A stretch of 64,000 nucleotides of DNA from Methylomonas sp. MK1. GTDB lineage: Bacteria; Pseudomonadota; Gammaproteobacteria; Methylococcales; Methylomonadaceae. The translations under genes were made by a program, and so were the position numbers. Location of the stretch: positions 2,418,001-2,482,000 of the forward strand of contig NZ_AQOV01000001.1 of NCBI RefSeq assembly GCF_000365425.1, in the 5' to 3' direction. The notes below the pieces were generated by a model. It searched no databases, was not told where the DNA came from, and worked only from the letters and a program-made list of their open reading frames with translations. This document shows positions 1-64,000 of the stretch, piece after piece (within the stretch, counting starts at the first letter, position 1; every line of letters starts with the position of its first letter).

Positions 1-159
1 GCCTACGACTTTATCCAAGCGCATCCGGGCTTTAGCGAAGGTTTACCGGTAGCCCTGGGTTACACGTTTTACAATCAGCAACTCATCGCTTGGTTGCTGT
101 GTATACTGGTGCTGTCGATCCCGTTCTGGCCCCTCCGCTCAGGCAAAGCCAAGATTTAG
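1..159 (+). CDS. C-terminal fragment of an unidentified membrane protein
   Basis: The first 52 codons of frame 1 are open and end at a TAG at 157-159, so a gene enters from the left edge. The visible tail contains one clear hydrophobic segment ([15 protein letters not shown]) followed by a short basic end (RSGKAKI), which looks like a last membrane helix with a cytoplasmic tail. Too little is present to name the family. The next gene starts about 100 bases downstream on the same strand. Confidence 0.6.
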
Positions 160-260
160 CACGTACGATCAATGTTGCTCAAGCGGCTGGCTCCGGCAAC
201 GCGCCTATCGGCGCGTGCCCCAAGGCTAATTTTTCGGTAATCAACACAAGGACACCCCAT

Positions 261-1058
261 ATGTGGCTGCGCACTAGTTGCGAAATAACCTTCGATGTCA
301 GCATCGAGACTCCGTTCATTTTGATGCTGCGACCGCGCAACGGCGCCAATCAATGGGTAGCCCGCGAGTCGTATACATTGAATCCGACGGTGCCGGTATT
401 CGAATATACCGACTACTACGGCAATCTCTGCCAGCGCCTGATTGCGCCACCCGGCGAGTTTGCCGTGCGCACCAGCGCCGATATTCATACTAACGAGCAT
501 ATCGACGTCTGCCCCGGCGCACCGTTTACGGAAGTGCAGAGTCTGCCCGATTCGGTACTGACCTATCTGATCCCGACCCGCTATTGCGAATCCGACCGGT
601 TTATCGATCTGGCCCAGGAAATCGTCGCCGACGCCTTACCCGGCTACGACCAAGTCGCGACGCTGCATCGCTGGCTGCGTGACAATATCCGTTTCAATCC
701 GGACTCGCCGCATTTCCAGCTCTCGGCAGTCGAAACCAATATGGCCGGCGAAGGCGTCTGCCGCGAACTTGCCCATCTGGGCATCGCTCTGTGCCGGGCC
801 TTATGCATTCCGGCACGGATGGTGGTGGGCTATCTATACGGCTTGCAGCCTATGGATTTTCACGCCTGGTTCGAGGCTTATGTGGGCGGTCGATGGTATA
901 CCTTCGACCCGACCCAAGCCGAACCGTGCGGCGGTAGGGTCATCGTCGCTTACGGCCACGACGCGGCGGATGTGGCGATCTTTACCCAATTCGGACCGGC
1001 GCTTTATCCCATGCATATGGCCGCCAATGTCGAACGCCTGCCTGGCCCGCCGGATTAG
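261..1058 (+). CDS. transglutaminase-like (cysteine protease fold) domain protein
   Basis: A 265-residue protein. The N-terminal half is a beta-rich region (about 1-100) typical of bacterial transglutaminase-like proteins. The C-terminal half is the transglutaminase core with the expected triad: Cys167 in [10 protein letters not shown], His201 in DFHAWFEAY and Asp216 in TFDPT. The reading frame is open further upstream, but the ATG at 261 is preferred because AAGGA lies about nine bases before it and the upstream extension overlaps the preceding gene and has no domain. No signal peptide is visible from this start, so a cytoplasmic protein is likely. The substrate cannot be told; such proteins are thought to act as peptidases or amidases rather than cross-linkers. 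Confidence 0.85.
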
Positions 1059-1108
1059 CGCGCGCCCGGCGGCGCCATCACACATCGAGCAAAGGTGCGG
1101 ATTCCCGG

Positions 1109-1114
1109 TATAAT
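1109..1114 (+). promoter_or_regulatory. candidate -10 element for the CNNM-family gene
   Basis: A perfect TATAAT lies about 30 bases before the ATG at 1145. The sequence 17 bases upstream is a poor -35 match, so this is only a candidate housekeeping promoter. Confidence 0.35.
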
Positions 1115-1144
1115 GGCCATTCCGCTGTAATCAACGCTTTATTT

Positions 1145-2455
1145 ATGAGTAATCTTGTTCTGGTCGCCTGCGCCTTGTTGCTGGTATTTCTAAACGGCTT
1201 CTTTGTTGCGGTCGAGTTCAGTCTGGTCAAACTACGGCAGACCAGAATCAAGACCATCGAACAAACCGAAGGCTGGCGTGGCCGGATTCTCGCAAAAGTA
1301 CACAAAAAACTCGATGCCTATCTATCAGCCTGCCAACTCGGCATTACCCTAGCCTCGCTGGGGCTGGGATGGATAGGCGAACCGGCTTTCGCTGATCTGT
1401 TAATACCGCTATTTGCCAAGGCCGAAATCACTTCCCCGGAAATCATCCATAACGTCTCGTTTGCGTTTGCGTTTTGCACGATCTCCTTTCTGCATATCGT
1501 CGTTGGTGAGCAAGCCCCCAAGTCGCTGGCCATCCGCAATCCGGAAGGCATAGGCCTGTGGAGCGCCGGACCGCTTTACGCGCTGTACTGGTTGATGTAT
1601 CCGGCTATATGGTTGTTGAACGGCAGCGCCAACCTGGTGTTACGCATCGCCGGACTTAGCGATGGTCACAACCTGGACAGTCATTATTCCAACGAGGAAT
1701 TGAAACTGATTCTGCGCTCCAGCCGGGCCGGCGAGAACCTGACCAGCGACGAATGCAACGTGCTGGCCAAGGCGCTGGATTTCGGCAAGTTGGAGGTCTC
1801 TGATCTGATGCGGCCGATTCACGAAATTACCGCGCTGTATCAAGGCCAATCTCAACAACAAATGCTGGAAACGGTTTATAGCAGCTGTTTTAGCCGTTAC
1901 CCGTATTTCGACAGTAACGGTATCGATGTGCTGGGCATTATCCATTTAAAAGATTTGTTCTTGGCGCAACAACACGGCCAGCAAATCGACGATTTGGAAC
2001 CTTATTTACGCCCGATTCAACATATCTCCGCGCATATGCCGGCCTTGGAATTATTCCGACGCTTTACTCAAGGCTCGCCGCATTTTGCCGTCATCGGCCA
2101 GAAAGGCCACAAGCCGCACGGCTTTATCACGCTGGACAATTTGTTGTCGGCCATGGTCGGCGAAATCCGCGACGAATTTCGAAAAACCGAAAGCGACTGG
2201 ACCCGTCAAGACGACGGCAGCTTGCTCGGGAAAGGCAGCTTGCCGATTTTCTCGCTGGAGCGGATTCTAGGTATCGATGTGGAAAACGAAGAACTGGATC
2301 TTGACGACGTCGATTCCGTGGGCGGCATGATCCTGGCGCAATTGCGCGACATCCCCGAAGCCGGCGAGCGCATCGCCTTTAACGACTTTGAAATCGTCGT
2401 CAAGGAAATGAGCGGCCCACGTATCGAGTGGGTGCAGGTTTATCCTAAGCAATAA
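1145..2455 (+). CDS. CNNM/CorC-HlyC family transport protein (hemolysin-like, UPF0053)
   Basis: A 436-residue inner-membrane protein with the three-part order of the family: an N-terminal DUF21/CNNM membrane domain (about residues 1-190, starting with a hydrophobic helix and FFVAVEFSLVKLR), a pair of CBS domains (about 205-335) and a C-terminal CorC_HlyC domain (about 350-436). Members are linked to divalent cation (Mg2+/Co2+) or Na+-coupled transport; the older hemolysin name is misleading. The length is normal and the domains are complete. It appears to be transcribed alone. Confidence 0.9.
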   Translation: MSNLVLVACALLLVFLNGFFVAVEFSLVKLRQTRIKTIEQTEGWRGRILAKVHKKLDAYLSACQLGITLASLGLGWIGEPAFADLLIPLFAKAEITSPEIIHNVSFAFAFCTISFLHIVVGEQAPKSLAIRNPEGIGLWSAGPLYALYWLMYPAIWLLNGSANLVLRIAGLSDGHNLDSHYSNEELKLILRSSRAGENLTSDECNVLAKALDFGKLEVSDLMRPIHEITALYQGQSQQQMLETVYSSCFSRYPYFDSNGIDVLGIIHLKDLFLAQQHGQQIDDLEPYLRPIQHISAHMPALELFRRFTQGSPHFAVIGQKGHKPHGFITLDNLLSAMVGEIRDEFRKTESDWTRQDDGSLLGKGSLPIFSLERILGIDVENEELDLDDVDSVGGMILAQLRDIPEAGERIAFNDFEIVVKEMSGPRIEWVQVYPKQ

Positions 2456-2501
2456 TGTGAAAAGCTCACAGTGTAGCTAGCGACTCAGCCACCCCTTGTA
2501 G

Positions 2502-2527
2502 CCGCGATTAGCAAAGCGTAATCGCGG
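2502..2527. repeat. REP-like intergenic palindrome
   Basis: A perfect 9-bp inverted repeat, CCGCGATTA and TAATCGCGG, with an 8-base spacer, lies in the 228-base gap after the CNNM gene. It is similar in style to the palindromes at 18332 and 37960 and to short repetitive extragenic palindromes found in related genomes. Only one copy of this exact unit was noticed here. Confidence 0.45.
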
Positions 2528-2683
2528 GAATATTCAGTTGTAGTTGGATTGCTGCGCCCTTGGATTCTCCCCTCTAAACTAATCAAAACTGAAAACTTGG
2601 TGAAACAATCCTAGACGCCGTTTTCCGTAAGACTCAAGCCTGTATTGCTACCTCTCAATTTGATTCTAATAGGAGCTTAGCCG

Positions 2684-3613
2684 TTGCTCTCGCAGCCCAT
2701 CCACCACGATACCCCGTTCCCGTTTTTTTATGACCATTCCGCATTTTCTGCGGAGCAGTGCGCTGCGCTTGAAGATTTATTTTTGCAAGACGGTGATTGG
2801 CAGCATCGGGATGGGGCGTTTTATCGCTGCTCTCTCAAGGACGTTACTGAGAACATTCCCGCCGCTTTTCAAGCAGAAGTCCTCGCTAGAATGCGCGAGA
2901 TTACCGGATTACCACTCACCAATCGTGTTTTGGTCACGGCGCAACGGATGCTGCCTGGACAAGTGATTGGCATACACAGCGACCGGCCACTAGTCGGTTA
3001 TGAGATTGCCCGACTGGTCGTGCAACTGAATAAGCAATGGCAAGCCGAGCATGGCGGGGTGCTGGAATTATTTTCTTCGCCGGAGAGTGAAGCGGTTTTT
3101 AGGGTTAATCCAGAGCACAACAAAGCTTTCGGCTTTCTGCTGCACGGCGATTCATACCACGGCGTCACGGCGGCTATTCAGCCGCGACAAACCGTGGTCT
3201 TCAATTTCTGGCACGCGGCCAATACACCCGAGCTTGCCGAACACGTGCAAAGTTTGTTTGCCGACATGCATTTTTCCGAGCTACCGGCAACACTTAACCC
3301 CGTAGCCTCGGCTGCCGAAGCGAGTCTGCCCGAGGATGCAACATTTCATGCCGGATTGGCTGCGCTTGCACTCCATCGCTGGGGCTATGACGAGACTACC
3401 GTTATCGCGGGCTACCGGCACAGCGCCGGGCTTTCTGTCTGTGACACCAACGCTGCCGAGACCTTTTCAGCCGTGCGGCTGGCGGATTGGGTTGCGTCTT
3501 TGTATCGGGATTCGTTTGATCTGGCCCGTTGGCAAATCTTGCAAAACGAGCTTGAAGGAATGGAAATGTTTACACGCCTGAAGCCTACATGGCAGCATTG
3601 TCTGCCGGAATAG
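2684..3613 (+). CDS. 2-oxoglutarate/Fe(II)-dependent oxygenase family protein
   Basis: A 309-residue protein with the double-stranded beta-helix signature of 2OG-Fe(II) oxygenases. The iron ligands are His98 and Asp100 (GIHSDRP) and His159 (DSYHGV), and Arg168 (QPRQTVVFNFW) would bind 2-oxoglutarate. The substrate is unknown. The C-terminal ~110 residues are alpha-helical and do not match a domain I recognise. The start is a TTG supported by AGGAG seven bases upstream; no in-frame ATG in the first 60 codons would keep the domain whole. It stands alone, convergent with kup. Confidence 0.75.
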   Translation: MLSQPIHHDTPFPFFYDHSAFSAEQCAALEDLFLQDGDWQHRDGAFYRCSLKDVTENIPAAFQAEVLARMREITGLPLTNRVLVTAQRMLPGQVIGIHSDRPLVGYEIARLVVQLNKQWQAEHGGVLELFSSPESEAVFRVNPEHNKAFGFLLHGDSYHGVTAAIQPRQTVVFNFWHAANTPELAEHVQSLFADMHFSELPATLNPVASAAEASLPEDATFHAGLAALALHRWGYDETTVIAGYRHSAGLSVCDTNAAETFSAVRLADWVASLYRDSFDLARWQILQNELEGMEMFTRLKPTWQHCLPE

Positions 3614-3892
3614 AGATGGCTTGGCAATGGAAAGTCTGCCACCCATTCCCGTAACGGATTGTCGCAATCGACCCACAAGCGGTCTTTCGTCTATCTCAGT
3701 AACCTATCTCTGCATTAATTCAATTCGCCGACAGGCAAATATTATCCCTTAAAACGGCGCGGCGGCTGCGCAAAGCCCATAGGCCATCGGTGGTTTTCCT
3801 ATTTTTTGAAACCGCGATAGATTTTAGTTCGGAAAGAATTGACTTCGTCACCACGATACGAAATTACACATTCCATAGGATTATTTGTTTCG

Positions 3893-5770
3893 TCACAACT
3901 CAAGGCGAATACCTACCTCAATCACGCGTTCGACCGGAATTTTGAAATATTCGATAGCGCTGGATGCGTTGTGGAGCAAGAATCTAAATAGCGCCCTGCG
4001 CCATTTCGGCATGGGGCTTCTCCGGCGAAACGATATTCTCTCGTTACCGATGAAAAACGATGCAGCTTTTTGATCAATTACCAGTCCCTCATGGCTGCAT
4101 AGCTGGAGCGCGCGACGCACATCCTGTTCTTCCTGAAAGCCGAAATACATCTTCACCCTATAAAAATTGCCCTCGTCACCGAAAGCGCGAATTTTGATAC
4201 GGTGAGACTCATCGACGTACGGCTCGTCTTTGGTGACTATCGTCAGCACAATCATTTGCTCATGCAGCGCATGATTGTGTGCCAAATTGTGTAGCAGCAC
4301 CTGCGGTACGCCGTGTAGATTTTTGGCTAAATAAATCGCGGTACCGGGCACTTTGGCTAGCTTCTGGCCCTGAACTTTGTCTTCCAGTTCTTCAAACATC
4401 ACCCGTTTTTCATCCATATTTCTGGCCAGTAACTCGCGACCTTTAATCCAGGTGGTCATGATCAGGAACAATACGACACCCACGGTCAAAGGCAACCAAC
4501 CGCCCTCGGGTATTTTCAGCGTGTTGGCCAAGAAATATAAAATATCCAGGGTCAAAAAAATTGACAGAAAGTTGATACTGGTGACTTTATTCCACCGCCA
4601 CAATTCCGAAATGACGATAAACGCCAGTATCGTGGTGGTAATCATCGTGCCCGTTACCGCCAAGCCATAGGCAGAAGCCAATGCGGTGGATGATTTAAAA
4701 CCTGCTACCAGAATAAATACCGATGCCATCAACAACCAGTTCACGGCTGGAATATAGATTTGGCCCATTTCGTCACCCGAGGTATGCAGAATATTCATGC
4801 GTGGCGAATAGCCCAACTGGATAGCCTGTCTGGTCAATGAGAATGCCCCGGAAATAACCGCTTGCGAGGCAATCACCGTGGCCAATGTCGACAAAATCAG
4901 TAGCGGGTAAAGTGCCCAGTTTGGCGCGAGCAGATAAAACGGATTTTCAATCGCGTCGGGATGGCCCATCAACAGCGCCCCTTGTCCGAAGTAATTGAGC
5001 AGCAGGGCAGGAAACACAAAACTAAACCAGGCATACCGAATCGGCTTTAAACCAAAATGGCCCATGTCGGCATACAGCGCTTCGGCACCGGTAATGGCCA
5101 ACACCACCGAACCCATGATTAAAAATCCTTTCCAACCCAATTCACCTAGTAGACTAATCGCGTAATACGGATTGATAGCCTGTAATACTTCAGGTTGCTG
5201 GACAATATTGACTAGGCCCATGATCGCTAAGACCGCAAACCAAACACACATGATAGGCGCAAACAATTTGCCGACCGCCTCGGTGCCCCTGGCTTGAATC
5301 AAAAACAAGCCCCCCAATACCGCAAAGGTTATCGGCAACACGTAATGCTCCAGCTTTGGCGCGATGATTTGCAGCCCTTCCACCGCGCTCAACACCGATA
5401 TAGCCGGTGTGATAATGCTGTCGCCATAAAACAGCACCGCGCCAATCAAGCCGGTAGTGACGATGAAACTGGTTTTTTGCGGATTGTCCTTAGCAGTTTG
5501 TAGGGCCAAAGCCAGCAAAGCCATGATACCGCCCTCGCCCTTGTTGTCGGCACGCATGATGAAAATCGCGTATTTGGTGGTGACGACTAGCGTCAGTGAC
5601 CAAAAGATCAGTGACAGCGCGCCAAGAATGTGGGTGGTATCCGTCGTTAATCCGGCATGAAAGACTTCTTTAACGGCGTATAGGGGGCTGGTGCCTATAT
5701 CGCCAAAGACGACACCTATCGCGCTCAGCGTTAATCCGGTTAATGGTTGAGATTTATTGTCAGCAGACAT
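3893..5770 (-). CDS. kup: Kup-family low-affinity potassium uptake protein
   Basis: A 625-residue inner-membrane K+/H+ symporter. The N-terminus has the family hallmark IGVVFGDIGTSPLYA (residues 17-31), followed by about twelve membrane segments and a roughly 150-residue soluble C-terminal domain, the normal Kup size. Kup works as the constitutive, low-affinity route, complementing the inducible Kdp ATPase encoded further along the window. It is on the same strand as the marC-dapA-kdpED run but separated from it by 226 bases, so it probably has its own promoter. No KdpE-like box was found in front of it. Confidence 0.96.
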   Translation of the reverse strand: MSADNKSQPLTGLTLSAIGVVFGDIGTSPLYAVKEVFHAGLTTDTTHILGALSLIFWSLTLVVTTKYAIFIMRADNKGEGGIMALLALALQTAKDNPQKTSFIVTTGLIGAVLFYGDSIITPAISVLSAVEGLQIIAPKLEHYVLPITFAVLGGLFLIQARGTEAVGKLFAPIMCVWFAVLAIMGLVNIVQQPEVLQAINPYYAISLLGELGWKGFLIMGSVVLAITGAEALYADMGHFGLKPIRYAWFSFVFPALLLNYFGQGALLMGHPDAIENPFYLLAPNWALYPLLILSTLATVIASQAVISGAFSLTRQAIQLGYSPRMNILHTSGDEMGQIYIPAVNWLLMASVFILVAGFKSSTALASAYGLAVTGTMITTTILAFIVISELWRWNKVTSINFLSIFLTLDILYFLANTLKIPEGGWLPLTVGVVLFLIMTTWIKGRELLARNMDEKRVMFEELEDKVQGQKLAKVPGTAIYLAKNLHGVPQVLLHNLAHNHALHEQMIVLTIVTKDEPYVDESHRIKIRAFGDEGNFYRVKMYFGFQEEQDVRRALQLCSHEGLVIDQKAASFFIGNERISFRRRSPMPKWRRALFRFLLHNASSAIEYFKIPVERVIEVGIRLEL

Positions 5771-5996
5771 TACAAAAAACCTGTGTAGATCAGGAGAAAA
5801 TCAAGCAGACCGTTTTTGGATCTGAATCAAATGAAAGGCTCGAAACAATTGGTTTAGCAAACCCGAGTCTTACTAGGAAAAGCGCGCGACTATACGCAAT
5901 TTCATCTAAAAAAATTGTAAAAATTTGCCCTGTAAATTCGGAAATTTTCGATTCTGACGCTCAAATTGTTGGTTTGGAATCAGTATTTGGCTGCGG

Positions 5997-6644
5997 TTAC
6001 GCCAACGGTTTCACCAATATCGGGAAAACAGCGCCCAATCCTTTAGTAATAAACTCCACGGCTATCGACAAAATGATCAATCCAAAAACCCGTGTAATTA
6101 CATTCATGCCGGTTCTGCCCAGCAAATGGGCTATTTTCTCGGCCATTAACAAGCATGTCAGAACGATCAAGGCTATGGTGGCGATGACGCAAACGGCCAA
6201 GACGTCATAATTCCAGGACGGATTTAGGTTATGGTTGACGATCACGGTACTCATTGCGCCGGGCCCACTGAGCAAGGGAATGGCCATTGGCACGACCGCG
6301 ATAGACTCTTTATCGACAGACTCGGCCCGTTCCTCCGGCGTGTTTCTGGATCGATCATGCGACGCTTTGACCATGGAAACGCCCATTAACATGATGACTA
6401 TGCCACCGGCAATTTGAAACGACGGAATGCTGATCCCAAAAAATGCCAGCCAACTATTGCCGGCAGTGTGTGCAAATAGCAGTACCGCGCCAACCGACAA
6501 AGCACAAACGCAGGCGATACGTCGCCTCTCCTCAGAGCTGCGGTGATCGGTCAAGCTGATGAAAAGCGGGATAGCGCCGATAGGGTCCACTACCGACAAG
6601 AGTCCCGCAAGCAATTTGATGTATTCATCTACTTCCACAATCAT
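5997..6644 (-). CDS. MarC-family inner membrane protein
   Basis: A 215-residue protein with about six hydrophobic segments. The start, LLAGLLSVVDPIGAIPLFISLT, matches the MarC family (TIGR00427), as do internal patches such as PLLSGPGAMSTVIV. The family's function is unknown; the old multiple-antibiotic-resistance link was not upheld. Its start lies seven bases after the dapA stop, so it is almost certainly the last gene of the potassium-channel/kdpDE/dapA transcript. Confidence 0.9.
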   Translation of the reverse strand: MIVEVDEYIKLLAGLLSVVDPIGAIPLFISLTDHRSSEERRRIACVCALSVGAVLLFAHTAGNSWLAFFGISIPSFQIAGGIVIMLMGVSMVKASHDRSRNTPEERAESVDKESIAVVPMAIPLLSGPGAMSTVIVNHNLNPSWNYDVLAVCVIATIALIVLTCLLMAEKIAHLLGRTGMNVITRVFGLIILSIAVEFITKGLGAVFPILVKPLA

Positions 6645-6651
6645 GGTTCTT

Positions 6652-7611
6652 TCACGGTAGATTTTGGCCTTTTATCAGGATGTCATCGATGGGAATATGT
6701 GGGGCAGTGAGTTTTGCAGTCATGATCTGAAGTTCGTGCAACAGTGCCGCCATCTTCTCATTGCTAATGCCGGACAAAGGTAAGCGGCATCCACCCACAT
6801 TAAGACCCAAATGATTCATGATGGCTTTAATGGGTGCGGGATTCGACCCTGACTTTAACAATGCCCGGCAAAAACCATGAATGGCTTGCGCAATAAATTT
6901 CGATTGATTTAGTTCCCGGCGCTCGAAACTGGCGACCAGTTCGTTCATCACGCTAGGCATCACGTTGGCCGCCACGGAAATGACGCCCACGCCACCCACC
7001 GCAAGAATCGGCAAAGTCAGCGAGTCGTCACCGGAAAACACCGAGAAAGGCCGGTCAAGTTGATAAGACCGGTAGACAATTTCGGTGATTTGATCGAGAT
7101 TACCATTAGAAGCTTTTAATCCGATAATAGACGGGCATTTTTCGCAAAGCGCCATGATCAGCTCGACGCCCAACTCGACACCGGTTCGGCTGGGAATATC
7201 GTAAAGAATGATGGGAAGACCCACTTTATCCAGTTCTTGATAATGCGCCAGTATCCCCTCCGGGCTAGGCCGGTTGTAATACGGCGTGACAACCAGGCAA
7301 GCATCTGCACCTAACTTGGCGGCTTGCTCGGTCCGTCGCACGGCTTCTCGGGTACTGTTCGAGCCGGTGCCCGGAATGATTTTGAGAGAGGTAGACCGGG
7401 CGGCTTCGATTGTTGTCGACACCACAGTTGCCCACTCGTCGTCCGACAAAGTCGGCGACTCGCCGGTCGTGCCGCAAGGAACGATGGCCACCGTGCCACT
7501 GATGGCGTGGAACTCGATTAATTCGACAAGTTTTTCCCGGTTGACGGATTGGTCGTTATCGCCATGAAAAGGGGTAACCAGCGCTACAACGGAGCCGTTC
7601 AATAGTTGCAT
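6652..7611 (-). CDS. dapA: 4-hydroxy-tetrahydrodipicolinate synthase
   Basis: Condenses pyruvate with aspartate semialdehyde in lysine and diaminopimelate synthesis. The 319-residue protein has the DapA core: PCGTTGESPTLSDDEW (active-site threonines), TPYYNRPSPEG (catalytic tyrosine), YDIPSRTG (substrate arginine) and GLKASNG (Schiff-base lysine). It is somewhat longer than the usual ~292 residues, with the excess at the C-terminal end. It sits 25 bases after kdpE and 7 before marC. Finding a lysine gene in a potassium operon is unusual, so it could be a second DapA paralogue or another member of the aldolase superfamily. Confidence 0.88.
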   Translation of the reverse strand: MQLLNGSVVALVTPFHGDNDQSVNREKLVELIEFHAISGTVAIVPCGTTGESPTLSDDEWATVVSTTIEAARSTSLKIIPGTGSNSTREAVRRTEQAAKLGADACLVVTPYYNRPSPEGILAHYQELDKVGLPIILYDIPSRTGVELGVELIMALCEKCPSIIGLKASNGNLDQITEIVYRSYQLDRPFSVFSGDDSLTLPILAVGGVGVISVAANVMPSVMNELVASFERRELNQSKFIAQAIHGFCRALLKSGSNPAPIKAIMNHLGLNVGGCRLPLSGISNEKMAALLHELQIMTAKLTAPHIPIDDILIKGQNLP

Positions 7612-7636
7612 AGTGTTTTTATCCTCGATTGAGGTG

Positions 7637-8335
7637 TTACGAGACTTTCAGTCGATAACCGACACCGGACTCAGTCAGTAACAATTTTGGCTGGGTGGGG
7701 TCTGCTTCCAGTTTCTGGCGGAGTTGACTCATGTAGATGCGCAGATAATGGGCGTTCTCCTCGAAAGAAGGCCCCCAGACGTCCTTAAGGATTTGCTGAT
7801 GGGTCAGGACTTTGCCGGCATTTTTAACCAAGACCGTTAGCAAGCGGTATTGAATCGGGGTGAGGTGAATTTCTTGGTCATCGACACTGACCACGCGATT
7901 GAGTAGGTCCACTTTCAGATTGCCGGTGCTGAACACATCAGACTGACTTTGTTCCTGCGGCCTGCTCGCATGCCGCAGCGCCACGCGTATCCTGGCTAAC
8001 AATTCGCCAAAACCGAACGGTTTGGTCAAATAATCGTCGGCCCCGACATCCAAGGCGTCGATCTTCTGCTGCTCGCTGCTCCGCGCCGATAGAATAATGA
8101 TGGGCACGGCTGACCAGGCGCGAATAGCCTTGATCACCTCGACACCATCCATATCCGGCAACCCCAGATCGAGTATCAGTAAGTCGGGCTTGCGCACACC
8201 AACCTCGACGATACCTCGTTTGCCGGTATCGGCATCAAATACGTTAAAGCCGTGAGTACTGAGACTGGTGCGCAGAAAACGCCGAATGGAGGGATCGTCT
8301 TCTATGACAATAATGACAGGATCGGTTTTAGCCAT
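7637..8335 (-). CDS. kdpE: KdpE response regulator
   Basis: A 232-residue OmpR/PhoB-type regulator. The receiver domain (about 1-120) has the acidic pocket Asp13/Asp14, the phosphoacceptor Asp56 in LDLGLPDMDG and Lys in LTKPFGFGELLARIR. The C-terminal winged helix (about 135-230) ends ESGVGYRL. It follows kdpD by 24 bases. Phosphorylated KdpE activates kdpFABC in other bacteria. The window contains three boxes that fit its known binding site, at 12247, 23310 and 24100. Confidence 0.94.
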   Translation of the reverse strand: MAKTDPVIIVIEDDPSIRRFLRTSLSTHGFNVFDADTGKRGIVEVGVRKPDLLILDLGLPDMDGVEVIKAIRAWSAVPIIILSARSSEQQKIDALDVGADDYLTKPFGFGELLARIRVALRHASRPQEQSQSDVFSTGNLKVDLLNRVVSVDDQEIHLTPIQYRLLTVLVKNAGKVLTHQQILKDVWGPSFEENAHYLRIYMSQLRQKLEADPTQPKLLLTESGVGYRLKVS

Positions 8336-8359
8336 AACAAAACATCCTTAGCGTGGGCA

Positions 8360-11101
8360 TTATTCTTCCGGCTCCACTGTAGGTGGTGTTTGATCCAGCG
8401 GCAAGGTAAAAATAAATACCGCCCCGCCGTCAGCGCGGTTACGCGCCACAATCCGGCCACCATGCACCTCTATGATAGCTCGACAGATTGCCAAGCCCAG
8501 GCCTACGCCACTTTGCGCGGTCTCATGACGGGTTTGGTAAAACTTCTCGAACAGCCGCTCTTCCTGGCCCTTGGGGATACCGGGACCGTGATCGGCAACC
8601 GCTATTTCCACCGAAGAATCGTTTATCTCGGCAACAATCTCCAAGCCGCTGCCTGGCGGTGTATAACGCACAGCGTTTTCCAACAGATTAATCAGCACCT
8701 GTTCGATCATCACCGCATCGGCCAGAATCATCGGTATGCCTTCCGGCAATTTGACTTTCACGGGTCTGCCCAGCAGTTGCGTGTGCAACAGCGTCAACAC
8801 CGTGCCGATGATTTCCTCGAGCGGATACCACTGCTTGTTCAATTCCAACACACCGGCTTCCAACCTGGCCATGTCCAGAATATTGTTGACCAGATTCGAC
8901 ATACGTTCCGCTTCGTCAACAATGCCTCGGCTCAGATCCAATTTATCTTGCGGTTGCAATTGGCCCTTGTCTTCCACCAGCGCACTGGCGGAGCCGATAA
9001 TCGTTGCCAACGGGGTGCGCAAATCATGGGAAATCGCGCTAAGCAGGGAGTTACGCAAGCGTTCGGCTTCCATTTGCAATTGGGTGGAACGGGCCTGTTC
9101 CGAAAAGCGTATCCGGGCCACCGCCTGGCCGATCTGGCGCAAAAAAGTTTCCAGTAGTTTCTGTTGCTCAGGTAGAAAAACCCGACGCAAATTGACCGGC
9201 AACAGCGCCAACACCCCTAACACTTTGTCTTCGTTATGAATCGGAAAATAAACCGCATCGGCGCCAGGCAAGGTGTTGGTACCATGCCCGGCAATTTCTT
9301 TGTGGTCGAATACCCATTGGGCAACACTCAGATCGGCGCCTCTTAATGACACGGCAATACCCGGCTTCCGGGGAAAAACCACCCGGCCATGACTATTGGG
9401 AAACAAGATCACATTGGGACTGCTGAATTCCGAGTACAGATGTTTGACGGCGATACGCACGGCCTCGTCTTCCGACTGGATGCTGCTCAACTCTTTACTC
9501 ATCGAGTACAGCGCCGCCGCCCGTCTTTCCCGATGCGCCGCTACTTTGGCCTGCGAACGAACGTTAATCATCAGGTTGCTGATGACGATACCGACCACTA
9601 GCATGGCCAGCAAGGTTATCAGGTACTGACTGTCGGACACGGAAAAACTGTAATAAGGCTGTACGAACAGAAAATCGAAACTACCGACGCCCAATAACGA
9701 TGCCAGAATAGACGGTCCGCGCCCGAAACGCGTGGCCACAAACACCACGCCCAGTAAATACACCATCACCAGATTGGCCAACTCAACATGACCGAGCAGC
9801 AAACGGCCGACGGCCGTGCTCAATAGGGTGACCGCCACAGCCCAGAAATAACCGCCGTAGCGTTTTTTAGTTTTGGTCGGTATGCGTTGCTTCAACCCCG
9901 GCAAAGAGGTCTTTCTTAGTAAGGATAACTCGGACTGTAATTCTGTGGTGCGCCCCCGGATTTGAGGGCTACCCAATAGATAAATATTGATGTTGTGAGC
10001 ATGTGCAATTAACACATCGACGACCGAACCCATTAGCCAGCGCCGCCAGCCCCGCCGACTCGGCTTGCCGATCACAATTTTATTGATGTTGCGCTCGCGG
10101 GAGAAACGGATCAGCGCCTCGCTCATCTCCGGTGCGCTGAGGGTAACGGTTTCGGCGCCGAGTTGTTCGGCCAAGCGTAAAATCCGCAAGATGCCGTCGC
10201 GCTTCACCGCCGGCATGCGTTGTAATTGCGGTGTTTCAACATACGCGACAATCCATTCGGCACGCAGACTAGTCGCCAAACGCTTACCGGCCCTTACTAA
10301 TCGCTCGGCCAAATCATTGGGGCCGATGCAAACCAAAATGCGTTCGCTGACCTGCCATACTTCGCGTATCGCATTGTCTTCGCGATAATCCAGCATCTGC
10401 GCGTCAACGCGATTGGCCGTTTGCCGCAAAGACAATTCTCGCAAGGCAATCAGATTACCTTTACGAAAGAAGTGATTGACCGCTTCCTGGGCTTGTTGCG
10501 GCAGATACACCTTGCCTTCTTTCAGGCGCAGCAACAATTCGTCCGGCGGCAAGTCCACCAGTTCCACTTCGTCGGCTTCTTCAAATACGGTATCGGGCAC
10601 GGTTTCCCAAACCCGTATGCCGGAAATCTGACCGATGTCGTCATTCAGGCTTTCCAGATGCTGCACATTGAGCGCTGTGTAGACATCAATACCGGCCTCT
10701 AGTAGTTCGTGTATATCCTGCCAACGTTTCGGGTGCCGGCAACCCGGCGCATTGGAGTGCGCCAACTCATCAACCAAAATGATGGCTGGCCGGCGCTTTA
10801 GCGCGGCATCGATGTCGAATTCCTGCAGCACGGTGCCTTTGTAATCGATCTTCCGGGGCGGCAGAATTTCCAGTCCATCCAGCAAGGCTTTGGTTTCCTT
10901 CCGACCATGGGTTTCCACGACACCAATAACCACGTCTAGGTTCTCGGAACGTCGCTCTCGCGCCGCCAATAACATCGCGAAGGTTTTGCCAACGCCGGCA
11001 GCAGCGCCGAAGAAAATCTTCAACCGGCCGCGTTTAGCTTTGGCCTGATCCCGCTCGACGCGGGCCAGGAGTTGGTCGGGATCGGGTCGTTCTGCATTCA
11101 T
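8360..11101 (-). CDS. kdpD: KdpD potassium-sensing histidine kinase, full length
   Basis: A 913-residue sensor kinase with every expected part: the N-terminal KdpD domain with Walker-type GAAAGVGKT (residues 32-40), a universal stress protein-like domain (about 250-370), four closely spaced membrane helices (DUF4118, about 410-510), a GAF-like region, the histidine kinase with His692 in SAISHDLRTPLA, and the ATPase domain with DHGPGIP and GVGLGLAICRA. It controls KdpE phosphorylation in response to K+ limitation or ionic stress. GGAAGG precedes the ATG. It lies downstream of the K+ channel gene on the same strand. Confidence 0.96.
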   Translation of the reverse strand: MNAERPDPDQLLARVERDQAKAKRGRLKIFFGAAAGVGKTFAMLLAARERRSENLDVVIGVVETHGRKETKALLDGLEILPPRKIDYKGTVLQEFDIDAALKRRPAIILVDELAHSNAPGCRHPKRWQDIHELLEAGIDVYTALNVQHLESLNDDIGQISGIRVWETVPDTVFEEADEVELVDLPPDELLLRLKEGKVYLPQQAQEAVNHFFRKGNLIALRELSLRQTANRVDAQMLDYREDNAIREVWQVSERILVCIGPNDLAERLVRAGKRLATSLRAEWIVAYVETPQLQRMPAVKRDGILRILRLAEQLGAETVTLSAPEMSEALIRFSRERNINKIVIGKPSRRGWRRWLMGSVVDVLIAHAHNINIYLLGSPQIRGRTTELQSELSLLRKTSLPGLKQRIPTKTKKRYGGYFWAVAVTLLSTAVGRLLLGHVELANLVMVYLLGVVFVATRFGRGPSILASLLGVGSFDFLFVQPYYSFSVSDSQYLITLLAMLVVGIVISNLMINVRSQAKVAAHRERRAAALYSMSKELSSIQSEDEAVRIAVKHLYSEFSSPNVILFPNSHGRVVFPRKPGIAVSLRGADLSVAQWVFDHKEIAGHGTNTLPGADAVYFPIHNEDKVLGVLALLPVNLRRVFLPEQQKLLETFLRQIGQAVARIRFSEQARSTQLQMEAERLRNSLLSAISHDLRTPLATIIGSASALVEDKGQLQPQDKLDLSRGIVDEAERMSNLVNNILDMARLEAGVLELNKQWYPLEEIIGTVLTLLHTQLLGRPVKVKLPEGIPMILADAVMIEQVLINLLENAVRYTPPGSGLEIVAEINDSSVEIAVADHGPGIPKGQEERLFEKFYQTRHETAQSGVGLGLAICRAIIEVHGGRIVARNRADGGAVFIFTLPLDQTPPTVEPEE

Positions 11102-11221
11102 CGTCGCCTTCCGGTGTTAGCTGCAAGTTGGATGTCGGTATAAAAAAGAGCTATCGCTGGTGGAAATTTAGCTCACGTATTTCTGATGGCGCAGCAGGAG
11201 TTCTGTTGTGTTCGAACCGCG

Positions 11222-11752
11222 TCATACCGACTCTTCAATTGCTTCGCCGATGGTCCGGCTAGCCGTTTTGGTATGGCCGGCATTGTTCACCAATAACTTT
11301 TGCAAGACTTCCATGCGCAGTTGCAATTGGGCCAATTCGTCGAGAATCAGCTCATGGCTACCTTGTAAACGGTTGCTCTCCGCTTCGCGTCCCAACGGAA
11401 GGCTACCCAAGATATCCTTATTTCTGCCGATTAAAGTCACCGAGACCAGTGCGGTGAACAACGAAAATAACACCATACCCAATAAAATCAATCCCGCCGC
11501 CAATACACGACCGAGAAACGATACCGGCACCACATCACCATAGCCGACATGAGTCATTGTTACCCAAGCCGACCAAATGCCATCCAGCGGCGAATGTATA
11601 TTGACGTCGATCAAAAATAGCAGCATGCCGACCGTCAAGGTCGCAGCCAACGCCAGCAGCATCAGGTAACCCAGATGTTTGGATTTGAACAGATCGGCGC
11701 GTAGGTGATTAGCCCAATGTAGCGCTTGATAAAAGTCGCTTATTCCACTCAT
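11222..11752 (-). CDS. two-helix potassium channel-like protein with HVGYGD filter
   Basis: A 176-residue protein with the TM1-pore loop-TM2 plan of a KcsA/Kch-type channel: helices near residues 25-50 and 85-110 flank TMTHVGYGDVVP. The selectivity-filter threonine of the usual TVGYG is replaced by histidine (codon at 11549-11551). The C-terminal ~60 residues are hydrophilic and helical. The reading frame is open to a TTG at 11788, but the ATG at 11752 is chosen because GAGAG lies just before it and the extension is hydrophilic and featureless. The gene is between an IS110-like ORF (48-base gap) and kdpD (120-base gap), and a KdpE-like box precedes the unit. Confidence 0.82.
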   Translation of the reverse strand: MSGISDFYQALHWANHLRADLFKSKHLGYLMLLALAATLTVGMLLFLIDVNIHSPLDGIWSAWVTMTHVGYGDVVPVSFLGRVLAAGLILLGMVLFSLFTALVSVTLIGRNKDILGSLPLGREAESNRLQGSHELILDELAQLQLRMEVLQKLLVNNAGHTKTASRTIGEAIEESV

Positions 11753-11800
11753 GATTTTTCTCTCGATATACGGACAGTGATTCTTCAAATAACGCCATGA

Positions 11801-12169
11801 TCAAATCATGCGTTCGGCGCAGCAGGCCAGCAGATAAGCGCGACGCGAATTCGCCTGAAATGCGGGCGCTGTCGATTCTGTTGGCAACCAATCCAGGTGC
11901 AGTCTTAAACCGGCATTGGACATCAACACCACTTCGACGCCAGCGATACCGCTGATATATTTCACTACTTCGAAAGCATGCGGATTCGTCGGGTTCAAAC
12001 AGATTTTCGGCCTGTCGCAACGTTCGTTAATGAAGCGCACCAAGGCTTCGAGTTCGGCGGGAGTATGCCCGTACGGTCTGGAAAAAATGCTTTTCCCCTC
12101 GCACCACAAAACCACTATCCACTCGTTTTTATCCGTGTTGTCGATACCTACGTAACTTCGCTCGTTCAT
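11801..12169 (-). CDS. short protein resembling the N-terminal domain of IS110-family transposases
   Basis: A 122-residue protein. The opening, RSYVGIDNTDKNEW, resembles the first strand and first catalytic aspartate of the RuvC/RNase H-like fold of IS110 (DEDD) transposases, and VEVVLMSNAGLRLHL resembles the later strand. Where transposases have the second acidic residue (E-[AG]-T-G), this protein has LNPTNPHAF, so that residue seems lost. There is no C-terminal transposase domain and no terminal repeats nearby. It may be a domesticated or degraded fragment. It lies 48 bases before the K+ channel gene and 78 bases after a KdpE-like box, so it is probably expressed. Function unknown; the assignment is by eye only. 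Confidence 0.5.
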   Translation of the reverse strand: MNERSYVGIDNTDKNEWIVVLWCEGKSIFSRPYGHTPAELEALVRFINERCDRPKICLNPTNPHAFEVVKYISGIAGVEVVLMSNAGLRLHLDWLPTESTAPAFQANSRRAYLLACCAERMI

Positions 12170-12246
12170 GGGTTACCCCTGGAGTTGAAAACGTCTACAG
12201 TTTATGAAAAAGCTCGTAAAAAGGTCGTTAATATTCAAAGCATAAA

Positions 12247-12263
12247 CATAAAGAAAATATAAA
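12247..12263 (-). promoter_or_regulatory. KdpE-like box A, upstream of the K+ channel operon
   Basis: Read on the minus strand this is TTTATATTTTCTTTATG: two TTTAT(A/G) 6-mers separated by 5 bp, so they repeat every 11 bp. The published E. coli KdpE target TTTATACTTTTTTTACA has the same 6-5-6 plan. A TTAACGACCTTTTTAC segment follows 14 bases later, in register with the other two copies, and could be the -35 region. The first downstream gene starts at 12169. Confidence 0.6.
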
Positions 12264-12665
12264 AATTCGCGGGATGAATGCTGAATTCAATGGTTTCTGG
12301 CATCCCAATTCGAAAAATCGACCAGCATGACGCCGTTGCCAATTCTTGAGGCGGCCTCCGGCCCGCGTCACATAGCCGAAACTTGTTAAGGGGAAGTCGG
12401 TACGACATCGATAGGTGGGGGCTTGGAGGTTATCCGCCTTGTTACGGTCTCCCCGAGCTAGGACTATTGAGGATTTAGACCTTCTTGACCTCTTTTCCAA
12501 AGGCCTAGGCGCGGATCACGCTCCTACGACTGTTTGCAAATCGGAAACAATGCGTTACACCGTGGTAGGCATATCTTAACGAAATCTTTATCTCGGAAAA
12601 TTTACTATTCCCTCGCGCCGAAATCAGTCCAAGCGATTTTTATAGCTCAAAAAAGCCCGTCAGTC

Positions 12666-12696
12666 TCGTTAATTTCAGAACTTATCGCATTAACGA
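12666..12696. promoter_or_regulatory. inverted repeat upstream of nhaD
   Basis: TCGTTAAT and ATTAACGA form a perfect 8-bp inverted repeat with a 15-base spacer, 80 bases before the nhaD start. It could be a dyad operator, for example for the response regulator encoded later in the same run, or an RNA hairpin. The only evidence is the symmetry and its position. Confidence 0.3.
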
Positions 12697-12775
12697 TTTC
12701 AGCCGTCAAAATATCCATTCATGCCTAATCGGCTTAAGTGGAAAGTGCGATCCTTTTTATTTATCGGCAAACCAA

Positions 12776-14242
12776 GTGAAAAAATCTCGGATTATCAGTT
12801 TCTATCAATTTATTCTATTAACGTTAGCACTCATTATTCCAGAGATAAGCTTTGCCCAAGAAACAGCTGCGGCAAATCAATTGGATTTGAAGGATCATTT
12901 CGTGGGTTACTTTGCGGTTGCAGTCACCGTTATCGCTTATATATTGGCGATGACGGAAGATTTACATCAATTGAGCAAGGCAAAACCGATGGTTTTAGGC
13001 TCGGCTTTAATTTGGTTTGCAATTTTTATTTATTATTCATCCGAATATGGAACGGCAAAAAATGTCGCCGCTGTTTTTCAAAGTAATTTAACGGCTTATG
13101 CGGAATTATTTCTGTTTATCACGGTGTCGATGACTTTTTTAAACTCCATGACAGAGCGGGGTATTTTCGATGCATTGCGTATTGTATTAGCCAATAAACA
13201 GTACAGTTATCGGCAATTATTTTGGATTACAGGTGTATTAGCCTTTTTACTGTCTTTGGTGATCAGCAGCTTAACGGTGGGCTTGCTGATGGGCTACATC
13301 ATCTTACAGATAGGAAAAGGCCAGCCCAAATTTGTGGGCTTAGCCGGCTTGAGCGCCGTGATCGCTGCCAATGCCGGTGGCACGATGAGCCCATTGGGAG
13401 GTATTTCTACATTTTTCGTTTGGCAACAGAATATGTTGCATTTTACTGATTTTTTTATTCTGACTATTCCGTGCATTGTGAATTTTTTTGTGCCGGCAGC
13501 GATTATGCACTTTGCTGTCAGCAAAGAAACGCCTAGTTTTTCTAAAGAAACCCCAGTTTTAAAACGCGGTAGCAAACGGATCATTTTTATATTTATCCTC
13601 ACCTTCAGCATAACCATTTTATCGAACGTCTTTCTTGATATGCCGGCAATAGCAGGGATGATATTTGGTTTAGCGTTATTGCAATTCTTTGCGTATTATT
13701 TAACTAAGTCTGAACATAAATCCGAAAGAATTCATCATTTTTTAACAGACCATGAAAAACAGGATTATATTGAATCGCAAAAAGGTTTCGATGTTTTCAA
13801 GTGTATAGCCGGCGTCGATTGGGATACTTTGTTATTTTTCTACGGCGCGATGATGATCGTTGGCGCACTCAGTTTCCTGGGTTATTTGGATGCAATGGCC
13901 CATTATTTGTTTACCCAAATTAGCCCGACCCTTGCCAACGTACTAATCGGTCTGTCATCGGCCTGTATCGATAATGGGACATTGATGTTTGCGGTGTTAA
14001 ATATGCATCCGCCTTTTCCGATGGGTCAATGGCTGTTATTGACACTGACATTGGGCGTCGGCGGTAGTTTGCTGGCGATCGGTTCGGCGCCTGCTCTGCA
14101 TGTCCTGGGATTGATGAAAGGCAACATGGAAGAAGGCGAAGGTTACACATTTACCCTTCATTTACGCTGGATGCCTGCCATCTTATTGGGTTTTATCGCC
14201 AGTATTTTCACCCTTTATATCATCAACGGCGGTCAATTCTAG
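12776..14242 (+). CDS. nhaD: NhaD-type sodium:proton antiporter
   Basis: A 488-residue inner-membrane protein with an N-terminal signal-like segment (about 1-27, ending SFAQE) followed by about twelve hydrophobic helices. The patches AANAGGTMSPLGGISTFF, ACIDNGTLMFAVL and LLAIGSAPALHVLGLM belong to the NhaD branch of the ion transporter superfamily. NhaD expels Na+ or Li+ in exchange for protons at alkaline pH. The start is a GTG; the reading frame is closed further upstream. It opens a plus-strand run with apbE, a sensor kinase and a response regulator, each separated by fewer than about 25 bases. Confidence 0.88.
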   Translation: MKKSRIISFYQFILLTLALIIPEISFAQETAAANQLDLKDHFVGYFAVAVTVIAYILAMTEDLHQLSKAKPMVLGSALIWFAIFIYYSSEYGTAKNVAAVFQSNLTAYAELFLFITVSMTFLNSMTERGIFDALRIVLANKQYSYRQLFWITGVLAFLLSLVISSLTVGLLMGYIILQIGKGQPKFVGLAGLSAVIAANAGGTMSPLGGISTFFVWQQNMLHFTDFFILTIPCIVNFFVPAAIMHFAVSKETPSFSKETPVLKRGSKRIIFIFILTFSITILSNVFLDMPAIAGMIFGLALLQFFAYYLTKSEHKSERIHHFLTDHEKQDYIESQKGFDVFKCIAGVDWDTLLFFYGAMMIVGALSFLGYLDAMAHYLFTQISPTLANVLIGLSSACIDNGTLMFAVLNMHPPFPMGQWLLLTLTLGVGGSLLAIGSAPALHVLGLMKGNMEEGEGYTFTLHLRWMPAILLGFIASIFTLYIINGGQF

Positions 14243-14267
14243 ACCTGAGCCCTTGCCGAACCCGGAA

Positions 14268-15275
14268 ATGAAAATGTTGTTTTCATTGTTACTATTGAGT
14301 CTGATTTTGCTGGGTTGCAGAGATACGCCGCGCGAGGCTGAAGTCTCCGGCGATGCCCAGGGGACGACTTATCACATTAAGCTAGTTTTAAACGAAGGCT
14401 CCGCTTCTTTGGAGGAAGTTAGCCATCAAATCACCGCGGTGCTGGCTGAAATAGACGCTCAAATGTCCAATTACCGGGAGGACTCTGAAATCTCGCGGCT
14501 GAACGGCCAAGAGAGCTCCGACTGGTTGTCGGTATCGCCGGAGATCGCCGGATTGTTAGCCATTGCCGATCAGGTTTATCGGCGCTCCGAAGGCTGTTAC
14601 GATCTGACGGTAAAACCGCTATTCGATCTTTGGGGATTTTCCAAACATGAAAACCGGGTGCCGACCGATCAAGAAATTGCCGAACTGATCCCGCATATCG
14701 GCATGCCCTTACTGGAAATCGATGCGGCCGGGCATCGGATCAGAAAAATAGACCCCAAACTCAAAATCGATCTATCTTCTATCGCCCAAGGATACAGCGT
14801 CGGCATGATTGCTCAGCGCCTGGATGCTCTAGGGATTGAACATTATCTGGTCGAAATAGGCGGCGAAATGCTGGTGAAAGGCCGCAAAGCGAATGGCGAC
14901 GATTGGCGTATCGGCGTCGAAATGCCCACATCCCCTACTCGGGATCTACAGAAAATCATCGACATCAAGGAAACGAAAGGCACAGCCATCATGACCGCCG
15001 GCACTTACCGGAATTTCTTTGAGGACCAAGGACAAAACTATTCTCATATCTTGAATCCAAAAACCGGCAAACCCGTGGACCATCATTTGCGTTCTGTGAC
15101 CGTCATTCACGACAATCCAACCTGGGCCGATGCATGGGATACTGCCTTGCTCTGTGTCGGTGAAAGCAAAGCCATGCAAATCGCCGAAGCTGAAAACCTG
15201 AGAGTGCTGTTGGTCTACAAGAACGACAACAAGTTAAAGGAATACACCAGCAAAGCCTTCGATGCTGCGCAATAG
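14268..15275 (+). CDS. apbE: FAD:protein FMN transferase (ApbE family lipoprotein)
   Basis: About 335 residues. An N-terminal lipobox, LILLGC within the first 20 residues, marks it as a lipoprotein facing the periplasm. The ApbE core follows: QMSNYREDSEISRLN, KPLFDLWGFSK, KIDLSSIAQGYSVG, EIGGEM and the metal-binding region TAGTYRNFF with HILNPKTGKPV. ApbE attaches FMN to threonine in Na+-NQR and Rnf subunits and other flavoproteins. A TTG at 14253 would add five residues; the ATG at 14268 is preferred. It lies 25 bases after nhaD. No FMN-binding target is encoded in this run. Confidence 0.92.
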   Translation: MKMLFSLLLLSLILLGCRDTPREAEVSGDAQGTTYHIKLVLNEGSASLEEVSHQITAVLAEIDAQMSNYREDSEISRLNGQESSDWLSVSPEIAGLLAIADQVYRRSEGCYDLTVKPLFDLWGFSKHENRVPTDQEIAELIPHIGMPLLEIDAAGHRIRKIDPKLKIDLSSIAQGYSVGMIAQRLDALGIEHYLVEIGGEMLVKGRKANGDDWRIGVEMPTSPTRDLQKIIDIKETKGTAIMTAGTYRNFFEDQGQNYSHILNPKTGKPVDHHLRSVTVIHDNPTWADAWDTALLCVGESKAMQIAEAENLRVLLVYKNDNKLKEYTSKAFDAAQ

Positions 15276-15287
15276 CCCGAACCTACA

Positions 15288-16835
15288 ATGATGAAGACCC
15301 GGCGCCAGGACATCGCAAAAGTTTTCGGCAATTTGCTGGTTAGCTTGGCTACGCCGCTGTTGTTGACCCTGCTCGATTGGCCGTTCAGACATGTCCTCAA
15401 GCCCAGCAATATTTTGTTGATTTATTTGCTGGGGGTGTTTTTTGTCGCCTTGCGTTTTGGCTTATGGCCGTCGATGTTGGCATCGTTGACCTGTGCCGGC
15501 GCCTTCGCCTATTTTTTTGCCCCGCCTATTTTTTCGTTTGCAATCGCCGATCAAGACAATCTGCTCGGCTTAGCCGTGATGTTGGTTATCGGCACCGTAA
15601 CCAGCAAACTCGCCGAAACCGTGCGTGTGCAGTCTCTCGCGGCGACATTAAGAGAAAAACGCGCCTCCGCGCTGTATCGATTAAGCAAGGAACTGGCAGA
15701 AGCCAGCTTGGAACGGGACATAGTCGAAATTGGCGTGCGCCACATCCATGCCGAATTCGGCGGCAAAAATACGCTACTGTTGGCCAATCGCGCTGGGGAA
15801 CTATCTTATCCAACGCAAACGATCTGGCCTATTTCCTTGCGCGGCACCAATTTGAACGTAGCGCGTTGGGTTTTTAGCCACGGTAAGAGCGCGGGCCATG
15901 GCAGCGACTATTTTGCCGAAGAGAACGCCGTTTACTTACCTCTCAAAGGCGCTATCCGCAGCATCGGCGTATTGGTTTTAGAGCTATCCGAAGCAGAGAA
16001 ACTCGCACAAGAGGAGCAACGCTTATTTTTGGATACGTTTATCGGCCAGATCGCAAATACCTTGGAAAGGGCTTATCTGGTCGAACAAACCAAGGAAGCC
16101 AGCTTAAAAATTCAATCCGAAACGCTGCGTAATTCCTTGTTGAGTAGTATTTCCCACGACCTCAGGACACCGTTGGCGACCATCGTCGCTGCTGCCAGCA
16201 CCCTGGAAACCGACAAAGAACGCCTGCCGGATAGCAGCCGAACAAACCTGGTAAGGACGATTAGCCGCGAAGCGCATCGCATGTCCGATCTGACCACCAA
16301 AATCCTGGAAATGGCGCGTTTGGAAGCCGGCGAAGTCATTCTCAATCGGCAATGGTACGAGCCGGAGGAGATCATCGGCAGCGCCTTACGCAGACTGGAC
16401 AAAAACCTAAAAGTGCGTCCGGTCAATATTCAAATCGCCAATAACCAGGCCCTGATCCATGTCGATGCGGTATTGCTGCAACAAGTCATCGTCAACTTGC
16501 TCGATAACGCTGACAAATATTCGCCAAGCGGCAAACCCATCGACATCTCGGTCGAAACCAGCGCGCAAGGCGTCGGCATTCAAATAGCGGACCGCGGGAT
16601 TGGCATCGGCAGCGGATACGAGGAAAAAATTTTCGATAAGTTTTTCCAAATTCATCCCGAAGGTGCACAAAGCGGCGTTGGTTTGGGGCTATCCATTTGC
16701 AGGGCCATTATCGAAGCCCACGGTGGGGAAATTACCGCTAGTCGCCGCCAAGGCGGCGGCTCTATTTTTCGACTCTGGCTGCCGTATTCCGAATGTCCTC
16801 CGACTATCGTCTTGGAAGAGAATGAAGGGGAATAA
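15288..16835 (+). CDS. KdpD-like sensor histidine kinase lacking the KdpD and USP domains
   Basis: A 515-residue kinase that corresponds to the C-terminal half of KdpD: a DUF4118 four-helix membrane region (about 15-110), a GAF-like domain (about 125-265), the phosphoacceptor His290 in SSISHDLRTPLA, and the ATPase domain with GVGLGLSICRA. The N-terminal Walker-type KdpD domain and universal stress domain of the full-length KdpD at 8360 are absent, and the start is a clean ATG with apbE ending 12 bases earlier, so this is a natural short form and not a broken gene. It abuts its response regulator and sits downstream of nhaD, which suggests sensing of sodium or alkaline stress. Confidence 0.88.
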   Translation: MMKTRRQDIAKVFGNLLVSLATPLLLTLLDWPFRHVLKPSNILLIYLLGVFFVALRFGLWPSMLASLTCAGAFAYFFAPPIFSFAIADQDNLLGLAVMLVIGTVTSKLAETVRVQSLAATLREKRASALYRLSKELAEASLERDIVEIGVRHIHAEFGGKNTLLLANRAGELSYPTQTIWPISLRGTNLNVARWVFSHGKSAGHGSDYFAEENAVYLPLKGAIRSIGVLVLELSEAEKLAQEEQRLFLDTFIGQIANTLERAYLVEQTKEASLKIQSETLRNSLLSSISHDLRTPLATIVAAASTLETDKERLPDSSRTNLVRTISREAHRMSDLTTKILEMARLEAGEVILNRQWYEPEEIIGSALRRLDKNLKVRPVNIQIANNQALIHVDAVLLQQVIVNLLDNADKYSPSGKPIDISVETSAQGVGIQIADRGIGIGSGYEEKIFDKFFQIHPEGAQSGVGLGLSICRAIIEAHGGEITASRRQGGGSIFRLWLPYSECPPTIVLEENEGE

Positions 16836-17537
16836 ATGAAAACCGATAAGCCCAGAATCTTGCTCATCGAAGACGATCCGCCTCTGCGTCAATTGTTGAC
16901 GACGACACTGGAGAATCAAAATTACGCCGTGTCGGCGTTCGCGAGCGGGCGAGAAGGGCTCAACGCCGCGCGCAACCAGCATCCCAGCCTGCTGATACTG
17001 GATTTGGGCTTGCCCGATCTCGACGGCCAGGAAGTCATACGCCGGTTACGTCTATGGTCGAAGTTGCCCGTCATTGTGCTGTCGGCACGCGATCAGGAAA
17101 ATGACATCACGCAGGCCTTGGATAACGGAGCCGATGATTATCTGACCAAGCCATTCGGCAACGCCGAACTGCTGTCGCGAATCAAAGCCTTGCTCAGGCG
17201 CGTGACTGCGCCCGCCGCTAATGAGCAGATGTCTTTCCAAGCCGGCGACCTAATAGTAGAACTGAGCAAACGCCGCTTGTTTGTCGGCGAACGCGAAGTG
17301 CATTTAACGCCACTTGAATTTCGCTTGTTGGCCGAACTGGTCCGCAACGCCGGTTTTGTCGTCACCCATCGGCAATTGCTGGAAAAAGTGTGGGGACCGA
17401 GCTATGTCGAACACAGCCACTATTTACGTATTTACATGGGGCAATTGCGCCATAAGCTGGAAGCCGACCCCACCCGCCCCCGCTATTTGCTAACCGAAGC
17501 GGGGGTTGGTTACCGCCTGAACGACGGGGAAAATTGA
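16836..17537 (+). CDS. KdpE-like OmpR-family response regulator
   Basis: A 233-residue regulator paralogous to the KdpE at 7637. The receiver domain has Asp13/Asp14, phosphoacceptor Asp56 in LDLGLPDLDG and the lysine in LTKPFGNAELLSRIK. The winged helix ends EAGVGYRLN. Its ATG directly follows the TAA of the kinase, so the two are co-translated and form a pair. The targets are unknown; nhaD in the same run is the obvious candidate. Confidence 0.9.
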   Translation: MKTDKPRILLIEDDPPLRQLLTTTLENQNYAVSAFASGREGLNAARNQHPSLLILDLGLPDLDGQEVIRRLRLWSKLPVIVLSARDQENDITQALDNGADDYLTKPFGNAELLSRIKALLRRVTAPAANEQMSFQAGDLIVELSKRRLFVGEREVHLTPLEFRLLAELVRNAGFVVTHRQLLEKVWGPSYVEHSHYLRIYMGQLRHKLEADPTRPRYLLTEAGVGYRLNDGEN

Positions 17538-17947
17538 TGTTGCGCTTGGGCCGGTGCGTTTGTCCGAACTGCGGAAGGGAAAACCATGGCGAGGGACGAT
17601 TAGGGACAACAAGCCAATGTCCATGCGGCTATGGGTTTTCCCAAGCGGCGCTGGATAAAATAAGACATTATTGGATATTTCAGATTTGCATTTGTTTTTC
17701 GCTGGCTGCGCTGTTCTTGTCTTTGGCGACATTTTTCGCAGTGCTGCCCGTCGATCCTTGGGAACGGTTCTTAAGTCCGATCCTGCAAGTTCCCGCTTTT
17801 ACAACTTTCGTAGTCAGTCATCACGTGTTGATTCGGCATAAACGAAACTCTGCCGGCGATGGGCAATTGTTACGCTATTTTGCTTGGGGCGTCTGCCTAA
17901 TGACTGTCGGTATTATTGCGTCATTGTTGAAAGCCAAATTGGGATGA
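17537..17947 (+). CDS. zinc-ribbon membrane protein of unknown function
   Basis: A 136-residue protein. The N-terminus has CVCPNCGREN followed by CPCGYGF, a four-cysteine zinc-ribbon pattern, then about three hydrophobic segments (near residues 45-70, 80-100 and 115-132). Its ATG overlaps the TGA of the response regulator (TGATG), so it is translationally coupled and belongs to the nhaD-apbE-kinase-regulator run. I do not recognise the family. A role in membrane-linked metal sensing or as an accessory of the two-component system is possible but not shown. Confidence 0.65.
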   Translation: MLRLGRCVCPNCGRENHGEGRLGTTSQCPCGYGFSQAALDKIRHYWIFQICICFSLAALFLSLATFFAVLPVDPWERFLSPILQVPAFTTFVVSHHVLIRHKRNSAGDGQLLRYFAWGVCLMTVGIIASLLKAKLG

Positions 17948-18022
17948 CTGGGCTTTAGGGCTTCTGATTAGCCGGTTATTTGCCGACTTGAGCACAGCCG
18001 TAGCCGTCCGATCAGAAGCTTA

Positions 18023-18316
18023 TCAATTCACTTCGAGCGATTGATCGCGAACAATTTGTCCGTTAGACAAGTCGCATATCACAGACCATTCCGCCCCGCC
18101 ACGCATCTGTATTTTGTAGCGAATCCAGAAGCTTTTCGGTTGCGGTAACACCCGTAATTCATCGATCAAACCCGGATGCAATCGCAGCGCTTCGTGTTGG
18201 CAAGTTTTTAGATGAACCTTACTTGGCGGTAAGGCATAGCTATCAGTTTTACCGACGTCGGCGTTAACGACTTGCACTGATGCAAGTAGCATTAGCCCGC
18301 TCCAACTTAATTTCAT
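18023..18316 (-). CDS. small secreted protein of unknown function
   Basis: A 97-residue protein beginning MKLSWSGLMLLASVQVVNA, a plausible signal peptide cleaved after VNA. The mature part contains two cysteines (LKTCQHE and SVICDLSNG) that could form a disulfide. The C-terminal part, FWIRYKIQMRGGAEWSVICDLSNGQIV, resembles the small periplasmic PepSY-like fold only loosely. The frame stays open upstream to 18478, but that extension runs through an intergenic palindrome and is not credible. It follows kdpC on the same strand by 185 bases, so it could be in the kdp transcript or separate. Confidence 0.55.
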   Translation of the reverse strand: MKLSWSGLMLLASVQVVNADVGKTDSYALPPSKVHLKTCQHEALRLHPGLIDELRVLPQPKSFWIRYKIQMRGGAEWSVICDLSNGQIVRDQSLEVN

Positions 18317-18331
18317 AACCCAGCCCGGTAG

Positions 18332-18358
18332 GATGCGGTAAACAGCGTGCACCGCATC
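18332..18358. repeat. REP-like intergenic palindrome
   Basis: GATGCGGT and ACCGCATC form a perfect 8-bp inverted repeat around an 11-base loop just upstream of the small secreted protein gene. Related GGATGCGGT...ACCGCATC units are common extragenic repeats in proteobacterial genomes. Confidence 0.5.
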
Positions 18359-18501
18359 GATCACGATTAGTGCGGTTCGTAACCTCACCCTACGCCTGCT
18401 TTTGGCAAGGACATTTGCCATTGACACTTTTGCCGGTTTTTGCCGCTCAACTTTGCCCATATAGGCCATCTTGTTCATGGATAACTCCCAGGCTGTATCA
18501 A

Positions 18502-19080
18502 CTAGCGGCCTGCTTGATCCAAGGCCAGATTCAACTTCAAGACGTTGATTCTAGGTTCGCCAAACACCAGCCATTGCCGGCCTTCGGTATGGGCATTGAC
18601 CAAGTCTTGCAACTTGGCTTCGTTGATTTTGCGCACCTTGGCGATGCGTTTGATCTGGTATTCCGCGGCGGCGATACTAATGTGCGGATCGAGACCGCTG
18701 CCGGAGGCGGTAATCAAATCCACCGGCACCGGCGCTTTATTGTCAGGATCGGCATCTTTTAAGGCTTGAATACGGGCCACGACGGCGTCGGTCAACGCCG
18801 GATTGGTCGGGCCCAGGTTGGAGCCGCTGGAGGCAGCGGCGTTGTAACTGTAGGGCCCGGTCGCCGACGGCCGGCTCCAGAAGTATTTCGGCTCGCTGAA
18901 GGTTTGGCCGATCAGTTCCGAACCAATCAGTTGGCCTTTGTCATCCTGGATCAAACTGCCGTTAGCTTGATCGTTAAACAGCATTTGGGCTAAGACAGTG
19001 ACCAGGGCCGGGTAAGCGGCGCCGGTGACCAAGGTCAACAGGAATAACATCATCGCTGCGGGTTTTAAATAGGTAGACAT
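18502..19080 (-). CDS. kdpC: potassium-transporting ATPase subunit KdpC
   Basis: A 192-residue protein with one N-terminal membrane helix (about 8-28) and a periplasmic domain containing the KdpC motifs GSELIGQTF, FWSRPSA, YNAAASSGSNLGPTNPAL and VPVDLITASGSGLDPHIS. KdpC stabilises the KdpA-KdpB complex. It is the last subunit gene, 9 bases after kdpB. The length is normal. Confidence 0.97.
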   Translation of the reverse strand: MSTYLKPAAMMLFLLTLVTGAAYPALVTVLAQMLFNDQANGSLIQDDKGQLIGSELIGQTFSEPKYFWSRPSATGPYSYNAAASSGSNLGPTNPALTDAVVARIQALKDADPDNKAPVPVDLITASGSGLDPHISIAAAEYQIKRIAKVRKINEAKLQDLVNAHTEGRQWLVFGEPRINVLKLNLALDQAGR

Positions 19081-19089
19081 ATTCGTTCC

Positions 19090-21189
19090 TTACACCAAAT
19101 TCATAGCAACCAAGACTAAATCAATCGCCTTGATACCGATAAACGGCACAATCAAGCCGCCGACACCATAGACCAGCAAGTTGTTTTGCAGCAGCTTTTC
19201 CGCCCCGACGGGTTGATATTTGATACCTTTCAAAGCCAATGGAATCAGGGCGATGATGATCAATGCATTGAAAATCACCGCCGACAGGATAGCGCTGGCT
19301 GGTGTCGCCAAGCCCATCACGTTCAGCACGTTCAAAGCCGGATAGGTAGTGGCGAAGGCCGCCGGGATGATCGCAAAATACTTGGCGACGTCGTTGGCAA
19401 TGCTAAACGTGGTTAATGCGCCACGGGTCATCAGCATTTGTTTGCCGGTTTCGACGATTTCGATCAGCTTGGTCGGATTGGAGTCCAAATCGACCATATT
19501 GCCCGCTTCCTTGGCGGCCTGGGTGCCGCTGTTCATCGCTACCGCGACGTCGGCTTGGGCCAATGCCGGAGCGTCGTTAGTACCGTCACCGGTCATCGCC
19601 ACCAAGCGACCATCGGTTTGGTGCTGGCGGATCAGGCTGAGTTTGGCTTCCGGTGTGGCTTCTGCCAAGAAGTCATCGACGCCGGCTTCGGCGGCGATGG
19701 CGGCGGCGGTCAGGCGGTTGTCGCCGGTGATCATGATGGTTTTGATACCCATCTGCCGCAGCTCAATGAAGCGCTCCTTGATGCCGCCCTTGACGATGTC
19801 TTTCAGTTCGATCACACCCAGGGCGCGCGTACCATCGGCGACGACTAGCGGCGTACTACCGCGACGGGCGACGTCGTCGACCAGCGTTTTCAATTCCGGC
19901 GGAAATTTGCCGCCTTGCTCTTCGATATGTTGTCTTATCGAGTCAGCCGCACCCTTACGGATTTGCCGGCAAGGCTCACCGATTTTGCATTCCTCTCCGG
20001 GTAAATTGACACCGCTCATCCGGGTTTGGGCGCTGAAATGCACGAAAGTGGCGCCCAAGGAGTGAATATCGCGTTCGCGAATACCGTATTTTTGCTTGGC
20101 CAAGATCACCACGCTACGACCCTCCGGGGTTTCATCGGCCATCGAAGCCAATTGCGCGGCATCCGCCAGCTCGCGATCCGTCACGCCTTTGACCGGAAAG
20201 AAACCGGAGGCTTGGCGGTTACCCAGGGTGATGGTGCCGGTCTTGTCCAGCAGCAGTACATCGACGTCGCCGGCTGCTTCTACGGCGCGGCCAGAGGTGG
20301 CGATAACGTTTTTCTGCATCATCCGGCCGATACCGGCCACACCAATGGCAGACAATAAACCGCCGATGGTGGTTGGAATCAAACACACCAATAAAGCCAC
20401 CAACACTGTGACGCTGATCGGGTTGCCGGTACCAGCGGTTTGCACGCTATACAACGAAAACGGCAGCAAGGTGACGGTCGCCATCAAAAACACCAGTGTT
20501 AACGCCACTAACAAAATGGTCAAAGCAATCTCATTGGGGGTTTTTTGCCGTTTGGCGCTTTCCACCATGCCTATCATGCGGTCGAGGAAGGTCTCGCCGG
20601 GATTGGTAGTAATGCTCACCACCAGCCAATCGGACAGCACCCTAGTTCCGCCGGTCACCGAACTGAAGTCACCACCGGATTCGCGGATCACCGGCGCGCT
20701 TTCGCCGGTAATGGCACTCTCGTCCACCGAGGCCACGCCTTCGATGACTTCGCCGTCGCCGGGCACGAAATCGCCGGCTTCGATCAAGACCACATCGCCT
20801 TTGCGCAGGCTGGAGCCTTCGACTTTGCTGTAATTGCTACCATATTTGGGTTCATCGAGCTTTTTGGCAGCAATGTCGCGCTTGGCGCTACGCAGGAACG
20901 CGGCCTGAGCCTTGCTGCGGCCTTCCGCCACCGCTTCGGCGAAGTTGGCGAACAATACCGTGAACCACAGCCACAGCGTGATGCTCAGAATAAATCCAGC
21001 CGATTCTTCGCTGTTGCCACTCAAGGCTTGCAGCCACAATACAGTGGTGAGCAAACTGCCCAAGTAGACCACGAACATCACCGGGTTTTTCCATTGCTGC
21101 TTAGGCGTGAGCTTGGCAAAAGCGTCTATGAACGCCTGTTGCAAAATTTGCGGATCCATTAAGGATGTTGAAACGGGTTTGCTAGTCAT
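19090..21189 (-). CDS. kdpB: potassium-transporting ATPase ATP-binding subunit KdpB
   Basis: A 699-residue P-type ATPase that drives K+ import with KdpA. Motifs are complete: the actuator TGES, the phosphorylation loop [13 protein letters not shown] (aspartate near residue 316), the hinge [32 protein letters not shown] and KdpB-specific membrane helices. Length fits the family (~680-700). There is a moderate insertion in the nucleotide-binding domain ([21 protein letters not shown]), with two cysteines. It lies between kdpA (19-base gap) and kdpC. Confidence 0.98.
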
Positions 21190-21208
21190 AGGATTACCTG
21201 TCCTGAAA

Positions 21209-23017
21209 TTATTGATGACCGATCATTTGCAAATGCTCGACGATAGGCCCCAAAGCCAGTGCCGGGACGAAGGTCAGTGCGCCGACCATCAACACAGTGA
21301 TGATTAATAAAACGGCAAACAATGGGGTATGAGTCGGCAGCGTACCGGGACCAACCGGCACAGTCTTTTTAGCCGCCAAGGAGCCGGCAATCGCCAATAC
21401 CGGAATCATCAACCAATAGCGAGAGAACAGCATCGCCAGACCCAGCATGAAGTTATAGAACGGTACGTTGGCTGACAGACCGCCAAAGGCGCTGCCGTTG
21501 TTGTTGCCCGCCGAGGAGTAGGCGTATAACACTTCGCTGAAACCATGGGCGCCGGGGTTGAAGATGGAGGCTTTGCCGGCGTCCAGCATCAGTGTCACTG
21601 CGGTACCGCCCAATACCATCAAAGGGGGTATCAGAATAATGATGGCGGCCATTTTCATCTCATAGGCTTCGATCTTTTTACCGAGGTATTCCGGGGTGCG
21701 ACCTATCATCAAGCCGGCGATAAACACCGCGACGATGGCAAACACGATCATGCCGTACAGACCGGAACCGACACCGCCAAAGATCACTTCACCCAATTGC
21801 ATCAGCCACATGGGTACCATGCCGCCGAGTGGCGTGAAGGAGTCGTGCATCGAGTTAACCGATCCATTGGAAGCGGCCGTGGTTGCCACCGCCCACAAGC
21901 CGGAGTTGACGATGCCGAAGCGCGCTTCTTTGCCCTCCATATTGCCGCCGGGCTGCTGTGCCGATACAGTTTGATCAACACCCAAGGCAGTTAACGCCGG
22001 GTTGCCGCTTTGCTCGGCCGGTACAGTGACAAAGATCAAGGCGACAAACACCAGCGTCATGGCACCCAATATCGTCCAGCCCTGGCGAGTGTCTCCCACC
22101 ATCAGCCCGAAGGTGTAGCACAGCGCGGCCGGAATCAGCAGGATCGCCAGCATTTCCAGAAAATTGGAAAGCGGTGTGGGATTTTCATACGGATGAGCGG
22201 AGTTGACATTGAAGAAACCGCCGCCATTGGTGCCCAATTGTTTAATAGCGATTTGCGATGCAGCAGGTCCCAATGCCAAGGTTTGTTGTTGCGTTTGCAG
22301 CGTTTCAGTCACCGGCTTGCCCTCGGCATCCAACAAGGCCTTACCGTCAGCATCCAATTTCGGCGCCGAGTAGCTGACTGTTTCTTGCAAATTAACCGTT
22401 TGGTAGGGATTAAAAGTTTGCACCACGCCTTGTCCGACCAATACCAGCGCCAACACCAACGACAACGGTAGCAGGATGTATAACGTACTGCGTGTCATAT
22501 CCACCCAGAAGTTACCGATGCTGTTGCTGTTACGGCGCACGAAGCCACGAATCAGAGCCACCAGTACCGCCATGCCGCTGGCGGCGGAGACAAAGTTTTG
22601 TACCGACAAACCCAGCATCTGGGTCAGATAACTCATCGTCGCTTCGCCGCTATAACCCTGCCAGTTGGTGTTGGTGGCGAAACTGACGGCGGTGTTGAAC
22701 GAAGAGTCCGGCGTCACAGCCGGCAGCGTTTGGGGGTTTAGCGGCAACACGTCTTGGAAACGTTGTAAGCAATAAACCGCCAACAAACCAAACAGATTGA
22801 ACGCCAGCATCGCCAGCGCGTATTGGGTCCAACGCATCTCTTGTTCGGGTTTGACGCCGCTCAGACGATAGAACAGTCGCTCAATCCCGGCGAACCAACG
22901 GTTCAATCCCACCGATTCGTCTTGATAAACCCGCGCCATATAAATGCCCAAAGGCTTGGCCAGCGCCACCAGGGCGATGACGTAAATAGCAATCTGTAAA
23001 AAACCTTGACCAGTCAT
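21209..23017 (-). CDS. kdpA: potassium-transporting ATPase potassium-binding subunit KdpA
   Basis: A 602-residue channel-like subunit with about ten membrane helices and the four K+-filter loops, for example [28 protein letters not shown] and [17 protein letters not shown]. The protein has a hydrophilic insertion of about 40 residues near 220-260 (ending [16 protein letters not shown]), a normal KdpA feature. Its ATG overlaps the kdpF stop, so the two are translationally coupled. Confidence 0.98.
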
Positions 23018-23106
23018 CAGAATTTCTCCGGATAAAACAACGCGACCAGTAAATAGACGAACACAGCAAGAGTCAGTCCTCCGCTCAAAAGATAAATCCA
23101 GCTCAT
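23017..23106 (-). CDS. kdpF: potassium-transporting ATPase small subunit KdpF
   Basis: A 29-residue single-helix protein beginning [11 protein letters not shown] and ending VALFYPEKF, the length and the terminal YPE(K/R)F pattern of KdpF, which stabilises the KdpABC complex in the membrane. Its TGA (23017-23019) overlaps the kdpA start. Its ATG in turn overlaps the stop of the 30-codon ORF upstream, so three consecutive genes are coupled by stop/start overlaps. Confidence 0.92.
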
Positions 23107-23195
23107 GATTGCCCCCTTAATGCTTCGCAACCAGCGATCAATAACGCCGTCGCGACAAAGAACGCCGCTGTTAATAGCAAATACACCATGTCCAT
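23103..23195 (-). CDS. 30-residue membrane ORF in front of kdpF
   Basis: The ORF starts [19 protein letters not shown] and ends CEALRGQS. It is essentially one membrane helix with a short tail containing a cysteine. A good ribosome binding site (AAGAGGT) precedes the ATG, and the TGA overlaps the kdpF ATG (ATGA). Small ORFs of this type (a helix followed by a G/R-C-E tail) occur directly before kdpF in many bacteria but are often not annotated. It could be an additional small subunit or assembly factor of Kdp. It is the first gene after KdpE-like box B. Confidence 0.75.
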
Positions 23196-23309
23196 CTACA
23201 TGACCTCTTGAAAAAAGTGAAAAAACTCAACCTTGCAATCGCCCCTGATCGCCAGTTAAACAATGTACAGATTGATCGATAAAAAAGTCGTAAAAATATC
23301 CATGCCCGA

Positions 23310-23326
23310 TATAAAGGAAATATAAA
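23310..23326 (-). promoter_or_regulatory. KdpE-like box B, kdpFABC promoter
   Basis: Read on the minus strand this is TTTATATTTCCTTTATA, with two TTTATA 6-mers 5 bp apart, the plan of the E. coli KdpE site. Thirteen bases further, TTTTTACGAC begins a likely -35 region, and TGTACAT about 17 bases later could be the -10. The first ORF of the kdp operon starts at 23195. This is the copy expected from the known biology of kdp and so anchors the assignment of boxes A and C. Confidence 0.75.
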
Positions 23327-23364
23327 AATAAATGTAGCCGAAACTGTGGACAGATTTTCAGGAC

Positions 23365-23395
23365 AAAAAAGGCCCCTTCACCTAGGAAAAGGGGC
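23365..23395 (-). terminator. Rho-independent terminator upstream of the kdp promoter
   Basis: On the minus strand, GCCCCTT and AAGGGGC pair around a 10-base loop and are followed by C and six T. It would end the transcript that starts near box C and so insulates the kdp promoter. Confidence 0.8.
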
Positions 23396-23500
23396 AGAGG
23401 TCAATCCGCAGTGTTGCTGCTGACCGACAAGCAGGAGCCAACATGAAATCAGGAACGTGAAACCTGTGTTCCAGGTGAAAAGCAGTTTGTGATCAAGCCA
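23396..23500 (-). ncRNA. structured 3' region, candidate small RNA
   Basis: Between the 53-residue membrane protein gene and the terminator are two more hairpins on the minus strand: ACCTG/CAGGT at 23462-23476 and GGTCA.CAG/CTG.TGACC at 23399-23425. Together with the terminator they give three consecutive stems and no ORF. This could be a long structured 3' UTR or a small RNA, either processed from the mRNA or transcribed separately. It does not match a known RNA family by eye. The 5' limit is a guess. Confidence 0.4.
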
Positions 23501-23767
23501 GACCACCATCAATAACCTGTGAATTGTTGTGATGTTTACGTGATCATCCCCAACGCTGTCACGCCCCTAACTGCTGCCATGAATAGCAAAAAAACGATAT
23601 TTACTCGCAATACCTATTTTTGAAAGTTAATAAGGCGCTCTGCTAAGTGATCTGGTCCCGCCTATTAAAATAGCCTTCAATGAATTGATTACGAGAAAGC
23701 TTGCCGCGGCAATGCTGTTACCAAATGGCATTACCTAAGGGTTAACGATGTTGAGCATGACTAGAAG
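23501..23767. other. non-coding stretch downstream of the small membrane protein gene
   Basis: I see no gene here. Both strands contain frequent stops and no ribosome binding site with a plausible ORF. On the minus strand it would be the 3' part of the small-membrane-protein transcript. Confidence 0.5.
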
Positions 23768-23929
23768 TCAAGCGCGGAGCGATGAACCGAAATCGAGATT
23801 ACTGGAGATGCTAGCCAGACAAAACAGCATGGTAGAAATAATGAATTCGCCGGACATAAACACAAACATACCCGCTGTAAAGGTAATGCCGGTAAAAATG
23901 TCTCTGTATAAATTGTTCGATTTGTTCAT
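23768..23929 (-). CDS. 53-residue membrane protein behind a KdpE-like box
   Basis: Starts MNKSNNLYRDIFTGITF and ends LDFGSSLRA, with hydrophobic residues from about 11 to 42, enough for one long or two short helices. AGGGGG lies five bases before the ATG. The frame is open to 23971, but the extension has no ribosome binding site and is glycine-rich and hydrophilic. About 170 bases upstream is KdpE-like box C in the right orientation, and a terminator follows downstream. I do not recognise the protein. A K+-stress-induced membrane peptide is the simplest reading. Confidence 0.55.
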   Translation of the reverse strand: MNKSNNLYRDIFTGITFTAGMFVFMSGEFIISTMLFCLASISSNLDFGSSLRA

Positions 23930-24382
23930 TTTGCCCCCTAAAGGACCACCGCCGTCGATAATAGAACACAATGTTCATCGATAGCAGTTAGTAAAATATA
24001 AAACGTATCCCTTCACCGATTTAAGCAATTGTCCTTAATTGCATGTTGCTTAATTTACAGAAAGACGAATAAAAAGATCGTAAAAATCAGTAGCTTGCTT
24101 ATAAAGAGAATGTAAAATTTGATTGACTGCTGTGTTCTTTGCCTACCAATGCCAATAAAACCGTTCGCCTAGTTCGCGTGTACCCGATTGAAATTTAGGG
24201 CATGAATTTTTGGACTTCGACTCTTGGGTTGTTGGCAGAGTCGCAGAGCATATGGTCCTGGAGAGAGTGAAATAGAGTCTTGAATATGCCGAAATGGCCG
24301 ATCCGAGGCATTCAAAATCTAGCTGCCTTTGTATCGGAATGGGTGACGGGTTTTATCGCAACCGGTATCAACAAGCGAAAAA
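23930..24382. other. intergenic region with KdpE box C; no gene seen
   Basis: The region carries box C and the leader of the small membrane protein on its left side, and the 3' flank of rseC on its right. No ORF of family resemblance, tRNA or clear terminator was found for the nif operon ending at rseC. Confidence 0.5.
24100..24116 (-). promoter_or_regulatory. KdpE-like box C, upstream of the 53-residue membrane protein
   Basis: Read on the minus strand this is TTTACATTCTCTTTATA, two 6-mers 5 bp apart. Exactly as at box B, 13 bases follow and then TTTTTACGA, with TGTAAAT about 17 bases later. The parallel spacing to the kdp promoter over some 60 bases, while the spacer sequence differs, argues for conserved promoter architecture and not for a recent duplication. 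Confidence 0.65.
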
Positions 24383-24823
24383 TCACTCGTTACCGAGTTT
24401 CTTGACAATTTGCGGCTTAAAACAAAGGTGGAGCAGTAACAGATTTTGACTGCGATTGATCAACCAAAAGCCCGCCAGCAATGTTGTTAACGCCACTTCG
24501 GGTAGGTAATCGGTATTATATGGCTCGGGTAGCCAGGCTTCGGCCAGGCCCACACCAACCAGCATAAAAACCAACGGCACCAGGTAGAGTAGCAACGATG
24601 TGAGCAGCAGTTGACCATCGTCTATCGCCACCATCACATGATCGCCGGCTTGCAATGTTAAATCGCAATCGACTGGAAACTCGCGTTTGGGGAGGACTTT
24701 TGCCAGCGTGGCCGTGCCGCAGGACTGATGTTGCGCACAGCCGCTGCAAGCACTGGTTTGCAGACTTTTAATCCAAGTGCGACCATCGCTAACGCGGGTA
24801 ACGACGGCCGCTTCTTCGATCAT
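24383..24823 (-). CDS. rseC: RseC/MucC-family membrane protein
   Basis: A 146-residue inner-membrane protein of the SoxR-reducing system protein RseC family. The N-terminal domain has the cysteine cluster Cys26, Cys29 and Cys35 (SACSGCAQHQSCG). Two adjacent hydrophobic helices (about 75-125) follow. RseC is linked to sigma-E signalling and to keeping SoxR reduced together with Rsx/Rnf proteins. Its start is 10 bases after the nifF stop, so it looks like the last gene of the nifV operon, where a link to Rnf-driven electron flow to nitrogenase would make sense. Confidence 0.85.
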   Translation of the reverse strand: MIEEAAVVTRVSDGRTWIKSLQTSACSGCAQHQSCGTATLAKVLPKREFPVDCDLTLQAGDHVMVAIDDGQLLLTSLLLYLVPLVFMLVGVGLAEAWLPEPYNTDYLPEVALTTLLAGFWLINRSQNLLLLHLCFKPQIVKKLGNE

Positions 24824-24833
24824 GGCTCGCCTA

Positions 24834-25364
24834 TCAAGCCCAGGCGGAGGAAATCGAATCCAGCCAAGCGCTGAGCCTGCCTTCGCTCAGTTCTTTCTGG
24901 TTATCTTCGTCCAAGGCCAAACCGACGAATTGGTCGCCCAACAGCGCTTTGGACTTTTTAAAGGTGTAACCTTCGCTGCTGGTCATGCCGACGATGGTCG
25001 CGCCAGCGTCGGCAAAGGCGTCATATAAAAAGCCCAAGGCATCGACGAAATTGCCGGGATAACCTTCCTGGTCGCCCAAACCGTAAATAGCCACGGTTTT
25101 GCCGGAGAAATCGGCGCCAGCCAGCGTTGGTAAAAACTCTTCCCAGCTCTCGTTATCGTGTCCGGCGCTCATGCCCGGTAATTCGCCTTCACCGTAGGTG
25201 GGCGAACCGACGATCAATACATCATAGGCCAACAAATCGTCCACGGAGGCTTTGTTGATATTGACCGGTTTGTCGGCTGCATCGCCCAACTTCGTAGCAA
25301 TGGTTTTGGCCACTTTACGCGTGTTGCCGGTATCGGTTCCGAAAAAAATGCCTACTTTTGCCAT
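24834..25364 (-). CDS. nifF: long-chain flavodoxin, nitrogenase electron donor
   Basis: A 176-residue flavodoxin. The phosphate-binding loop is GTDTGNTRKVAK (residues 9-20). FMN-flanking loops are SPTYGEGELPG and YGLGDQEGYPGNFVDALG, with the long-chain insertion present. The position directly after grx/bolA and clpX in a nif operon matches nifF of Azotobacter vinelandii, whose product passes electrons to the nitrogenase Fe protein. A general flavodoxin (fldA) is the alternative; the context favours nifF. Confidence 0.9.
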   Translation of the reverse strand: MAKVGIFFGTDTGNTRKVAKTIATKLGDAADKPVNINKASVDDLLAYDVLIVGSPTYGEGELPGMSAGHDNESWEEFLPTLAGADFSGKTVAIYGLGDQEGYPGNFVDALGFLYDAFADAGATIVGMTSSEGYTFKKSKALLGDQFVGLALDEDNQKELSEGRLSAWLDSISSAWA

Positions 25365-25388
25365 AGTGTTGTCTCCTTGTTAACTAGA

Positions 25389-26006
25389 TCAGATTTGAAT
25401 TTGCAGTAAGCCCGGATTGGCCGCCGGCTGGAGCGCGGCCCAAGCTTCAGGCGTATGAGTCTTCAGAGTGACGGCATGCAAACGGCCGGAAGCCAGCGGC
25501 ACGCTCAAAGTCGCCATAACGCCTTGATGTTGTTTGATCATAGGTTGGTCAGCGAACAATTCGCTGACCACTGTGATGTTTAAGTCGCAACCCGCACCTT
25601 CAATGCCTATGGTCGCTCCCGGATAAGAGGCCAGAATCAAGGCTTCCACTTCGGAATGGGTAATGGTTTGACTGGCGTCCGCATTCTCGGCGGGCTGCAC
25701 TGTCGCTTGCAACAGCGGTAACAGAGTTCCGTCCTTGTACATGGACTCGACGATGTCGGCGCCGCCGACCAATTCGCCTTTGATGAACACTTGCGGAAAC
25801 GTCGGCCATTTGGAAATGGACGGCAGTTTTTCGCGGATGAACGGCGCTTGCAAGACGTTGACATAAGCGTAAGGAATCTTGGTTTCATTCAAGATGCCGA
25901 CAGTCTTCGCGGAAAAACCGCATTCCGGAGCGCTAGGCACGCCTTTCATATAAATAATCACCGGATTTTCGGCAAGTTGTTGCAAGATTTTTTCTTTAAC
26001 GCTCAT
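25389..26006 (-). CDS. monothiol glutaredoxin (CGFS) fused to a BolA domain, nif-associated
   Basis: A 205-residue protein. Residues 1-105 are a Grx4/Grx5-type monothiol glutaredoxin with the CGFS active site at 29-32, WPTFPQVFIKGELVGGADIV, and a normal GSH-binding pattern. Residues 115-195 are a BolA-like domain (HSEVEALILASYPGATIGIEGAG.DLNITVVSELF.....IKQHQGVMATL). CGFS glutaredoxins and BolA proteins normally form a heterodimer sharing a [2Fe-2S] cluster; here they are one chain. It corresponds in position to grx5-nif of Azotobacter and probably serves Fe-S delivery for nitrogenase maturation. Confidence 0.88.
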   Translation of the reverse strand: MSVKEKILQQLAENPVIIYMKGVPSAPECGFSAKTVGILNETKIPYAYVNVLQAPFIREKLPSISKWPTFPQVFIKGELVGGADIVESMYKDGTLLPLLQATVQPAENADASQTITHSEVEALILASYPGATIGIEGAGCDLNITVVSELFADQPMIKQHQGVMATLSVPLASGRLHAVTLKTHTPEAWAALQPAANPGLLQIQI

Positions 26007-26080
26007 AGTAGGTTTCTCGATTAACTAAAACTTTTCAATGCAACGGCTGGGCTTCAGCTTGCGCAGCCCGGCCGCCAAAA

Positions 26081-27391
26081 TTATTCCCCGCCCGATAAGC
26101 GTTTCAAATCATCACCGTCAGTAGGTTTGTCGCGCGGCACCACTTCAATTTCCGCTTCACCGCGTATCACCTCGGCATTCACGATGCAGCGCTCGACGTC
26201 GGGCCTGGAGGGTAAATCGAACATGGTGCGGCGCAAAACGTGCTCCATGATGCCGCGTAGGCCTCTGGCGCCGGTGTTGCGGGCGATGGCTTTTTCGGCG
26301 ATTTCCGCCAACGCATCCTGGGTGAACTCCAGCTCGACATCGTCGAAGGCAAACAGATGTTGGTATTGTTTGACCAAGGCGTTTTTCGGTTCGGTCAAGA
26401 CTTGAATCAAGGCGTCCACGTCCAACGGCTCCAACGGTGCCAGTACCGGGAAGCGGCCGATAAATTCCGGGATCAAGCCAAAGCGTTTCAAATCGTCGGG
26501 CTGCGTGGCGTTTAACATCGCTTCCAGCGTCGGTTTGTCGTCGGGATTGCTGACTTCGGCATGGAAACCGATAGCGGTTTTCGGCGGCAACAAACGTTTT
26601 TCGACATGCTTTTCCAAGCCCGGAAACGCCCCACCGGCAATAAACAATATATTGCTGGTGTCGATCATCACCGAGTCGTTACCGCTGTGATCCTTACGCC
26701 GGCCCTTGGCGGAGACTTTGACTTGCGAGCCTTCCACCAGTCGCAACAAAGCTTGCTGCACGCCCTCGCCGGAGACGTCGCGAGTACCGAAGGCTTGCTC
26801 CGGGCTGCGGGCAATCTTGTCTACTTCATCGATGTAAACCATGCCCCACTCCGCTCTGCTGATCTGGCCGTCGGCCACGTCCAGCAAGCGCACCAGGATA
26901 TTTTCGACGTCGTCGCCGACGTAACCGGCTTGAGTCAAGGTCGTCGCATCAGCGACGGCAAACGGCACACCGACAATTTTTGCCAGCGTACTGGCCAGCA
27001 AGGTTTTACCGGTGCCTGAGGGACCGATCATCAAGATATTGGATTTACCGATTTCCACGCTGTCATCGGACTCGCCCAGACCGCCGGCTTTGCGGCTGAC
27101 GTTTTTCAAACGTTTGTAGTGGTTATACACCGCTACCGACAAAATTTCCTTAGCCAAATCCTGACCGATCACATACTGATCGAGCATGGCTTTCATTTCC
27201 GCCGGCTTGGGCAGGGGCCCTTGCATATCGGCTAATTCTTTTTTCTTGCCCCAGCTGGATACCACCTGGCTGGCCAACATCACGCAAGCTTCGCAGATGT
27301 AGCCTTCCGTGCCGGCGATCATCGGCACTGCCGCCGACGCTTCGATACCGCAAAACGAACAATGCTTGGGTTCTTTTACCATGTTAGGCAC
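26081..27391 (-). CDS. clpX: ClpX ATPase, nif-associated copy
   Basis: A 436-residue AAA+ unfoldase with an N-terminal zinc finger (CSFCG near 11-15 and CEACV near 33-37), Walker A GPSGTGKT, pore loop GYVGDD and IDEVDKIARSPEQ. No clpP lies next to it. Its location after nifM matches clpX2 of the Azotobacter nif cluster, a second copy used in turnover of nitrogenase assembly proteins. The protein diverges from housekeeping ClpX, notably in the linker (ELADMQGPLPKPAEMKAMLDQ) and C-terminus. The nifM stop overlaps its start by eight bases. Confidence 0.92.
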   Translation of the reverse strand: MPNMVKEPKHCSFCGIEASAAVPMIAGTEGYICEACVMLASQVVSSWGKKKELADMQGPLPKPAEMKAMLDQYVIGQDLAKEILSVAVYNHYKRLKNVSRKAGGLGESDDSVEIGKSNILMIGPSGTGKTLLASTLAKIVGVPFAVADATTLTQAGYVGDDVENILVRLLDVADGQISRAEWGMVYIDEVDKIARSPEQAFGTRDVSGEGVQQALLRLVEGSQVKVSAKGRRKDHSGNDSVMIDTSNILFIAGGAFPGLEKHVEKRLLPPKTAIGFHAEVSNPDDKPTLEAMLNATQPDDLKRFGLIPEFIGRFPVLAPLEPLDVDALIQVLTEPKNALVKQYQHLFAFDDVELEFTQDALAEIAEKAIARNTGARGLRGIMEHVLRRTMFDLPSRPDVERCIVNAEVIRGEAEIEVVPRDKPTDGDDLKRLSGGE

Positions 27392-28238
27392 TCCTGTTGA
27401 CTGCGGGCAGACTGGCCAGCCACGTACGCTGGCAATTTCTGCGGTAACGATCCTGCATGATCTGCTGAATCTTCGGTGTCGCTTTTTTTAAGGACATGGT
27501 TTCGGCGAGGATTACTTTCATGCAATGAATCACATGAAAGCCCATCTCGGTTTCCACCACATCGCTGATGGCGCCTTCTTTCAAACTGAACAATACCGCA
27601 TCCAGCTCCGGAAACAAGGTACCTTTGGCTACTGTACCCACTTCGCCGCCCTGCACCGCCGTCGGACATTCCGAATATTTCAGCGCCAGATCAGCGAATT
27701 TATGCGGCTTACGCTTCAAGGTGCCGGCGATCTCATTAATTCGCGCCCAGGCTGCCTCGCGGGTATTGTCCGGATAATCCGGATTGATACTGATCAAGAT
27801 ATGTCGGGCCTGACGCGTTTCGGGTTTGTGAAATTTTTCCGGGTGAGAGTGGTAGAAAATCCCGATTTCCACCTCGTTGACCTTGGGCGCGCGAGCCGCC
27901 ACTCTATCCATCACCGCATCCACTTTGCACTGCCGATATAAGGCGGCTTTGAGTTTTTCAATATCTAAATCGTTGGCGCTCAGCGCCGCAAGAAATGCAT
28001 CTTCGTCTTCGAAGCGGCCGCGCACTTCCTTATAAGCTCTGTCCAGTTCCGTATCGGAAATCACCACACCAGTCGCTTCGGCCGAATTCAATACTCGGCC
28101 TTCGATTTCGTATTCGTTTTTGGCTTGCACTTCCACCTGGCGCAATTGCAGTTGCTCCAACTCGGCCGGCGCCTTCTGGAACAGGCTCAAGGCGGCGCGC
28201 AACAGGGTGTAAGGCTCTATCGACGTCTGGCTCATCAT
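27384..28238 (-). CDS. nifM: NifM, nitrogenase-associated peptidyl-prolyl isomerase
   Basis: A 284-residue protein. An N-terminal helical region (about 1-130) is followed by a parvulin-type PpiC domain (about 135-240) with ARHILISINPDY, LALKYSECPTAVQGGEVGTVAKGTLFPELDAVLF and VVETEMGFHVIHC. NifM is needed for folding of the nitrogenase Fe protein NifH. It is coupled to both neighbours: its start overlaps the nifZ stop and its stop overlaps the clpX start. Confidence 0.93.
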   Translation of the reverse strand: MMSQTSIEPYTLLRAALSLFQKAPAELEQLQLRQVEVQAKNEYEIEGRVLNSAEATGVVISDTELDRAYKEVRGRFEDEDAFLAALSANDLDIEKLKAALYRQCKVDAVMDRVAARAPKVNEVEIGIFYHSHPEKFHKPETRQARHILISINPDYPDNTREAAWARINEIAGTLKRKPHKFADLALKYSECPTAVQGGEVGTVAKGTLFPELDAVLFSLKEGAISDVVETEMGFHVIHCMKVILAETMSLKKATPKIQQIMQDRYRRNCQRTWLASLPAVNRSA

Positions 28239-28714
28239 TATGCCTCCGGTTCTTTAAACGTAGCCGGGTCCGCCGGCTCCAGCACGCTCTCGGGTACCTG
28301 CATGGTTTTACCCGGAAAACGCACGTGGTAGAGCATGGGATCGCTGTCCCGCAATACTTTCAGGATTTCACCTTGGGTGCCGGCGGGGTAACTGCCCTCT
28401 TGGGTGGGGATGTCTATCGTGCACACCACCTGGTCGCGGAACTCGAAACGGCTTGGGTTCCAGGGCGCATCGGCCGGGATCAATTCTTCGGCCCGGCAGC
28501 CTACCATGCGTCCCGCATCCAAAAAATGTACGGTGTAGATCACTTGATCTTGCAAGAAAGTGCCCACTTCAATCACGTTGCCGACACTACCCCGGCGCAG
28601 CAAAAAGTCGCCGACATCCATGCCCGGATAGGTGCCATCGTTGCGGACGTTACGTGTCAGCCTAACACGCTCGCCGAATTCGAAGCGCTCTTCATCGTAA
28701 CGTTCGTCTATCAT
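28238..28714 (-). CDS. nifZ: NifZ, nitrogenase P-cluster maturation protein
   Basis: A 158-residue protein with the NifZ pattern: RVRLTRNVRNDGTYPGMDVG, LLRRGSVGNVIEVGTFLQD, VHFLDAGRMVGCRAEELIPADAPW and a second similar half (RDQVVCTIDIPTQEGSYPAGTQGEILKV). NifZ takes part in forming the second P-cluster of the MoFe protein. It overlaps nifW by four bases and nifM by one. Confidence 0.95.
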   Translation of the reverse strand: MIDERYDEERFEFGERVRLTRNVRNDGTYPGMDVGDFLLRRGSVGNVIEVGTFLQDQVIYTVHFLDAGRMVGCRAEELIPADAPWNPSRFEFRDQVVCTIDIPTQEGSYPAGTQGEILKVLRDSDPMLYHVRFPGKTMQVPESVLEPADPATFKEPEA

Positions 28715-29031
28715 GTTTTAATATCCCCTAGGGAAACAAACACGGTTTGCGGCTCCATCATCTTAAAGACCTTAAATACTTTTTCGGTCTGTGCGTCGGA
28801 GTCCACGAAGTCGCTGTAAGCCCGATGCAGCAGCTTTTTGTAGACTTCCCGTTGCGCATCTTCGTCTTCCGGCATGTTCTCGCCGGCTTGACTCAGATAA
28901 TTGTGGAAGCGCTGCAGGATATGTAGCCGGTTGACGTGGACGACGGTAGTATCGTATTCCAGCTCGAAATACCGCAGAAAATCTTCCGCGGCCTCCAGCT
29001 CTTCCATATCTTCTTCTAAACTCATCGTCAT
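28711..29031 (-). CDS. nifW: NifW, nitrogenase stabilising/protective protein
   Basis: A 106-residue all-helical protein with NifW features: EELEAAEDFLRYFELEYD, VHVNRLHILQRFHNYL and FVSLGDIK at the end. NifW associates with the MoFe protein during maturation and under oxygen. The first codons are ATG ACG ATG; GAGG directly before the first ATG lies within the end of the upstream 40-codon ORF, and TAATG joins the two. Confidence 0.94.
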   Translation of the reverse strand: MTMSLEEDMEELEAAEDFLRYFELEYDTTVVHVNRLHILQRFHNYLSQAGENMPEDEDAQREVYKKLLHRAYSDFVDSDAQTEKVFKVFKMMEPQTVFVSLGDIKT

Positions 29032-29153
29032 TACCTCATCATCAGGTGATCAAGATTGGCAGGTTGTTCTCCCAATGCGTACACCACTAATAAAACCACC
29101 AGCATCACAGCTGTTTGGGCCAAAAATGGATCGGATTTTTGTTTCTTCATCAT
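29031..29153 (-). CDS. 40-residue single-helix membrane ORF coupled to nifW
   Basis: Starts MMKKQKSDPFLAQTAV, continues with a helix rich in V and L (MLVVLLVVYALG, about residues 17-28) and ends LDHLMMR. A ribosome binding site (AGGTGA) stands six bases before the first ATG, and the TAA overlaps the nifW ATG (TAATG). It fills most of the space between the TPR protein gene and nifW. I do not recognise it. Its tight coupling to nifW is the main sign that it is translated. Confidence 0.65.
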   Translation of the reverse strand: MMKKQKSDPFLAQTAVMLVVLLVVYALGEQPANLDHLMMR

Positions 29154-29227
29154 GGCGATCACCTTTAGGTTAATTGCGCGGAACAACAAACATCACTTAT
29201 CGTTTGCATCTGACTAGTGGGCGATGC

Positions 29228-29767
29228 CTACCCGAAAACTTCCGGCATCCGGAAAATGCCTTCTGCCGCTTCTTGACGACGCACGACTAACTCCAGCAAG
29301 CCGCGTGCACCGATCCGGTCTTTGTCATCCAATGACACCAATTTTTCAAAAATCGCCTTGCTCAGTTCCAGGTTCTCCAAACGCATGTTCAAAAAACCGA
29401 TCGATTTCAACGTAAACAAATACAGCCTGATCCGGGTCAGCAAGTCTTTCGGCGCTTCGCTGATATGCTCTCTTTCCAATTGCCGCCAATCTTCCGGGAA
29501 ATCGATGCCGGGGCGAATCAGCTCCAACGCTCTCTCGGAAATCAACAAAGCTTCGGCCAAGCGATGCTGGTAGTAATAAAATCGATTCAACGACACCAGC
29601 ACATTCAAGGATTCCGGTGCCCGCAAGTAAGCTTGTAATAGCGGCAGTTCCGCTTCGCCCGTGGCGTAAAGTTCGGAAGCGTATTGGATCAAGTCCTCCA
29701 CTTCTTGGCTGTCGGCCTTCTCGTAGTACAGGTCCTTGGCGTCGAATTGCAACAGATCCATTTCCAT
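29228..29767 (-). CDS. TPR-like helical protein in the nif operon
   Basis: A 179-residue protein built of paired helices, for example EVEDLIQYASELYATGEAELPLLQAYL, NRFYYYQHRLAEALLISERALELI and NLELSKAIFEKLVSLD, which read as two or three tetratricopeptide-like repeats. No catalytic motif is visible. The ATG at 29767 overlaps the cysE stop (TGATG); a GTG one codon earlier is also possible. A position between cysE and nifW suggests a role in nitrogenase assembly, probably as a protein-protein adaptor, but this is inference from context. Confidence 0.75.
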   Translation of the reverse strand: MEMDLLQFDAKDLYYEKADSQEVEDLIQYASELYATGEAELPLLQAYLRAPESLNVLVSLNRFYYYQHRLAEALLISERALELIRPGIDFPEDWRQLEREHISEAPKDLLTRIRLYLFTLKSIGFLNMRLENLELSKAIFEKLVSLDDKDRIGARGLLELVVRRQEAAEGIFRMPEVFG

Positions 29768-30543
29768 CACTTACCGCCCGCCGCTTGTTTCAGTACCACT
29801 AGATCTTCACCGTGACAGACGCCTTCCGCTTCGCAACTGCCGCAAGTCTCTTCCGCCACTACAAAACGTTTTTGGTTACTTTCCAGCTCATCCAGGCGGT
29901 CAACTAAACAACTCAGCGCTTTTCCGACCGGGTCCGGCACCAGATGGTGATCCAGATCGATACCGCGCGGATCTTGAATCTTCAAGCCTTTTTGCTGAAT
30001 GATCCGGCCGGGAATACCGATGACGGTGCAGCAAGGCGGCACGTCTTTTATCACCACCGAATTCGCGCCGACACGGACGTTGTCGCCCAGCGTGATCGCG
30101 CCGAGTATCTTGGCGCCGGCACCGATTAACACGTTATTGCCCAATGTGGGATGGCGTTTTTCCTTGTTCCAGGTAGTGCCGCCCAAGGTGACCCCGTGGT
30201 ACATGGTCACGTCGTTACCGATCTCGGCGGTTTCGCCGATCACCACGCCGGCGCCGTGATCGATAAAAAAGCGTTTGCCTATCGTCGCGCCCGGATGAAT
30301 ATCGACATTGGTCAGCCAGCGGGCAAAAGCCGCCAGTAAACGCGCCGTCAACTTCCAATCCGCATGCCACAAGCGATTGGTTACCCGGTGCAGCAACACT
30401 GCGTGCACCCCCGGATATGCCAGTAATACTTCCGGCAAACCGCGTGCCGCCGGGTCTCGGGCAAACACGCAGGCCACATCGTCGCGCCAGTCTTGCCAGA
30501 GTCCAAACGCAACGCTTGGACGCGACGGCGAGAAGAACATCAT
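29767..30543 (-). CDS. cysE: serine O-acetyltransferase, nif-associated
   Basis: A 258-residue left-handed beta-helix acetyltransferase with hexapeptide repeats: [44 protein letters not shown] and [30 protein letters not shown]. It makes O-acetylserine for cysteine synthesis. Copies inside nif clusters (cysE1/nifP) raise cysteine supply for Fe-S cluster synthesis. The C-terminal ~60 residues contain a cysteine-rich patch ([13 protein letters not shown]) unlike plain CysE; it could bind metal or a cluster. It is coupled to both neighbours. Confidence 0.92.
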
Positions 30544-30707
30544 TTTGCCAAGCTCCAGGTGGTTTTGCCGGGCATCGGCACGCCAGGCACCCGGAAGAAA
30601 GTACCGGGATAACGATCATCCTGCAGCTCGTTTTGAGCCGTATTGTGCTGTGGTACGTCTACTTTGGCAGTGCTGGGCACGGCTGGTTTTTGACGATTGC
30701 TACTCAT
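30540..30707 (-). CDS. 55-residue ORF between nifV and cysE
   Basis: Begins [13 protein letters not shown] and ends [14 protein letters not shown]. The N-terminal half is polar and proline-rich, and the second half carries [23 protein letters not shown] precedes the ATG, 11 bases separate it from nifV, and its TGA overlaps the first ATG of cysE. There is no membrane segment. I do not recognise the family; the operon position and coupling suggest it is a translated nif accessory gene. Confidence 0.65.
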
Positions 30708-30718
30708 CGGACACCTCG

Positions 30719-31843
30719 CTATAGGCTATGTAAAAATTGATTTAAATCGGTCGATTGCGGTGCGCGTTTGTTAAGACTGACAAACTCGCGAATCAGCGGC
30801 AGCAGGCGGCCGGCCTGCCAGCGGTTAATTTGGATGCCCAGTTGTTTATAAGCGTGCATCACGCCCTGACTGCCGGAATGCTTGCCCAGCACCAGTTGGT
30901 GGCTGCGGCCTACCAGAGCAGGATCGACGCCTTGATAATTGTTGGGGTCTTTCAGCAAACCGTCGACATGGATGCCGGCTTCGTGGCTGAACACATCGCG
31001 GCCGATCAGGCTTTTTCGGCTACCTATCGTGTCGCCGGAAGCCGTGGCTACTTGATGCGACAGCATTGGGAAATTACGCAAATCCACGCCGGTTTCGAAA
31101 CCGTACAGTTGCTTCAAGCCTACGACTACTTCTTCCAAAGCTGCATTACCGGCCCGTTCGCCCAAACCGTTTACCGTGGTATTAACATGGGTCGCGCCGG
31201 CGAACGCCGCAGCCAGCGTGTTGGCGGTTGCTAAACCCAAATCGTCGTGGGCATGCATTTCGATGTCCATATCGGTGACGGCCCGCAGTTTGCGAATGGC
31301 TTCGAATACACCGAACGGCTCCATGATGCCGACCGTATCGGCAAAGCGGATCCGGCAGGCGCCGGCTGCTTGCGCGGCTTCGGCCATCAAAGCCAGAAAA
31401 TCGCTGTCGGCGCGGGACGCATCTTCGGCACCCACGCACACCTGCATACCGGCATCGACCGCAGTTTTCACACAGCGTTCGATGGTGGCCAGCACCCAGG
31501 CCCGGCTTTGTTTGAGTTTGTGTTGAATGTGTTGGTCGGAAGCGGAAATGGACAGATCGATACTGGTTACGCCCAAACCCAGACAATGCTGCAAATCGTC
31601 ATCGCGCATTCTGGACCACACCAATAAATTGCTGGGCAGTTTTAACGCAGCGATGGCTTTGATTTCGTCCCGTTCCTGTGCGCCCATGGCCGGAATTCCA
31701 ATCTCCAATTCAGGCACACCCAACGCGGACAACTGTGCGGCAATCGCCAACTTTTCCGCCAGCGAGAACGCTACGCCGGCCGATTGTTCGCCGTCGCGGA
31801 GCGTAGTGTCGTCGATGATGATGGTGCGGGAGTTGCTTTTCAT
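30719..31843 (-). CDS. nifV: homocitrate synthase
   Basis: A 374-residue DRE-TIM enzyme that condenses acetyl-CoA with 2-oxoglutarate to homocitrate, the organic ligand of the nitrogenase FeMo cofactor. The catalytic start is [17 protein letters not shown]. Metal ligands are in [14 protein letters not shown], followed by [14 protein letters not shown] and [14 protein letters not shown]. It is the first gene of the long nif accessory operon and follows a sigma-54 promoter with a NifA-type site. Confidence 0.95.
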
Positions 31844-31913
31844 GGTGGAACCTTGAGTCGCAAAGTTAAATACTTGAAAACCGGTGCGTGAATAACGCCT
31901 TCGATAGGACTAA

Positions 31914-31929
31914 TGCAAAAGACTTGCCA
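31914..31929 (-). promoter_or_regulatory. sigma-54 (RpoN) promoter of the nifV operon
   Basis: Read on the minus strand: TGGCAAGTCTTTTGCA, matching the -24/-12 consensus TGGCACG-N4-TTGC(A/T) at 10 of the 11 defined positions counted, including the invariant GG and GC at the correct 10-base distance. The start of nifV is about 70 bases downstream. Confidence 0.85.
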
Positions 31930-32013
31930 ACTGAAAAACTGCGGAGATTTAAGGGTTGGAACGAGGGGTTGGCGCAATGCCGACAAGACAATCCCAATAG
32001 TTGAAGACGAAAT

Positions 32014-32029
32014 TGTCAGAAATGCGACA
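32014..32029 (-). promoter_or_regulatory. NifA upstream activator site for nifV
   Basis: A TGT-N10-ACA element (TGTCAGAAATGCGACA), the NifA-binding consensus, lies 85 bases upstream of the -24 element, a usual distance for enhancer-type activation. Confidence 0.75.
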
Positions 32030-32356
32030 ATCGATCAACACATAGGCAAATCCGTCGGTCCACATGCACAAGAAAAGGCCCGCAACACGGCTAAAGCGTT
32101 AGAAGTTGCCGAGAACGCTAAGCCTGGGTTACGCTGGCACCGTCTCAATTCGGTGGCGATTGTTGAGATAGCGCACAAGGTACCGATTCGGGCGTTTTGA
32201 CGGAACGCGTACCTTATTTAAAGCGCGGAGAAGCACGCCAATGCACTGCTACAAACGCGACTTAAACATATTGAGCTTCCCGGATCTTGGCTTAAGCAGC
32301 GAGGGGCTTTATTTACTAAGTCTTGTAGATTCATACATAACTCACTGGAGATAGAC

Positions 32357-33334
32357 ATGACGAAGAAACCCTATGCTCTCGCGCTATTTTTCACGTTTTT
32401 CCTGGCAAGCAGCCAAGCTGGCGCTACGCCTTTTGCAAATATATTCGTTTTCGGGGATAGCCTCTCCGACAGCGGATCTAGCGCGTCCTCGGTATTGAGT
32501 GCTTACAATCTGGCCGGGCAATGCGATCCGAACCACCCATGCCCGACCTATTATCAAGGGCGCATTAGCAACGGCCCGACCGCCGTGGAGTATTTAGCCA
32601 ACTCGGTTCTTTCGGGTGGCGGGAATGCCGGCAATTTCTTTAATTTCGCGGTCGCCGGTTCGACCACGGGGATAGGCAATGAGGGCGATGGCGGCAGCCA
32701 AACCAGCTTAGGCACGAAATTCGCGCCTGGCATGACGCAACAATTAGGCCTTTTTTCATCGAGCTATACCAACGCCGTCACCCCTGACTCGCTGTTTTTT
32801 GTATGGGCTGGAGCCAATGATTTTTTGACCGGCGATTCCGCGACATTGGCAGCACGGAATATCGCCGGCTACGTCGGCGCGTTAATCGGCATTGGCGCGC
32901 AACACATCGTGGTGCCGAATTTACCGGATTTGAGCATTACACCCTTTGCGCAATCACTACCTCCAATCGCCACAGCGGCAGCACAAAACTATTCCCTAGA
33001 ATTCAACCAAGAGTTGGCGGACAAACTCGGTACCTTGTCCACGCTGTTCCCCGACACGCAAATCGTGCAATTCGATTCTTATAGTTTTTTTAATAATCTG
33101 GTTCAGAACCCGACCGCTTACGGATTTACTAATAGCACCGAAGCCTGCGTAAGTTTGCCGGATGTTTGTGCCGATCCGGCTGGCCGAGTGTTTTGGGACG
33201 ATTTCCATCCCACTACACAAGTGCATGCGCTATTTGCCGGCGCGGTAGTCAGCCAGGTACCGCTGCCTGGCTCCATTGTGTTCTTGATCAGTGGAGTAAT
33301 AGGCTTGCTTTTCGGCAAACGCCGTCCGGCGTAA
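32357..33334 (+). CDS. secreted SGNH/GDSL-family esterase with VPLP-CTERM tail
   Basis: A 325-residue exported protein. A signal peptide covers residues 1-23 (ending SQAGA). The GDSL hydrolase blocks are FVFGDSLSDSG (nucleophile serine), WAGANDF and the C-terminal DDFHPT with catalytic Asp and His. The C-terminus, VPLPGSIVFLISGVIGLLFGKRRPA, is the VPLP motif, hydrophobic helix and basic tail of the PEP-CTERM/VPLPA-CTERM sorting signal. The likely job is hydrolysis of an ester in exopolysaccharide or lipid at the cell surface. It is transcribed away from nifV. Confidence 0.88.
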   Translation: MTKKPYALALFFTFFLASSQAGATPFANIFVFGDSLSDSGSSASSVLSAYNLAGQCDPNHPCPTYYQGRISNGPTAVEYLANSVLSGGGNAGNFFNFAVAGSTTGIGNEGDGGSQTSLGTKFAPGMTQQLGLFSSSYTNAVTPDSLFFVWAGANDFLTGDSATLAARNIAGYVGALIGIGAQHIVVPNLPDLSITPFAQSLPPIATAAAQNYSLEFNQELADKLGTLSTLFPDTQIVQFDSYSFFNNLVQNPTAYGFTNSTEACVSLPDVCADPAGRVFWDDFHPTTQVHALFAGAVVSQVPLPGSIVFLISGVIGLLFGKRRPA

Positions 33335-33688
33335 GTCAAAGCGTGGGGAACGCAGCCAATCCTTTCGCTGTTTTCCCCTTTTCCAGTGTTTGCAAACCGG
33401 GAAAATATTGGCGTGTTCCGGAAATAGCGTTTAATCGATGCAGTCGAAATATTGCCCCTCGCCAACAGTGTCAGCTTTATTTACATAACCCGGCCTTTAA
33501 AGTACCTACGTATAGAATTTCGACAGAAAGCCGCCACTAAGCCGTTGAATAAAACCAACATTAAAGAAACAATTAAAAATGGCCCGTTGTTTGCTGAACT
33601 GTTTAGTGAACCAAAAACTGTGCCTACTTTTGCCGGATTGCAGTGAATCGATAGACTTAACTTACACAAAGATTGAAGGAGTTTTTAG
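33335..33688. other. 354-base gap with no recognised element
   Basis: Short ORFs in this stretch have no family resemblance or ribosome binding site. Nothing else is visible apart from the leader of the next gene. Confidence 0.5.
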
Positions 33689-34318
33689 ATGTTATCCAAA
33701 AAAATTTATCCACTCATTCTGATTGCCGCCGCATTTGACTCTCAGGCAGCCATAATTAATTTCGATGCCTTACAGCCCTTTAACGATTATGATCCAATTC
33801 TTGCTGGATATGGCTCTACAGCTGATGTGACAGTATCTTACTCAAGCTTGAACCCGGACGGCTCGGTGGCCTATGCAGATGTTTTGTTGTGGAATGACGG
33901 ATACGCAGACCTCAATACCGCAGCGTTTGCCCATACCAGCGGCTTGCTTTTAAGCATCACGCTGACTGCGGTTAATCCTAATCAATCTGTAACCCTTAAT
34001 AGTTTCGACGTTGCGGCATATCCAACGGGAGCCGTTAACTCCACATTGACTGCTACTGATTTCCGAGTGGTCGATGGCAATGATTTTTCCAATATTCTGG
34101 TCAATTACGGGCCCTACGAGGTTTCTCGTTTCGCTGCACAGACTTTTTCACCCAACCTGACCGCACATTCGCTAAATATTATATTGGGAACCGACTGGAA
34201 CAACGGCATTAACAATATCAACTTTACCGTTGCCGCCGTTCCTCTACCAGGCGCCGTGTGGTTGTTCGGCACCGCATTAGCCGGTCTGGGTCTTACCAGA
34301 AAAACCCGGAAAGTTTGA
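33689..34318 (+). CDS. secreted VPLPA-CTERM surface protein
   Basis: A 209-residue exported protein with a signal peptide (about 1-20, ending DSQA), a beta-rich middle region without a known catalytic motif (NFDALQPFNDYDPI, possibly a carbohydrate-binding jelly roll) and the sorting tail VPLPGAVWLFGTALAGLGL followed by RKTRKV. AAGGAG precedes the ATG. It belongs with the esterase upstream as a target of an exosortase encoded elsewhere. Function unknown. Confidence 0.8.
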   Translation: MLSKKIYPLILIAAAFDSQAAIINFDALQPFNDYDPILAGYGSTADVTVSYSSLNPDGSVAYADVLLWNDGYADLNTAAFAHTSGLLLSITLTAVNPNQSVTLNSFDVAAYPTGAVNSTLTATDFRVVDGNDFSNILVNYGPYEVSRFAAQTFSPNLTAHSLNIILGTDWNNGINNINFTVAAVPLPGAVWLFGTALAGLGLTRKTRKV

Positions 34319-34342
34319 TCAAATAGCTCGTCCAAATCCAGA

Positions 34343-34368
34343 AAAGGCGGTTAAACAACCGCCTTTTT
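34343..34368 (+). terminator. Rho-independent terminator after the VPLPA-CTERM gene
   Basis: AAAGGCGGTT pairs with AACCGCCTTT around a short loop and is followed by a T-run. It lies 25 bases past the stop codon. Confidence 0.85.
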
Positions 34369-34490
34369 TGTTAACCGTCTAGGGAGGCGTAGCGCAACAA
34401 CCACAGCTATTCCCATTTAGTTTACGAGCGATAATTATATTATAAGCTATTGATATTAATCTTAATTTTTTTTCATACCCAGTATGCTTT

Positions 34491-34847
34491 ATGAATTCAT
34501 TCCAAATAAAATGCCTTGCCGTGTTTTCCTTGTTTGCAATCATAGGCTTCGGGCCCGTTTCACCGGGTTGCTTGATAGGTATGTATGTGGTTGCGCTGCG
34601 GCCGCGCTGGTTTAGGACCTTAATTGAGAATATATACGCCAACGCCGGCGCACCCGCCGATATATTCCCGACCTATTCCGTCGAACAAACCAGACAGAGC
34701 AGAACCAAGTGCTTTTTAAGCCTATTGGGATTATTCATTGTCGATATTGCGCCGGTACCGGTGACACCGGTTGTCGCATTTGTGATCATCCTGAGTAGAC
34801 CGCAGTGGTTTTACCGGATAGTAAACAGAGTTTATGGCGGGCTTTAA
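34491..34847 (+). CDS. 118-residue membrane protein with an internal repeat
   Basis: Two similar halves are visible: GPVSPGCLIGMYVVALRPRWF followed by RTLIENIY near residues 21-49, and APVPVTPVVAFVIILSRPQWF followed by YRIVNRVY near 86-114. Each consists of a hydrophobic helix that ends in RP-x-WF-x3-I-x2-(I/V)Y. A linker with FPTYSVEQTRQSRTK separates them. I do not know the family. The ATG is preceded by a weak ribosome binding site in AT-rich DNA. The gene is convergent with nifS. Confidence 0.6.
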   Translation: MNSFQIKCLAVFSLFAIIGFGPVSPGCLIGMYVVALRPRWFRTLIENIYANAGAPADIFPTYSVEQTRQSRTKCFLSLLGLFIVDIAPVPVTPVVAFVIILSRPQWFYRIVNRVYGGL

Positions 34848-34851
34848 ACAA

Positions 34852-34877
34852 GACGCTCCCGCAAAAGCGGGAGCGTC
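34852..34877. terminator. bidirectional hairpin between convergent genes
   Basis: GACGCTCCCGC and GCGGGAGCGTC form a perfect 11-bp stem with an AAAA loop, placed between the stop codons of the plus-strand membrane protein gene and nifS. A T-run is lacking, but position and stability suit termination for both strands. Confidence 0.7.
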
Positions 34878-34895
34878 GATTAACTGCAAAGATCT

Positions 34896-36110
34896 TTACG
34901 CGTACGTGGGCTGGAAAGCCTGCTCAGGGTCGGCAACCGGGCAATTGTTCACGCTATCCCAATAAGGCGACAGTTTCCGCAAAGTGGCGACAATGCTTGG
35001 CATCACTTTCAGCACTTCGTCGACTTCGCTCATAGTGTTATAGCGCGAGAAGGAAAAGCGGATAGTACCGTGCGCGGCGGTGTAAGGAATGTCCATCGCC
35101 CGCATCACGTGCGAAGGCTCCAGAGAACCCGAGGTACACGCCGAACCGCTGGAAGCCGCGATTCCCGCTTTGTTCAACAGCATCAAAATCGCTTCGCCCT
35201 CGATATATTCGAAAGCAATGTCCGTGGTATTGGGCAAGCGGTTGTTCAAATCGCCGGTGATAAAGCAGTGCGGCACGGCGGCAATGATACCTTGCTCCAG
35301 CCGGTCGCGCATGGCTTTGACCTGCACGTTTTCGTATTCCATGTGCTCCAGCGCCAGTTCGCAGGCTTTACCCAAGCCGACAATCGACGCGGTATTTTCA
35401 GTACCGGCCCGACGACCGCGCTCTTGATGACCGCCGCGTAATAACGGACGAAAACGGGTACCGCGGCGCAGATACAACACACCTATACCTTTCGGTGCAT
35501 GCAATTTGTGGCCGGAAATCGACAACATATCGATCTTGGTGTCTTGCAGCATCATCGGAATCTTGCCAACCGCCTGCACCGCATCGGTATGGAACATCAC
35601 GCCGGCCGCATTGGCCATTTCGGCCATTTCCACCACCGGAAAGATGGTGCCGGTTTCGTTGTTCGCCCACATCACCGACACAATCGCCACTTCGTCGGAT
35701 AACAGGTTTTTGTAAGCTTCCAGATTCAAGCGGCCGCATTTGTCCACCGGCATGCGGTGTATCGTGTAGCCCTCTTTCTCCAGGTTTTCGCACAAAGCCA
35801 AAATAGCCGGATGTTCCACCGAGGTGGTGATGATTTCCTTACGATTGGGCTGGGCCTTGATCGCCGACAAGATTGCCGTCGAATCGGATTCCGTACCGCA
35901 GGATGTGAAAATAATCTCCGAATCGTGCTCGGCACCAATCAACTCTTGTACTTGCGAGCGCGCCTTCTTGATGGCTTTGGCCACGCCGTCGGCAAAGCGA
36001 TGGATAGACGATGGATTACCAAAGTACTCGGTAAAATAAGGGATCATCACATCGACCACCGCGCTGTCCACCTTGGTGGTCGCGTTGTTATCCAGATAAA
36101 TATCAGGCAT
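34896..36110 (-). CDS. nifS: cysteine desulfurase NifS
   Basis: A 404-residue PLP enzyme that takes sulfur from cysteine for Fe-S cluster assembly on NifU. Visible: start [14 protein letters not shown]-lysine in [14 protein letters not shown] and the catalytic cysteine in [15 protein letters not shown]. The ATG at 36110 follows GAGGAGG and overlaps the nifU stop by eight bases; an in-frame start five codons earlier lies inside nifU and is less likely. Confidence 0.96.
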
Positions 36111-37014
36111 GACTGGCCTCCTCAATCGTGACCAGTTTCGGCATTTGCGAGGCCGGCACGACTTTAATGAATTCGCCCATCACTTCCATCAAACGTTGCT
36201 GAATGCCGGCAATGGTCATGGCAGACATTTGGCAACCGTTGCAAGCGCCGGTCATGTTGACGTAAGCGGTTTTGTCGACCACTTCCACTAATTCCACGTC
36301 GCCGCCGTCGGCCATCAATTGCGGACGGAAGGACATGATCACTTCTTCGATTTTCTTGATGCGTTGCAGGTTGGTCAGCGGGCCTTTGGCAACCACAGGC
36401 TCGGGTTTGGCGACCGGCGCCGCATTCGGATCGAAAGTCTCGCCGCGCTCTTTCAGAACTTTTTCCAGGATTGCTTCGATGTCTTCGTGGCAGGCCGCGC
36501 AACCGCCGCCGGCTTTAGTGTAGTTGGTCACGTCTTCAACAGTACGCAACTTGTTGGCCCAGACCATTTCTTCGATCATCACGGCATCGATGGCAAAGCA
36601 TTTGCAGACCAGGGCGCCTTCTTCATGGTCGTCTTTCCATTCTTCGCCGCGATAGTTGGCAACAGCGGCTTGCAGCGCTTCGCGCCCCATCACCGAACAG
36701 TGCATTTTTTCAGGTGGCAGACCGTCCAACTCGGCAGCAATGTCTTGGTTAGTCACTTTCAAAGCTTCGTCCAAAGTCAGGCCTTTGATGATTTCGGTCA
36801 GCACTGAAGAAGACGCAATCGCCGAGCCACAACCGAAGGTTTGAAAACCGGCATCTTCGATCACTTCAGTGTCGTCGTTGACCTTCAAGGTCAAACGCAA
36901 AGCGTCGCCGCAACTGATGGAACCCACTTCGCCAATGGCATTAGCACCCGCAACCGCGCCGGCATTTTTTGGGTTGAAGAAGTGATCTTTTACTTTATCT
37001 GAATAATCCCACAT
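36103..37014 (-). CDS. nifU: Fe-S scaffold protein NifU
   Basis: A 303-residue modular scaffold: an N-terminal IscU-like domain (cysteines at about 35, 62 and 106), a central [2Fe-2S] ferredoxin-like BFD domain (VCKCFAID... [11 protein letters not shown], four cysteines, about 133-180) and a C-terminal Nfu domain with [14 protein letters not shown]. This three-part NifU is specific to nitrogen fixation. It lies 18 bases after iscA and overlaps nifS. Confidence 0.97.
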
Positions 37015-37032
37015 AGCTATTTCCTCGAATTC

Positions 37033-37389
37033 TTAAGAACAGGTTTTTGGTGTACCGCCGGCGTCTCCGGTGGTAAACGATGATCCGCAGGCACAGCTTT
37101 TAACCGCGTTGGGATTGGTAAATTTGAAGCCCGAACCTTCCAGGCTATCGACAAAATCGATGGACATGCCGTCCAGGCTGGGCAGGCTCAACGGGTCCAC
37201 AAACACTTTGACGGCGCCACAATCGATGACAGTGTCATCTTGATTTTCTTTTGCTTCCAACTTCATGCCGTAAGACAAACCAGAACAACCGCCATCGGTC
37301 ACTTCGATGCGCAGCCCACCGGTCGGCTTGTCGGAACTGCTGATAAAACGGCCCACGGCTTGAATGGCGCTTTCGGTTAATGTAATCAT
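37033..37389 (-). CDS. iscA: A-type Fe-S carrier, nif-associated IscA
   Basis: A 118-residue A-type scaffold with the three conserved cysteines: DGGCSGLSYGMKL and the C-terminal CACGSSF. It corresponds to IscA-nif of Azotobacter. The tail after CGSSF (TTGDAGGTPKTC) has an additional terminal cysteine. The ATG at 37389 is chosen over an open upstream extension because GGAG precedes it and the sigma-54 promoter lies inside the extension. Confidence 0.94.
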   Translation of the reverse strand: MITLTESAIQAVGRFISSSDKPTGGLRIEVTDGGCSGLSYGMKLEAKENQDDTVIDCGAVKVFVDPLSLPSLDGMSIDFVDSLEGSGFKFTNPNAVKSCACGSSFTTGDAGGTPKTCS

Positions 37390-37436
37390 CTTTAAGTCTC
37401 CTGAACGGGTTTGGCATTGATTTTGTAAACAGATAA

Positions 37437-37452
37437 AGCAACCAGCATGCCA
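37437..37452 (-). promoter_or_regulatory. sigma-54 (RpoN) promoter of iscA-nifU-nifS
   Basis: Read on the minus strand: TGGCATGCTGGTTGCT, with the GG and GC of the -24/-12 elements at the right spacing. It stands about 48 bases before the iscA start codon. Confidence 0.85.
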
Positions 37453-37548
37453 TACGCGAAAATTTCGGCTAAGCCGCTGAAATTGCTCACTCGCCGGCAG
37501 ATGGCCAACCTTAATCGGCACGCCGTTTCACAACAAACCGAGAGCGTT

Positions 37549-37564
37549 TGTCGGCTTTACTACA
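37549..37564 (-). promoter_or_regulatory. NifA upstream activator site for iscA-nifU-nifS
   Basis: TGT-N10-ACA (TGTCGGCTTTACTACA) lies 97 bases upstream of the -24 element, nearly the same arrangement as at nifV. It is also only 22 bases before the start of the divergent NifZ-like gene, so it may affect that gene as well. Confidence 0.72.
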
Positions 37565-37585
37565 AAACTCTCACAGGAGCACAGC

Positions 37586-37855
37586 ATGAACGTAGAAGAT
37601 TTGGATTTGGGCGACGTGGTGTACGCCGCGCATACGATTGTTGACGATGGCAGTATGCCGGACAGCGAAGAAGGCGAAGTGCTGGCGCAAGAAGGCGCCC
37701 GCGGCGTGATCGTGATGAAAGGACATGTCGAGGAAGATCCTGGACTCACGGTTTTTTTAGTTCGCTTCGAAGACCAGGATCTAAATCTGGGCCGGCCGAT
37801 AGGTTGCTGGACCGAAGACTTGATCGTCCCGGAAAACGAGTTGGTTACCCATTAA
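37586..37855 (+). CDS. short NifZ-like protein
   Basis: An 89-residue acidic protein. LDLGDVVYAAHTIVDDGSMPDSEEGEVL, GARGVIVMKGHVEEDPGLTVFLVRFED and GCWTEDLIVPENEL follow the order of the NifZ half-domain (GD-x-V, DG-[ST]-x-P, G-x-V, V-x-F and GC-x-x-E-[DE]-LI). It contains one such unit where the NifZ at 28238 has two. AGGAGC precedes the ATG. It diverges from iscA-nifU-nifS. A role in nitrogenase maturation is inferred from similarity and position. Confidence 0.7.
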   Translation: MNVEDLDLGDVVYAAHTIVDDGSMPDSEEGEVLAQEGARGVIVMKGHVEEDPGLTVFLVRFEDQDLNLGRPIGCWTEDLIVPENELVTH

Positions 37856-37959
37856 CCCGATTCCGCCCACCATTAAAAAGGGTGATTTAGCCGCCGAGCG
37901 TCTCGTCCCGCCGAGGTATTGGCGGTTTGCCCTGGGCCAAGTGGCGACTGGCTTTGTAA

Positions 37960-37985
37960 CATTCCTACGCTCTCGCGTGGGAATG
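37960..37985. repeat. REP-like palindrome (ATTCC.ACGC type)
   Basis: CATTCCTACGC and GCGTGGGAATG form an 11-bp inverted repeat with one T-G mismatch around TCTC. This resembles the common extragenic unit TCCCACGC-N4-GCGTGGGAA seen in many gammaproteobacteria. It lies in the 266-base gap before the SagB-type gene, which otherwise holds nothing recognised. Confidence 0.6.
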
Positions 37986-38121
37986 CCGTGCCCGGCCCAC
38001 CAATGTCCCGCCGCGCAGCCTTCCAACAAGCGTCAGGAATCGCCGCAATCAAAGGTTTGCATGCGCCGAGGCATGGTGTGTGCTTGAATGAATATACACT
38101 CAGCTTAATTAAGGCCAACTC

Positions 38122-39714
38122 ATGCCAACTCCTTCCGAGTCCGTTATCCAATACCACAACCGCACCAAACATCAATTAAATGCCTACGCCAAAGGCCCGG
38201 AATCGTTGGATTGGGACGACCAACCCAATCCGTTTCGGCGTTTTAGCGGCTGCGAAGCGGTGAAACTGCCGCCGCCTGGCGCCGAACTAAGTTGTTTGTT
38301 CGCTGATTTGGACAAACCGGAACGGATAGAGCGGCTGCCTTTAAACCTGACCAATTTGGGTCTGTTATTGGAATTGTCTTTCGGTTTGTCGGCCTGGAAG
38401 CAATTCGGTCCGGACCGCTGGGCCTTGCGCTGTAATCCGTCCAGCGGCAACTTGCATCCGACCGAGGCTTATTTGCTTTGCACTGACCGGGACTTATTAC
38501 AACCAGGCGCGTATCACTACGTTAGTCACGATCATCATCTGGAACGCCGCAGCAGGTTTATGGCCGATACGGCGACTAAGGAAGTTTATATCGGTCTGTC
38601 ATCCGTCCACTGGCGAGAAGCCTGGAAATACGGCGAACGGGCCTTTCGCTATTGCCAACATGATATAGGCCACGCTTTGGCAGCGTTAAGTTACGCTGCC
38701 GCTTGCTTGGGTTGGTCGATAGAGTTGCTCGGCGAGACTGCCGATGCTGACATCGCCACCTGGCTGGGACTGGACCGCAGCGATGATTTTGTCGCTACCG
38801 AACACGAAGCACCGGATTTGTTCTGCCGATTGCATGCGACCCAAACTGCCGACGGCGAGTTTTCCACCGCACATTTGCCGGAGCTTGCCCAAAGTGCGGA
38901 ATGGATTGGGAAAGCCGAGCGGTTGAGCGGCCGGCATTTTTATCGCTGGCCGATTATCGACGAAGTTGCCGCCCAGGTCATCAAGCCTGCCACCGTTGCT
39001 GAACGGTTAGCGCCGCCGAGTCTGGATTTACCGGCGCCCAGCCACAACCTCCCTGCCAGCAGCCTGATTCGCCAACGCCGCAGCGCCCAGCACTTTAATG
39101 GCAAATCGCCGGATCTACCTTTGGCAGATTTTCATCGAATGCTGGCGGCGCTGCTGCCTAATACCAAGCCACCATTTACCGCCTGGAATTGGGATGCACA
39201 AGTCAATATAGTCTTATTTGTGCATCGGGTGGATGGTCTGGAACCGGGCCTTTATTTACTACCGCGTACCACGGATGCGGCGGCGGAATTAAAACAGGCT
39301 TGTTCTGCCGACTACGAATGGCAAAGGGTGGAGGCACCGTTCGAATTTTATCGGCTGACGGCCGGCAACGTCAGACAAGCCGCAAAAACCTTGTCCTGCC
39401 ACCAACCCATCGCCAGTGACAGCGCGTTTAGCTTAGGCATGTTGGCGCATTTTGCCGAGAATGTAGAAGCCGAAGCTTGGCGCTATCGCCGGCTATTTTG
39501 GGAAAGCGGCCTACTGGGACAGATTTTGTATTTGGAAGCCGAAGCTGCCGGCGTGCGCGGCACCGGCATCGGCTGCTTCTTCGACGATGCGGTACATGGC
39601 ATATTGGGTTTAAAGCATAACGACTGGCAAAGTCTGTATCATTTTACTATCGGCGAACCGCTGGAAGACAGTCGTTTGCAAACGTTTCCGGCCTATACGC
39701 ATTTGAGCTATTAG
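38122..39714 (+). CDS. SagB/ThcOx-family dehydrogenase (tandem nitroreductase fold)
   Basis: A 530-residue protein with two nitroreductase-like domains. The first (about 1-265) has RCNPSSGNLHPTEAYLL, the FMN-binding signature of SagB-type proteins, and IGHALAALSYAAACLGW. The second (about 310-530) has LIRQRRSAQHFNGK and LYLEAEAAGVRGTGIGCFFDD. Family members oxidise azolines in peptide natural products, but no cyclodehydratase or precursor peptide gene is nearby, so this is probably a stand-alone oxidoreductase. Confidence 0.82.
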   Translation: MPTPSESVIQYHNRTKHQLNAYAKGPESLDWDDQPNPFRRFSGCEAVKLPPPGAELSCLFADLDKPERIERLPLNLTNLGLLLELSFGLSAWKQFGPDRWALRCNPSSGNLHPTEAYLLCTDRDLLQPGAYHYVSHDHHLERRSRFMADTATKEVYIGLSSVHWREAWKYGERAFRYCQHDIGHALAALSYAAACLGWSIELLGETADADIATWLGLDRSDDFVATEHEAPDLFCRLHATQTADGEFSTAHLPELAQSAEWIGKAERLSGRHFYRWPIIDEVAAQVIKPATVAERLAPPSLDLPAPSHNLPASSLIRQRRSAQHFNGKSPDLPLADFHRMLAALLPNTKPPFTAWNWDAQVNIVLFVHRVDGLEPGLYLLPRTTDAAAELKQACSADYEWQRVEAPFEFYRLTAGNVRQAAKTLSCHQPIASDSAFSLGMLAHFAENVEAEAWRYRRLFWESGLLGQILYLEAEAAGVRGTGIGCFFDDAVHGILGLKHNDWQSLYHFTIGEPLEDSRLQTFPAYTHLSY

Positions 39715-39839
39715 GTCGCGAACGCCCGATTAGCTTGGGTTTGGCGAGCGGGCGAACCGCGTTGAAATATTTACGAAACAATCCCGCCAACAATGTTTAA
39801 AATCATGACTTTATCCCTGCCACCATATGAAGGCCCGCC

Positions 39840-40235
39840 ATGAGTTTTAAATCCAACGTGATCCGCTTTATCATCAAATTAACGCCCAACGCCCTGATCA
39901 TTTGGGGCGCGAACATCATCATGAAAGGTATCGCGGAGTTAACCCAATTTAATTTCGATCTCGATGCCCGTAAGGTTTATGTGCAGACCCGGCTTTACGG
40001 CGAGGAGCACACCATAGAAGTCACGCTGGAAGACTTTGCGGTATTCAACGACGGCGAGTCCTATCGTTTTATTATTCACCGCGCCAATTCCGACCGGCTT
40101 TGGCTGAACAACATCCTGGCCAAATTCACCGGCAAAGCCTGGAAAATTCCAACCCTGCCGCTATTTGCCGCGCAACTAGAACTGGTTGCCGAAGTATTTA
40201 GCGCCAAGCCGGTGGTATTGGAACAAATTGATTGA
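39840..40235 (+). CDS. hypothetical protein
   Basis: A 131-residue protein with one N-terminal hydrophobic stretch (PNALIIWGANIIMKGI) followed by an alternating beta pattern (KVYVQTRLYGEEHTIEVTLEDFAVF). GAAGG precedes the ATG. The lack of frame breaks and the codon use suggest a real gene. I do not recognise a family. It is convergent with mnmE, with 19 bases between the stops. Confidence 0.65.
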   Translation: MSFKSNVIRFIIKLTPNALIIWGANIIMKGIAELTQFNFDLDARKVYVQTRLYGEEHTIEVTLEDFAVFNDGESYRFIIHRANSDRLWLNNILAKFTGKAWKIPTLPLFAAQLELVAEVFSAKPVVLEQID

Positions 40236-40254
40236 TCCGGGCCGCGCCAAGCGC

Positions 40255-41595
40255 TTATTTGCCGATACAAAAGCTGGAAAAAATTTCGCCTAAGAGATCA
40301 TCCGAGGTAAATTCGCCGGTGATGGCGGATAAGCTGGTTTGCGCCTGGCGCAGTTCTTCGGCAACCAGTTCGTGGGCTTGATGCTGCAATTGCTCGGCGG
40401 CGCGGTCGACGGCCTGCGCCGCCAGTTGCAGGGCTTGGATGTGGCGCGTTCTAGCGACAAACACGTTATCCGCGCTTTCGGTGAAGCCCATGCTTTGCTT
40501 CAGGTGTTGGCGCAGTAAGTCCAAGCCCAGCCGGTGTTTGATGGACAAATGGATTTCCAAACCTTGCTGGGTTTCCACAATTTGCGGTTGACTGCCGACC
40601 AAATCGATTTTATTGAAGACTTTGGTGACCGCTATATTGGCAGGCAGACTGGCGTCCAGGCTGGCGCTGTCCGGATCTGTGCTGTCTATCAGCAATAAAA
40701 TCCGGTCGGCTTTGGCGATTTCCTGGCGGGCGCGGCGAATGCCTTCCTGCTCGACCGGGTTGTCGCTGTCGTGCAAGCCTGCGGTATCGATAATATGCAA
40801 AGGCATGCCATCCAATTGAATCCGCTCGCGCAGCACGTCGCGCGTGGTGCCGGCTATGTCGGTGACGATGGCGGCGTCGTGACCAGCCAAAGCATTTAGT
40901 AAACTGGATTTGCCGGCATTCGGTTTGCCGGCCAGCACCACGGTCATGCCGTCATGTAACAGCCTGCCCTGCTGAGCGGTTTTACAGATTTCGGCAAGTT
41001 TGCTTTGCAAGCGCTGGATCCGCCCGGCCACGACGCCATCACCGAGGAAGTCGATTTCTTCATCGACAAAATCGATGGCGGCTTCGATAAACACCCGCAG
41101 CTCAATCAGTTCGTCGATCAGTTCGTTGATTTGCTCGGAAAACACGCCCTGCATGGATTGCTGGGCAGAGCGCACGGCTTGTTCGGTGCCGCTGCTGATC
41201 AGGTCGGCTATGGCTTCGGCTTGAGCCAGATCGATTTTGTTATTTAGAAAGGCTCGCTGGCTGAACTCGCCTGGGTTGGCCAAGCGCGCGCCTAGAGCCA
41301 ATACTCGCCGCAACAGCATATCCAGCATCACGCTGCCGCCATGCCCTTGCAGTTCTACTACCTGTTCGCCGGTAAACGAAGCCGGCGCAGCAAAATACAA
41401 CAACAAGCCGCTGTCGATTACCTGGCCATCAGCATCAAGGAAATTGGTATATTGTGCGTAGCGGGGCCTGGGCAGCGTTTTGCCGGTGAGGCTTTGCGCG
41501 ATTCCGGGCGCGGATGGCCCGGAGATGCGGATGACGCCAACGCCGCCGTTACCGGGCGGCGTGGCAATGGCGGCTATGGTGTCGCCGTCAAGCAT
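40255..41595 (-). CDS. mnmE: tRNA uridine-5-carboxymethylaminomethyl modification GTPase MnmE
   Basis: A 446-residue enzyme that, with MnmG, modifies U34 of tRNAs reading NNA/NNG. Order: N-terminal folate-binding domain (about 1-120), helical domain, an inserted GTPase with GKPNAGKSS, DIAGTTRD, DTAG and NKID, and the C-terminal FCIGK with the functional cysteine. The ATG at 41595 matches the usual MnmE start (DTIAAIATPPG); the open extension overlaps yidC and is rejected. Confidence 0.96.
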   Translation of the reverse strand: MLDGDTIAAIATPPGNGGVGVIRISGPSAPGIAQSLTGKTLPRPRYAQYTNFLDADGQVIDSGLLLYFAAPASFTGEQVVELQGHGGSVMLDMLLRRVLALGARLANPGEFSQRAFLNNKIDLAQAEAIADLISSGTEQAVRSAQQSMQGVFSEQINELIDELIELRVFIEAAIDFVDEEIDFLGDGVVAGRIQRLQSKLAEICKTAQQGRLLHDGMTVVLAGKPNAGKSSLLNALAGHDAAIVTDIAGTTRDVLRERIQLDGMPLHIIDTAGLHDSDNPVEQEGIRRARQEIAKADRILLLIDSTDPDSASLDASLPANIAVTKVFNKIDLVGSQPQIVETQQGLEIHLSIKHRLGLDLLRQHLKQSMGFTESADNVFVARTRHIQALQLAAQAVDRAAEQLQHQAHELVAEELRQAQTSLSAITGEFTSDDLLGEIFSSFCIGK

Positions 41596-41600
41596 GGGTT

Positions 41601-43307
41601 TTAGTGTGCGTGATTGTCTTCGGCAAGCACGTGTTTGGTGATGTACCACTGTTGGATGATCGACAAGCTGTTGTTGCAGATCCAGTACAGTACCAAACCG
41701 GACGGGAAGAACAGGAAGAACACGGTGAAAACGATAGGGAACATTTTCATCACCTGGGCTTGCAGCGGATCAATAGGCGCTGGATTCAAGCTTTGCTGAA
41801 TCTTCATGGTGATGCCGTACAGGATCGGCAACAGATAGAATGGGTCTTGCGCGGACAAGTCATGTATCCACAAGGCAAACTCGGCCTGACGCAATTCCAC
41901 CGTTTCGATCAATACCCAATACAGGGAAATGAACACCGGAATCTGCACCATGATCGGCAAACAGCCGCCCAAGGGGTTGACCTTTTCCTTTTTGTACATC
42001 GCCATCATTTCGGTGTTGAACTTCTGGCGGTCGTCGGGATAACGCTCTTGCAGCTCTTTCAAGCGCGGCTGGATTTTGCGCATTTTTGCCATGGACTGGA
42101 AGCTGGCTTTCGACAGCTTAAAGAACAGCAATTTGATACACAGAGTCACACCCAAAATTGCCACACCCCAGTTTTCGACATAGCCGTAGATTTGGTTCAA
42201 CAGCCAGTAGATAGGCTTGGCGACCACGGTCAACCAACTGTAATCGACTGTCAATTCCAGACCTGGGGCAATGGCTTCCATGACCGGCTGAATTTTGGGA
42301 CCAACAAACAATTGCGATTTAAGCACCGCTTCGCCATTGGCCGGCACGCTGACATCAGGCGAATAGGAACCGATGACATAACGGGCATCGTTCAGGGCTT
42401 TGGTGTAAAAATGATTTTCCTGATCCGCTGGCGGAATCCAGGCAGCAGCGAAATAATGCTGGATAAACGCGCTCCAACCGCCTTGGCTAACGACGTTTAA
42501 GGTGTCGTCTGCCATGTCTTCGTATTTAACTTTTTTGTACTTGTCTTTCTCGGTGTAAACCACGCCACCGGAATAGGTTCTGATGAAGTTGTTATTGCTT
42601 TTATCGCTGTGCTCGACCCGCAACAGTTGGTCGTATTGTTTGCCGACCCAAGGGTTAGCGGTTTGGTTAGCGACTTTTTGCTCGACTTGCACCAAATAGC
42701 TGCCGCGTTTGAACGTAAAGGTTTTGGTGACCTTCAAACCTTGCTGATTAGTCCACGTTAACGGGATGCTGATTTGCTCTTGACCGTCTGCCAACTCATA
42801 GGACGTTTGCTCGGCAGTGAACACCGCGTGATGATCGGGAGCAGCAGCGGAATTCTGACTGGCGACTAGACCAGTTTGCGCCAAAAACATTTTTTCCGGA
42901 CTGCTATCGAACAGCCGAATCGGCGATAAATCTTTCGCCGGCGCTTGCATACCTATCAAGGCATAAGCCGCGCTGACTGCGGAATTTTCTTTCTCGTGCG
43001 GATATTGCAACAAATCCAGGTTGCGTAAGGTACCGCCTTCGGTATCGATTTCCAGTGCAAACACATCGGTTTTGACTTTGACGACTTTGTCGGCGGCAAC
43101 TTGCGCAGCAGCAGCCTGACCGGCAATTTGTTGTGTACCTGGCTGGGCGGGATCCGCATTAGCCACAGTCCCGGCATCGCCGGCTACAATGGGCTTGTCG
43201 GAGATGATGGCCTGCGGCTTGGGACCGTAATCAATCTGCCATGACTCCCACAACATGTAGGAGATCATCAACATCGCCATGACAAGTACAAATCTTATGT
43301 TATCCAT
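41601..43307 (-). CDS. yidC: membrane protein insertase YidC
   Basis: A 568-residue inner-membrane insertase. One N-terminal helix (about 5-22) is followed by a large periplasmic beta-domain (about 60-340) and the five-helix 60KD_IMP core (about 355-560) with KLSKASFQSMAKMRKIQPRLKELQERY, the hallmark of gammaproteobacterial YidC. It sits between yidD (2 bases) and mnmE. Confidence 0.97.
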   Translation of the reverse strand: MDNIRFVLVMAMLMISYMLWESWQIDYGPKPQAIISDKPIVAGDAGTVANADPAQPGTQQIAGQAAAAQVAADKVVKVKTDVFALEIDTEGGTLRNLDLLQYPHEKENSAVSAAYALIGMQAPAKDLSPIRLFDSSPEKMFLAQTGLVASQNSAAAPDHHAVFTAEQTSYELADGQEQISIPLTWTNQQGLKVTKTFTFKRGSYLVQVEQKVANQTANPWVGKQYDQLLRVEHSDKSNNNFIRTYSGGVVYTEKDKYKKVKYEDMADDTLNVVSQGGWSAFIQHYFAAAWIPPADQENHFYTKALNDARYVIGSYSPDVSVPANGEAVLKSQLFVGPKIQPVMEAIAPGLELTVDYSWLTVVAKPIYWLLNQIYGYVENWGVAILGVTLCIKLLFFKLSKASFQSMAKMRKIQPRLKELQERYPDDRQKFNTEMMAMYKKEKVNPLGGCLPIMVQIPVFISLYWVLIETVELRQAEFALWIHDLSAQDPFYLLPILYGITMKIQQSLNPAPIDPLQAQVMKMFPIVFTVFFLFFPSGLVLYWICNNSLSIIQQWYITKHVLAEDNHAH

Positions 43308-43309
43308 TG

Positions 43310-43534
43310 TTATTTACTCAATTTTTCCGGAACGGGATCGATGCCACCTTCGTGGAACGGGTGGCATTTCAATAATCGTCGAAGCGTGAGGTAAGAGCCT
43401 TTGAAAGCACCATGAATCTGGATTGCCTCTAAGCCATAACTTGAACAGCTGGGAAAAAAACGACATCTGGGCCCCAGCAAAGGACTTATGAAGTATTTGT
43501 AAAGCTTGATCAGGGTTATGAGCAGGAATCGCAT
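43310..43534 (-). CDS. yidD: membrane protein insertion efficiency factor YidD
   Basis: A 74-residue protein with the family signature [22 protein letters not shown] and [15 protein letters not shown]. It has an amphipathic N-terminus and three conserved cysteines. YidD assists YidC. It overlaps the rnpA 3' end by 19 bases, a normal feature. Confidence 0.95.
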
Positions 43535-43884
43535 CGATCTACCAGTTTATGCCAATGCCTTTCCAATGACTTCCTCAATATCGGCGAGGCTGCATTTGCT
43601 GCATCGCCTCGTGCCAAAACAACAATATCAATGCTGACGATATGTTGACGCTGTAATCTAAAACTTTCCCTGACAGCCCTTTTTATGCGGTTCCGTGCGA
43701 CTGCTTTTTTTATAGTTTTTTTTGCGATGGCCAAACCCAGCCGCGGATGCGGCAGGATATTGCTCGTCGCCAATACCGTAAAATATTTATCTGTGGACTT
43801 TACGGGATTGGTAAATACTTTTTTATACTCAGCGGGCGTCCCTAGCCGATACTGATCGGGAAAGCCGAAATCTTCCGCCGACAA
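43516..43884 (-). CDS. rnpA: ribonuclease P protein component
   Basis: A 122-residue basic protein subunit of RNase P. The RNA-binding RNR motif is [14 protein letters not shown] (about residues 59-72), and [17 protein letters not shown] precedes it. The start is a TTG directly after the rpmH stop, as often seen for rnpA. Confidence 0.95.
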
Positions 43885-44019
43885 TTAAACCGTCAGCGAA
43901 GCGCGGCCTTTGGCTCTGCGCGCATTGATCACTTTGCGGCCACCTACGGTAGCCATTCTGGCACGAAAGCCGTGAGTTCTTGCGCGTTTAATTTTGCTGG
44001 GTTGATAAGTTCTTTTCAT
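43885..44019 (-). CDS. rpmH: 50S ribosomal protein L34
   Basis: A 44-residue protein starting [20 protein letters not shown] and ending GRASLTV, the standard L34 sequence. It heads the conserved rpmH-rnpA-yidD-yidC-mnmE block. In many gammaproteobacteria dnaA and the origin lie divergently upstream; here the upstream neighbour is a lipoprotein gene, so the origin has moved away. Confidence 0.98.
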
Positions 44020-44180
44020 GTGCTAGTGCCTATGGTGATAAAAACGGATAAAAAAGGCTGCGAATCATACGTGACAGGCTTGCCAGTGTCAATTTGACTT
44101 GTAAATTTCCAAAACAGTGCAAAATGAACTACTCTCTGGAACACTACCGATGCATTCAGCATTATTGAAGGAGACTTATT

Positions 44181-44573
44181 ATGCATAAATTACCGTTTAA
44201 ATCGATTTTAGCAACCAGCTTGTTAGTCGCGGGTTGCGCCACCACCACCGGCTGGACTCCCACCGTGGACACCTATAACGATCCCAATGCGTTCCGTTTG
44301 AATCAAGACATGCAGGAATGCGAACAGTTGGCTTCGCAGTCGGCCAGCACGGTTAAGGACACTGCGACCGGTGCAGCCGTCGGCGGCTTGATAGGCGCGG
44401 CGGGCGGCGCGGCAATTGGCGCGGTAGTCGGCAACCCTGGCACTGGCGCTGCCATTGGCGCCGCGGCCGGCGGTATTGGCGGCGGCGCTCAACAAGGCAT
44501 ACATTCCAACGACAGCTATAAAAATGCCTACCGCAACTGCCTCAGACAACGCGGTCACAACGTCGTCAATTAA
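44181..44573 (+). CDS. glycine-zipper outer-membrane lipoprotein
   Basis: A 130-residue lipoprotein: signal peptide with lipobox LVAGC (cysteine at residue 19), then a polar stretch and a glycine-zipper segment (AAVGGLIGAAGGAAIGAVVGNPGT and on, about 67-105). It ends with YRNCLRQRGH, which carries a second conserved cysteine. Similar to Rick_17kDa/OmpA-like glycine-zipper proteins that help envelope integrity. AAGGAG precedes the ATG. Confidence 0.85.
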   Translation: MHKLPFKSILATSLLVAGCATTTGWTPTVDTYNDPNAFRLNQDMQECEQLASQSASTVKDTATGAAVGGLIGAAGGAAIGAVVGNPGTGAAIGAAAGGIGGGAQQGIHSNDSYKNAYRNCLRQRGHNVVN

Positions 44574-44595
44574 TCCGCATTAACCCGTCGCTATT

Positions 44596-45630
44596 TTGGA
44601 GGCATTGGTTCCGTTTATCGGTGTTGCGATCATCATTGTACTGGTATTTGATTACACCAATGGTTTTCATGATGCCTCCAATATCATTGCCAGCGTCATC
44701 GCCTCCCGCGCGATGACGCCGGCTCAGGCGGTTATGCTGGTTGCAATCTTCGAATTCCTGGGACCGCTACTGGGCGGAACTGCTGTCGCCAATACAGTAG
44801 GCACCTTGCTCGACCTTTCCTTTATCCCCAAAGCCGATGCGCTGTTAATCGTGGTGTCAGGCCTTTTTGCCGCGGTGTTCTGGAATTTGTTTACCTGGTG
44901 GCGCGGCCTGCCATCCTCCTCCTCGCACGCACTGGTAGGCGGCTTGATCGGCGCCACGCTAATCGGCATAGGCAGCGAACCCATCGCCTGGGGATTCAAC
45001 GAATTAAGCGACGGCCGAATACATGGCTTCAGCAAAATTCTACTGGCTTTATTGCTCTCGCCCGTCTTGGGCTTTCTGGTGGGCTTTGTAATTCAGCGGA
45101 TGACGATGTTCTTATTGCGGTCCGCATCGCCAAGCATTAATCGGCAGCTTCGTAACGTCCAGTGGCTAACCGCCGCCGCGCTGGCTTTTGCTCACGGCGC
45201 CAACGACGCGCAAAAAAGCATGGGCGTGTTGACCTTGATTTTGTTACTTAGCGGGGAAATCGACAGCTTTAAAGTGCCAGGCTGGGTGATGTTGTTTTGC
45301 GCTTGCGCCATGACCGCCGGCGTGCTGACCGGCGGCTGGCGCATCGTGCGGACCTTAGGTTTTGCCATCTATAAAATCCGCCCGATCCACGCCCTAAATG
45401 CCCAACTGAGCGCATGCCTGACCATTTTCGGCAGCTCGCTGATGGGCGCACCGGTTTCGACGACACACGTGGTGGCGTCTTCGATTATGGGCATAGGCGC
45501 TTCTGATCGCCCAAGAGCGGTGCGCTGGGGAAAAGCCTTGGAAATTTTGCGAACCTGGCTGATCACCATCCCCGGCTCGGCAATGATCGCCTGCATCAGT
45601 TTTCTGATATTCGATTACCTTCTTAAATAG
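44596..45630 (+). CDS. pit: PiT-family inorganic phosphate transporter
   Basis: A ~344-residue inner-membrane symporter with about ten helices and the duplicated signature: DYTNGFHDASNIIASVIASRAMTP in the first half and AHGANDAQKSMGVLTL in the second, plus PVSTTHVVASSIMGIG. No ATG is available at the N-terminus; TTG codons at 44596 and 44608 are possible starts. It is followed after 14 bases by the DUF47 gene, the standard partner of Pit. Confidence 0.93.
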   Translation: MEALVPFIGVAIIIVLVFDYTNGFHDASNIIASVIASRAMTPAQAVMLVAIFEFLGPLLGGTAVANTVGTLLDLSFIPKADALLIVVSGLFAAVFWNLFTWWRGLPSSSSHALVGGLIGATLIGIGSEPIAWGFNELSDGRIHGFSKILLALLLSPVLGFLVGFVIQRMTMFLLRSASPSINRQLRNVQWLTAAALAFAHGANDAQKSMGVLTLILLLSGEIDSFKVPGWVMLFCACAMTAGVLTGGWRIVRTLGFAIYKIRPIHALNAQLSACLTIFGSSLMGAPVSTTHVVASSIMGIGASDRPRAVRWGKALEILRTWLITIPGSAMIACISFLIFDYLLK

Positions 45631-45644
45631 CCACTGCAATCTTC

Positions 45645-46286
45645 ATGTCATCTCCCAAGCTTTCACTGGCCTCACGGCTGTTCCAGAGAATATTCCCCAA
45701 AACCGCAGACTTTTATCTGTTACTGCACCAACAGTGCCAGCAGGTCTGCGTCACCGTCGACAATCTGGTCCGCTTCATGGCTAGCGAATCGGTGGAAGCC
45801 GGCAAGATGCTGAAAGAAGACGAGCACGAAGCCGACCGGATCCGCATTCACAACCTGCACGAACTAAACAGCTCGTTTGCCACGCCGATAGACCGCGAAG
45901 ACATTTATCGCGCCATCGCCTCCATGGACAGCATCGTTACCTATTGCAAAAGCACTTATAACGAGATGGAAGCACTGGAACTGAACCCCGACAGCCATTC
46001 ACAGGCGATGGTCATCGAGCTGCAAGTGGGCATCAAAGCGCTGGAGCGCGGCTTCGCAGTCTTGGGCAAACATCCTTCCGAGGCCGAACAACACGCCTTT
46101 GCCGCCCGCCATTCGGAACGCCGTATCGAGAAGATGTACCGCAAGGCCATCGCCGACTTATTCCAAGGCGAAGACTACTTAAACATGTTTAAACAACGCG
46201 AGCTTTACCGGCATCTGTCCAATGCCGCCGACAAGGTTCATGCCACCGCGAATGTACTGGAAGACATCATCGTCAAACTGGGCTGA
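45645..46286 (+). CDS. DUF47/PhoU-like phosphate transport accessory protein
   Basis: A 213-residue helical protein of the DUF47 (YkaA/Pit accessory) family. It has the PhoU-like metal-binding patches KEDEHEADRIRIHNLHELNSSFATPIDREDIY and HLSNAADKVHATANVLEDIIVKLG. It regulates or supports the upstream PiT transporter. The length is typical. Confidence 0.92.
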   Translation: MSSPKLSLASRLFQRIFPKTADFYLLLHQQCQQVCVTVDNLVRFMASESVEAGKMLKEDEHEADRIRIHNLHELNSSFATPIDREDIYRAIASMDSIVTYCKSTYNEMEALELNPDSHSQAMVIELQVGIKALERGFAVLGKHPSEAEQHAFAARHSERRIEKMYRKAIADLFQGEDYLNMFKQRELYRHLSNAADKVHATANVLEDIIVKLG

Positions 46287-46430
46287 ATAGTGCGACAAGC
46301 CGTTTAAAATAGCCCCGTGCAGCCCGTTATTTTCAACGGGCGAATGCGTCCGGCATCGCCCCCAAAAGCCCTATCATCCATGCTACAATCTGCCCCGGTT
46401 TAAATCCTGTTACTCAAAGAGGTTCACTTC

Positions 46431-47069
46431 GTGGCAAACATCACCAGCCGAAAATCCGCAATGACTCTTTTTTCATCGCCAGCCTGCATAATGAGCCACT
46501 GCGCCAGGCTAGTTGTATACGAAAAAGGCGTGCCAGCGGAAGTTGAGTTTTTCGACCCGAATGACCCGCCCGAAGACCTGCTGGAACTGAACCCCAACGG
46601 TAATGCCCCGACTTTCGTGGAACGCGACTTGGTGCTGTACGACGCCCGCATCATCATGGAATATTTGGATGAACGCTTCCCTCACCCCGCCTTGCATCAA
46701 ATGGACCCGGTCTCCCGCGCCAACGCCCGGATGCTGATCAAACGCATCGATCAGGAGTGGTATCCGCTGCTGGATGACGTTCTCGTCAACGGTGACAAAA
46801 AGGCCGCCAAAGCTAAAAAACAGCTCCGGGAAAGTTTGATGGCTGCCGCGCCGGTATTTGAAGCCACACCGTATTTCATGAGCGAGGAGTATTCTCTGAT
46901 CGATTGTGCGATGGCGCCGTTCTTGTGGCGACTACCGAGCATCGGCATTGATATTGCCGGCCTAGGCAAAGGCATCACTGCCTACGCCAACCGACTTTTC
47001 TCCAGACGGGCTTTTCAAGAAAGCCTGAGCCGCGAAGAAAAAGACATGATGCAAGCCCCAAGCAAATGA
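46431..47069 (+). CDS. sspA: stringent starvation protein A
   Basis: A 212-residue glutathione-S-transferase-fold RNA polymerase-associated protein. N-terminal thioredoxin-like domain with SPACIMSHCARLVVYEKGV and LNPNGNAPTFVERDLVLYDARIIMEYLDERFPHP; the C-terminal helical domain ends FSRRAFQESLSREEKDM. A GTG start follows AGAGGT. It is coupled to sspB by ATGA. Confidence 0.95.
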   Translation: MANITSRKSAMTLFSSPACIMSHCARLVVYEKGVPAEVEFFDPNDPPEDLLELNPNGNAPTFVERDLVLYDARIIMEYLDERFPHPALHQMDPVSRANARMLIKRIDQEWYPLLDDVLVNGDKKAAKAKKQLRESLMAAAPVFEATPYFMSEEYSLIDCAMAPFLWRLPSIGIDIAGLGKGITAYANRLFSRRAFQESLSREEKDMMQAPSK

Positions 47070-47449
47070 CCCCACTAAAACCCTATCTGATTCGCGCCAT
47101 CTACGAATGGATCGTCGACAACAGCCTGACCCCCCATCTGTTAGTCAATGCCGACTACCCCGGCGTAACGCTGCCGGGCGACTTCGTGGAAGACGGCCGA
47201 ATCGTGCTGAACATGCGCCCGGAAGCCATTCAAGGCTTGGTGCTGGGCAATGAAGAAATCCAATTCAACGCCCGTTTTTCCGGCAAACCCATGCGCATTA
47301 TCGCGCCGTGCAAAGCGGTGTTGGCCATCTATGCCAAGGAAAACGGCAAGGGTATGATTTTCGACCCGGAAGAGAATGATGACGAAACCCCACCGACACC
47401 GACAGAACCCAAACCTCCGCAAAAACCGCAATTAAGAGTGGTTAAATAG
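47066..47449 (+). CDS. sspB: ClpXP protease specificity-enhancing factor SspB
   Basis: A 127-residue adaptor that brings ssrA-tagged proteins to ClpXP. Substrate-binding domain about 1-100 (MTPLKPYLIRAIYEWIVDN, LVNADYPGVTLP); a flexible proline-rich linker; and the ClpX-binding tail PQLRVVK. It overlaps sspA by four bases. Confidence 0.96.
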   Translation: MTPLKPYLIRAIYEWIVDNSLTPHLLVNADYPGVTLPGDFVEDGRIVLNMRPEAIQGLVLGNEEIQFNARFSGKPMRIIAPCKAVLAIYAKENGKGMIFDPEENDDETPPTPTEPKPPQKPQLRVVK

Positions 47450-47466
47450 CAGACGTATGCCGAAAG

Positions 47467-47490
47467 GAATGCCTCGGTACCGAGGCATTC
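47467..47490 (+). terminator. hairpin terminator after sspB
   Basis: A perfect 24-base palindrome (arms GAATGCCTCGGT and ACCGAGGCATTC) lies 18 bases after the sspB stop, followed by a weak T-rich stretch (TTC). Confidence 0.65.
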
Positions 47491-47637
47491 TTCAGCCAGC
47501 CTAAGCAAACCTGTAAAAAAGCCTCCTCCAGTTACCGACAATTGGCACCGAAACCCAGCCAAACACCTGTACACCTTAAAGACACCGACTAAACTGTGCG
47601 ATAGAATGCCGAGTCATTTCAATCCGGGGGATAAACG

Positions 47638-48015
47638 ATGTCGCACGATACTGCCAAGGTCTATAGTGAGACCGAAATCGCCGAGCGTTTAACACAGGAA
47701 CTGCCGCACTGGTATTACGAAAACGGCTGGATCCGCCGCAAAATAAAGACCAGCGGCTGGAAAGCGACTTTAATGGTTGTCAATACAGTCGGCCACTTGG
47801 CCGAAAAAGCCTGGCACCACCCGGATTTAACTGTTTCCTATGCGTTTGTGATCGTCAAACTGGTCACGCATTCGGCAAAAGGCATCACGGATAAAGATTT
47901 TCTGCTGGCCAAAAAAATTGAAGAAGTGTTGTTGTGGGATGCAGCGGAAACCTCCGCCGGCATCTTTGAAGGTACACCCGACGATCCACGATTCAAATAC
48001 ATTAAAAAAGATTGA
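47638..48015 (+). CDS. pterin-4a-carbinolamine dehydratase-like protein next to the fhc cluster
   Basis: A 125-residue protein with the dehydratase pattern EKAWHHPDLTVSYAFVIVKLVTHSAKGITDKDFLLAKKIE, including the catalytic HHP. The phenylalanine hydroxylase partner is not present here. The gene ends 10 bases before fhcB, so it probably shares the transcript. Pterin dehydratase homologues are often found with tetrahydromethanopterin genes, and a role in that pterin's synthesis or repair is inferred. Confidence 0.85.
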   Translation: MSHDTAKVYSETEIAERLTQELPHWYYENGWIRRKIKTSGWKATLMVVNTVGHLAEKAWHHPDLTVSYAFVIVKLVTHSAKGITDKDFLLAKKIEEVLLWDAAETSAGIFEGTPDDPRFKYIKKD

Positions 48016-48025
48016 GGACTTTTCT

Positions 48026-49285
48026 ATGACTGAAATTACCGAGGTACCCAGCCCTTTTTGCGGCATTGGTACCGACGACCTGAGCATACGGGTGGACGGC
48101 ACAACCTTGAAAGTGACCGCAAACGGTTGCTCAGTCAATAAACCGGCATTCGAACAGGCCATAGCAGACACCTCGCCGCGCATTGCCGGGCAGGCAGCGA
48201 GCTTGGAAGCGGCGGCCAGCAAAGCTGCGGAATTGCTACGAGACACTAATCAACCTGTGATCGGCGGCTGCGCGACCGATGTTAACGGCATGCGCGCCCT
48301 ATTGGCTTTAGCCGACAAGAGCGGCGCGGTGGTCGATAACCTCAATTTTAGTAACGCCCGCCGCAATTTGCTGGCTTTGCAAGACTCCGGCTGGATGAAC
48401 ACCACGCTGGCCGAGCTGAAAAACCGCTGCGATCTGTTGCTGGTAGTCGGCACCGACCTGGAAGCCTTTGCCCCGCGCTTTTTCGAGAAGTATTTGTGGA
48501 ATGAGGAATCAATGTTCCTCGACAGCACTGCCAACCGGGAAATTATTTATCTGGGTAAAGCCCCCTCAGGAAACGCCTCAACGTCTCCTACCGGCCAAAA
48601 AGCCAGAGTACTACCTTGTGCTGACGCCGACTTGCCGAATGTGACCGCCGTATTGTCAGCCCTGGTCAAAGGCCACATAGTACACGCGCAAAACGTCGCC
48701 GGCATTGCGATAGCTGATCTGCAAGCCATCGCGGACAAACTGAAAGCCGCCCATTACGGCGTAGTGCTATGGGGCGCGGCGGCATTGGCATTCGAGCAAG
48801 CCGAACTGACCGTACAAACTCTGTGTAGTATTGTCAAAGACCTTAACCAGTTAGGCACACGCTGCTCCGGTTTTCCATTGGGCGGCAAGGAAGGCGATCA
48901 AACCGCCAACCAAGTCTGCGGCTGGACTACCGGCTACCCGGCGCGCGTCAATTTTGCCCGAGGCTACCCTGAGTACGATCCTTATCTGTACGACACCCAA
49001 GCGCTGCTAAATAACGGCGAGGCCGATGCCTTGGTGTGGGTTCAGACCTTTAACAGCAGCGCACTGCCGCCAAAAACCGACTTACCGACCATCGTCATCG
49101 GCCGCTCAGGCATGAAGTTCGAGAACGAGCCGGATGTGTTCATTCCGGTCGGCACGCCCGGCATCGACCATGCCGGACACGCTTATCGCCTGGACAACGT
49201 GGTAGCGATCCGCCTGAAAAAATTGCGCGACTCCGGCCTACCCAGCACCGCCGAAGTCCTGACCGCTATCGAACAAGCACTTTAG
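48026..49285 (+). CDS. fhcB: formyltransferase/hydrolase complex subunit B (FhcB)
   Basis: A 419-residue protein related to the molybdopterin subunit FwdB/FmdB of formylmethanofuran dehydrogenase (PFCGIGTDDLSI, QPVIGGCATDVNGMRALLALADKSGAV, RINFARGYPEY-like patches). In aerobic methylotrophs FhcB has lost the redox cofactor and is thought to be structural. The ATG at 48026 follows GAGGA; the open frame further upstream overlaps the pterin dehydratase gene and is rejected. Confidence 0.94.
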   Translation: MTEITEVPSPFCGIGTDDLSIRVDGTTLKVTANGCSVNKPAFEQAIADTSPRIAGQAASLEAAASKAAELLRDTNQPVIGGCATDVNGMRALLALADKSGAVVDNLNFSNARRNLLALQDSGWMNTTLAELKNRCDLLLVVGTDLEAFAPRFFEKYLWNEESMFLDSTANREIIYLGKAPSGNASTSPTGQKARVLPCADADLPNVTAVLSALVKGHIVHAQNVAGIAIADLQAIADKLKAAHYGVVLWGAAALAFEQAELTVQTLCSIVKDLNQLGTRCSGFPLGGKEGDQTANQVCGWTTGYPARVNFARGYPEYDPYLYDTQALLNNGEADALVWVQTFNSSALPPKTDLPTIVIGRSGMKFENEPDVFIPVGTPGIDHAGHAYRLDNVVAIRLKKLRDSGLPSTAEVLTAIEQAL

Positions 49286-49295
49286 GATCAAACAC

Positions 49296-50960
49296 ATGCT
49301 GATAAAACTTACAGGTGGAACCGTTTACGATCCGGCCAGCGGCATCGACGGGCAACAGCAAGACATTTACGTACAGGATGGCCGCATTATCGATGCGCCA
49401 AAAGACGGCAGACCGGTCGATCAAGAATACGATCTGCTCGGCAAGGTAGTCATGTCCGGCGCCATCGACATGCACACGCATATCGGCGGCGGCAAAGGCA
49501 ATATCGCCCGCACCCTGCTGCCTGAAGACCATCGCCAGGACCCGGTGCACCGCACACCCATCACCCGCTCCGGCAACGGCCACGCGATGCCCAGCACCTA
49601 TGTCGCCGGCTATCGTTACGCGGAAATGGGCTATACCGCCTGCTTCGAACCGGCGGTATTGCCGATCAACGCCCGCCAAGCACACATGGAAATGGGCGAC
49701 ACGCCGATAGTCGACAAGGGCGGTTACGTGATGCTGGGCAGCGATGACTTTTTACTGCGCATGATGACCGCCAACAAAGATCAAAAAGCCATCAATGATT
49801 ACGTAGCTTGGACACTTAACGCCGCCAAGGGTATCGGCATTAAAGTGGTGAATGCCGGCGGCATCAGCGCGTTTAAATTTAACCAGCGCAAACTGGATTT
49901 GGACGAGCAAAACAGCCATTACGCTGTGACGCCAAGACAAATCCTGCAAACCCTAGCCAGAGCCGTGCAAGAGTTGGGCATCACGCATCCGCTACATGTG
50001 CATGGTTGCAACCTGGGCGTCCCCGGCAATCTGGAAACAACCCTAAACACTATCGAAGGCATCGACGGCTTGCCGATGCACTTGACGCATATTCAGTTCC
50101 ATAGCTACGGTAAAGAAGGCGATTTCAAATTCTCCTCCGGGGCCGCGCAAATTGCCGAAGCGATCAATAGTAATCCGAACATCACCGCCGACGTCGGCCA
50201 AATCCTGTTCGGCCAGACCGTCACCGCCTCCGGCGACAACATGCGCCAACATGCCAACCATCGCTTCGCCAGCCCCAATAAATGGGTATGCATGGACATC
50301 GAATGCGATGCCGGCTGCGGCGTGGTGCCGTTTAAATACAAAGACCAAAACTTCGTCAATGCCTTGCAGTGGGCGATTGGTTTGGAAATCTTCCTGTTGG
50401 TCGAAGACCCCTGGCGAATCTTCCTGACCACCGACCACCCCAACGGCGCGCCGTTCACCAGCTATCCGCATTTGATCCGCTTGCTGATGGACCGCAGCTT
50501 CCGTAACGACATGCTGGCGACCATCCATCCGGAAGCGCAAAAGATGACTACGCTGGCCTCGATTGAACGCGAATATACATTGAATGAAATCGCCATCATG
50601 ACCCGTGCTGGCGCGGCCCGCATCATCGGTTTGAAGGACCGCGGCGCCTTGAGTGCCGGTAACTTCGCCGACATCACCGTTTACACCGAAAACGCGGACC
50701 GTCAGACCATGTTTACCAAACCGGATTACGTGTTCAAAGACGGTGAACTGATAGTCAAAGACGGCGAAGTCGTGAAAGTCACCTGGGGCACCACCCACAT
50801 CGTCAAACCGGACTACGATCTATCCATCGAAAAAGACCTCAAACCTTATTTCGACAAATACCTGACCATGAAACTCGGCAACTTTAAAATCAGCGACGAT
50901 GAAATTAGCGAGGACGGGCGCGGCAGTTTGACGGCACATCCATTAAGAGGTGCAGCATGA
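49296..50960 (+). CDS. fhcA: formyltransferase/hydrolase complex subunit A (FhcA)
   Basis: A 554-residue amidohydrolase-fold subunit that hydrolyses formylmethanofuran to formate. Metal-binding start SGAIDMHTHIGGGKGN; further histidines in LHVHGCNLGVPGN and MHLTHIQFHSYG; LTTDHPNGAPFTSYPHLIRLLM; C-terminal GLKDRGALSAGNFADITVY. It sits between fhcB (10 bases) and fhcD (4-base overlap). Confidence 0.96.
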   Translation: MLIKLTGGTVYDPASGIDGQQQDIYVQDGRIIDAPKDGRPVDQEYDLLGKVVMSGAIDMHTHIGGGKGNIARTLLPEDHRQDPVHRTPITRSGNGHAMPSTYVAGYRYAEMGYTACFEPAVLPINARQAHMEMGDTPIVDKGGYVMLGSDDFLLRMMTANKDQKAINDYVAWTLNAAKGIGIKVVNAGGISAFKFNQRKLDLDEQNSHYAVTPRQILQTLARAVQELGITHPLHVHGCNLGVPGNLETTLNTIEGIDGLPMHLTHIQFHSYGKEGDFKFSSGAAQIAEAINSNPNITADVGQILFGQTVTASGDNMRQHANHRFASPNKWVCMDIECDAGCGVVPFKYKDQNFVNALQWAIGLEIFLLVEDPWRIFLTTDHPNGAPFTSYPHLIRLLMDRSFRNDMLATIHPEAQKMTTLASIEREYTLNEIAIMTRAGAARIIGLKDRGALSAGNFADITVYTENADRQTMFTKPDYVFKDGELIVKDGEVVKVTWGTTHIVKPDYDLSIEKDLKPYFDKYLTMKLGNFKISDDEISEDGRGSLTAHPLRGAA

Positions 50961-51853
50961 TCATTAACGGCGTAACCATCGATAAAACCTTCGCCGAAGC
51001 CTTCCCGATGAAGGCGACACGCGCCATCATCACCGCGCAAAACGAAAAATGGGCGATGATTTCCGCGCAAGCGATGACCGGTTTTGCCACATCGGTGATC
51101 GCTTGCGGTTGCGAGGCTGGGATCGAACGGGTGTTGAGCCCGAACGAAACGCCGGACGGACGGCCCGGCGTCGCCATCATGATTTATGCGATGGGCGGCA
51201 AAGGTTTGGCCAAGCAATTGGAAACCCGTGCCGGCCAATGCGTATTGACCTCGCCGACCTCAGCACTATTTGCAGGCATCGAAGGCGGTAAGCCAATTCC
51301 CTTGGGTAAGAACCTGCGCTACTTCGGCGACGGCTTTCAAATCGCCAAGAAAATCGGCGGCAAGCGTTATTGGCGAGTGCCGGTAATGGACGGCGAGTTC
51401 TTGACCGAAGCCACGACCGGCATGGTGGATGCGGTTGGTGGCGGCAACTTTCTGGTACTGGCGGAATCGCAACCGCAAGCCTTAGCGGCCTGCGAGGCAG
51501 CAATCGAACAAATGCGTAAAATCCCGAATGTTATCATGCCCTTCCCTGGTGGTGTCGTGCGCTCCGGCTCAAAGGTCGGGTCCAAATACGCCTCATTGGG
51601 CGCATCGACCAACGATGCGTTCTGCCCGACGTTAAAGGGCATTACCAAGACCGATCTTTCACCAGAAATCGAGTCAGTGATGGAAATTGTCATCGACGGC
51701 TTGAGCAAGGAAGACATCGACAAGGCCATGCGCGTTGGTATTCAAGCGGTTTGCGATTTGGGCGCCGCCAATGGCATCAAGCGTATCAGCGCCGGCAACT
51801 ATGGCGGCAAACTGGGCCCGTTCCACTTTCATTTGCAGGAGATCATGGCATGA
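50957..51853 (+). CDS. fhcD: formylmethanofuran:tetrahydromethanopterin formyltransferase (FhcD)
   Basis: A 298-residue Ftr homologue that moves the formyl group from tetrahydromethanopterin to methanofuran. Signature patches: GVTIDKTFAEAFPMKATRAIITA, GCEAGIERVLSPNETPDGRPGV, IPLGKNLRYFGDGFQ and MPFPGGVVRSGSKVGSKY. It overlaps fhcA and fhcC by four bases each (ATGA). Confidence 0.97.
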   Translation: MIINGVTIDKTFAEAFPMKATRAIITAQNEKWAMISAQAMTGFATSVIACGCEAGIERVLSPNETPDGRPGVAIMIYAMGGKGLAKQLETRAGQCVLTSPTSALFAGIEGGKPIPLGKNLRYFGDGFQIAKKIGGKRYWRVPVMDGEFLTEATTGMVDAVGGGNFLVLAESQPQALAACEAAIEQMRKIPNVIMPFPGGVVRSGSKVGSKYASLGASTNDAFCPTLKGITKTDLSPEIESVMEIVIDGLSKEDIDKAMRVGIQAVCDLGAANGIKRISAGNYGGKLGPFHFHLQEIMA

Positions 51854-52662
51854 GCGCATTAACCTTTACCCTGAAACAGCCAACCGACCAGCGCATCGAC
51901 ATGTCTCCGCTGGTCTGTCAAAAGCTGCAAGGTTTGGATGTGGATGCGATTGCCGCTATCGAACTTCAAAACGGCAAGCGGCGGATGCGAGTTGATGAAT
52001 TGTTTTATATAACCGGCATGAACACCCAGGAAATCATCATTGCCTACAGTGACGGCAAGTTGGACTTTATCGGTAAAGAACTGGACGGCGGCAGCATCAG
52101 TGTGCAAGGCGATGCCGGTGCTTATCTGGGCATGCAAATGAAATCGGGCACTATCAACGTTAGTGGCGATGCGGGCTTGTACGCCGCTTGTGAAATGAAA
52201 AACGGCTTTCTGCAAATCGAAGGCGATGCCGGAGATTTTCTGGGCGGCGCCCTACCCGGCAACAAACAAGGTATGAAAGGCGGCACGGTGCTGGTGAAAG
52301 GCAATGTCGGCCAGCGCGCCGGCGACCACATGCGGCGCGGCCAGATTCTGATCGAAGGCAATGTCGGCGATTATTGCGGCTCGCGCATGCTAGCAGGCAC
52401 TATTGCCGTGATGGGTAACACCGGCCGCTATCTGGGCTATGCCATGCGGCGCGGCACTTTGTTGCTGTGGAATCAGCCGCAATTATCAGCGACTTTCAAC
52501 GACTGTGGCTCACATACCCTGGCCTTCCTGCCCATACTGTTCGCATCGTTCAAATCCTTCAACTCCCGGTTTGCCGACAGTGGTGCGGCGTTTAACCGCG
52601 TGCAGCGTTACGGCGGCGACATGGCGGAAACCGGACGCGGCGAAGTGCTGATCCGAATCTAA
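51850..52662 (+). CDS. fhcC: formyltransferase/hydrolase complex subunit C (FhcC)
   Basis: A 270-residue FwdC/GltS-type beta-helix protein with repeated G-x-x-x-G-x-x-M-x-x-G units (GDAGAYLGMQMKSG, GDAGLYAACEMKNG, GNVGQRAGDHMRRG, GNVGDYCGSRMLAG, GNTGRYLGYAMRRG). It is the scaffold subunit of the complex. The ATG at 51850 overlaps the fhcD stop; an upstream open frame is discarded. Confidence 0.96.
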   Translation: MSALTFTLKQPTDQRIDMSPLVCQKLQGLDVDAIAAIELQNGKRRMRVDELFYITGMNTQEIIIAYSDGKLDFIGKELDGGSISVQGDAGAYLGMQMKSGTINVSGDAGLYAACEMKNGFLQIEGDAGDFLGGALPGNKQGMKGGTVLVKGNVGQRAGDHMRRGQILIEGNVGDYCGSRMLAGTIAVMGNTGRYLGYAMRRGTLLLWNQPQLSATFNDCGSHTLAFLPILFASFKSFNSRFADSGAAFNRVQRYGGDMAETGRGEVLIRI

Positions 52663-52668
52663 CCCATT

Positions 52669-52698
52669 GCCGCGCAAACCGATTACGGTTTGCGCGGC
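52669..52698 (+). terminator. strong hairpin after fhcC
   Basis: A perfect 13-bp inverted repeat (arms GCCGCGCAAACCG and CGGTTTGCGCGGC) with an ATTA loop, seven bases after the fhcC stop. It lacks a T-run but would end or attenuate the fhc transcript before the radical SAM gene. Confidence 0.7.
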
Positions 52699-52707
52699 GC
52701 ATCTCAA

Positions 52708-53559
52708 GTGAAGCCGATACTAACCACCACAAATCATAACCGCAACGTTGCCGGTCTGAAATATGTGTATCCGGTCATCTCGCGTCGTGCGGGCGGTTTG
52801 TCTATTGGGGTAAATTTCAACCCAAATAGTGCCTGCAACTGGCGCTGCATTTATTGCCAAGTACCGGAGTTACAGCGCGGCAACGCACCGGAAATGGATT
52901 TTGCATTGCTGGAGCAGGAACTGCGTTTCTTTCTGGAATACGTGCAGCACGGTGATTTTTTCGAGCAATTTAACGTAGAAATCAACCAGCGTGTTATCAA
53001 GGATATCGCCATTTCCGGCAACGGCGAGCCGACCAGCCTGATGGATTTCGATAAAGCCGTACATCTGATCGGCGAGATTGCCACAGAATCAGGCGTATTT
53101 CCTGCCAGCAAATTCGTCTTGATCAGTAATGGCAGCTTAATACACCAATCAACAGTGCAAGCAGGCTTGGCGGAATTCGGCCGGTATCACGGCGAACTCT
53201 GGTTCAAGCTGGACAGTGCGACCGAACAGGGCCGTAAACTGATCAACAACACCGGCCAGAGTCAGCACAAATTATTAGAACACCTAAAGATTGCCACCAG
53301 CCTTTGCCCAACCAAACTACAAACCTGCATGCTGCGTTATCGGCAAGCGTGGTCTGACAGTGAAAAACAAGCCTATTTAGCGCTTTTGCAGGAATTACGA
53401 GCTAGCAAGATTAAACTGCAAGAAATTATGCTTTACAGCGTGGCCAGACAATCGTTCCAAGCGGAAGCAAACGAGCTAGAAAGAATGAATATTGAAGAGA
53501 TGAATGCGTTTGCCGCTGACATCAAAGCGCTGGGCTATGATGTCAGCGTTAGCCATTAG
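52708..53559 (+). CDS. radical SAM protein of unknown substrate
   Basis: About 283 residues. The cluster motif is CNWRCIYCQ (C-x3-C-x2-C) near residues 43-51, followed by ISGNGEPTSL, the glycine-rich SAM-binding strand typical of the TYW1-like/COG0731 group, and LISNGS. A TTG at 52690 extends the frame, but it lies inside the fhcC terminator hairpin, so the GTG at 52708 is chosen. The substrate is unknown. The position right after fhcBADC suggests, but does not prove, a link to C1 cofactor metabolism. Confidence 0.8.
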   Translation: MKPILTTTNHNRNVAGLKYVYPVISRRAGGLSIGVNFNPNSACNWRCIYCQVPELQRGNAPEMDFALLEQELRFFLEYVQHGDFFEQFNVEINQRVIKDIAISGNGEPTSLMDFDKAVHLIGEIATESGVFPASKFVLISNGSLIHQSTVQAGLAEFGRYHGELWFKLDSATEQGRKLINNTGQSQHKLLEHLKIATSLCPTKLQTCMLRYRQAWSDSEKQAYLALLQELRASKIKLQEIMLYSVARQSFQAEANELERMNIEEMNAFAADIKALGYDVSVSH

Positions 53560-53810
53560 GCCATAACATCGAGAAGAGATCCGAGCATTTTTTCATGAGC
53601 CTTGATCATTTTGGCGCCAGCTGAGGTTTCCAACTCTGCTTCTTTCAAGCTCAACACCGGCTTAAATAAGTCAGCTGAACCGACATCTTTTGAACCACCG
53701 ACTTCCTGAGCTTGCACCGGCAAATTCGCAATCGTTTGCGCGGCGGTACTGGCTTTTTGCTGAGCATTGCTGATCAGAGTGGTTGCGCTATTCAGTACAT
53801 TGCTAATCAT
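53556..53810 (-). CDS. 84-residue protein of unknown function
   Basis: A mostly helical protein (MISNVLNSATTLISNAQQ ... GAKMIKAHEKMLGSLLDVMA). The C-terminal heptad-like spacing of L, I and M resembles the coiled-coil ends of flagellar rod proteins, but no motility gene is near. A strong ribosome binding site (AGGAGGT) precedes the ATG, which supports a real gene. It is convergent with the radical SAM gene, overlapping its end by four bases. Confidence 0.65.
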   Translation of the reverse strand: MISNVLNSATTLISNAQQKASTAAQTIANLPVQAQEVGGSKDVGSADLFKPVLSLKEAELETSAGAKMIKAHEKMLGSLLDVMA

Positions 53811-53922
53811 GGTACACCTCCTGCAAATCGAGTTTGCATCATACCGCTCAGGTTATCGGCTTGCCAAGCGCAGAGCTTTAACTTCTCAACACCGTTTTGC
53901 CTAGCCAGTCACACTTACTTAA

Positions 53923-54846
53923 CTATTTGTCTTTCTTAACTATTTTTACGTAGAGATCTTTCAAAAACGGCAGACCTTGGCTCTGGAATATCGACCAGGC
54001 ATAAACACCGGCTTGCTTCAGTAACTGAGCTAATTTTTTAACCGCAGCTTCCCCGCCAACCTGCTTAAATTTAGCTTCGACTATCGTACTCCACTGTGGT
54101 CTGGGCTGACCATCGGCATCCAGAAACACCCTATCAAACAACCACATTTCCGCCACGGACACCGTCCACATAAACGCAAACGATACCGCCATGCCACCAC
54201 CCGCCACGATCACCAGCCAAGCGAAGATCGGATCCAGCTTCGTCAACCACCACGACAATATATCCACCAGTAAAAACACATACGGCATGCCGATAGCGAT
54301 ACATTTGTACTTTATGGTACTGGTTTCCGAAAAGCTGAAAATCAAGCCAACAAACATGAAGATAAAACTGATGCCGAACAAGTGAATATGCGAAACCCGC
54401 GTCAGAGAGCTAAAGGTGGCACCTTCATCTTCCTTGGTGTATTCCTTCAACACCTTGAAATCACTCAAATTGGGGATGGATGCATCCTTGTTATGGCACA
54501 TCACGCAACGATTCTCGATGATTTTATCGACTCCGCGATCAACAAAATCATCCTGATCCGCACCATCGCGCACCCATTGGATGATGGCGAAACGCTCCTG
54601 CTCCGAGGCGTTTTCTTTCATAGCCCCGTTTAATTGAGTTTCCAGCATCGTTCCCGAGCGGTTGCCGTAATAACTGTAGACAATATCGTCTATCGACAGG
54701 CCAAACTTGCCGTCAGCCATACCGTGAGTAAACAGAATTTGGATCAAGGCCATCAGATAGCCGACCGCCACGGTAGTCAAATAGCCGGTAAACAGCACTT
54801 TGACAGGGGTATCCATTTGTTTTAAAGAAGAAAATTCGCGTGCCAT
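53923..54846 (-). CDS. membrane protein with a c-type heme motif
   Basis: A 307-residue protein. One helix near residues 15-40, then a soluble segment with a single CVMCHNK (C-x2-C-H) near residues 112-118, then about four helices (150-260) and a basic C-terminal helical region. The heme motif and the helices preceding it suggest a periplasmic cytochrome c segment within a membrane protein. I do not recognise the family. Nothing nearby shares its function. AG-rich sequence precedes the ATG. Confidence 0.75.
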   Translation of the reverse strand: MAREFSSLKQMDTPVKVLFTGYLTTVAVGYLMALIQILFTHGMADGKFGLSIDDIVYSYYGNRSGTMLETQLNGAMKENASEQERFAIIQWVRDGADQDDFVDRGVDKIIENRCVMCHNKDASIPNLSDFKVLKEYTKEDEGATFSSLTRVSHIHLFGISFIFMFVGLIFSFSETSTIKYKCIAIGMPYVFLLVDILSWWLTKLDPIFAWLVIVAGGGMAVSFAFMWTVSVAEMWLFDRVFLDADGQPRPQWSTIVEAKFKQVGGEAAVKKLAQLLKQAGVYAWSIFQSQGLPFLKDLYVKIVKKDK

Positions 54847-54933
54847 GGTCAGTTACACCGAAAAGAGAGGGGTGGCTGCATTATAGCTTGGTTATATTAC
54901 CGTTAACCGAAAATTCCATATTGTTGCGGGCAT

Positions 54934-54965
54934 AAAAAAGGCCCTTGCAAGCAAGAGCCTTTTTA
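54934..54965 (-). terminator. Rho-independent terminator of the cold-shock gene
   Basis: On the minus strand GGCTCTTGC pairs with GCAAGGGCC (one G-U) and is followed by six T, 18 bases after the cold-shock gene stop. The opposite strand also carries a T-run, so it may work for both directions. Confidence 0.85.
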
Positions 54966-54982
54966 CCCGTAACCGTTAACGC

Positions 54983-55186
54983 TTATCTGGGCAGGACATT
55001 CGCGGCAGTCAAACCTTTAGGACCGGACTCGATATCGAATTGAACCGATTGGCCTGGCGACAAGGTCTTAAAACCTTCGCCCTTGATAACGGAATGATGT
55101 ACAAAAACATCTTCCTTGCCTTCGGAAGGCTCGATAAATCCAAACCCTTTGGTATTGTTAAACCACTTTACAGTGCCTGTTGCCAT
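54983..55186 (-). CDS. cold-shock domain protein (CspA family)
   Basis: A 67-residue single OB-fold RNA-binding protein with RNP1 KGFGFIEP and RNP2 [13 protein letters not shown] precedes the ATG. The paralogue cannot be told from sequence alone. Its upstream region up to clpB (about 290 bases) holds the probable 5' leader and the clpB promoter. Confidence 0.96.
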
Positions 55187-55409
55187 TTCTAAAACTCCTA
55201 CAAAATAAAACTAATGGTTACGCAGACCGACAATATTGACAACCGGACCTGCTGACTAGCAATGGCCATAATCCCTCAACATCTGTTATCTGAGCGGCGA
55301 CATTGTACTTTGAAACATTTATCAAGGCTACCAACGATGTCCATCTCAACCCGCCAAGCAATAGCAATAATTTCACCCAAAAAATAGTGGAATTATCCGC
55401 CAGTCCTCG

Positions 55410-55438
55410 CTTGAAAAGCGCTACGTAGCGCCCCATCT
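55410..55438 (+). promoter_or_regulatory. sigma-32 heat-shock promoter of clpB
   Basis: CTTGAAA (55410-55416) and CCCCATCT (55431-55438), separated by 14 bases, match the RpoH consensus CTTGAAA-N11-16-CCCCATNT at every fixed position. The clpB start is 41 bases downstream. Confidence 0.92.
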
Positions 55439-55478
55439 CTGCGGCAACACAATTTATATTCCAAATGAGGTACGCAAC

Positions 55479-58052
55479 ATGCGAATGGATAAATTAACCA
55501 GTAAATTTCAACAAGCGCTCAGCGACGCGCAAAGCATGGCATTGGGCAAGGATCACCAATTCATAGAGCCCGTGCATGTGATGTTGGCGCTGATCGATCA
55601 GGAAGGCGGCAGCATCAAGCCATTGCTGATGCAGGTCGGCATTCAGGTCAACGCGTTGCGTAACGAACTAAGCAAGGAAATCGACCGCCTGGCCAGCGTC
55701 TCCGGGTCCGGCGGCGACGTGCAAATTTCCAATGAGCTGTCGCGGATGCTAAATCTGACTGACAAACTGGCGCAGAAACGTAAAGATGCGTTCATTTCCA
55801 GCGAATTGTTTTTGCTGGCAGCCCTGGAAGCCAGCAGTTCCCTGCAAAAAATCCTGAAACAGGCCGGCGTCACCGCGTCGGCTGTGGAAAAAGCCATAGA
55901 AAACATGCGTGGCGGCCAAAATGTCAACGACGCGAACGCCGAAGATCAACGTCAAGCCCTGAAAAAATATACGATCAACCTGACCGAACGCGCTGAGCAA
56001 GGCAAACTCGACCCAGTGATCGGTCGTGACGACGAAATCCGCCGCACGATCCAGGTCTTGCAGCGCCGCACCAAGAATAACCCGGTCTTGATTGGCGAAC
56101 CCGGTGTCGGCAAAACCGCGATTGTGGAAGGCTTGGCACAGCGCATCGTCAACGGCGAAGTACCCGAGGGTATCAAGGGCAAGCAATTGCTGTCGCTGGA
56201 TATGGCGGCGCTGATTGCTGGCGCCAAGTTTCGCGGCGAGTTCGAAGAACGCTTGAAAGCTGTATTGAACGACGTTGCCAAACAGGAAGGCCAGATCATC
56301 CTATTCATCGACGAGTTGCACACCATGGTTGGCGCCGGTAAGGCCGAAGGCGCGATGGACGCCGGCAACATGCTGAAGCCAGCTCTGGCCCGCGGCGAAC
56401 TGCATTGCGTCGGCGCCACCACGCTGGACGAATACCGGCAATACATCGAAAAAGACGCCGCTTTGGAACGGCGCTTTCAAAAAGTACTGGTCGACGAGCC
56501 CAGCGTCGAAGACACCATCGCTATCTTGCGCGGCTTAAAAGAACGGTACGAAATTCATCACCGTGTCGAAATCACCGATCCGGCCATTGTCTCAGCAGCT
56601 ATGCTGTCGCACCGCTACATCTCCGACCGCCAGCTGCCGGACAAAGCCATCGACTTGATTGACGAAGCCGCCAGCCGGATCCGCATGGAAATGGACTCCA
56701 AGCCCGAGGCTATGGATAAACTCAGCCGCCGTTTGATACAGCTGAAAATTGAGCGTGAGGCGATGAAAAACGAAACCGACGCGGCCTCGAAAAAACGTCT
56801 GGAAATACTGCAAGTGGAAATCGCCGATCTGGAGAAAGAATACTCGGACCTGGACGAAATCTGGAAGGCCGAAAAAGCCGCGCTGCAAGGCACCGCCAGC
56901 ATAAAAGAAAATCTGGAGCGCGCCCGCCTGGAATTGGAAGCAGCCCGCCGCAGCCAAGATTATGCGCGCATGTCGGAACTGCAATACGGCGAAATTCCTA
57001 AGCTGGAAAAAGAGCTGGACCTGGCTTCGCAAGCGGAAATGCAAGAAACGACCTTGCTTCGCAGCAGGGTGACCGAAGAAGAAATCGCTGAAGTGGTCTC
57101 GAAATGGACCGGCATTCCAGTTTCGAAAATGATGGAAGGCGAGCGCGAAAAACTCCTGCGCATGGAAGAAGAATTGGGCAAACGGGTGATCGGCCAAACC
57201 GAAGCCTTAAAAGCCGTCAGCAATGCCATCCGCCGTTCTCGGGCCGGCCTGTCCGATCCGAACCGGCCCAACGGCTCGTTCCTGTTTTTAGGTCCGACCG
57301 GTGTCGGTAAAACCGAGTTATGCAAGGCTCTAGCTGAGTTCATGTTTGACACCGAAGAAGCCATGGTCCGCATCGATATGTCGGAGTTCATGGAGAAACA
57401 TTCGGTGGCCCGCTTGATCGGCGCACCTCCCGGTTATGTCGGCTATGAGGAAGGCGGCTATCTGACTGAAGCGGTGCGCAGGAAACCCTACTCGGTCATC
57501 CTGCTCGACGAAATCGAGAAAGCCCACAACGATGTGTTTAACGTATTGCTGCAAGTATTGGACGATGGCCGCTTGACTGATGGCCAGGGCCGGACTGTGG
57601 ACTTTAAAAACACGGTGGTAGTCATGACGTCGAACTTGGGCTCCAGCGTGATCCAGGAACTGGCTGGCGAGAGTAATTACATCGAAATGAAGGATGCGGT
57701 AATGGACATCGTCGGCCAGCATTTCCGGCCGGAATTCATCAACCGGGTTGACGAAGCAGTAGTCTTCCATCCGCTTGGACAAGGTCAAATCCGCGCGATC
57801 TGCAAAATACAGATCGAGCTGCTACACCAACGTTTACAGGAAAAAGACATGGGCATGGAAGTCAGCGAAACGGCGCTGGATTTACTTGGCGAGGCCGGCT
57901 TTGACCCGGTCTATGGTGCGCGGCCGTTGAAAAGAGCAATACAACGGCAACTGGAAAATCCGCTAGCGAATGAAATTTTGTCCGGACATTTCATTCCTGG
58001 GGATGTAATTAAAATCGATGTCGCCAACGACGGACTAGCTTTTAGCAAATAA
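55479..58052 (+). CDS. clpB: ClpB disaggregase
   Basis: An 857-residue Hsp100 chaperone. N-terminal Clp repeat domain (about 1-145), first AAA module with GEPGVGKT, the coiled-coil middle domain (about 405-525), the second AAA module with GPTGVGKT, and the D2-small domain. GAGGT precedes the ATG at 55479; a second ATG two codons later is possible. With DnaK it resolves protein aggregates. Control by sigma-32 is visible upstream. Confidence 0.98.
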
Positions 58053-58066
58053 ATGTAGTTCTGAGC

Positions 58067-58093
58067 GCCGGGTTAGACCAAGTCTAGCCCGGC
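58067..58093. terminator. hairpin between clpB and the ankyrin gene
   Basis: GCCGGGTTAGAC and GTCTAGCCCGGC pair (one mismatch) around CAA between two convergent genes. No T-run follows. Confidence 0.65.
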
Positions 58094-58102
58094 TTCCGGC
58101 GA

Positions 58103-58507
58103 CTACTCCTTCGCCCCAGCCTGAACCAAAATACTCTCAATTTCCTTATGCCCTCGTGTTCGGGCAAACTGCAACGCATTGGCTGTCGGCTTAGCGCCGT
58201 TGGCCAATAAAAGCTTGACCATTTCCAACTGCCCTCTACCGGCGGCCAATCCCAGCGCCGCTCCGCCTCCGGCATTCACATCCATGCCGGCGTCGAGAAA
58301 CAGCTTTACGACCAACATGTCCCCAACACCGGCCGATGATGCGAATTGCGGCTCGGTATATTCGATGCCCATTTGTTGCAATTCTTTTCTGGCGGCTACG
58401 GCATCCGCGGCAAACCCTACTTCAGTTTGAAACAGGCAGGACACCGCCAGAGTCAAAACGACCAGGGCGCTAGCTCGGCGATTGCTGGGCAAGAGTCTAT
58501 TGACCAT
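58103..58507 (-). CDS. secreted ankyrin-repeat protein
   Basis: A 134-residue protein with a signal peptide (about 1-34, ending VGFAADA) and two to three ankyrin repeats (VGDMLVVKLFLDAGMDVNAGGGAALGLAAGRGQLEMVKLLLANGAKPTANALQFARTRGHKEIESILVQAGA). It is likely periplasmic. The binding partner is unknown. Confidence 0.85.
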   Translation of the reverse strand: MVNRLLPSNRRASALVVLTLAVSCLFQTEVGFAADAVAARKELQQMGIEYTEPQFASSAGVGDMLVVKLFLDAGMDVNAGGGAALGLAAGRGQLEMVKLLLANGAKPTANALQFARTRGHKEIESILVQAGAKE

Positions 58508-58558
58508 TTTTGTCTCCGTGGAAAATGAACCGGAACACCCAGCGCATGTGGGGCTAAA

Positions 58559-59575
58559 TCAAATTTTAATCACCCGCCCCTCGGCGGCCGATTGCAGCGC
58601 GGCAACAATGGCCCGGCAATTGTCGCGAGCGTCGTTGAACGACAATTGCGGATCCTTGCCGTTTAATACGCAATCGCTGAAATGCTCGACTTCCAAACGG
58701 AAATGATTGGCGACAGGCAAACGCTCTTCCGACTGCCGTCCGTCTTCGGTCCACCAAGAGATTACCGGGACATCCCCAGGTAATTGCCAGACCACGTGGC
58801 ATTTGATTCCGCCTTGGGTACCGATAATTTCGTATTCGCAGCGCCGGGCGCGTTCGAAACTGAAATCGAAATGCGCGAACTTTCCGTCGCCAAAATCCAG
58901 AATGCCGCTGGTCGTAATATCGGCACCACTTTCAACATATTTGGATAAGGCAGTGACGGTACGTGGTGCTTGTTGAAAGAACATGCGTAACGAATGGATC
59001 GCATAGCAGCCAATATCCCACATCGCCCCGCCGCCGCGCGAGACGTCTTCGGCCAATCGATACATCCGCGCCGGACGCATCATGAACGAGTAGCTGGCGC
59101 GCACCGAGCGGATTTCGCCGATCAAACCGGACCTGATCAACTCCAACACACGGGCGTGCTGCGGATGGAAGCGATACATAAAACCTTCCATCACGGTCAC
59201 CCGATAACGGCGCGCGGCGGTTTCGATTGCGTCAATGTCTTCTACCGTCAAAGCCATCGGCTTTTCGCACAGCACATGCTTACGGTGTTCAATGGCTCGC
59301 AAGGTCCATTCTGCGTGCTCATGATTGGCCATCGGCAAATAGATAGCCTGCACGTCTTCGTCGTTTAGCAATGCATCCAGATTGTCGTAACTCTGTATTT
59401 CCGGATGGCAAGGGGCGTATTGGGAGAGGGTTTGTGCTGCGGCACCGGCCCGGCGGCTGGCTATGCCGACCAGCTTTGCATTGGACGCTTCGACTATCGC
59501 CGGCAACAGGCGCTCGTTGATACGGGCAGCACCGAGAATGCCCCAACGAAGTTTGGCTTGGTCTTGGTTATTCAT
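58559..59575 (-). CDS. Gfo/Idh/MocA-family NAD(P)-dependent oxidoreductase
   Basis: A 338-residue enzyme with the N-terminal Rossmann fold (WGILGAARINERLLPAI) and the family markers CEKPMAL (lysine) and MWDIGCYAIHSLR. The C-terminal domain ends RAIVAALQSAAEG. Substrate (sugar, inositol or dihydrodiol) cannot be inferred. It appears to be a single-gene unit. Confidence 0.92.
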   Translation of the reverse strand: MNNQDQAKLRWGILGAARINERLLPAIVEASNAKLVGIASRRAGAAAQTLSQYAPCHPEIQSYDNLDALLNDEDVQAIYLPMANHEHAEWTLRAIEHRKHVLCEKPMALTVEDIDAIETAARRYRVTVMEGFMYRFHPQHARVLELIRSGLIGEIRSVRASYSFMMRPARMYRLAEDVSRGGGAMWDIGCYAIHSLRMFFQQAPRTVTALSKYVESGADITTSGILDFGDGKFAHFDFSFERARRCEYEIIGTQGGIKCHVVWQLPGDVPVISWWTEDGRQSEERLPVANHFRLEVEHFSDCVLNGKDPQLSFNDARDNCRAIVAALQSAAEGRVIKI

Positions 59576-59727
59576 GACAGTACCTTAGACTGATGAGCTG
59601 AGAGCTATCAGATTAGCAGCTTGTCCGCGCGCCGCAAGCACCTCAACCCAAAAAAGTTACGAAACGTAAGGCGCAAGCCTACAAACCAGAGAGGCGGTTA
59701 TGTGCGCAATATGAAAACGCCGCGCAT

Positions 59728-59761
59728 AAAAAAGGCCCAAGCAACATCTGTTGCATAGGCC
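59728..59761 (-). terminator. Rho-independent terminator of rpsT
   Basis: On the minus strand GGCC-TAT-GCAAC and GTTGC-TTG-GGCC pair around AGAT and are followed by six T, 29 bases after the rpsT stop. Confidence 0.85.
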
Positions 59762-59789
59762 TTGTTGATCTATCGACCTACTGTCGAGA

Positions 59790-60053
59790 TCAAGCCATCG
59801 CGCGCAATCTGTCGTTAAGTCTGCTTTTGCTGCGAGCAGCTTTGTTTTTGTGGATAAGGCCTTTGTTAACAGCCGAATCGATTACAGGAACAGCGGTTTT
59901 AAACGCGGCTTGAGCTTGCTCTTTATCGCCTGCTCTAACAGCGGCGATCACTTTTTTAACGAAAGTGCGTAAGTTGCTGCGCTGTCCGGCATTGCGAATA
60001 CGGCTTTTCTCAGCCTGACGCGCTCTTTTTCTAGCTTGTGGTGAATTAGCCAT
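59790..60053 (-). CDS. rpsT: 30S ribosomal protein S20
   Basis: An 87-residue basic protein with the S20 pattern ([46 protein letters not shown]). It diverges from murJ, its common neighbour in gammaproteobacteria. Confidence 0.97.
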
Positions 60054-60155
60054 AGTCTATCAGTTCTTTTGAGTTAATCTGGAACCGCGTATTATCATTT
60101 TGGATGCTATGATTGTCAAATTTTTAGTGTTTCCAAACCCAATCTGAGGCCTGCA

Positions 60156-61703
60156 GTGAGCAAGCAGCTGTTTAAATCCACCGCAATCGTTAGCAGTATG
60201 ACCATGATTTCGCGGATCATGGGTTTTGTAAGAGACATGCTATTTGCCAACATTTTCGGCGTTAACGCGGCAACCGATGCGTTTTTCGTGGCCTTCAGAA
60301 TTCCGAACTTTCTACGCCGCTTATTCATGGAAGGCGCGTTCGCGCAGGCATTTGTGCCGACCCTGGCCGATTATAACGAAAAAGGTAGCCGCGAGGCATT
60401 GCAACTGTTTATCGACCGCACTGCCGGCACGTTGGCAGTCTTGTTGATGCTATTCACAGTGGCGGGCGTCATTGCCGCCCCATTGCTAATCCTGCTTTTT
60501 GCGCCGGGCTTTCTGTGGGAAGGCGGCCAGTACGAACTGGCTGTGCAGATGCTGCGCATCACCTTCCCGTATTTGTTCTTCGTTACACTGGTTGCATTCG
60601 CCGGTGCGATTTTGAACGCACACGGTAAATTCGCAATTCCGGCCCTGACCCCAGTATTTCTGAATATTTGCATGATAGGCGCTGCGGTATGGATTTCGCC
60701 GCTTATGGAGCAACCGATCATGGCGCTGGCGTGGGGCGTATTCGCAGCCGGCGTGGTGCAACTGCTGTTTCAAATTCCCGCACTAGCAAGGCTCCGCTTG
60801 CTGCCTAGGCCGCGCTGGGGTTACCAAGATCCGGCAGTGAAACGCATGCTAAAACAGATGCTACCCGCCATTTTTGGGGTATCCGTGGTGCAAGTTAATT
60901 TACTATTTGGCACTTTGGTCGCTTCCTTTTTGACATCTGGCAGCGTTTCCTGGTTGTATTATTCGGATCGACTGGTGGAGTTTCCGCTCGGGATTTTGGG
61001 TGTAGCGTTAGCGACAGTAATTTTACCCAGACTATCTGAAAATCATGCCGCCGACGATGCGATGGCCTTTTCCAAAGCTTTGGACTGGGGCTTGAAATTG
61101 GTGTTATTGATCGGCCTACCAGCCACCCTGGGCTTGACACTGCTAGCCGAACCCTTGTTATCGACACTATTTCAATATAACGAATTCGGCAGCGACGATG
61201 TGCGGATGTCCGGTAAAAGCCTGATGGCTTATGCACTAGGCTTATTGGCATTTATGTTGATCAAGATCTTGGTTCCAGGCTTCACCTCGCGCCAGGACAC
61301 GCAAACGCCGATGCGTTTTGGCATGTATTCCATCGTCGCGAATATCGTGTTGAGCCTATTGCTGGCATTTCCCTTCGCGCATGCCGGCATCGCCCTGGCA
61401 ACGACTTTGTCGGCATACCTAAACGCGCTACTCCTGTTGCTTAGACTGCTAAAAACCCGAACATACCGTCCCAGCGAACAATGGCTGTCATACATTCTGC
61501 GGATTGTGGCAGCCAACGCAGTTATGTCAGGGTTCTTGTATTATTTTGTCGATGCCACGCTTTGGCTGGATTGGAACGCCTCGCAACGAGGATTGCATCT
61601 GGGAATGACAATCGGATTGGCAATATTGATTTATAGTTTGACGCTAGTATTGTTGGGCATCCGGCCCCGACATATCGGCTTGCAAAAATCCGTAACGACT
61701 TGA
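60156..61703 (+). CDS. murJ: lipid II flippase MurJ
   Basis: A 515-residue MATE-like membrane protein with about fourteen helices. Motifs: MTMISRIMGFVRDMLFANIFG at the start, ATDAFFVAFRIPNFLRRLFMEGAFAQAFVP, LYYSDRLVEFPLGILGVALATVILPRLS and the ALGLLAFMLIKILVPGFTSRQDTQTP segment. It flips lipid II in peptidoglycan synthesis. GTG start. Confidence 0.96.
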   Translation: MSKQLFKSTAIVSSMTMISRIMGFVRDMLFANIFGVNAATDAFFVAFRIPNFLRRLFMEGAFAQAFVPTLADYNEKGSREALQLFIDRTAGTLAVLLMLFTVAGVIAAPLLILLFAPGFLWEGGQYELAVQMLRITFPYLFFVTLVAFAGAILNAHGKFAIPALTPVFLNICMIGAAVWISPLMEQPIMALAWGVFAAGVVQLLFQIPALARLRLLPRPRWGYQDPAVKRMLKQMLPAIFGVSVVQVNLLFGTLVASFLTSGSVSWLYYSDRLVEFPLGILGVALATVILPRLSENHAADDAMAFSKALDWGLKLVLLIGLPATLGLTLLAEPLLSTLFQYNEFGSDDVRMSGKSLMAYALGLLAFMLIKILVPGFTSRQDTQTPMRFGMYSIVANIVLSLLLAFPFAHAGIALATTLSAYLNALLLLLRLLKTRTYRPSEQWLSYILRIVAANAVMSGFLYYFVDATLWLDWNASQRGLHLGMTIGLAILIYSLTLVLLGIRPRHIGLQKSVTT

Positions 61704-61788
61704 GATTCTCTGCGACGCCACCATTGTCATGTAGAATGCTCCGCAAACAGCGGTTTCCGTAACGATTCAACATAATAATCAGTAAGCT

Positions 61789-62616
61789 ATGAAAACAAAA
61801 ACAATCGGTTTTATTGGTGGCGGCAACATGGCGACCAGTCTAATCAGCGGCTTGATTGCCAGCGGTCATTCACCGCAGCAGATCTGGGTATCGGATACCG
61901 CGCCCGCCACCTTGCAGGCTCACGCCGATCAACTTCACGTGAATACTACCGCCAGTAATGAGACAGTCGTTAACGAAGTCGAAGTGGTGGTGTTGGCAGT
62001 TAAACCGCAAATACTGCGTGACGTTGCTTTGCAAATCGCCCCCTGTCTGAAGCAAAAAAATGTGCTGGTAGTATCGATTGCCGCCGGCATTTCCCAGCAA
62101 AGCCTGTCGAAATGGCTAGGCAGCGATGTGGCTATCGTGCGCTGCATGCCTAATACGCCAGCACTGGTACAAACCGGCGCAACAGCATTGCACGCCAACG
62201 CGAATGTAGACGACGAACAAAAAGATCTAGCCGAAAATATTCTGCGCGCAGTCGGTTTGGCGCTGTGGGTAAACGACGAAAACCAACTCGACGCCGTGAC
62301 TGCGGTATCGGGCAGCGGGCCGGCTTATTTTTTTCTGCTGATGGAAGCGATGGAAAAAGCTGCCCTGGAATTGGGCCTGGACGAACGCTCCGCGAGACTG
62401 CTGATTCAGCAAACAGCACTGGGCGCCGCCAAAATTGCGCTGGAATCGTCCGAATCGCCCGCCCAATTGCGCGCCAGAGTTACCTCTCCGGGCGGTACGA
62501 CTCAACAAGCTATCGAAACATTTATCCAAAACGGTTTTGTCGAACTGGTTGCCAAAGCCTTACATGCCGCAAAAGACCGTTCGATTGAAATGTCAAAACA
62601 ACTGGGAGCCGACTAA
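61789..62616 (+). CDS. proC: pyrroline-5-carboxylate reductase
   Basis: A 275-residue enzyme making proline. N-terminal NAD(P)-binding GFIGGGNMATSLI, central VVLAVKPQ and RCMPNTPALV, and the active-site region VTAVSGSGPAYFF...TSPGGTTQQAIE. It is followed by yggT with a one-base overlap, the usual proC-yggT arrangement. Confidence 0.96.
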   Translation: MKTKTIGFIGGGNMATSLISGLIASGHSPQQIWVSDTAPATLQAHADQLHVNTTASNETVVNEVEVVVLAVKPQILRDVALQIAPCLKQKNVLVVSIAAGISQQSLSKWLGSDVAIVRCMPNTPALVQTGATALHANANVDDEQKDLAENILRAVGLALWVNDENQLDAVTAVSGSGPAYFFLLMEAMEKAALELGLDERSARLLIQQTALGAAKIALESSESPAQLRARVTSPGGTTQQAIETFIQNGFVELVAKALHAAKDRSIEMSKQLGAD

Positions 62617-63191
62617 TGGGCAGTAATTATATGACCGACCCGATAGTGTTCCTGATCGACACCCTGTTTTCGTTGTATATTTTGGCGGTGGCATTGCGCT
62701 TTTTGTTGCAATGGACCCAGGCCGATTTTTACAACCCGGTATCGCAATTTCTGGTGAAAATCACCCACCCGCCATTACGGATTTTACGCCGTTTTATTCC
62801 TTCCATCGGCCGCATAGATAGCTCTTCCCTAGTGCTGGCGTTGTTGCTGCAAATAGTCGCCAACTTTTCGATACTGGCTATTAAAGGCTTATCGGTCAGT
62901 TTTGTGGCATTGACGCTATTGTCGTTTACCGACTTATTGAAAATGTTGATCGATATTTTCGTTTACGCCATTTTTGCCGGCGCCATCCTGAGCTGGTTCG
63001 CACCAGGCAGTTATGGCTCCGCCTCGTCGATTTTGTACAGTTTGACCGATCCGCTGTTGAATGTGTGCCGCAAGGTTTTACCCGACCTGGGCGGGATAGA
63101 CTTATCGCCGCTGGTGGCGCTGGTATTGTTGCAACTGGCAAAAATGATGATTTTGCCGCCCCTGCATCAATTGGTTAGCCTACTGGGTTAG
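62616..63191 (+). CDS. YggT-family membrane protein
   Basis: A 191-residue protein with two YggT domains of two helices each (LYILAVALRFLLQWTQADFYNPVSQFLVKITHPPLRILRRFIPSIG and a second copy with AGAILSWFAPGSYGSASSILYSLTDPLLNVCRKVLPDLGGIDLSPLVAL). Function not settled (osmotic tolerance/division have been proposed). The first ATG overlaps the proC stop; another ATG lies five codons later. Confidence 0.93.
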   Translation: MGSNYMTDPIVFLIDTLFSLYILAVALRFLLQWTQADFYNPVSQFLVKITHPPLRILRRFIPSIGRIDSSSLVLALLLQIVANFSILAIKGLSVSFVALTLLSFTDLLKMLIDIFVYAIFAGAILSWFAPGSYGSASSILYSLTDPLLNVCRKVLPDLGGIDLSPLVALVLLQLAKMMILPPLHQLVSLLG

Positions 63192-63209
63192 GCCTCGGCT
63201 GGTATTGTC

Positions 63210-64000
63210 ATGCGACATATCACCTTCAAACGAACATCATTTGTCGCTCTAGCTTTGCTATTGGCAATGGGCGAGCCGGCATATGCAAAAAAAATGTATC
63301 GTTGGGTGGATGAAAACGGTAACGTCTATTTCTCCGATCAAGTGCCACCCGACCAGGTAAAGCACAAACGGGAAACATTGAGCGAGAAAGCCCGCGTGCT
63401 CGATGTGCTGGAAAAAGCCAAAACCGCCGAGCAAATCGCTCAACAAAAACGGCTGGATGCACTACGTAAGGAACAGGAAAAGATCATTGCCAGGCAAAAT
63501 GCCAATGACAAGGTGCTGTTAAGCACGTTTCGTAGCATCGACGATATGAATAAAGCCTTGAGTAATAAAATGGCGTCCTTCGATGCCGGGCAAAAAGTGA
63601 TTGAAGGCAATATCGAACGCATTCAGCAGCAATTGCAGCAGCAACAGCAACAAGCCGCCAATCTTGAGCGTGGCGGCAGCAAGATCCCACCGAAATTACT
63701 GGCGGATATTGCCGCCAGCAAACAACAGATAGAAGCGGGCAAACAAGAACTTTTGCGTCACCAACAAGACAGACAAAACAGCGAAAAAGAATTCAAAGCC
63801 GACATAGCCCGCTTTCAATTCCTCACCCAAGCCAACAGCAACGACGGAAAACCGGTCAACGGCGACAGCTTAGCGGCCAGTAACGCCAGCAACGAGCTAG
63901 GCCTGTTTGTTTGTCAAGACGCCGGGCAATGCGAAAAAGCCTGGAAAATCGCCGGCGAGTTTGTCGCGACTCACTCCACCACCGGTCAAGACGTGGAAAG
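63210..64000 (+). CDS. DUF4124-domain coiled-coil protein, truncated by the window edge
   Basis: The reading frame starts at the ATG at 63210, 18 bases after yggT, and is open to the end of the window (263 codons visible). A signal peptide (about 1-26, ending PAYA) is followed by the DUF4124 domain (MYRWVDENGNVYFSDQVPP) and a long glutamine- and lysine-rich coiled coil (KTAEQIAQQKRLDALRKEQEK, then QQLQQQQQQ) up to about residue 200. The last part contains two cysteines (FVCQDAGQCEKAW). Probably periplasmic; the C-terminus lies outside. Confidence 0.85.
   Translation, partial: MRHITFKRTSFVALALLLAMGEPAYAKKMYRWVDENGNVYFSDQVPPDQVKHKRETLSEKARVLDVLEKAKTAEQIAQQKRLDALRKEQEKIIARQNANDKVLLSTFRSIDDMNKALSNKMASFDAGQKVIEGNIERIQQQLQQQQQQAANLERGGSKIPPKLLADIAASKQQIEAGKQELLRHQQDRQNSEKEFKADIARFQFLTQANSNDGKPVNGDSLAASNASNELGLFVCQDAGQCEKAWKIAGEFVATHSTTGQDVE

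Follow-up and report, generated by a model that had tools for sequence, protein, structure and literature searches.

Candidate KdpE-dependent promoters before a K+ channel operon, kdpFABC and a small membrane protein gene in Methylomonas sp. MK1

Three putative promoters of the methane-oxidising Methylomonas sp. MK1, here termed A, B and C, share a long site of the type found before E. coli kdpFABC, and we are strongly inclined to read them as KdpE-dependent promoters of one regulon. All lie in the window, i.e. the whole 64,000-nucleotide stretch analysed. Judged by these sites, KdpE very probably controls a channel/sensor operon and a small membrane protein besides the K+ pump, which would be an enlarged KdpE regulon. 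Under K+ shortage, full-length KdpD (8360-11101) would phosphorylate KdpE2 (7637-8335), and KdpE2~P would bind two in-phase direct repeats, the distal one with half-sites at positions 0 and 11 and the proximal one at 32 and 43. The proximal repeat would replace the -35 element, with RNA polymerase recruited to TAnnnT at 59-64. The predicted joint switch-on covers a 30-aa ORF and kdpFABC via B, a 53-aa membrane protein via C, and a 122-aa ORF, a K+ channel and kdpDE via A, the last as a positive feedback loop. A three-promoter KdpE regulon had been proposed in a first-pass annotation of this DNA, and the proposal gains support from an independent matrix, the relatives, the E. coli layout and the kept DNA-contact residues.

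Three boxes and the promoters around them

7637..8335, minus strand: kdpE, named KdpE2 (best solved match E. coli KdpE 4kny)
8360..11101, minus strand: full-length kdpD with KdpD, Usp, DUF4118, GAF, HisKA and HATPase domains (domain and NCBIfam search)
11222..11788, minus strand: K+ channel (Ion_trans_2, domain search), selectivity filter VGYGD; the listed ORF starts at TTG
11801..12169, minus strand: 122-aa ORF resembling an IS110 DEDD transposase; opens operon A (ORF list, family comparison)
12199..12204, minus strand: promoter A, -10 TAAACT; predicted transcription start ~12192, from the E. coli layout
12215..12231, minus strand: promoter A, proximal 6-5-6 repeat TTAACG-ACCTT-TTTACG, weak alone (proximal matrix 11.6)
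12247..12263, minus strand: box A, distal 6-5-6 direct repeat TTTATA-TTTTC-TTTATG (letters, genome scan, matrix)
18502..23195, minus strand: kdpC, kdpB, kdpA, kdpF and a 30-aa ORF upstream of kdpF (ORF list, NCBIfam search)
23262..23267, minus strand: promoter B, -10 TACATT; predicted start ~23255
23278..23294, minus strand: promoter B, proximal repeat TTTACG-ACTTT-TTTATC (proximal matrix 56.3)
23310..23326, minus strand: box B, distal repeat TTTATA-TTTCC-TTTATA (letters, genome scan, matrix)
23372..23395, minus strand: hairpin resembling a terminator, in the stretch from the 53-aa gene to promoter B (hairpin search)
23768..23929, minus strand: gene of a small hydrophobic (membrane) protein of 53 aa; the genome has 9 matches, this one included
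24052..24057, minus strand: promoter C, -10 TAAATT; predicted start ~24045
24068..24084, minus strand: promoter C, proximal repeat TTTACG-ATCTT-TTTATT (proximal matrix 39.1)
24100..24116, minus strand: box C, distal repeat TTTACA-TTCTC-TTTATA (letters, genome scan, matrix)

The three 17-bp 6-5-6 boxes of the first-pass annotation were recovered letter by letter in their places, all on the minus strand. Each consists of two half-sites starting with TTTA and lying 11 bp apart, as in an E. coli-type KdpE operator (half-sites as defined in the consulted part of PMC3264566). A search of all 5,233,591 bases of the own genome for the joint consensus TTTAYATTYYCTTTATR found A, B and C as exact matches and no others; these three fall inside 12 kb around kdp. 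One more match appears at one mismatch and 11 at two, giving 15 in total vs 18 for the reversed-pattern control at ≤2 mismatches, so that only the exact ones stand out. A scan of the window at ≤3 mismatches found 4 matches vs 1.32 expected, a count reached by 5 of 100 shuffles; the boxes are therefore unimpressive at low stringency, and their strength lies in exactness and clustering. The 12 weaker own-genome matches (1-2 mismatches) were dropped, as their 3-kb loci do not exceed 1.1 when scored with the full matrix.

This matrix was built from 15 non-redundant kdpF promoters in other genomes of the genus, leaving out the own genome and a near-identical one (G011). Its three best-scoring sites in the window are B (97.3), C (60.6) and A (38.9), the next scoring -9.7, and it gives the E. 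coli kdpF promoter 30.8. Maxima over 6 million simulated positions were 6.5 with window dinucleotides and 16.3 for AT-rich sequence.

The 17-bp box is, by the conservation around it, only part of a longer site. A second 6-5-6 direct repeat, TTTACG-N5-TTTAYN, lies 32 bp from the box start, followed at a fixed distance by TAnnnT, so that the -10 elements TAAACT, TACATT and TAAATT of A, B and C all begin at position 59. In B and C, the proximal half-sites keep helical phase with the distal ones. A 13-base distance to TTTTTACGA, described earlier for B and C, is indeed common to both, and A fits too if TATTAACGA is taken; a -10 shifted two bases downstream fits better than the TGTA(C/A)AT proposed as a -10-like element. 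The E. coli kdpFABC site (TTTATA-N5-TTTACA) shares the 6-5-6 distal repeat, the 13-base gap to TTTTTRCGA and the TAnnnT distance, where the E. coli -10 placement takes the box start to be at -71. E. coli kdpF also carries a degenerate proximal repeat, TTTGCG-AAATC-TTTGCA. Given this layout and the second in-register repeat, KdpE may bind here as two dimers, with the 17-bp box forming the distal half of their site. Unlike E. coli, Methylomonas sp. MK1 has three conserved candidate promoters, one of them before a channel operon. Rfam at gathering cut-offs had no match in 7000-25000 of the window.

Box A precedes the 122-aa ORF, the K+ channel and then kdpDE, a run that we predict to be co-transcribed, although the 120-base gap between channel and kdpD counts against one transcript. 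Since this operon contains kdpD and kdpE, the predicted action of promoter A is in part plain autoregulation. With a length of 122 aa and 19.1 bits for the DEDD domain vs a Pfam cut-off of 29, the first protein of the operon does not qualify as a full-length IS110 transposase; 12 of the 14 members of its family match PF01548 at E 0.01 or better. Box C heads the gene of the 53-aa membrane protein, as first described, but this 'unknown membrane peptide' belongs to a multicopy family.

Recurrence in other genomes and the KdpE proteins

A 39-bp pattern of the full site, at ≤1 mismatch, had 18 matches in 60 other genomes, upstream of kdpF (11), the 53-aa gene (3), the 122-aa/channel operon (2) and nhaD (2). 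Its reversed control had 7 matches in the 61 genomes with the own included, so that counts alone are weak and gene context decides. Four other genomes have the site at the 53-aa gene and four have it at the 122-aa/kdpDE operon, G011 being among these relatives and one of the four promoter A cases lacking the channel. Promoter C is present at all five of the 30 kdpA loci (own included) that have the 53-aa gene nearby. Promoter A scores above 10 in five of the nine genomes found with the 122-aa gene, two of the five being distant MAGs, and a matrix scan of the loci found no full site in the other four; one site at a 122-aa gene (L221) scores 16.0, not above the best AT-rich simulated position. 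At 7 of 30 kdpA loci no in-register site was counted, one of them being a partial gene and one set aside by hand. With these misses included, the same site stands at the same genes in some relatives, as a regulon demands. Outside the genus, the strict double pattern had 3 matches in 368 other genomes of the class vs 2 for the reversed control, which is no proof; one lies before kdpA, one after kdpDE and one has no match to window proteins.

The window encodes two KdpDE pairs, the second behind nhaD. Both KdpE proteins have a receiver and a winged helix, the structure comparison covering KdpE2, and residues R193, R200 and T215 (E. coli numbering), which contact DNA, are invariant in eight aligned KdpE-like proteins, E. 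coli included. NF007820 is the best family for both despite scores below its equivalog cut-off of 325 bits (KdpE2 319.5, just under; KdpE1 271.5, well under). The full-length sensor (8360-11101) has the N-terminal KdpD domain, Usp, DUF4118 and the histidine kinase; it scores 1036.8 bits on NF007793 and the truncated KdpD 390.7, both below the equivalog cut-off of 1123.

nhaD promoters and alternative readings

12576..12592, plus strand: proximal-type repeat before nhaD, TTAACG-AAATC-TTTATC (score 4.4, not above shuffles, which reach 10.2)
12603-12608, plus strand: TACTAT, downstream of that repeat (layout comparison)
12776..14242, plus strand: nhaD Na+/H+ antiporter (NCBIfam search)
14253..15275, plus strand: apbE (domain search)
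15288..16835, plus strand: truncated kdpD, in which neither a KdpD nor a Usp domain was found (domain and NCBIfam search)
16836..17537, plus strand: second kdpE, named KdpE1 (NCBIfam search, alignment)

The antiporter scores 402 bits on NF038006 (cut-off 80) and 267.2 on the older TIGR00775, below its cut-off of 577.1. In the genus, 19 of 23 matches of the nhaD-type pattern (37 genomes) lie before nhaD, and downstream of some nhaD genes lies a truncated KdpD/KdpE pair. We lean slightly towards the view that what nhaD and kdp promoters have in common is no more than a general OmpR/PhoB-type grammar, with nhaD in a separate Na+/pH regulon. The nhaD repeats differ in detail from the kdp type (TTTACGCCnTTTTTAC), the in-register distal box is missing at 28 of 30 nhaD loci, and 7 of 9 nhaD-linked KdpE fall in a clade of their own; two genomes (G008 and G015), however, carry a full kdp-type site at nhaD.

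It is also quite conceivable, if not our preference, that the distal box alone binds KdpE and the proximal stretch is a fixed core promoter (-35 or A+T-rich element). In the passages of PMC3264566 consulted, the E. coli minimal binding site spans the distal repeat only, as does the footprint, which covers -72 to -50 and leaves the proximal repeat outside. The proximal halves of A (11.6) and E. coli (4.9) are weak alone, shuffled upstream DNA reaching up to 11.8. Yet the proximal stretch has the TTTACG-N5-TTTAYN form itself, its half-sites matching the distal ones in phase at B and C, and its distance to the -10 is fixed: one base more takes the nhaD-type matches in the 37 genomes from 23 to 0. 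It also occurs without an in-register distal box before many nhaD genes and, with its -10, at 7 of 30 kdpD loci, all with kdpDE apart from kdpFABC. The fifth own-genome match of the proximal pattern (C3:110370) lacks a distal box and stands in no clear gene context.

Beyond the two-dimer reading of the kdp sites, we tentatively entertain a wider one, which we would not yet back. Each KdpE-type promoter would then offer two dimer sites in phase, of which the second has escaped notice even at E. coli kdpFABC. A single promoter grammar in Methylomonas would cover K+ uptake, the K+ channel, the small membrane protein and nhaD, joining K+ and Na+ balance; nhaD would have come under it through KdpDE copies, several with sensors that lack the KdpD and Usp domains, on two or more occasions. 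The KdpDE copies next to nhaD hint at a way in which a two-component system, once duplicated, could have shifted from K+ to Na+, and the fixed double-repeat layout makes the two-site idea checkable precisely and cheaply in E. coli K-12.

That the boxes are read by KdpE1, or by both KdpE through cross-talk, seems improbable, even though KdpE1 keeps the same DNA-contact residues and its gene lies between the boxes. An in-register distal box is absent at all seven nhaD genes with a linked KdpE of the nhaD-linked clade, and the two nhaD promoters that do have one adjoin KdpE of the kdp/channel clade. G011, moreover, has A, B and C but no close copy of the window nhaD (best match 55%; nhaD comparison only). 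Chance likeness of A+T-rich intergenic DNA, to which the lack of excess at ≤2 mismatches might point, is for practical purposes ruled out by the unique exact matches, scores far above simulation and recurrence at the same genes.

Relation to known systems

The usual view of KdpE is of a response regulator with a single target, to which the proposed regulon would add a K+ channel and a membrane peptide. For E. coli, PMC7657598 names kdpFABC as the sole KdpE target, yet lists 31 ChIP-exo peaks that lie before 37 genes and are for the most part regarded as potentially spurious. The main text of PMC8041468 does not mention KdpE. Literature on KdpE regulons and channels, the kdpFABC promoter, KdpE-DNA and tandem sites, KdpDE autoregulation, nhaD with KdpE or two-component systems, and KdpE in methanotrophs, mostly at title and abstract level, gave no account of this regulon that we recognised, which is no proof of novelty. 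The predicted action on the promoter of its own genes recalls S. aureus KdpE, which, as stated in part of PMC5401905, binds the kdpFABC and kdpDE promoters, no such binding being given there for M. smegmatis. Unlike in S. aureus, kdpDE of Methylomonas sp. MK1 follows the 122-aa ORF and the K+ channel within a single run of genes.

PhoB binds pho boxes, direct repeats with an 11-base period that overlap the -35 region ~10 bp before the -10. The Methylomonas promoters resemble these sites of the OmpR/PhoB family in having 11-base direct repeats over the -35 region, but differ in the TTTA half-site and in an extra distal repeat about three turns upstream. With its Ion_trans_2 pore and VGYGD filter the channel is like KcsA and Lmo2059-type K+ channels; unlike them, it is linked to KdpDE behind a KdpE-type promoter, which raises the physiological question of why a channel would be opened when K+ is scarce.

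Promoter architecture

The genome of Methylomonas sp. MK1 (5.23 Mb, 5 contigs) carries in this window three gene blocks and three candidate KdpE promoters (A, B and C), each with a 17-bp distal box:

Lowest coordinates, minus strand: kdpE2 (7637-8335), kdpD, K+ channel gene, 122-aa ORF (11801-12169)
12247-12263, minus strand: distal box of promoter A, preceding these four genes (operon A)
Middle block, plus strand: nhaD, apbE, truncated kdpD, kdpE1 (16836-17537)
Highest coordinates, minus strand: kdpCBAF, 30-aa ORF (23103-23195), 53-aa membrane protein gene
23310-23326, minus strand: distal box of promoter B, preceding the 30-aa ORF and kdpFABC
24100-24116, minus strand: distal box of promoter C, preceding the 53-aa gene

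The first-pass annotation assigned these boxes to a KdpE regulon, and they are exactly as it described them. They are the sole matches without mismatch to their joint consensus in the genome; because this consensus was built from the boxes themselves, the result lies in the absence of others. The genome scan was informative for exact matches only, since at up to 2 mismatches 15 matches faced 18 for the pattern read backwards, and weaker matches therefore carry no meaning.

In an ungapped alignment, the identity of A, B and C extends past the box at constant distance, in the order box, 13 bases, TNTTNACGA, 2 bases, a T run and TAnnnT at positions 59-64 (box start, 0). A second, proximal repeat in the same 6-5-6 frame begins at position 32, so that half-sites start at 0, 11, 32 and 43, close to multiples of one helical turn, with 10 bases between the end of the last half-site and the -10. 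In E. coli (MG1655), the promoter of kdpF has distances equal to these and TACCCT at 59-64, which we take to be its -10 on the assumption that the box starts at -71. One study places the KdpE element of E. coli at -72 to -50 (PMC3264566). On its own, the proximal half scores high in B (56.3) and C (39.1) but low in A (11.6) and E. coli (4.9); as shuffled upstream DNA reaches up to 11.8, the repeats of A and E. coli are credible by register only.

Table. Proximal repeats in the 6-5-6 frame.
Promoter A: TTAACG-ACCTT-TTTACG
Promoter B: TTTACG-ACTTT-TTTATC
Promoter C: TTTACG-ATCTT-TTTATT
E. coli kdpF: TTTGCG-AAATC-TTTGCA

Independent matrix and conservation at the same genes

Of the genus's 30 kdpA loci, 23 were counted as having an in-register site (at least 17 of 21 fixed positions matched) upstream of kdpF. 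The seven uncounted loci (L082, L091, L092, L093, L099, L100 and L103) comprise five at 13 to 16, among them L103 with a partial gene, one at 15, and L099, which reaches 17 by a match shifted onto the proximal repeat and was excluded by hand. Leaving out MK1 and the near-identical G011 gave 21 training sites, or 15 after removal of those at least 90% identical. The resulting matrix ranks at the top of the window B (97.3, flattered by training sites that were chosen by consensus and are partly close kin of B), C (60.6) and A (38.9), the latter two being absent from training, although the consensus was drawn up with A, B, C and E. coli in view. The fourth site scores -9.7, and simulated sequence gave maxima of 6.5 or 16.3 over 6 million positions. 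E. coli kdpF scores 30.8, the highest in its 12-kb locus.

A 39-bp pattern with at most 1 mismatch found matches in 13 of 61 genomes, and all 18 matches outside MK1 lie upstream of kdpF (11), the 53-aa gene (3), the 122-aa/channel operon (2) or nhaD (2); its backwards control gave 7 matches across the 61 genomes. The 53-aa gene lies near kdpF in 5 of 30 kdpA loci (MK1, G011, G008, G005 and G034), all with promoter C (scores 45.8 to 60.6); the G011 genome is almost that of MK1. Six of the genus's 37 genomes were found to have the 122-aa gene, as were five loci of named assemblies, two of which are by their coordinates G008 and G023 again, making nine genomes altogether. A full site scores above 10 in five of them (MK1 38.9, G011 38.9, G008 40.8, L220 18.4, L221 16.0). 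L220 and L221 belong to distant MAGs with 58% identity in the 122-aa protein, and retention of the site there argues against a local accident; in L220, nothing that lies between the 122-aa ORF and kdpD matched the channel. The full site is missing in the other four: G023 (13.5) and G022 (11.9) match with the proximal repeat alone, L222 has a proximal-like stretch by eye, and G019 has nothing clear before the gene.

nhaD promoters and the second KdpDE pair

Allowing one mismatch, the proximal repeat together with the -10 matches the MK1 genome five times (backwards control, zero): at A, B and C, 73 bp ahead of an nhaD paralogue on contig C2, and once in no clear context. In its nhaD form, the repeat gave 23 matches spread over 21 of the genus's 37 genomes. 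Of these, 19 lie 64-167 bp ahead of an nhaD match, and neither the backwards control nor a variant with one extra spacer base gave any. Of 30 nhaD loci inspected singly, 18 score above 100 shuffles of the respective upstream DNA; the window's nhaD (4.4 vs 10.2) is one of the 12 that do not, so that likeness to its orthologues is all that suggests a site there.

Among nine hand-chosen nhaD regions, a truncated kdpD and kdpE follow nhaD in four (MK1 C2, G005, G032 and G004), as in the window; this pair is divergent from nhaD in G008 and G015, full-length kdpD and kdpE lie further downstream in G022 (L178) and G019, and a second G022 region (L183) has no pair adjoining nhaD. Seven nhaD-linked KdpE group separately in the KdpE tree (100/98), and those of G008 and G015 are placed among the kdp/channel KdpE. 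The nhaD promoters of G008 and G015 are also the only ones with an in-register distal box (30.9 and 48.3, full matrix), compared with 0 of the other seven, three of which (MK1 C2, G004 and G022) show either a pattern match or a proximal score higher than shuffles. Regulator type tracks promoter type, and this link, drawn from few cases, argues most strongly for assigning A, B and C to KdpE2.

The L178 genes run nhaD, kdpABC, apbE, full-length kdpD and kdpE behind an nhaD-type promoter, an arrangement that may be ancestral to the nhaD operon in the window. Further nhaD-type repeats were seen in L217 (G028), where one near 3566 precedes an ORF that is presumably DedA-like and another lies 587 bp ahead of an nhaD match. 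In L199 (G006), an nhaD-type promoter precedes kdpD/kdpE-like matches with no nhaD match within the fetched 3 kb, as if nhaD had been lost. L215 (G128), from another family of the class, has two 6-5-6 repeats, spaced as in these promoters, at about 2621-2720, just past kdpDE-like genes and before an ORF.

Operon A and the proposed regulation

As listed (TTG start), the channel ORF lies 12 bases past the 122-aa ORF, and the kdpD ORF starts 120 bases beyond the channel, a gap in which no minus-strand terminator-like site was found. If operon A is co-transcribed, KdpE2 would boost its own level. The proximal repeat and -10 before kdpD in 7 of 30 kdpD loci (G021, G002, G035, G007, G012, G005 and G034; scores 27.8 to 42.3 vs shuffle maxima of at most 6.5), where kdpDE lie apart from kdpFABC, also point to KdpE raising its own level; two more loci are weakly above their shuffles (9.2 and 6.4) and the remaining 21 are not. 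KdpE2 has 56% identity to E. coli KdpE and retains R193, R200 and T215 (residues from PMC3264566). KdpE2 (319.5 of 325 bits) and KdpD (1036.8 of 1123 bits) miss the NCBIfam equivalog cut-offs, which we take as distance and not different function. The channel has an Ion_trans_2 pore and a VGYGD filter, with Lmo2059 as closest solved match.

The sequence, layout and conservation of A, B and C are demonstrated. In the most likely mechanism, low K+ would activate KdpD, and KdpE2~P would occupy both repeats, perhaps as two dimers, and recruit polymerase without a -35; we infer binding, activation and the K+ signal. A channel in a scarcity regulon might conceivably act as an inward leak driven by membrane potential or, alternatively, as a release valve once Kdp overshoots. 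KdpE boxes and KdpE autoregulation are already known. PMC7657598 describes E. coli KdpE as single-target, although it also gives 31 ChIP-exo peaks, located ahead of 37 genes and mostly deemed potentially spurious. Neither a set of KdpE-type promoters that extends to a channel operon and to a gene for a membrane peptide, nor a second repeat of such promoters, was found in the literature searched, which included few subscription papers.

The 122-aa protein is stand-alone and IS110-like, with PF01548 matched by 12 of 14 members and ACCAE near its end invariant in the 14 aligned; its gene occurs before kdpDE, mostly with the channel, and it looks like a domesticated transposase piece, probably inactive. 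The 30-aa ORF that separates promoter B from kdpF can be recognised at 18 of the genus's 30 kdpA loci and may encode an additional small subunit of Kdp. Of the eight other MK1 paralogues of the 53-aa gene, the five inspected by eye (L210, L211, L212, L213 and L214) all have TTGT(A/T)AA and TATAGT upstream, and a GTTTC..GAAAC inverted repeat is clear in three and partial in two. The kdp-linked copy has a KdpE-type site in place of these elements, as if captured by promoter exchange.
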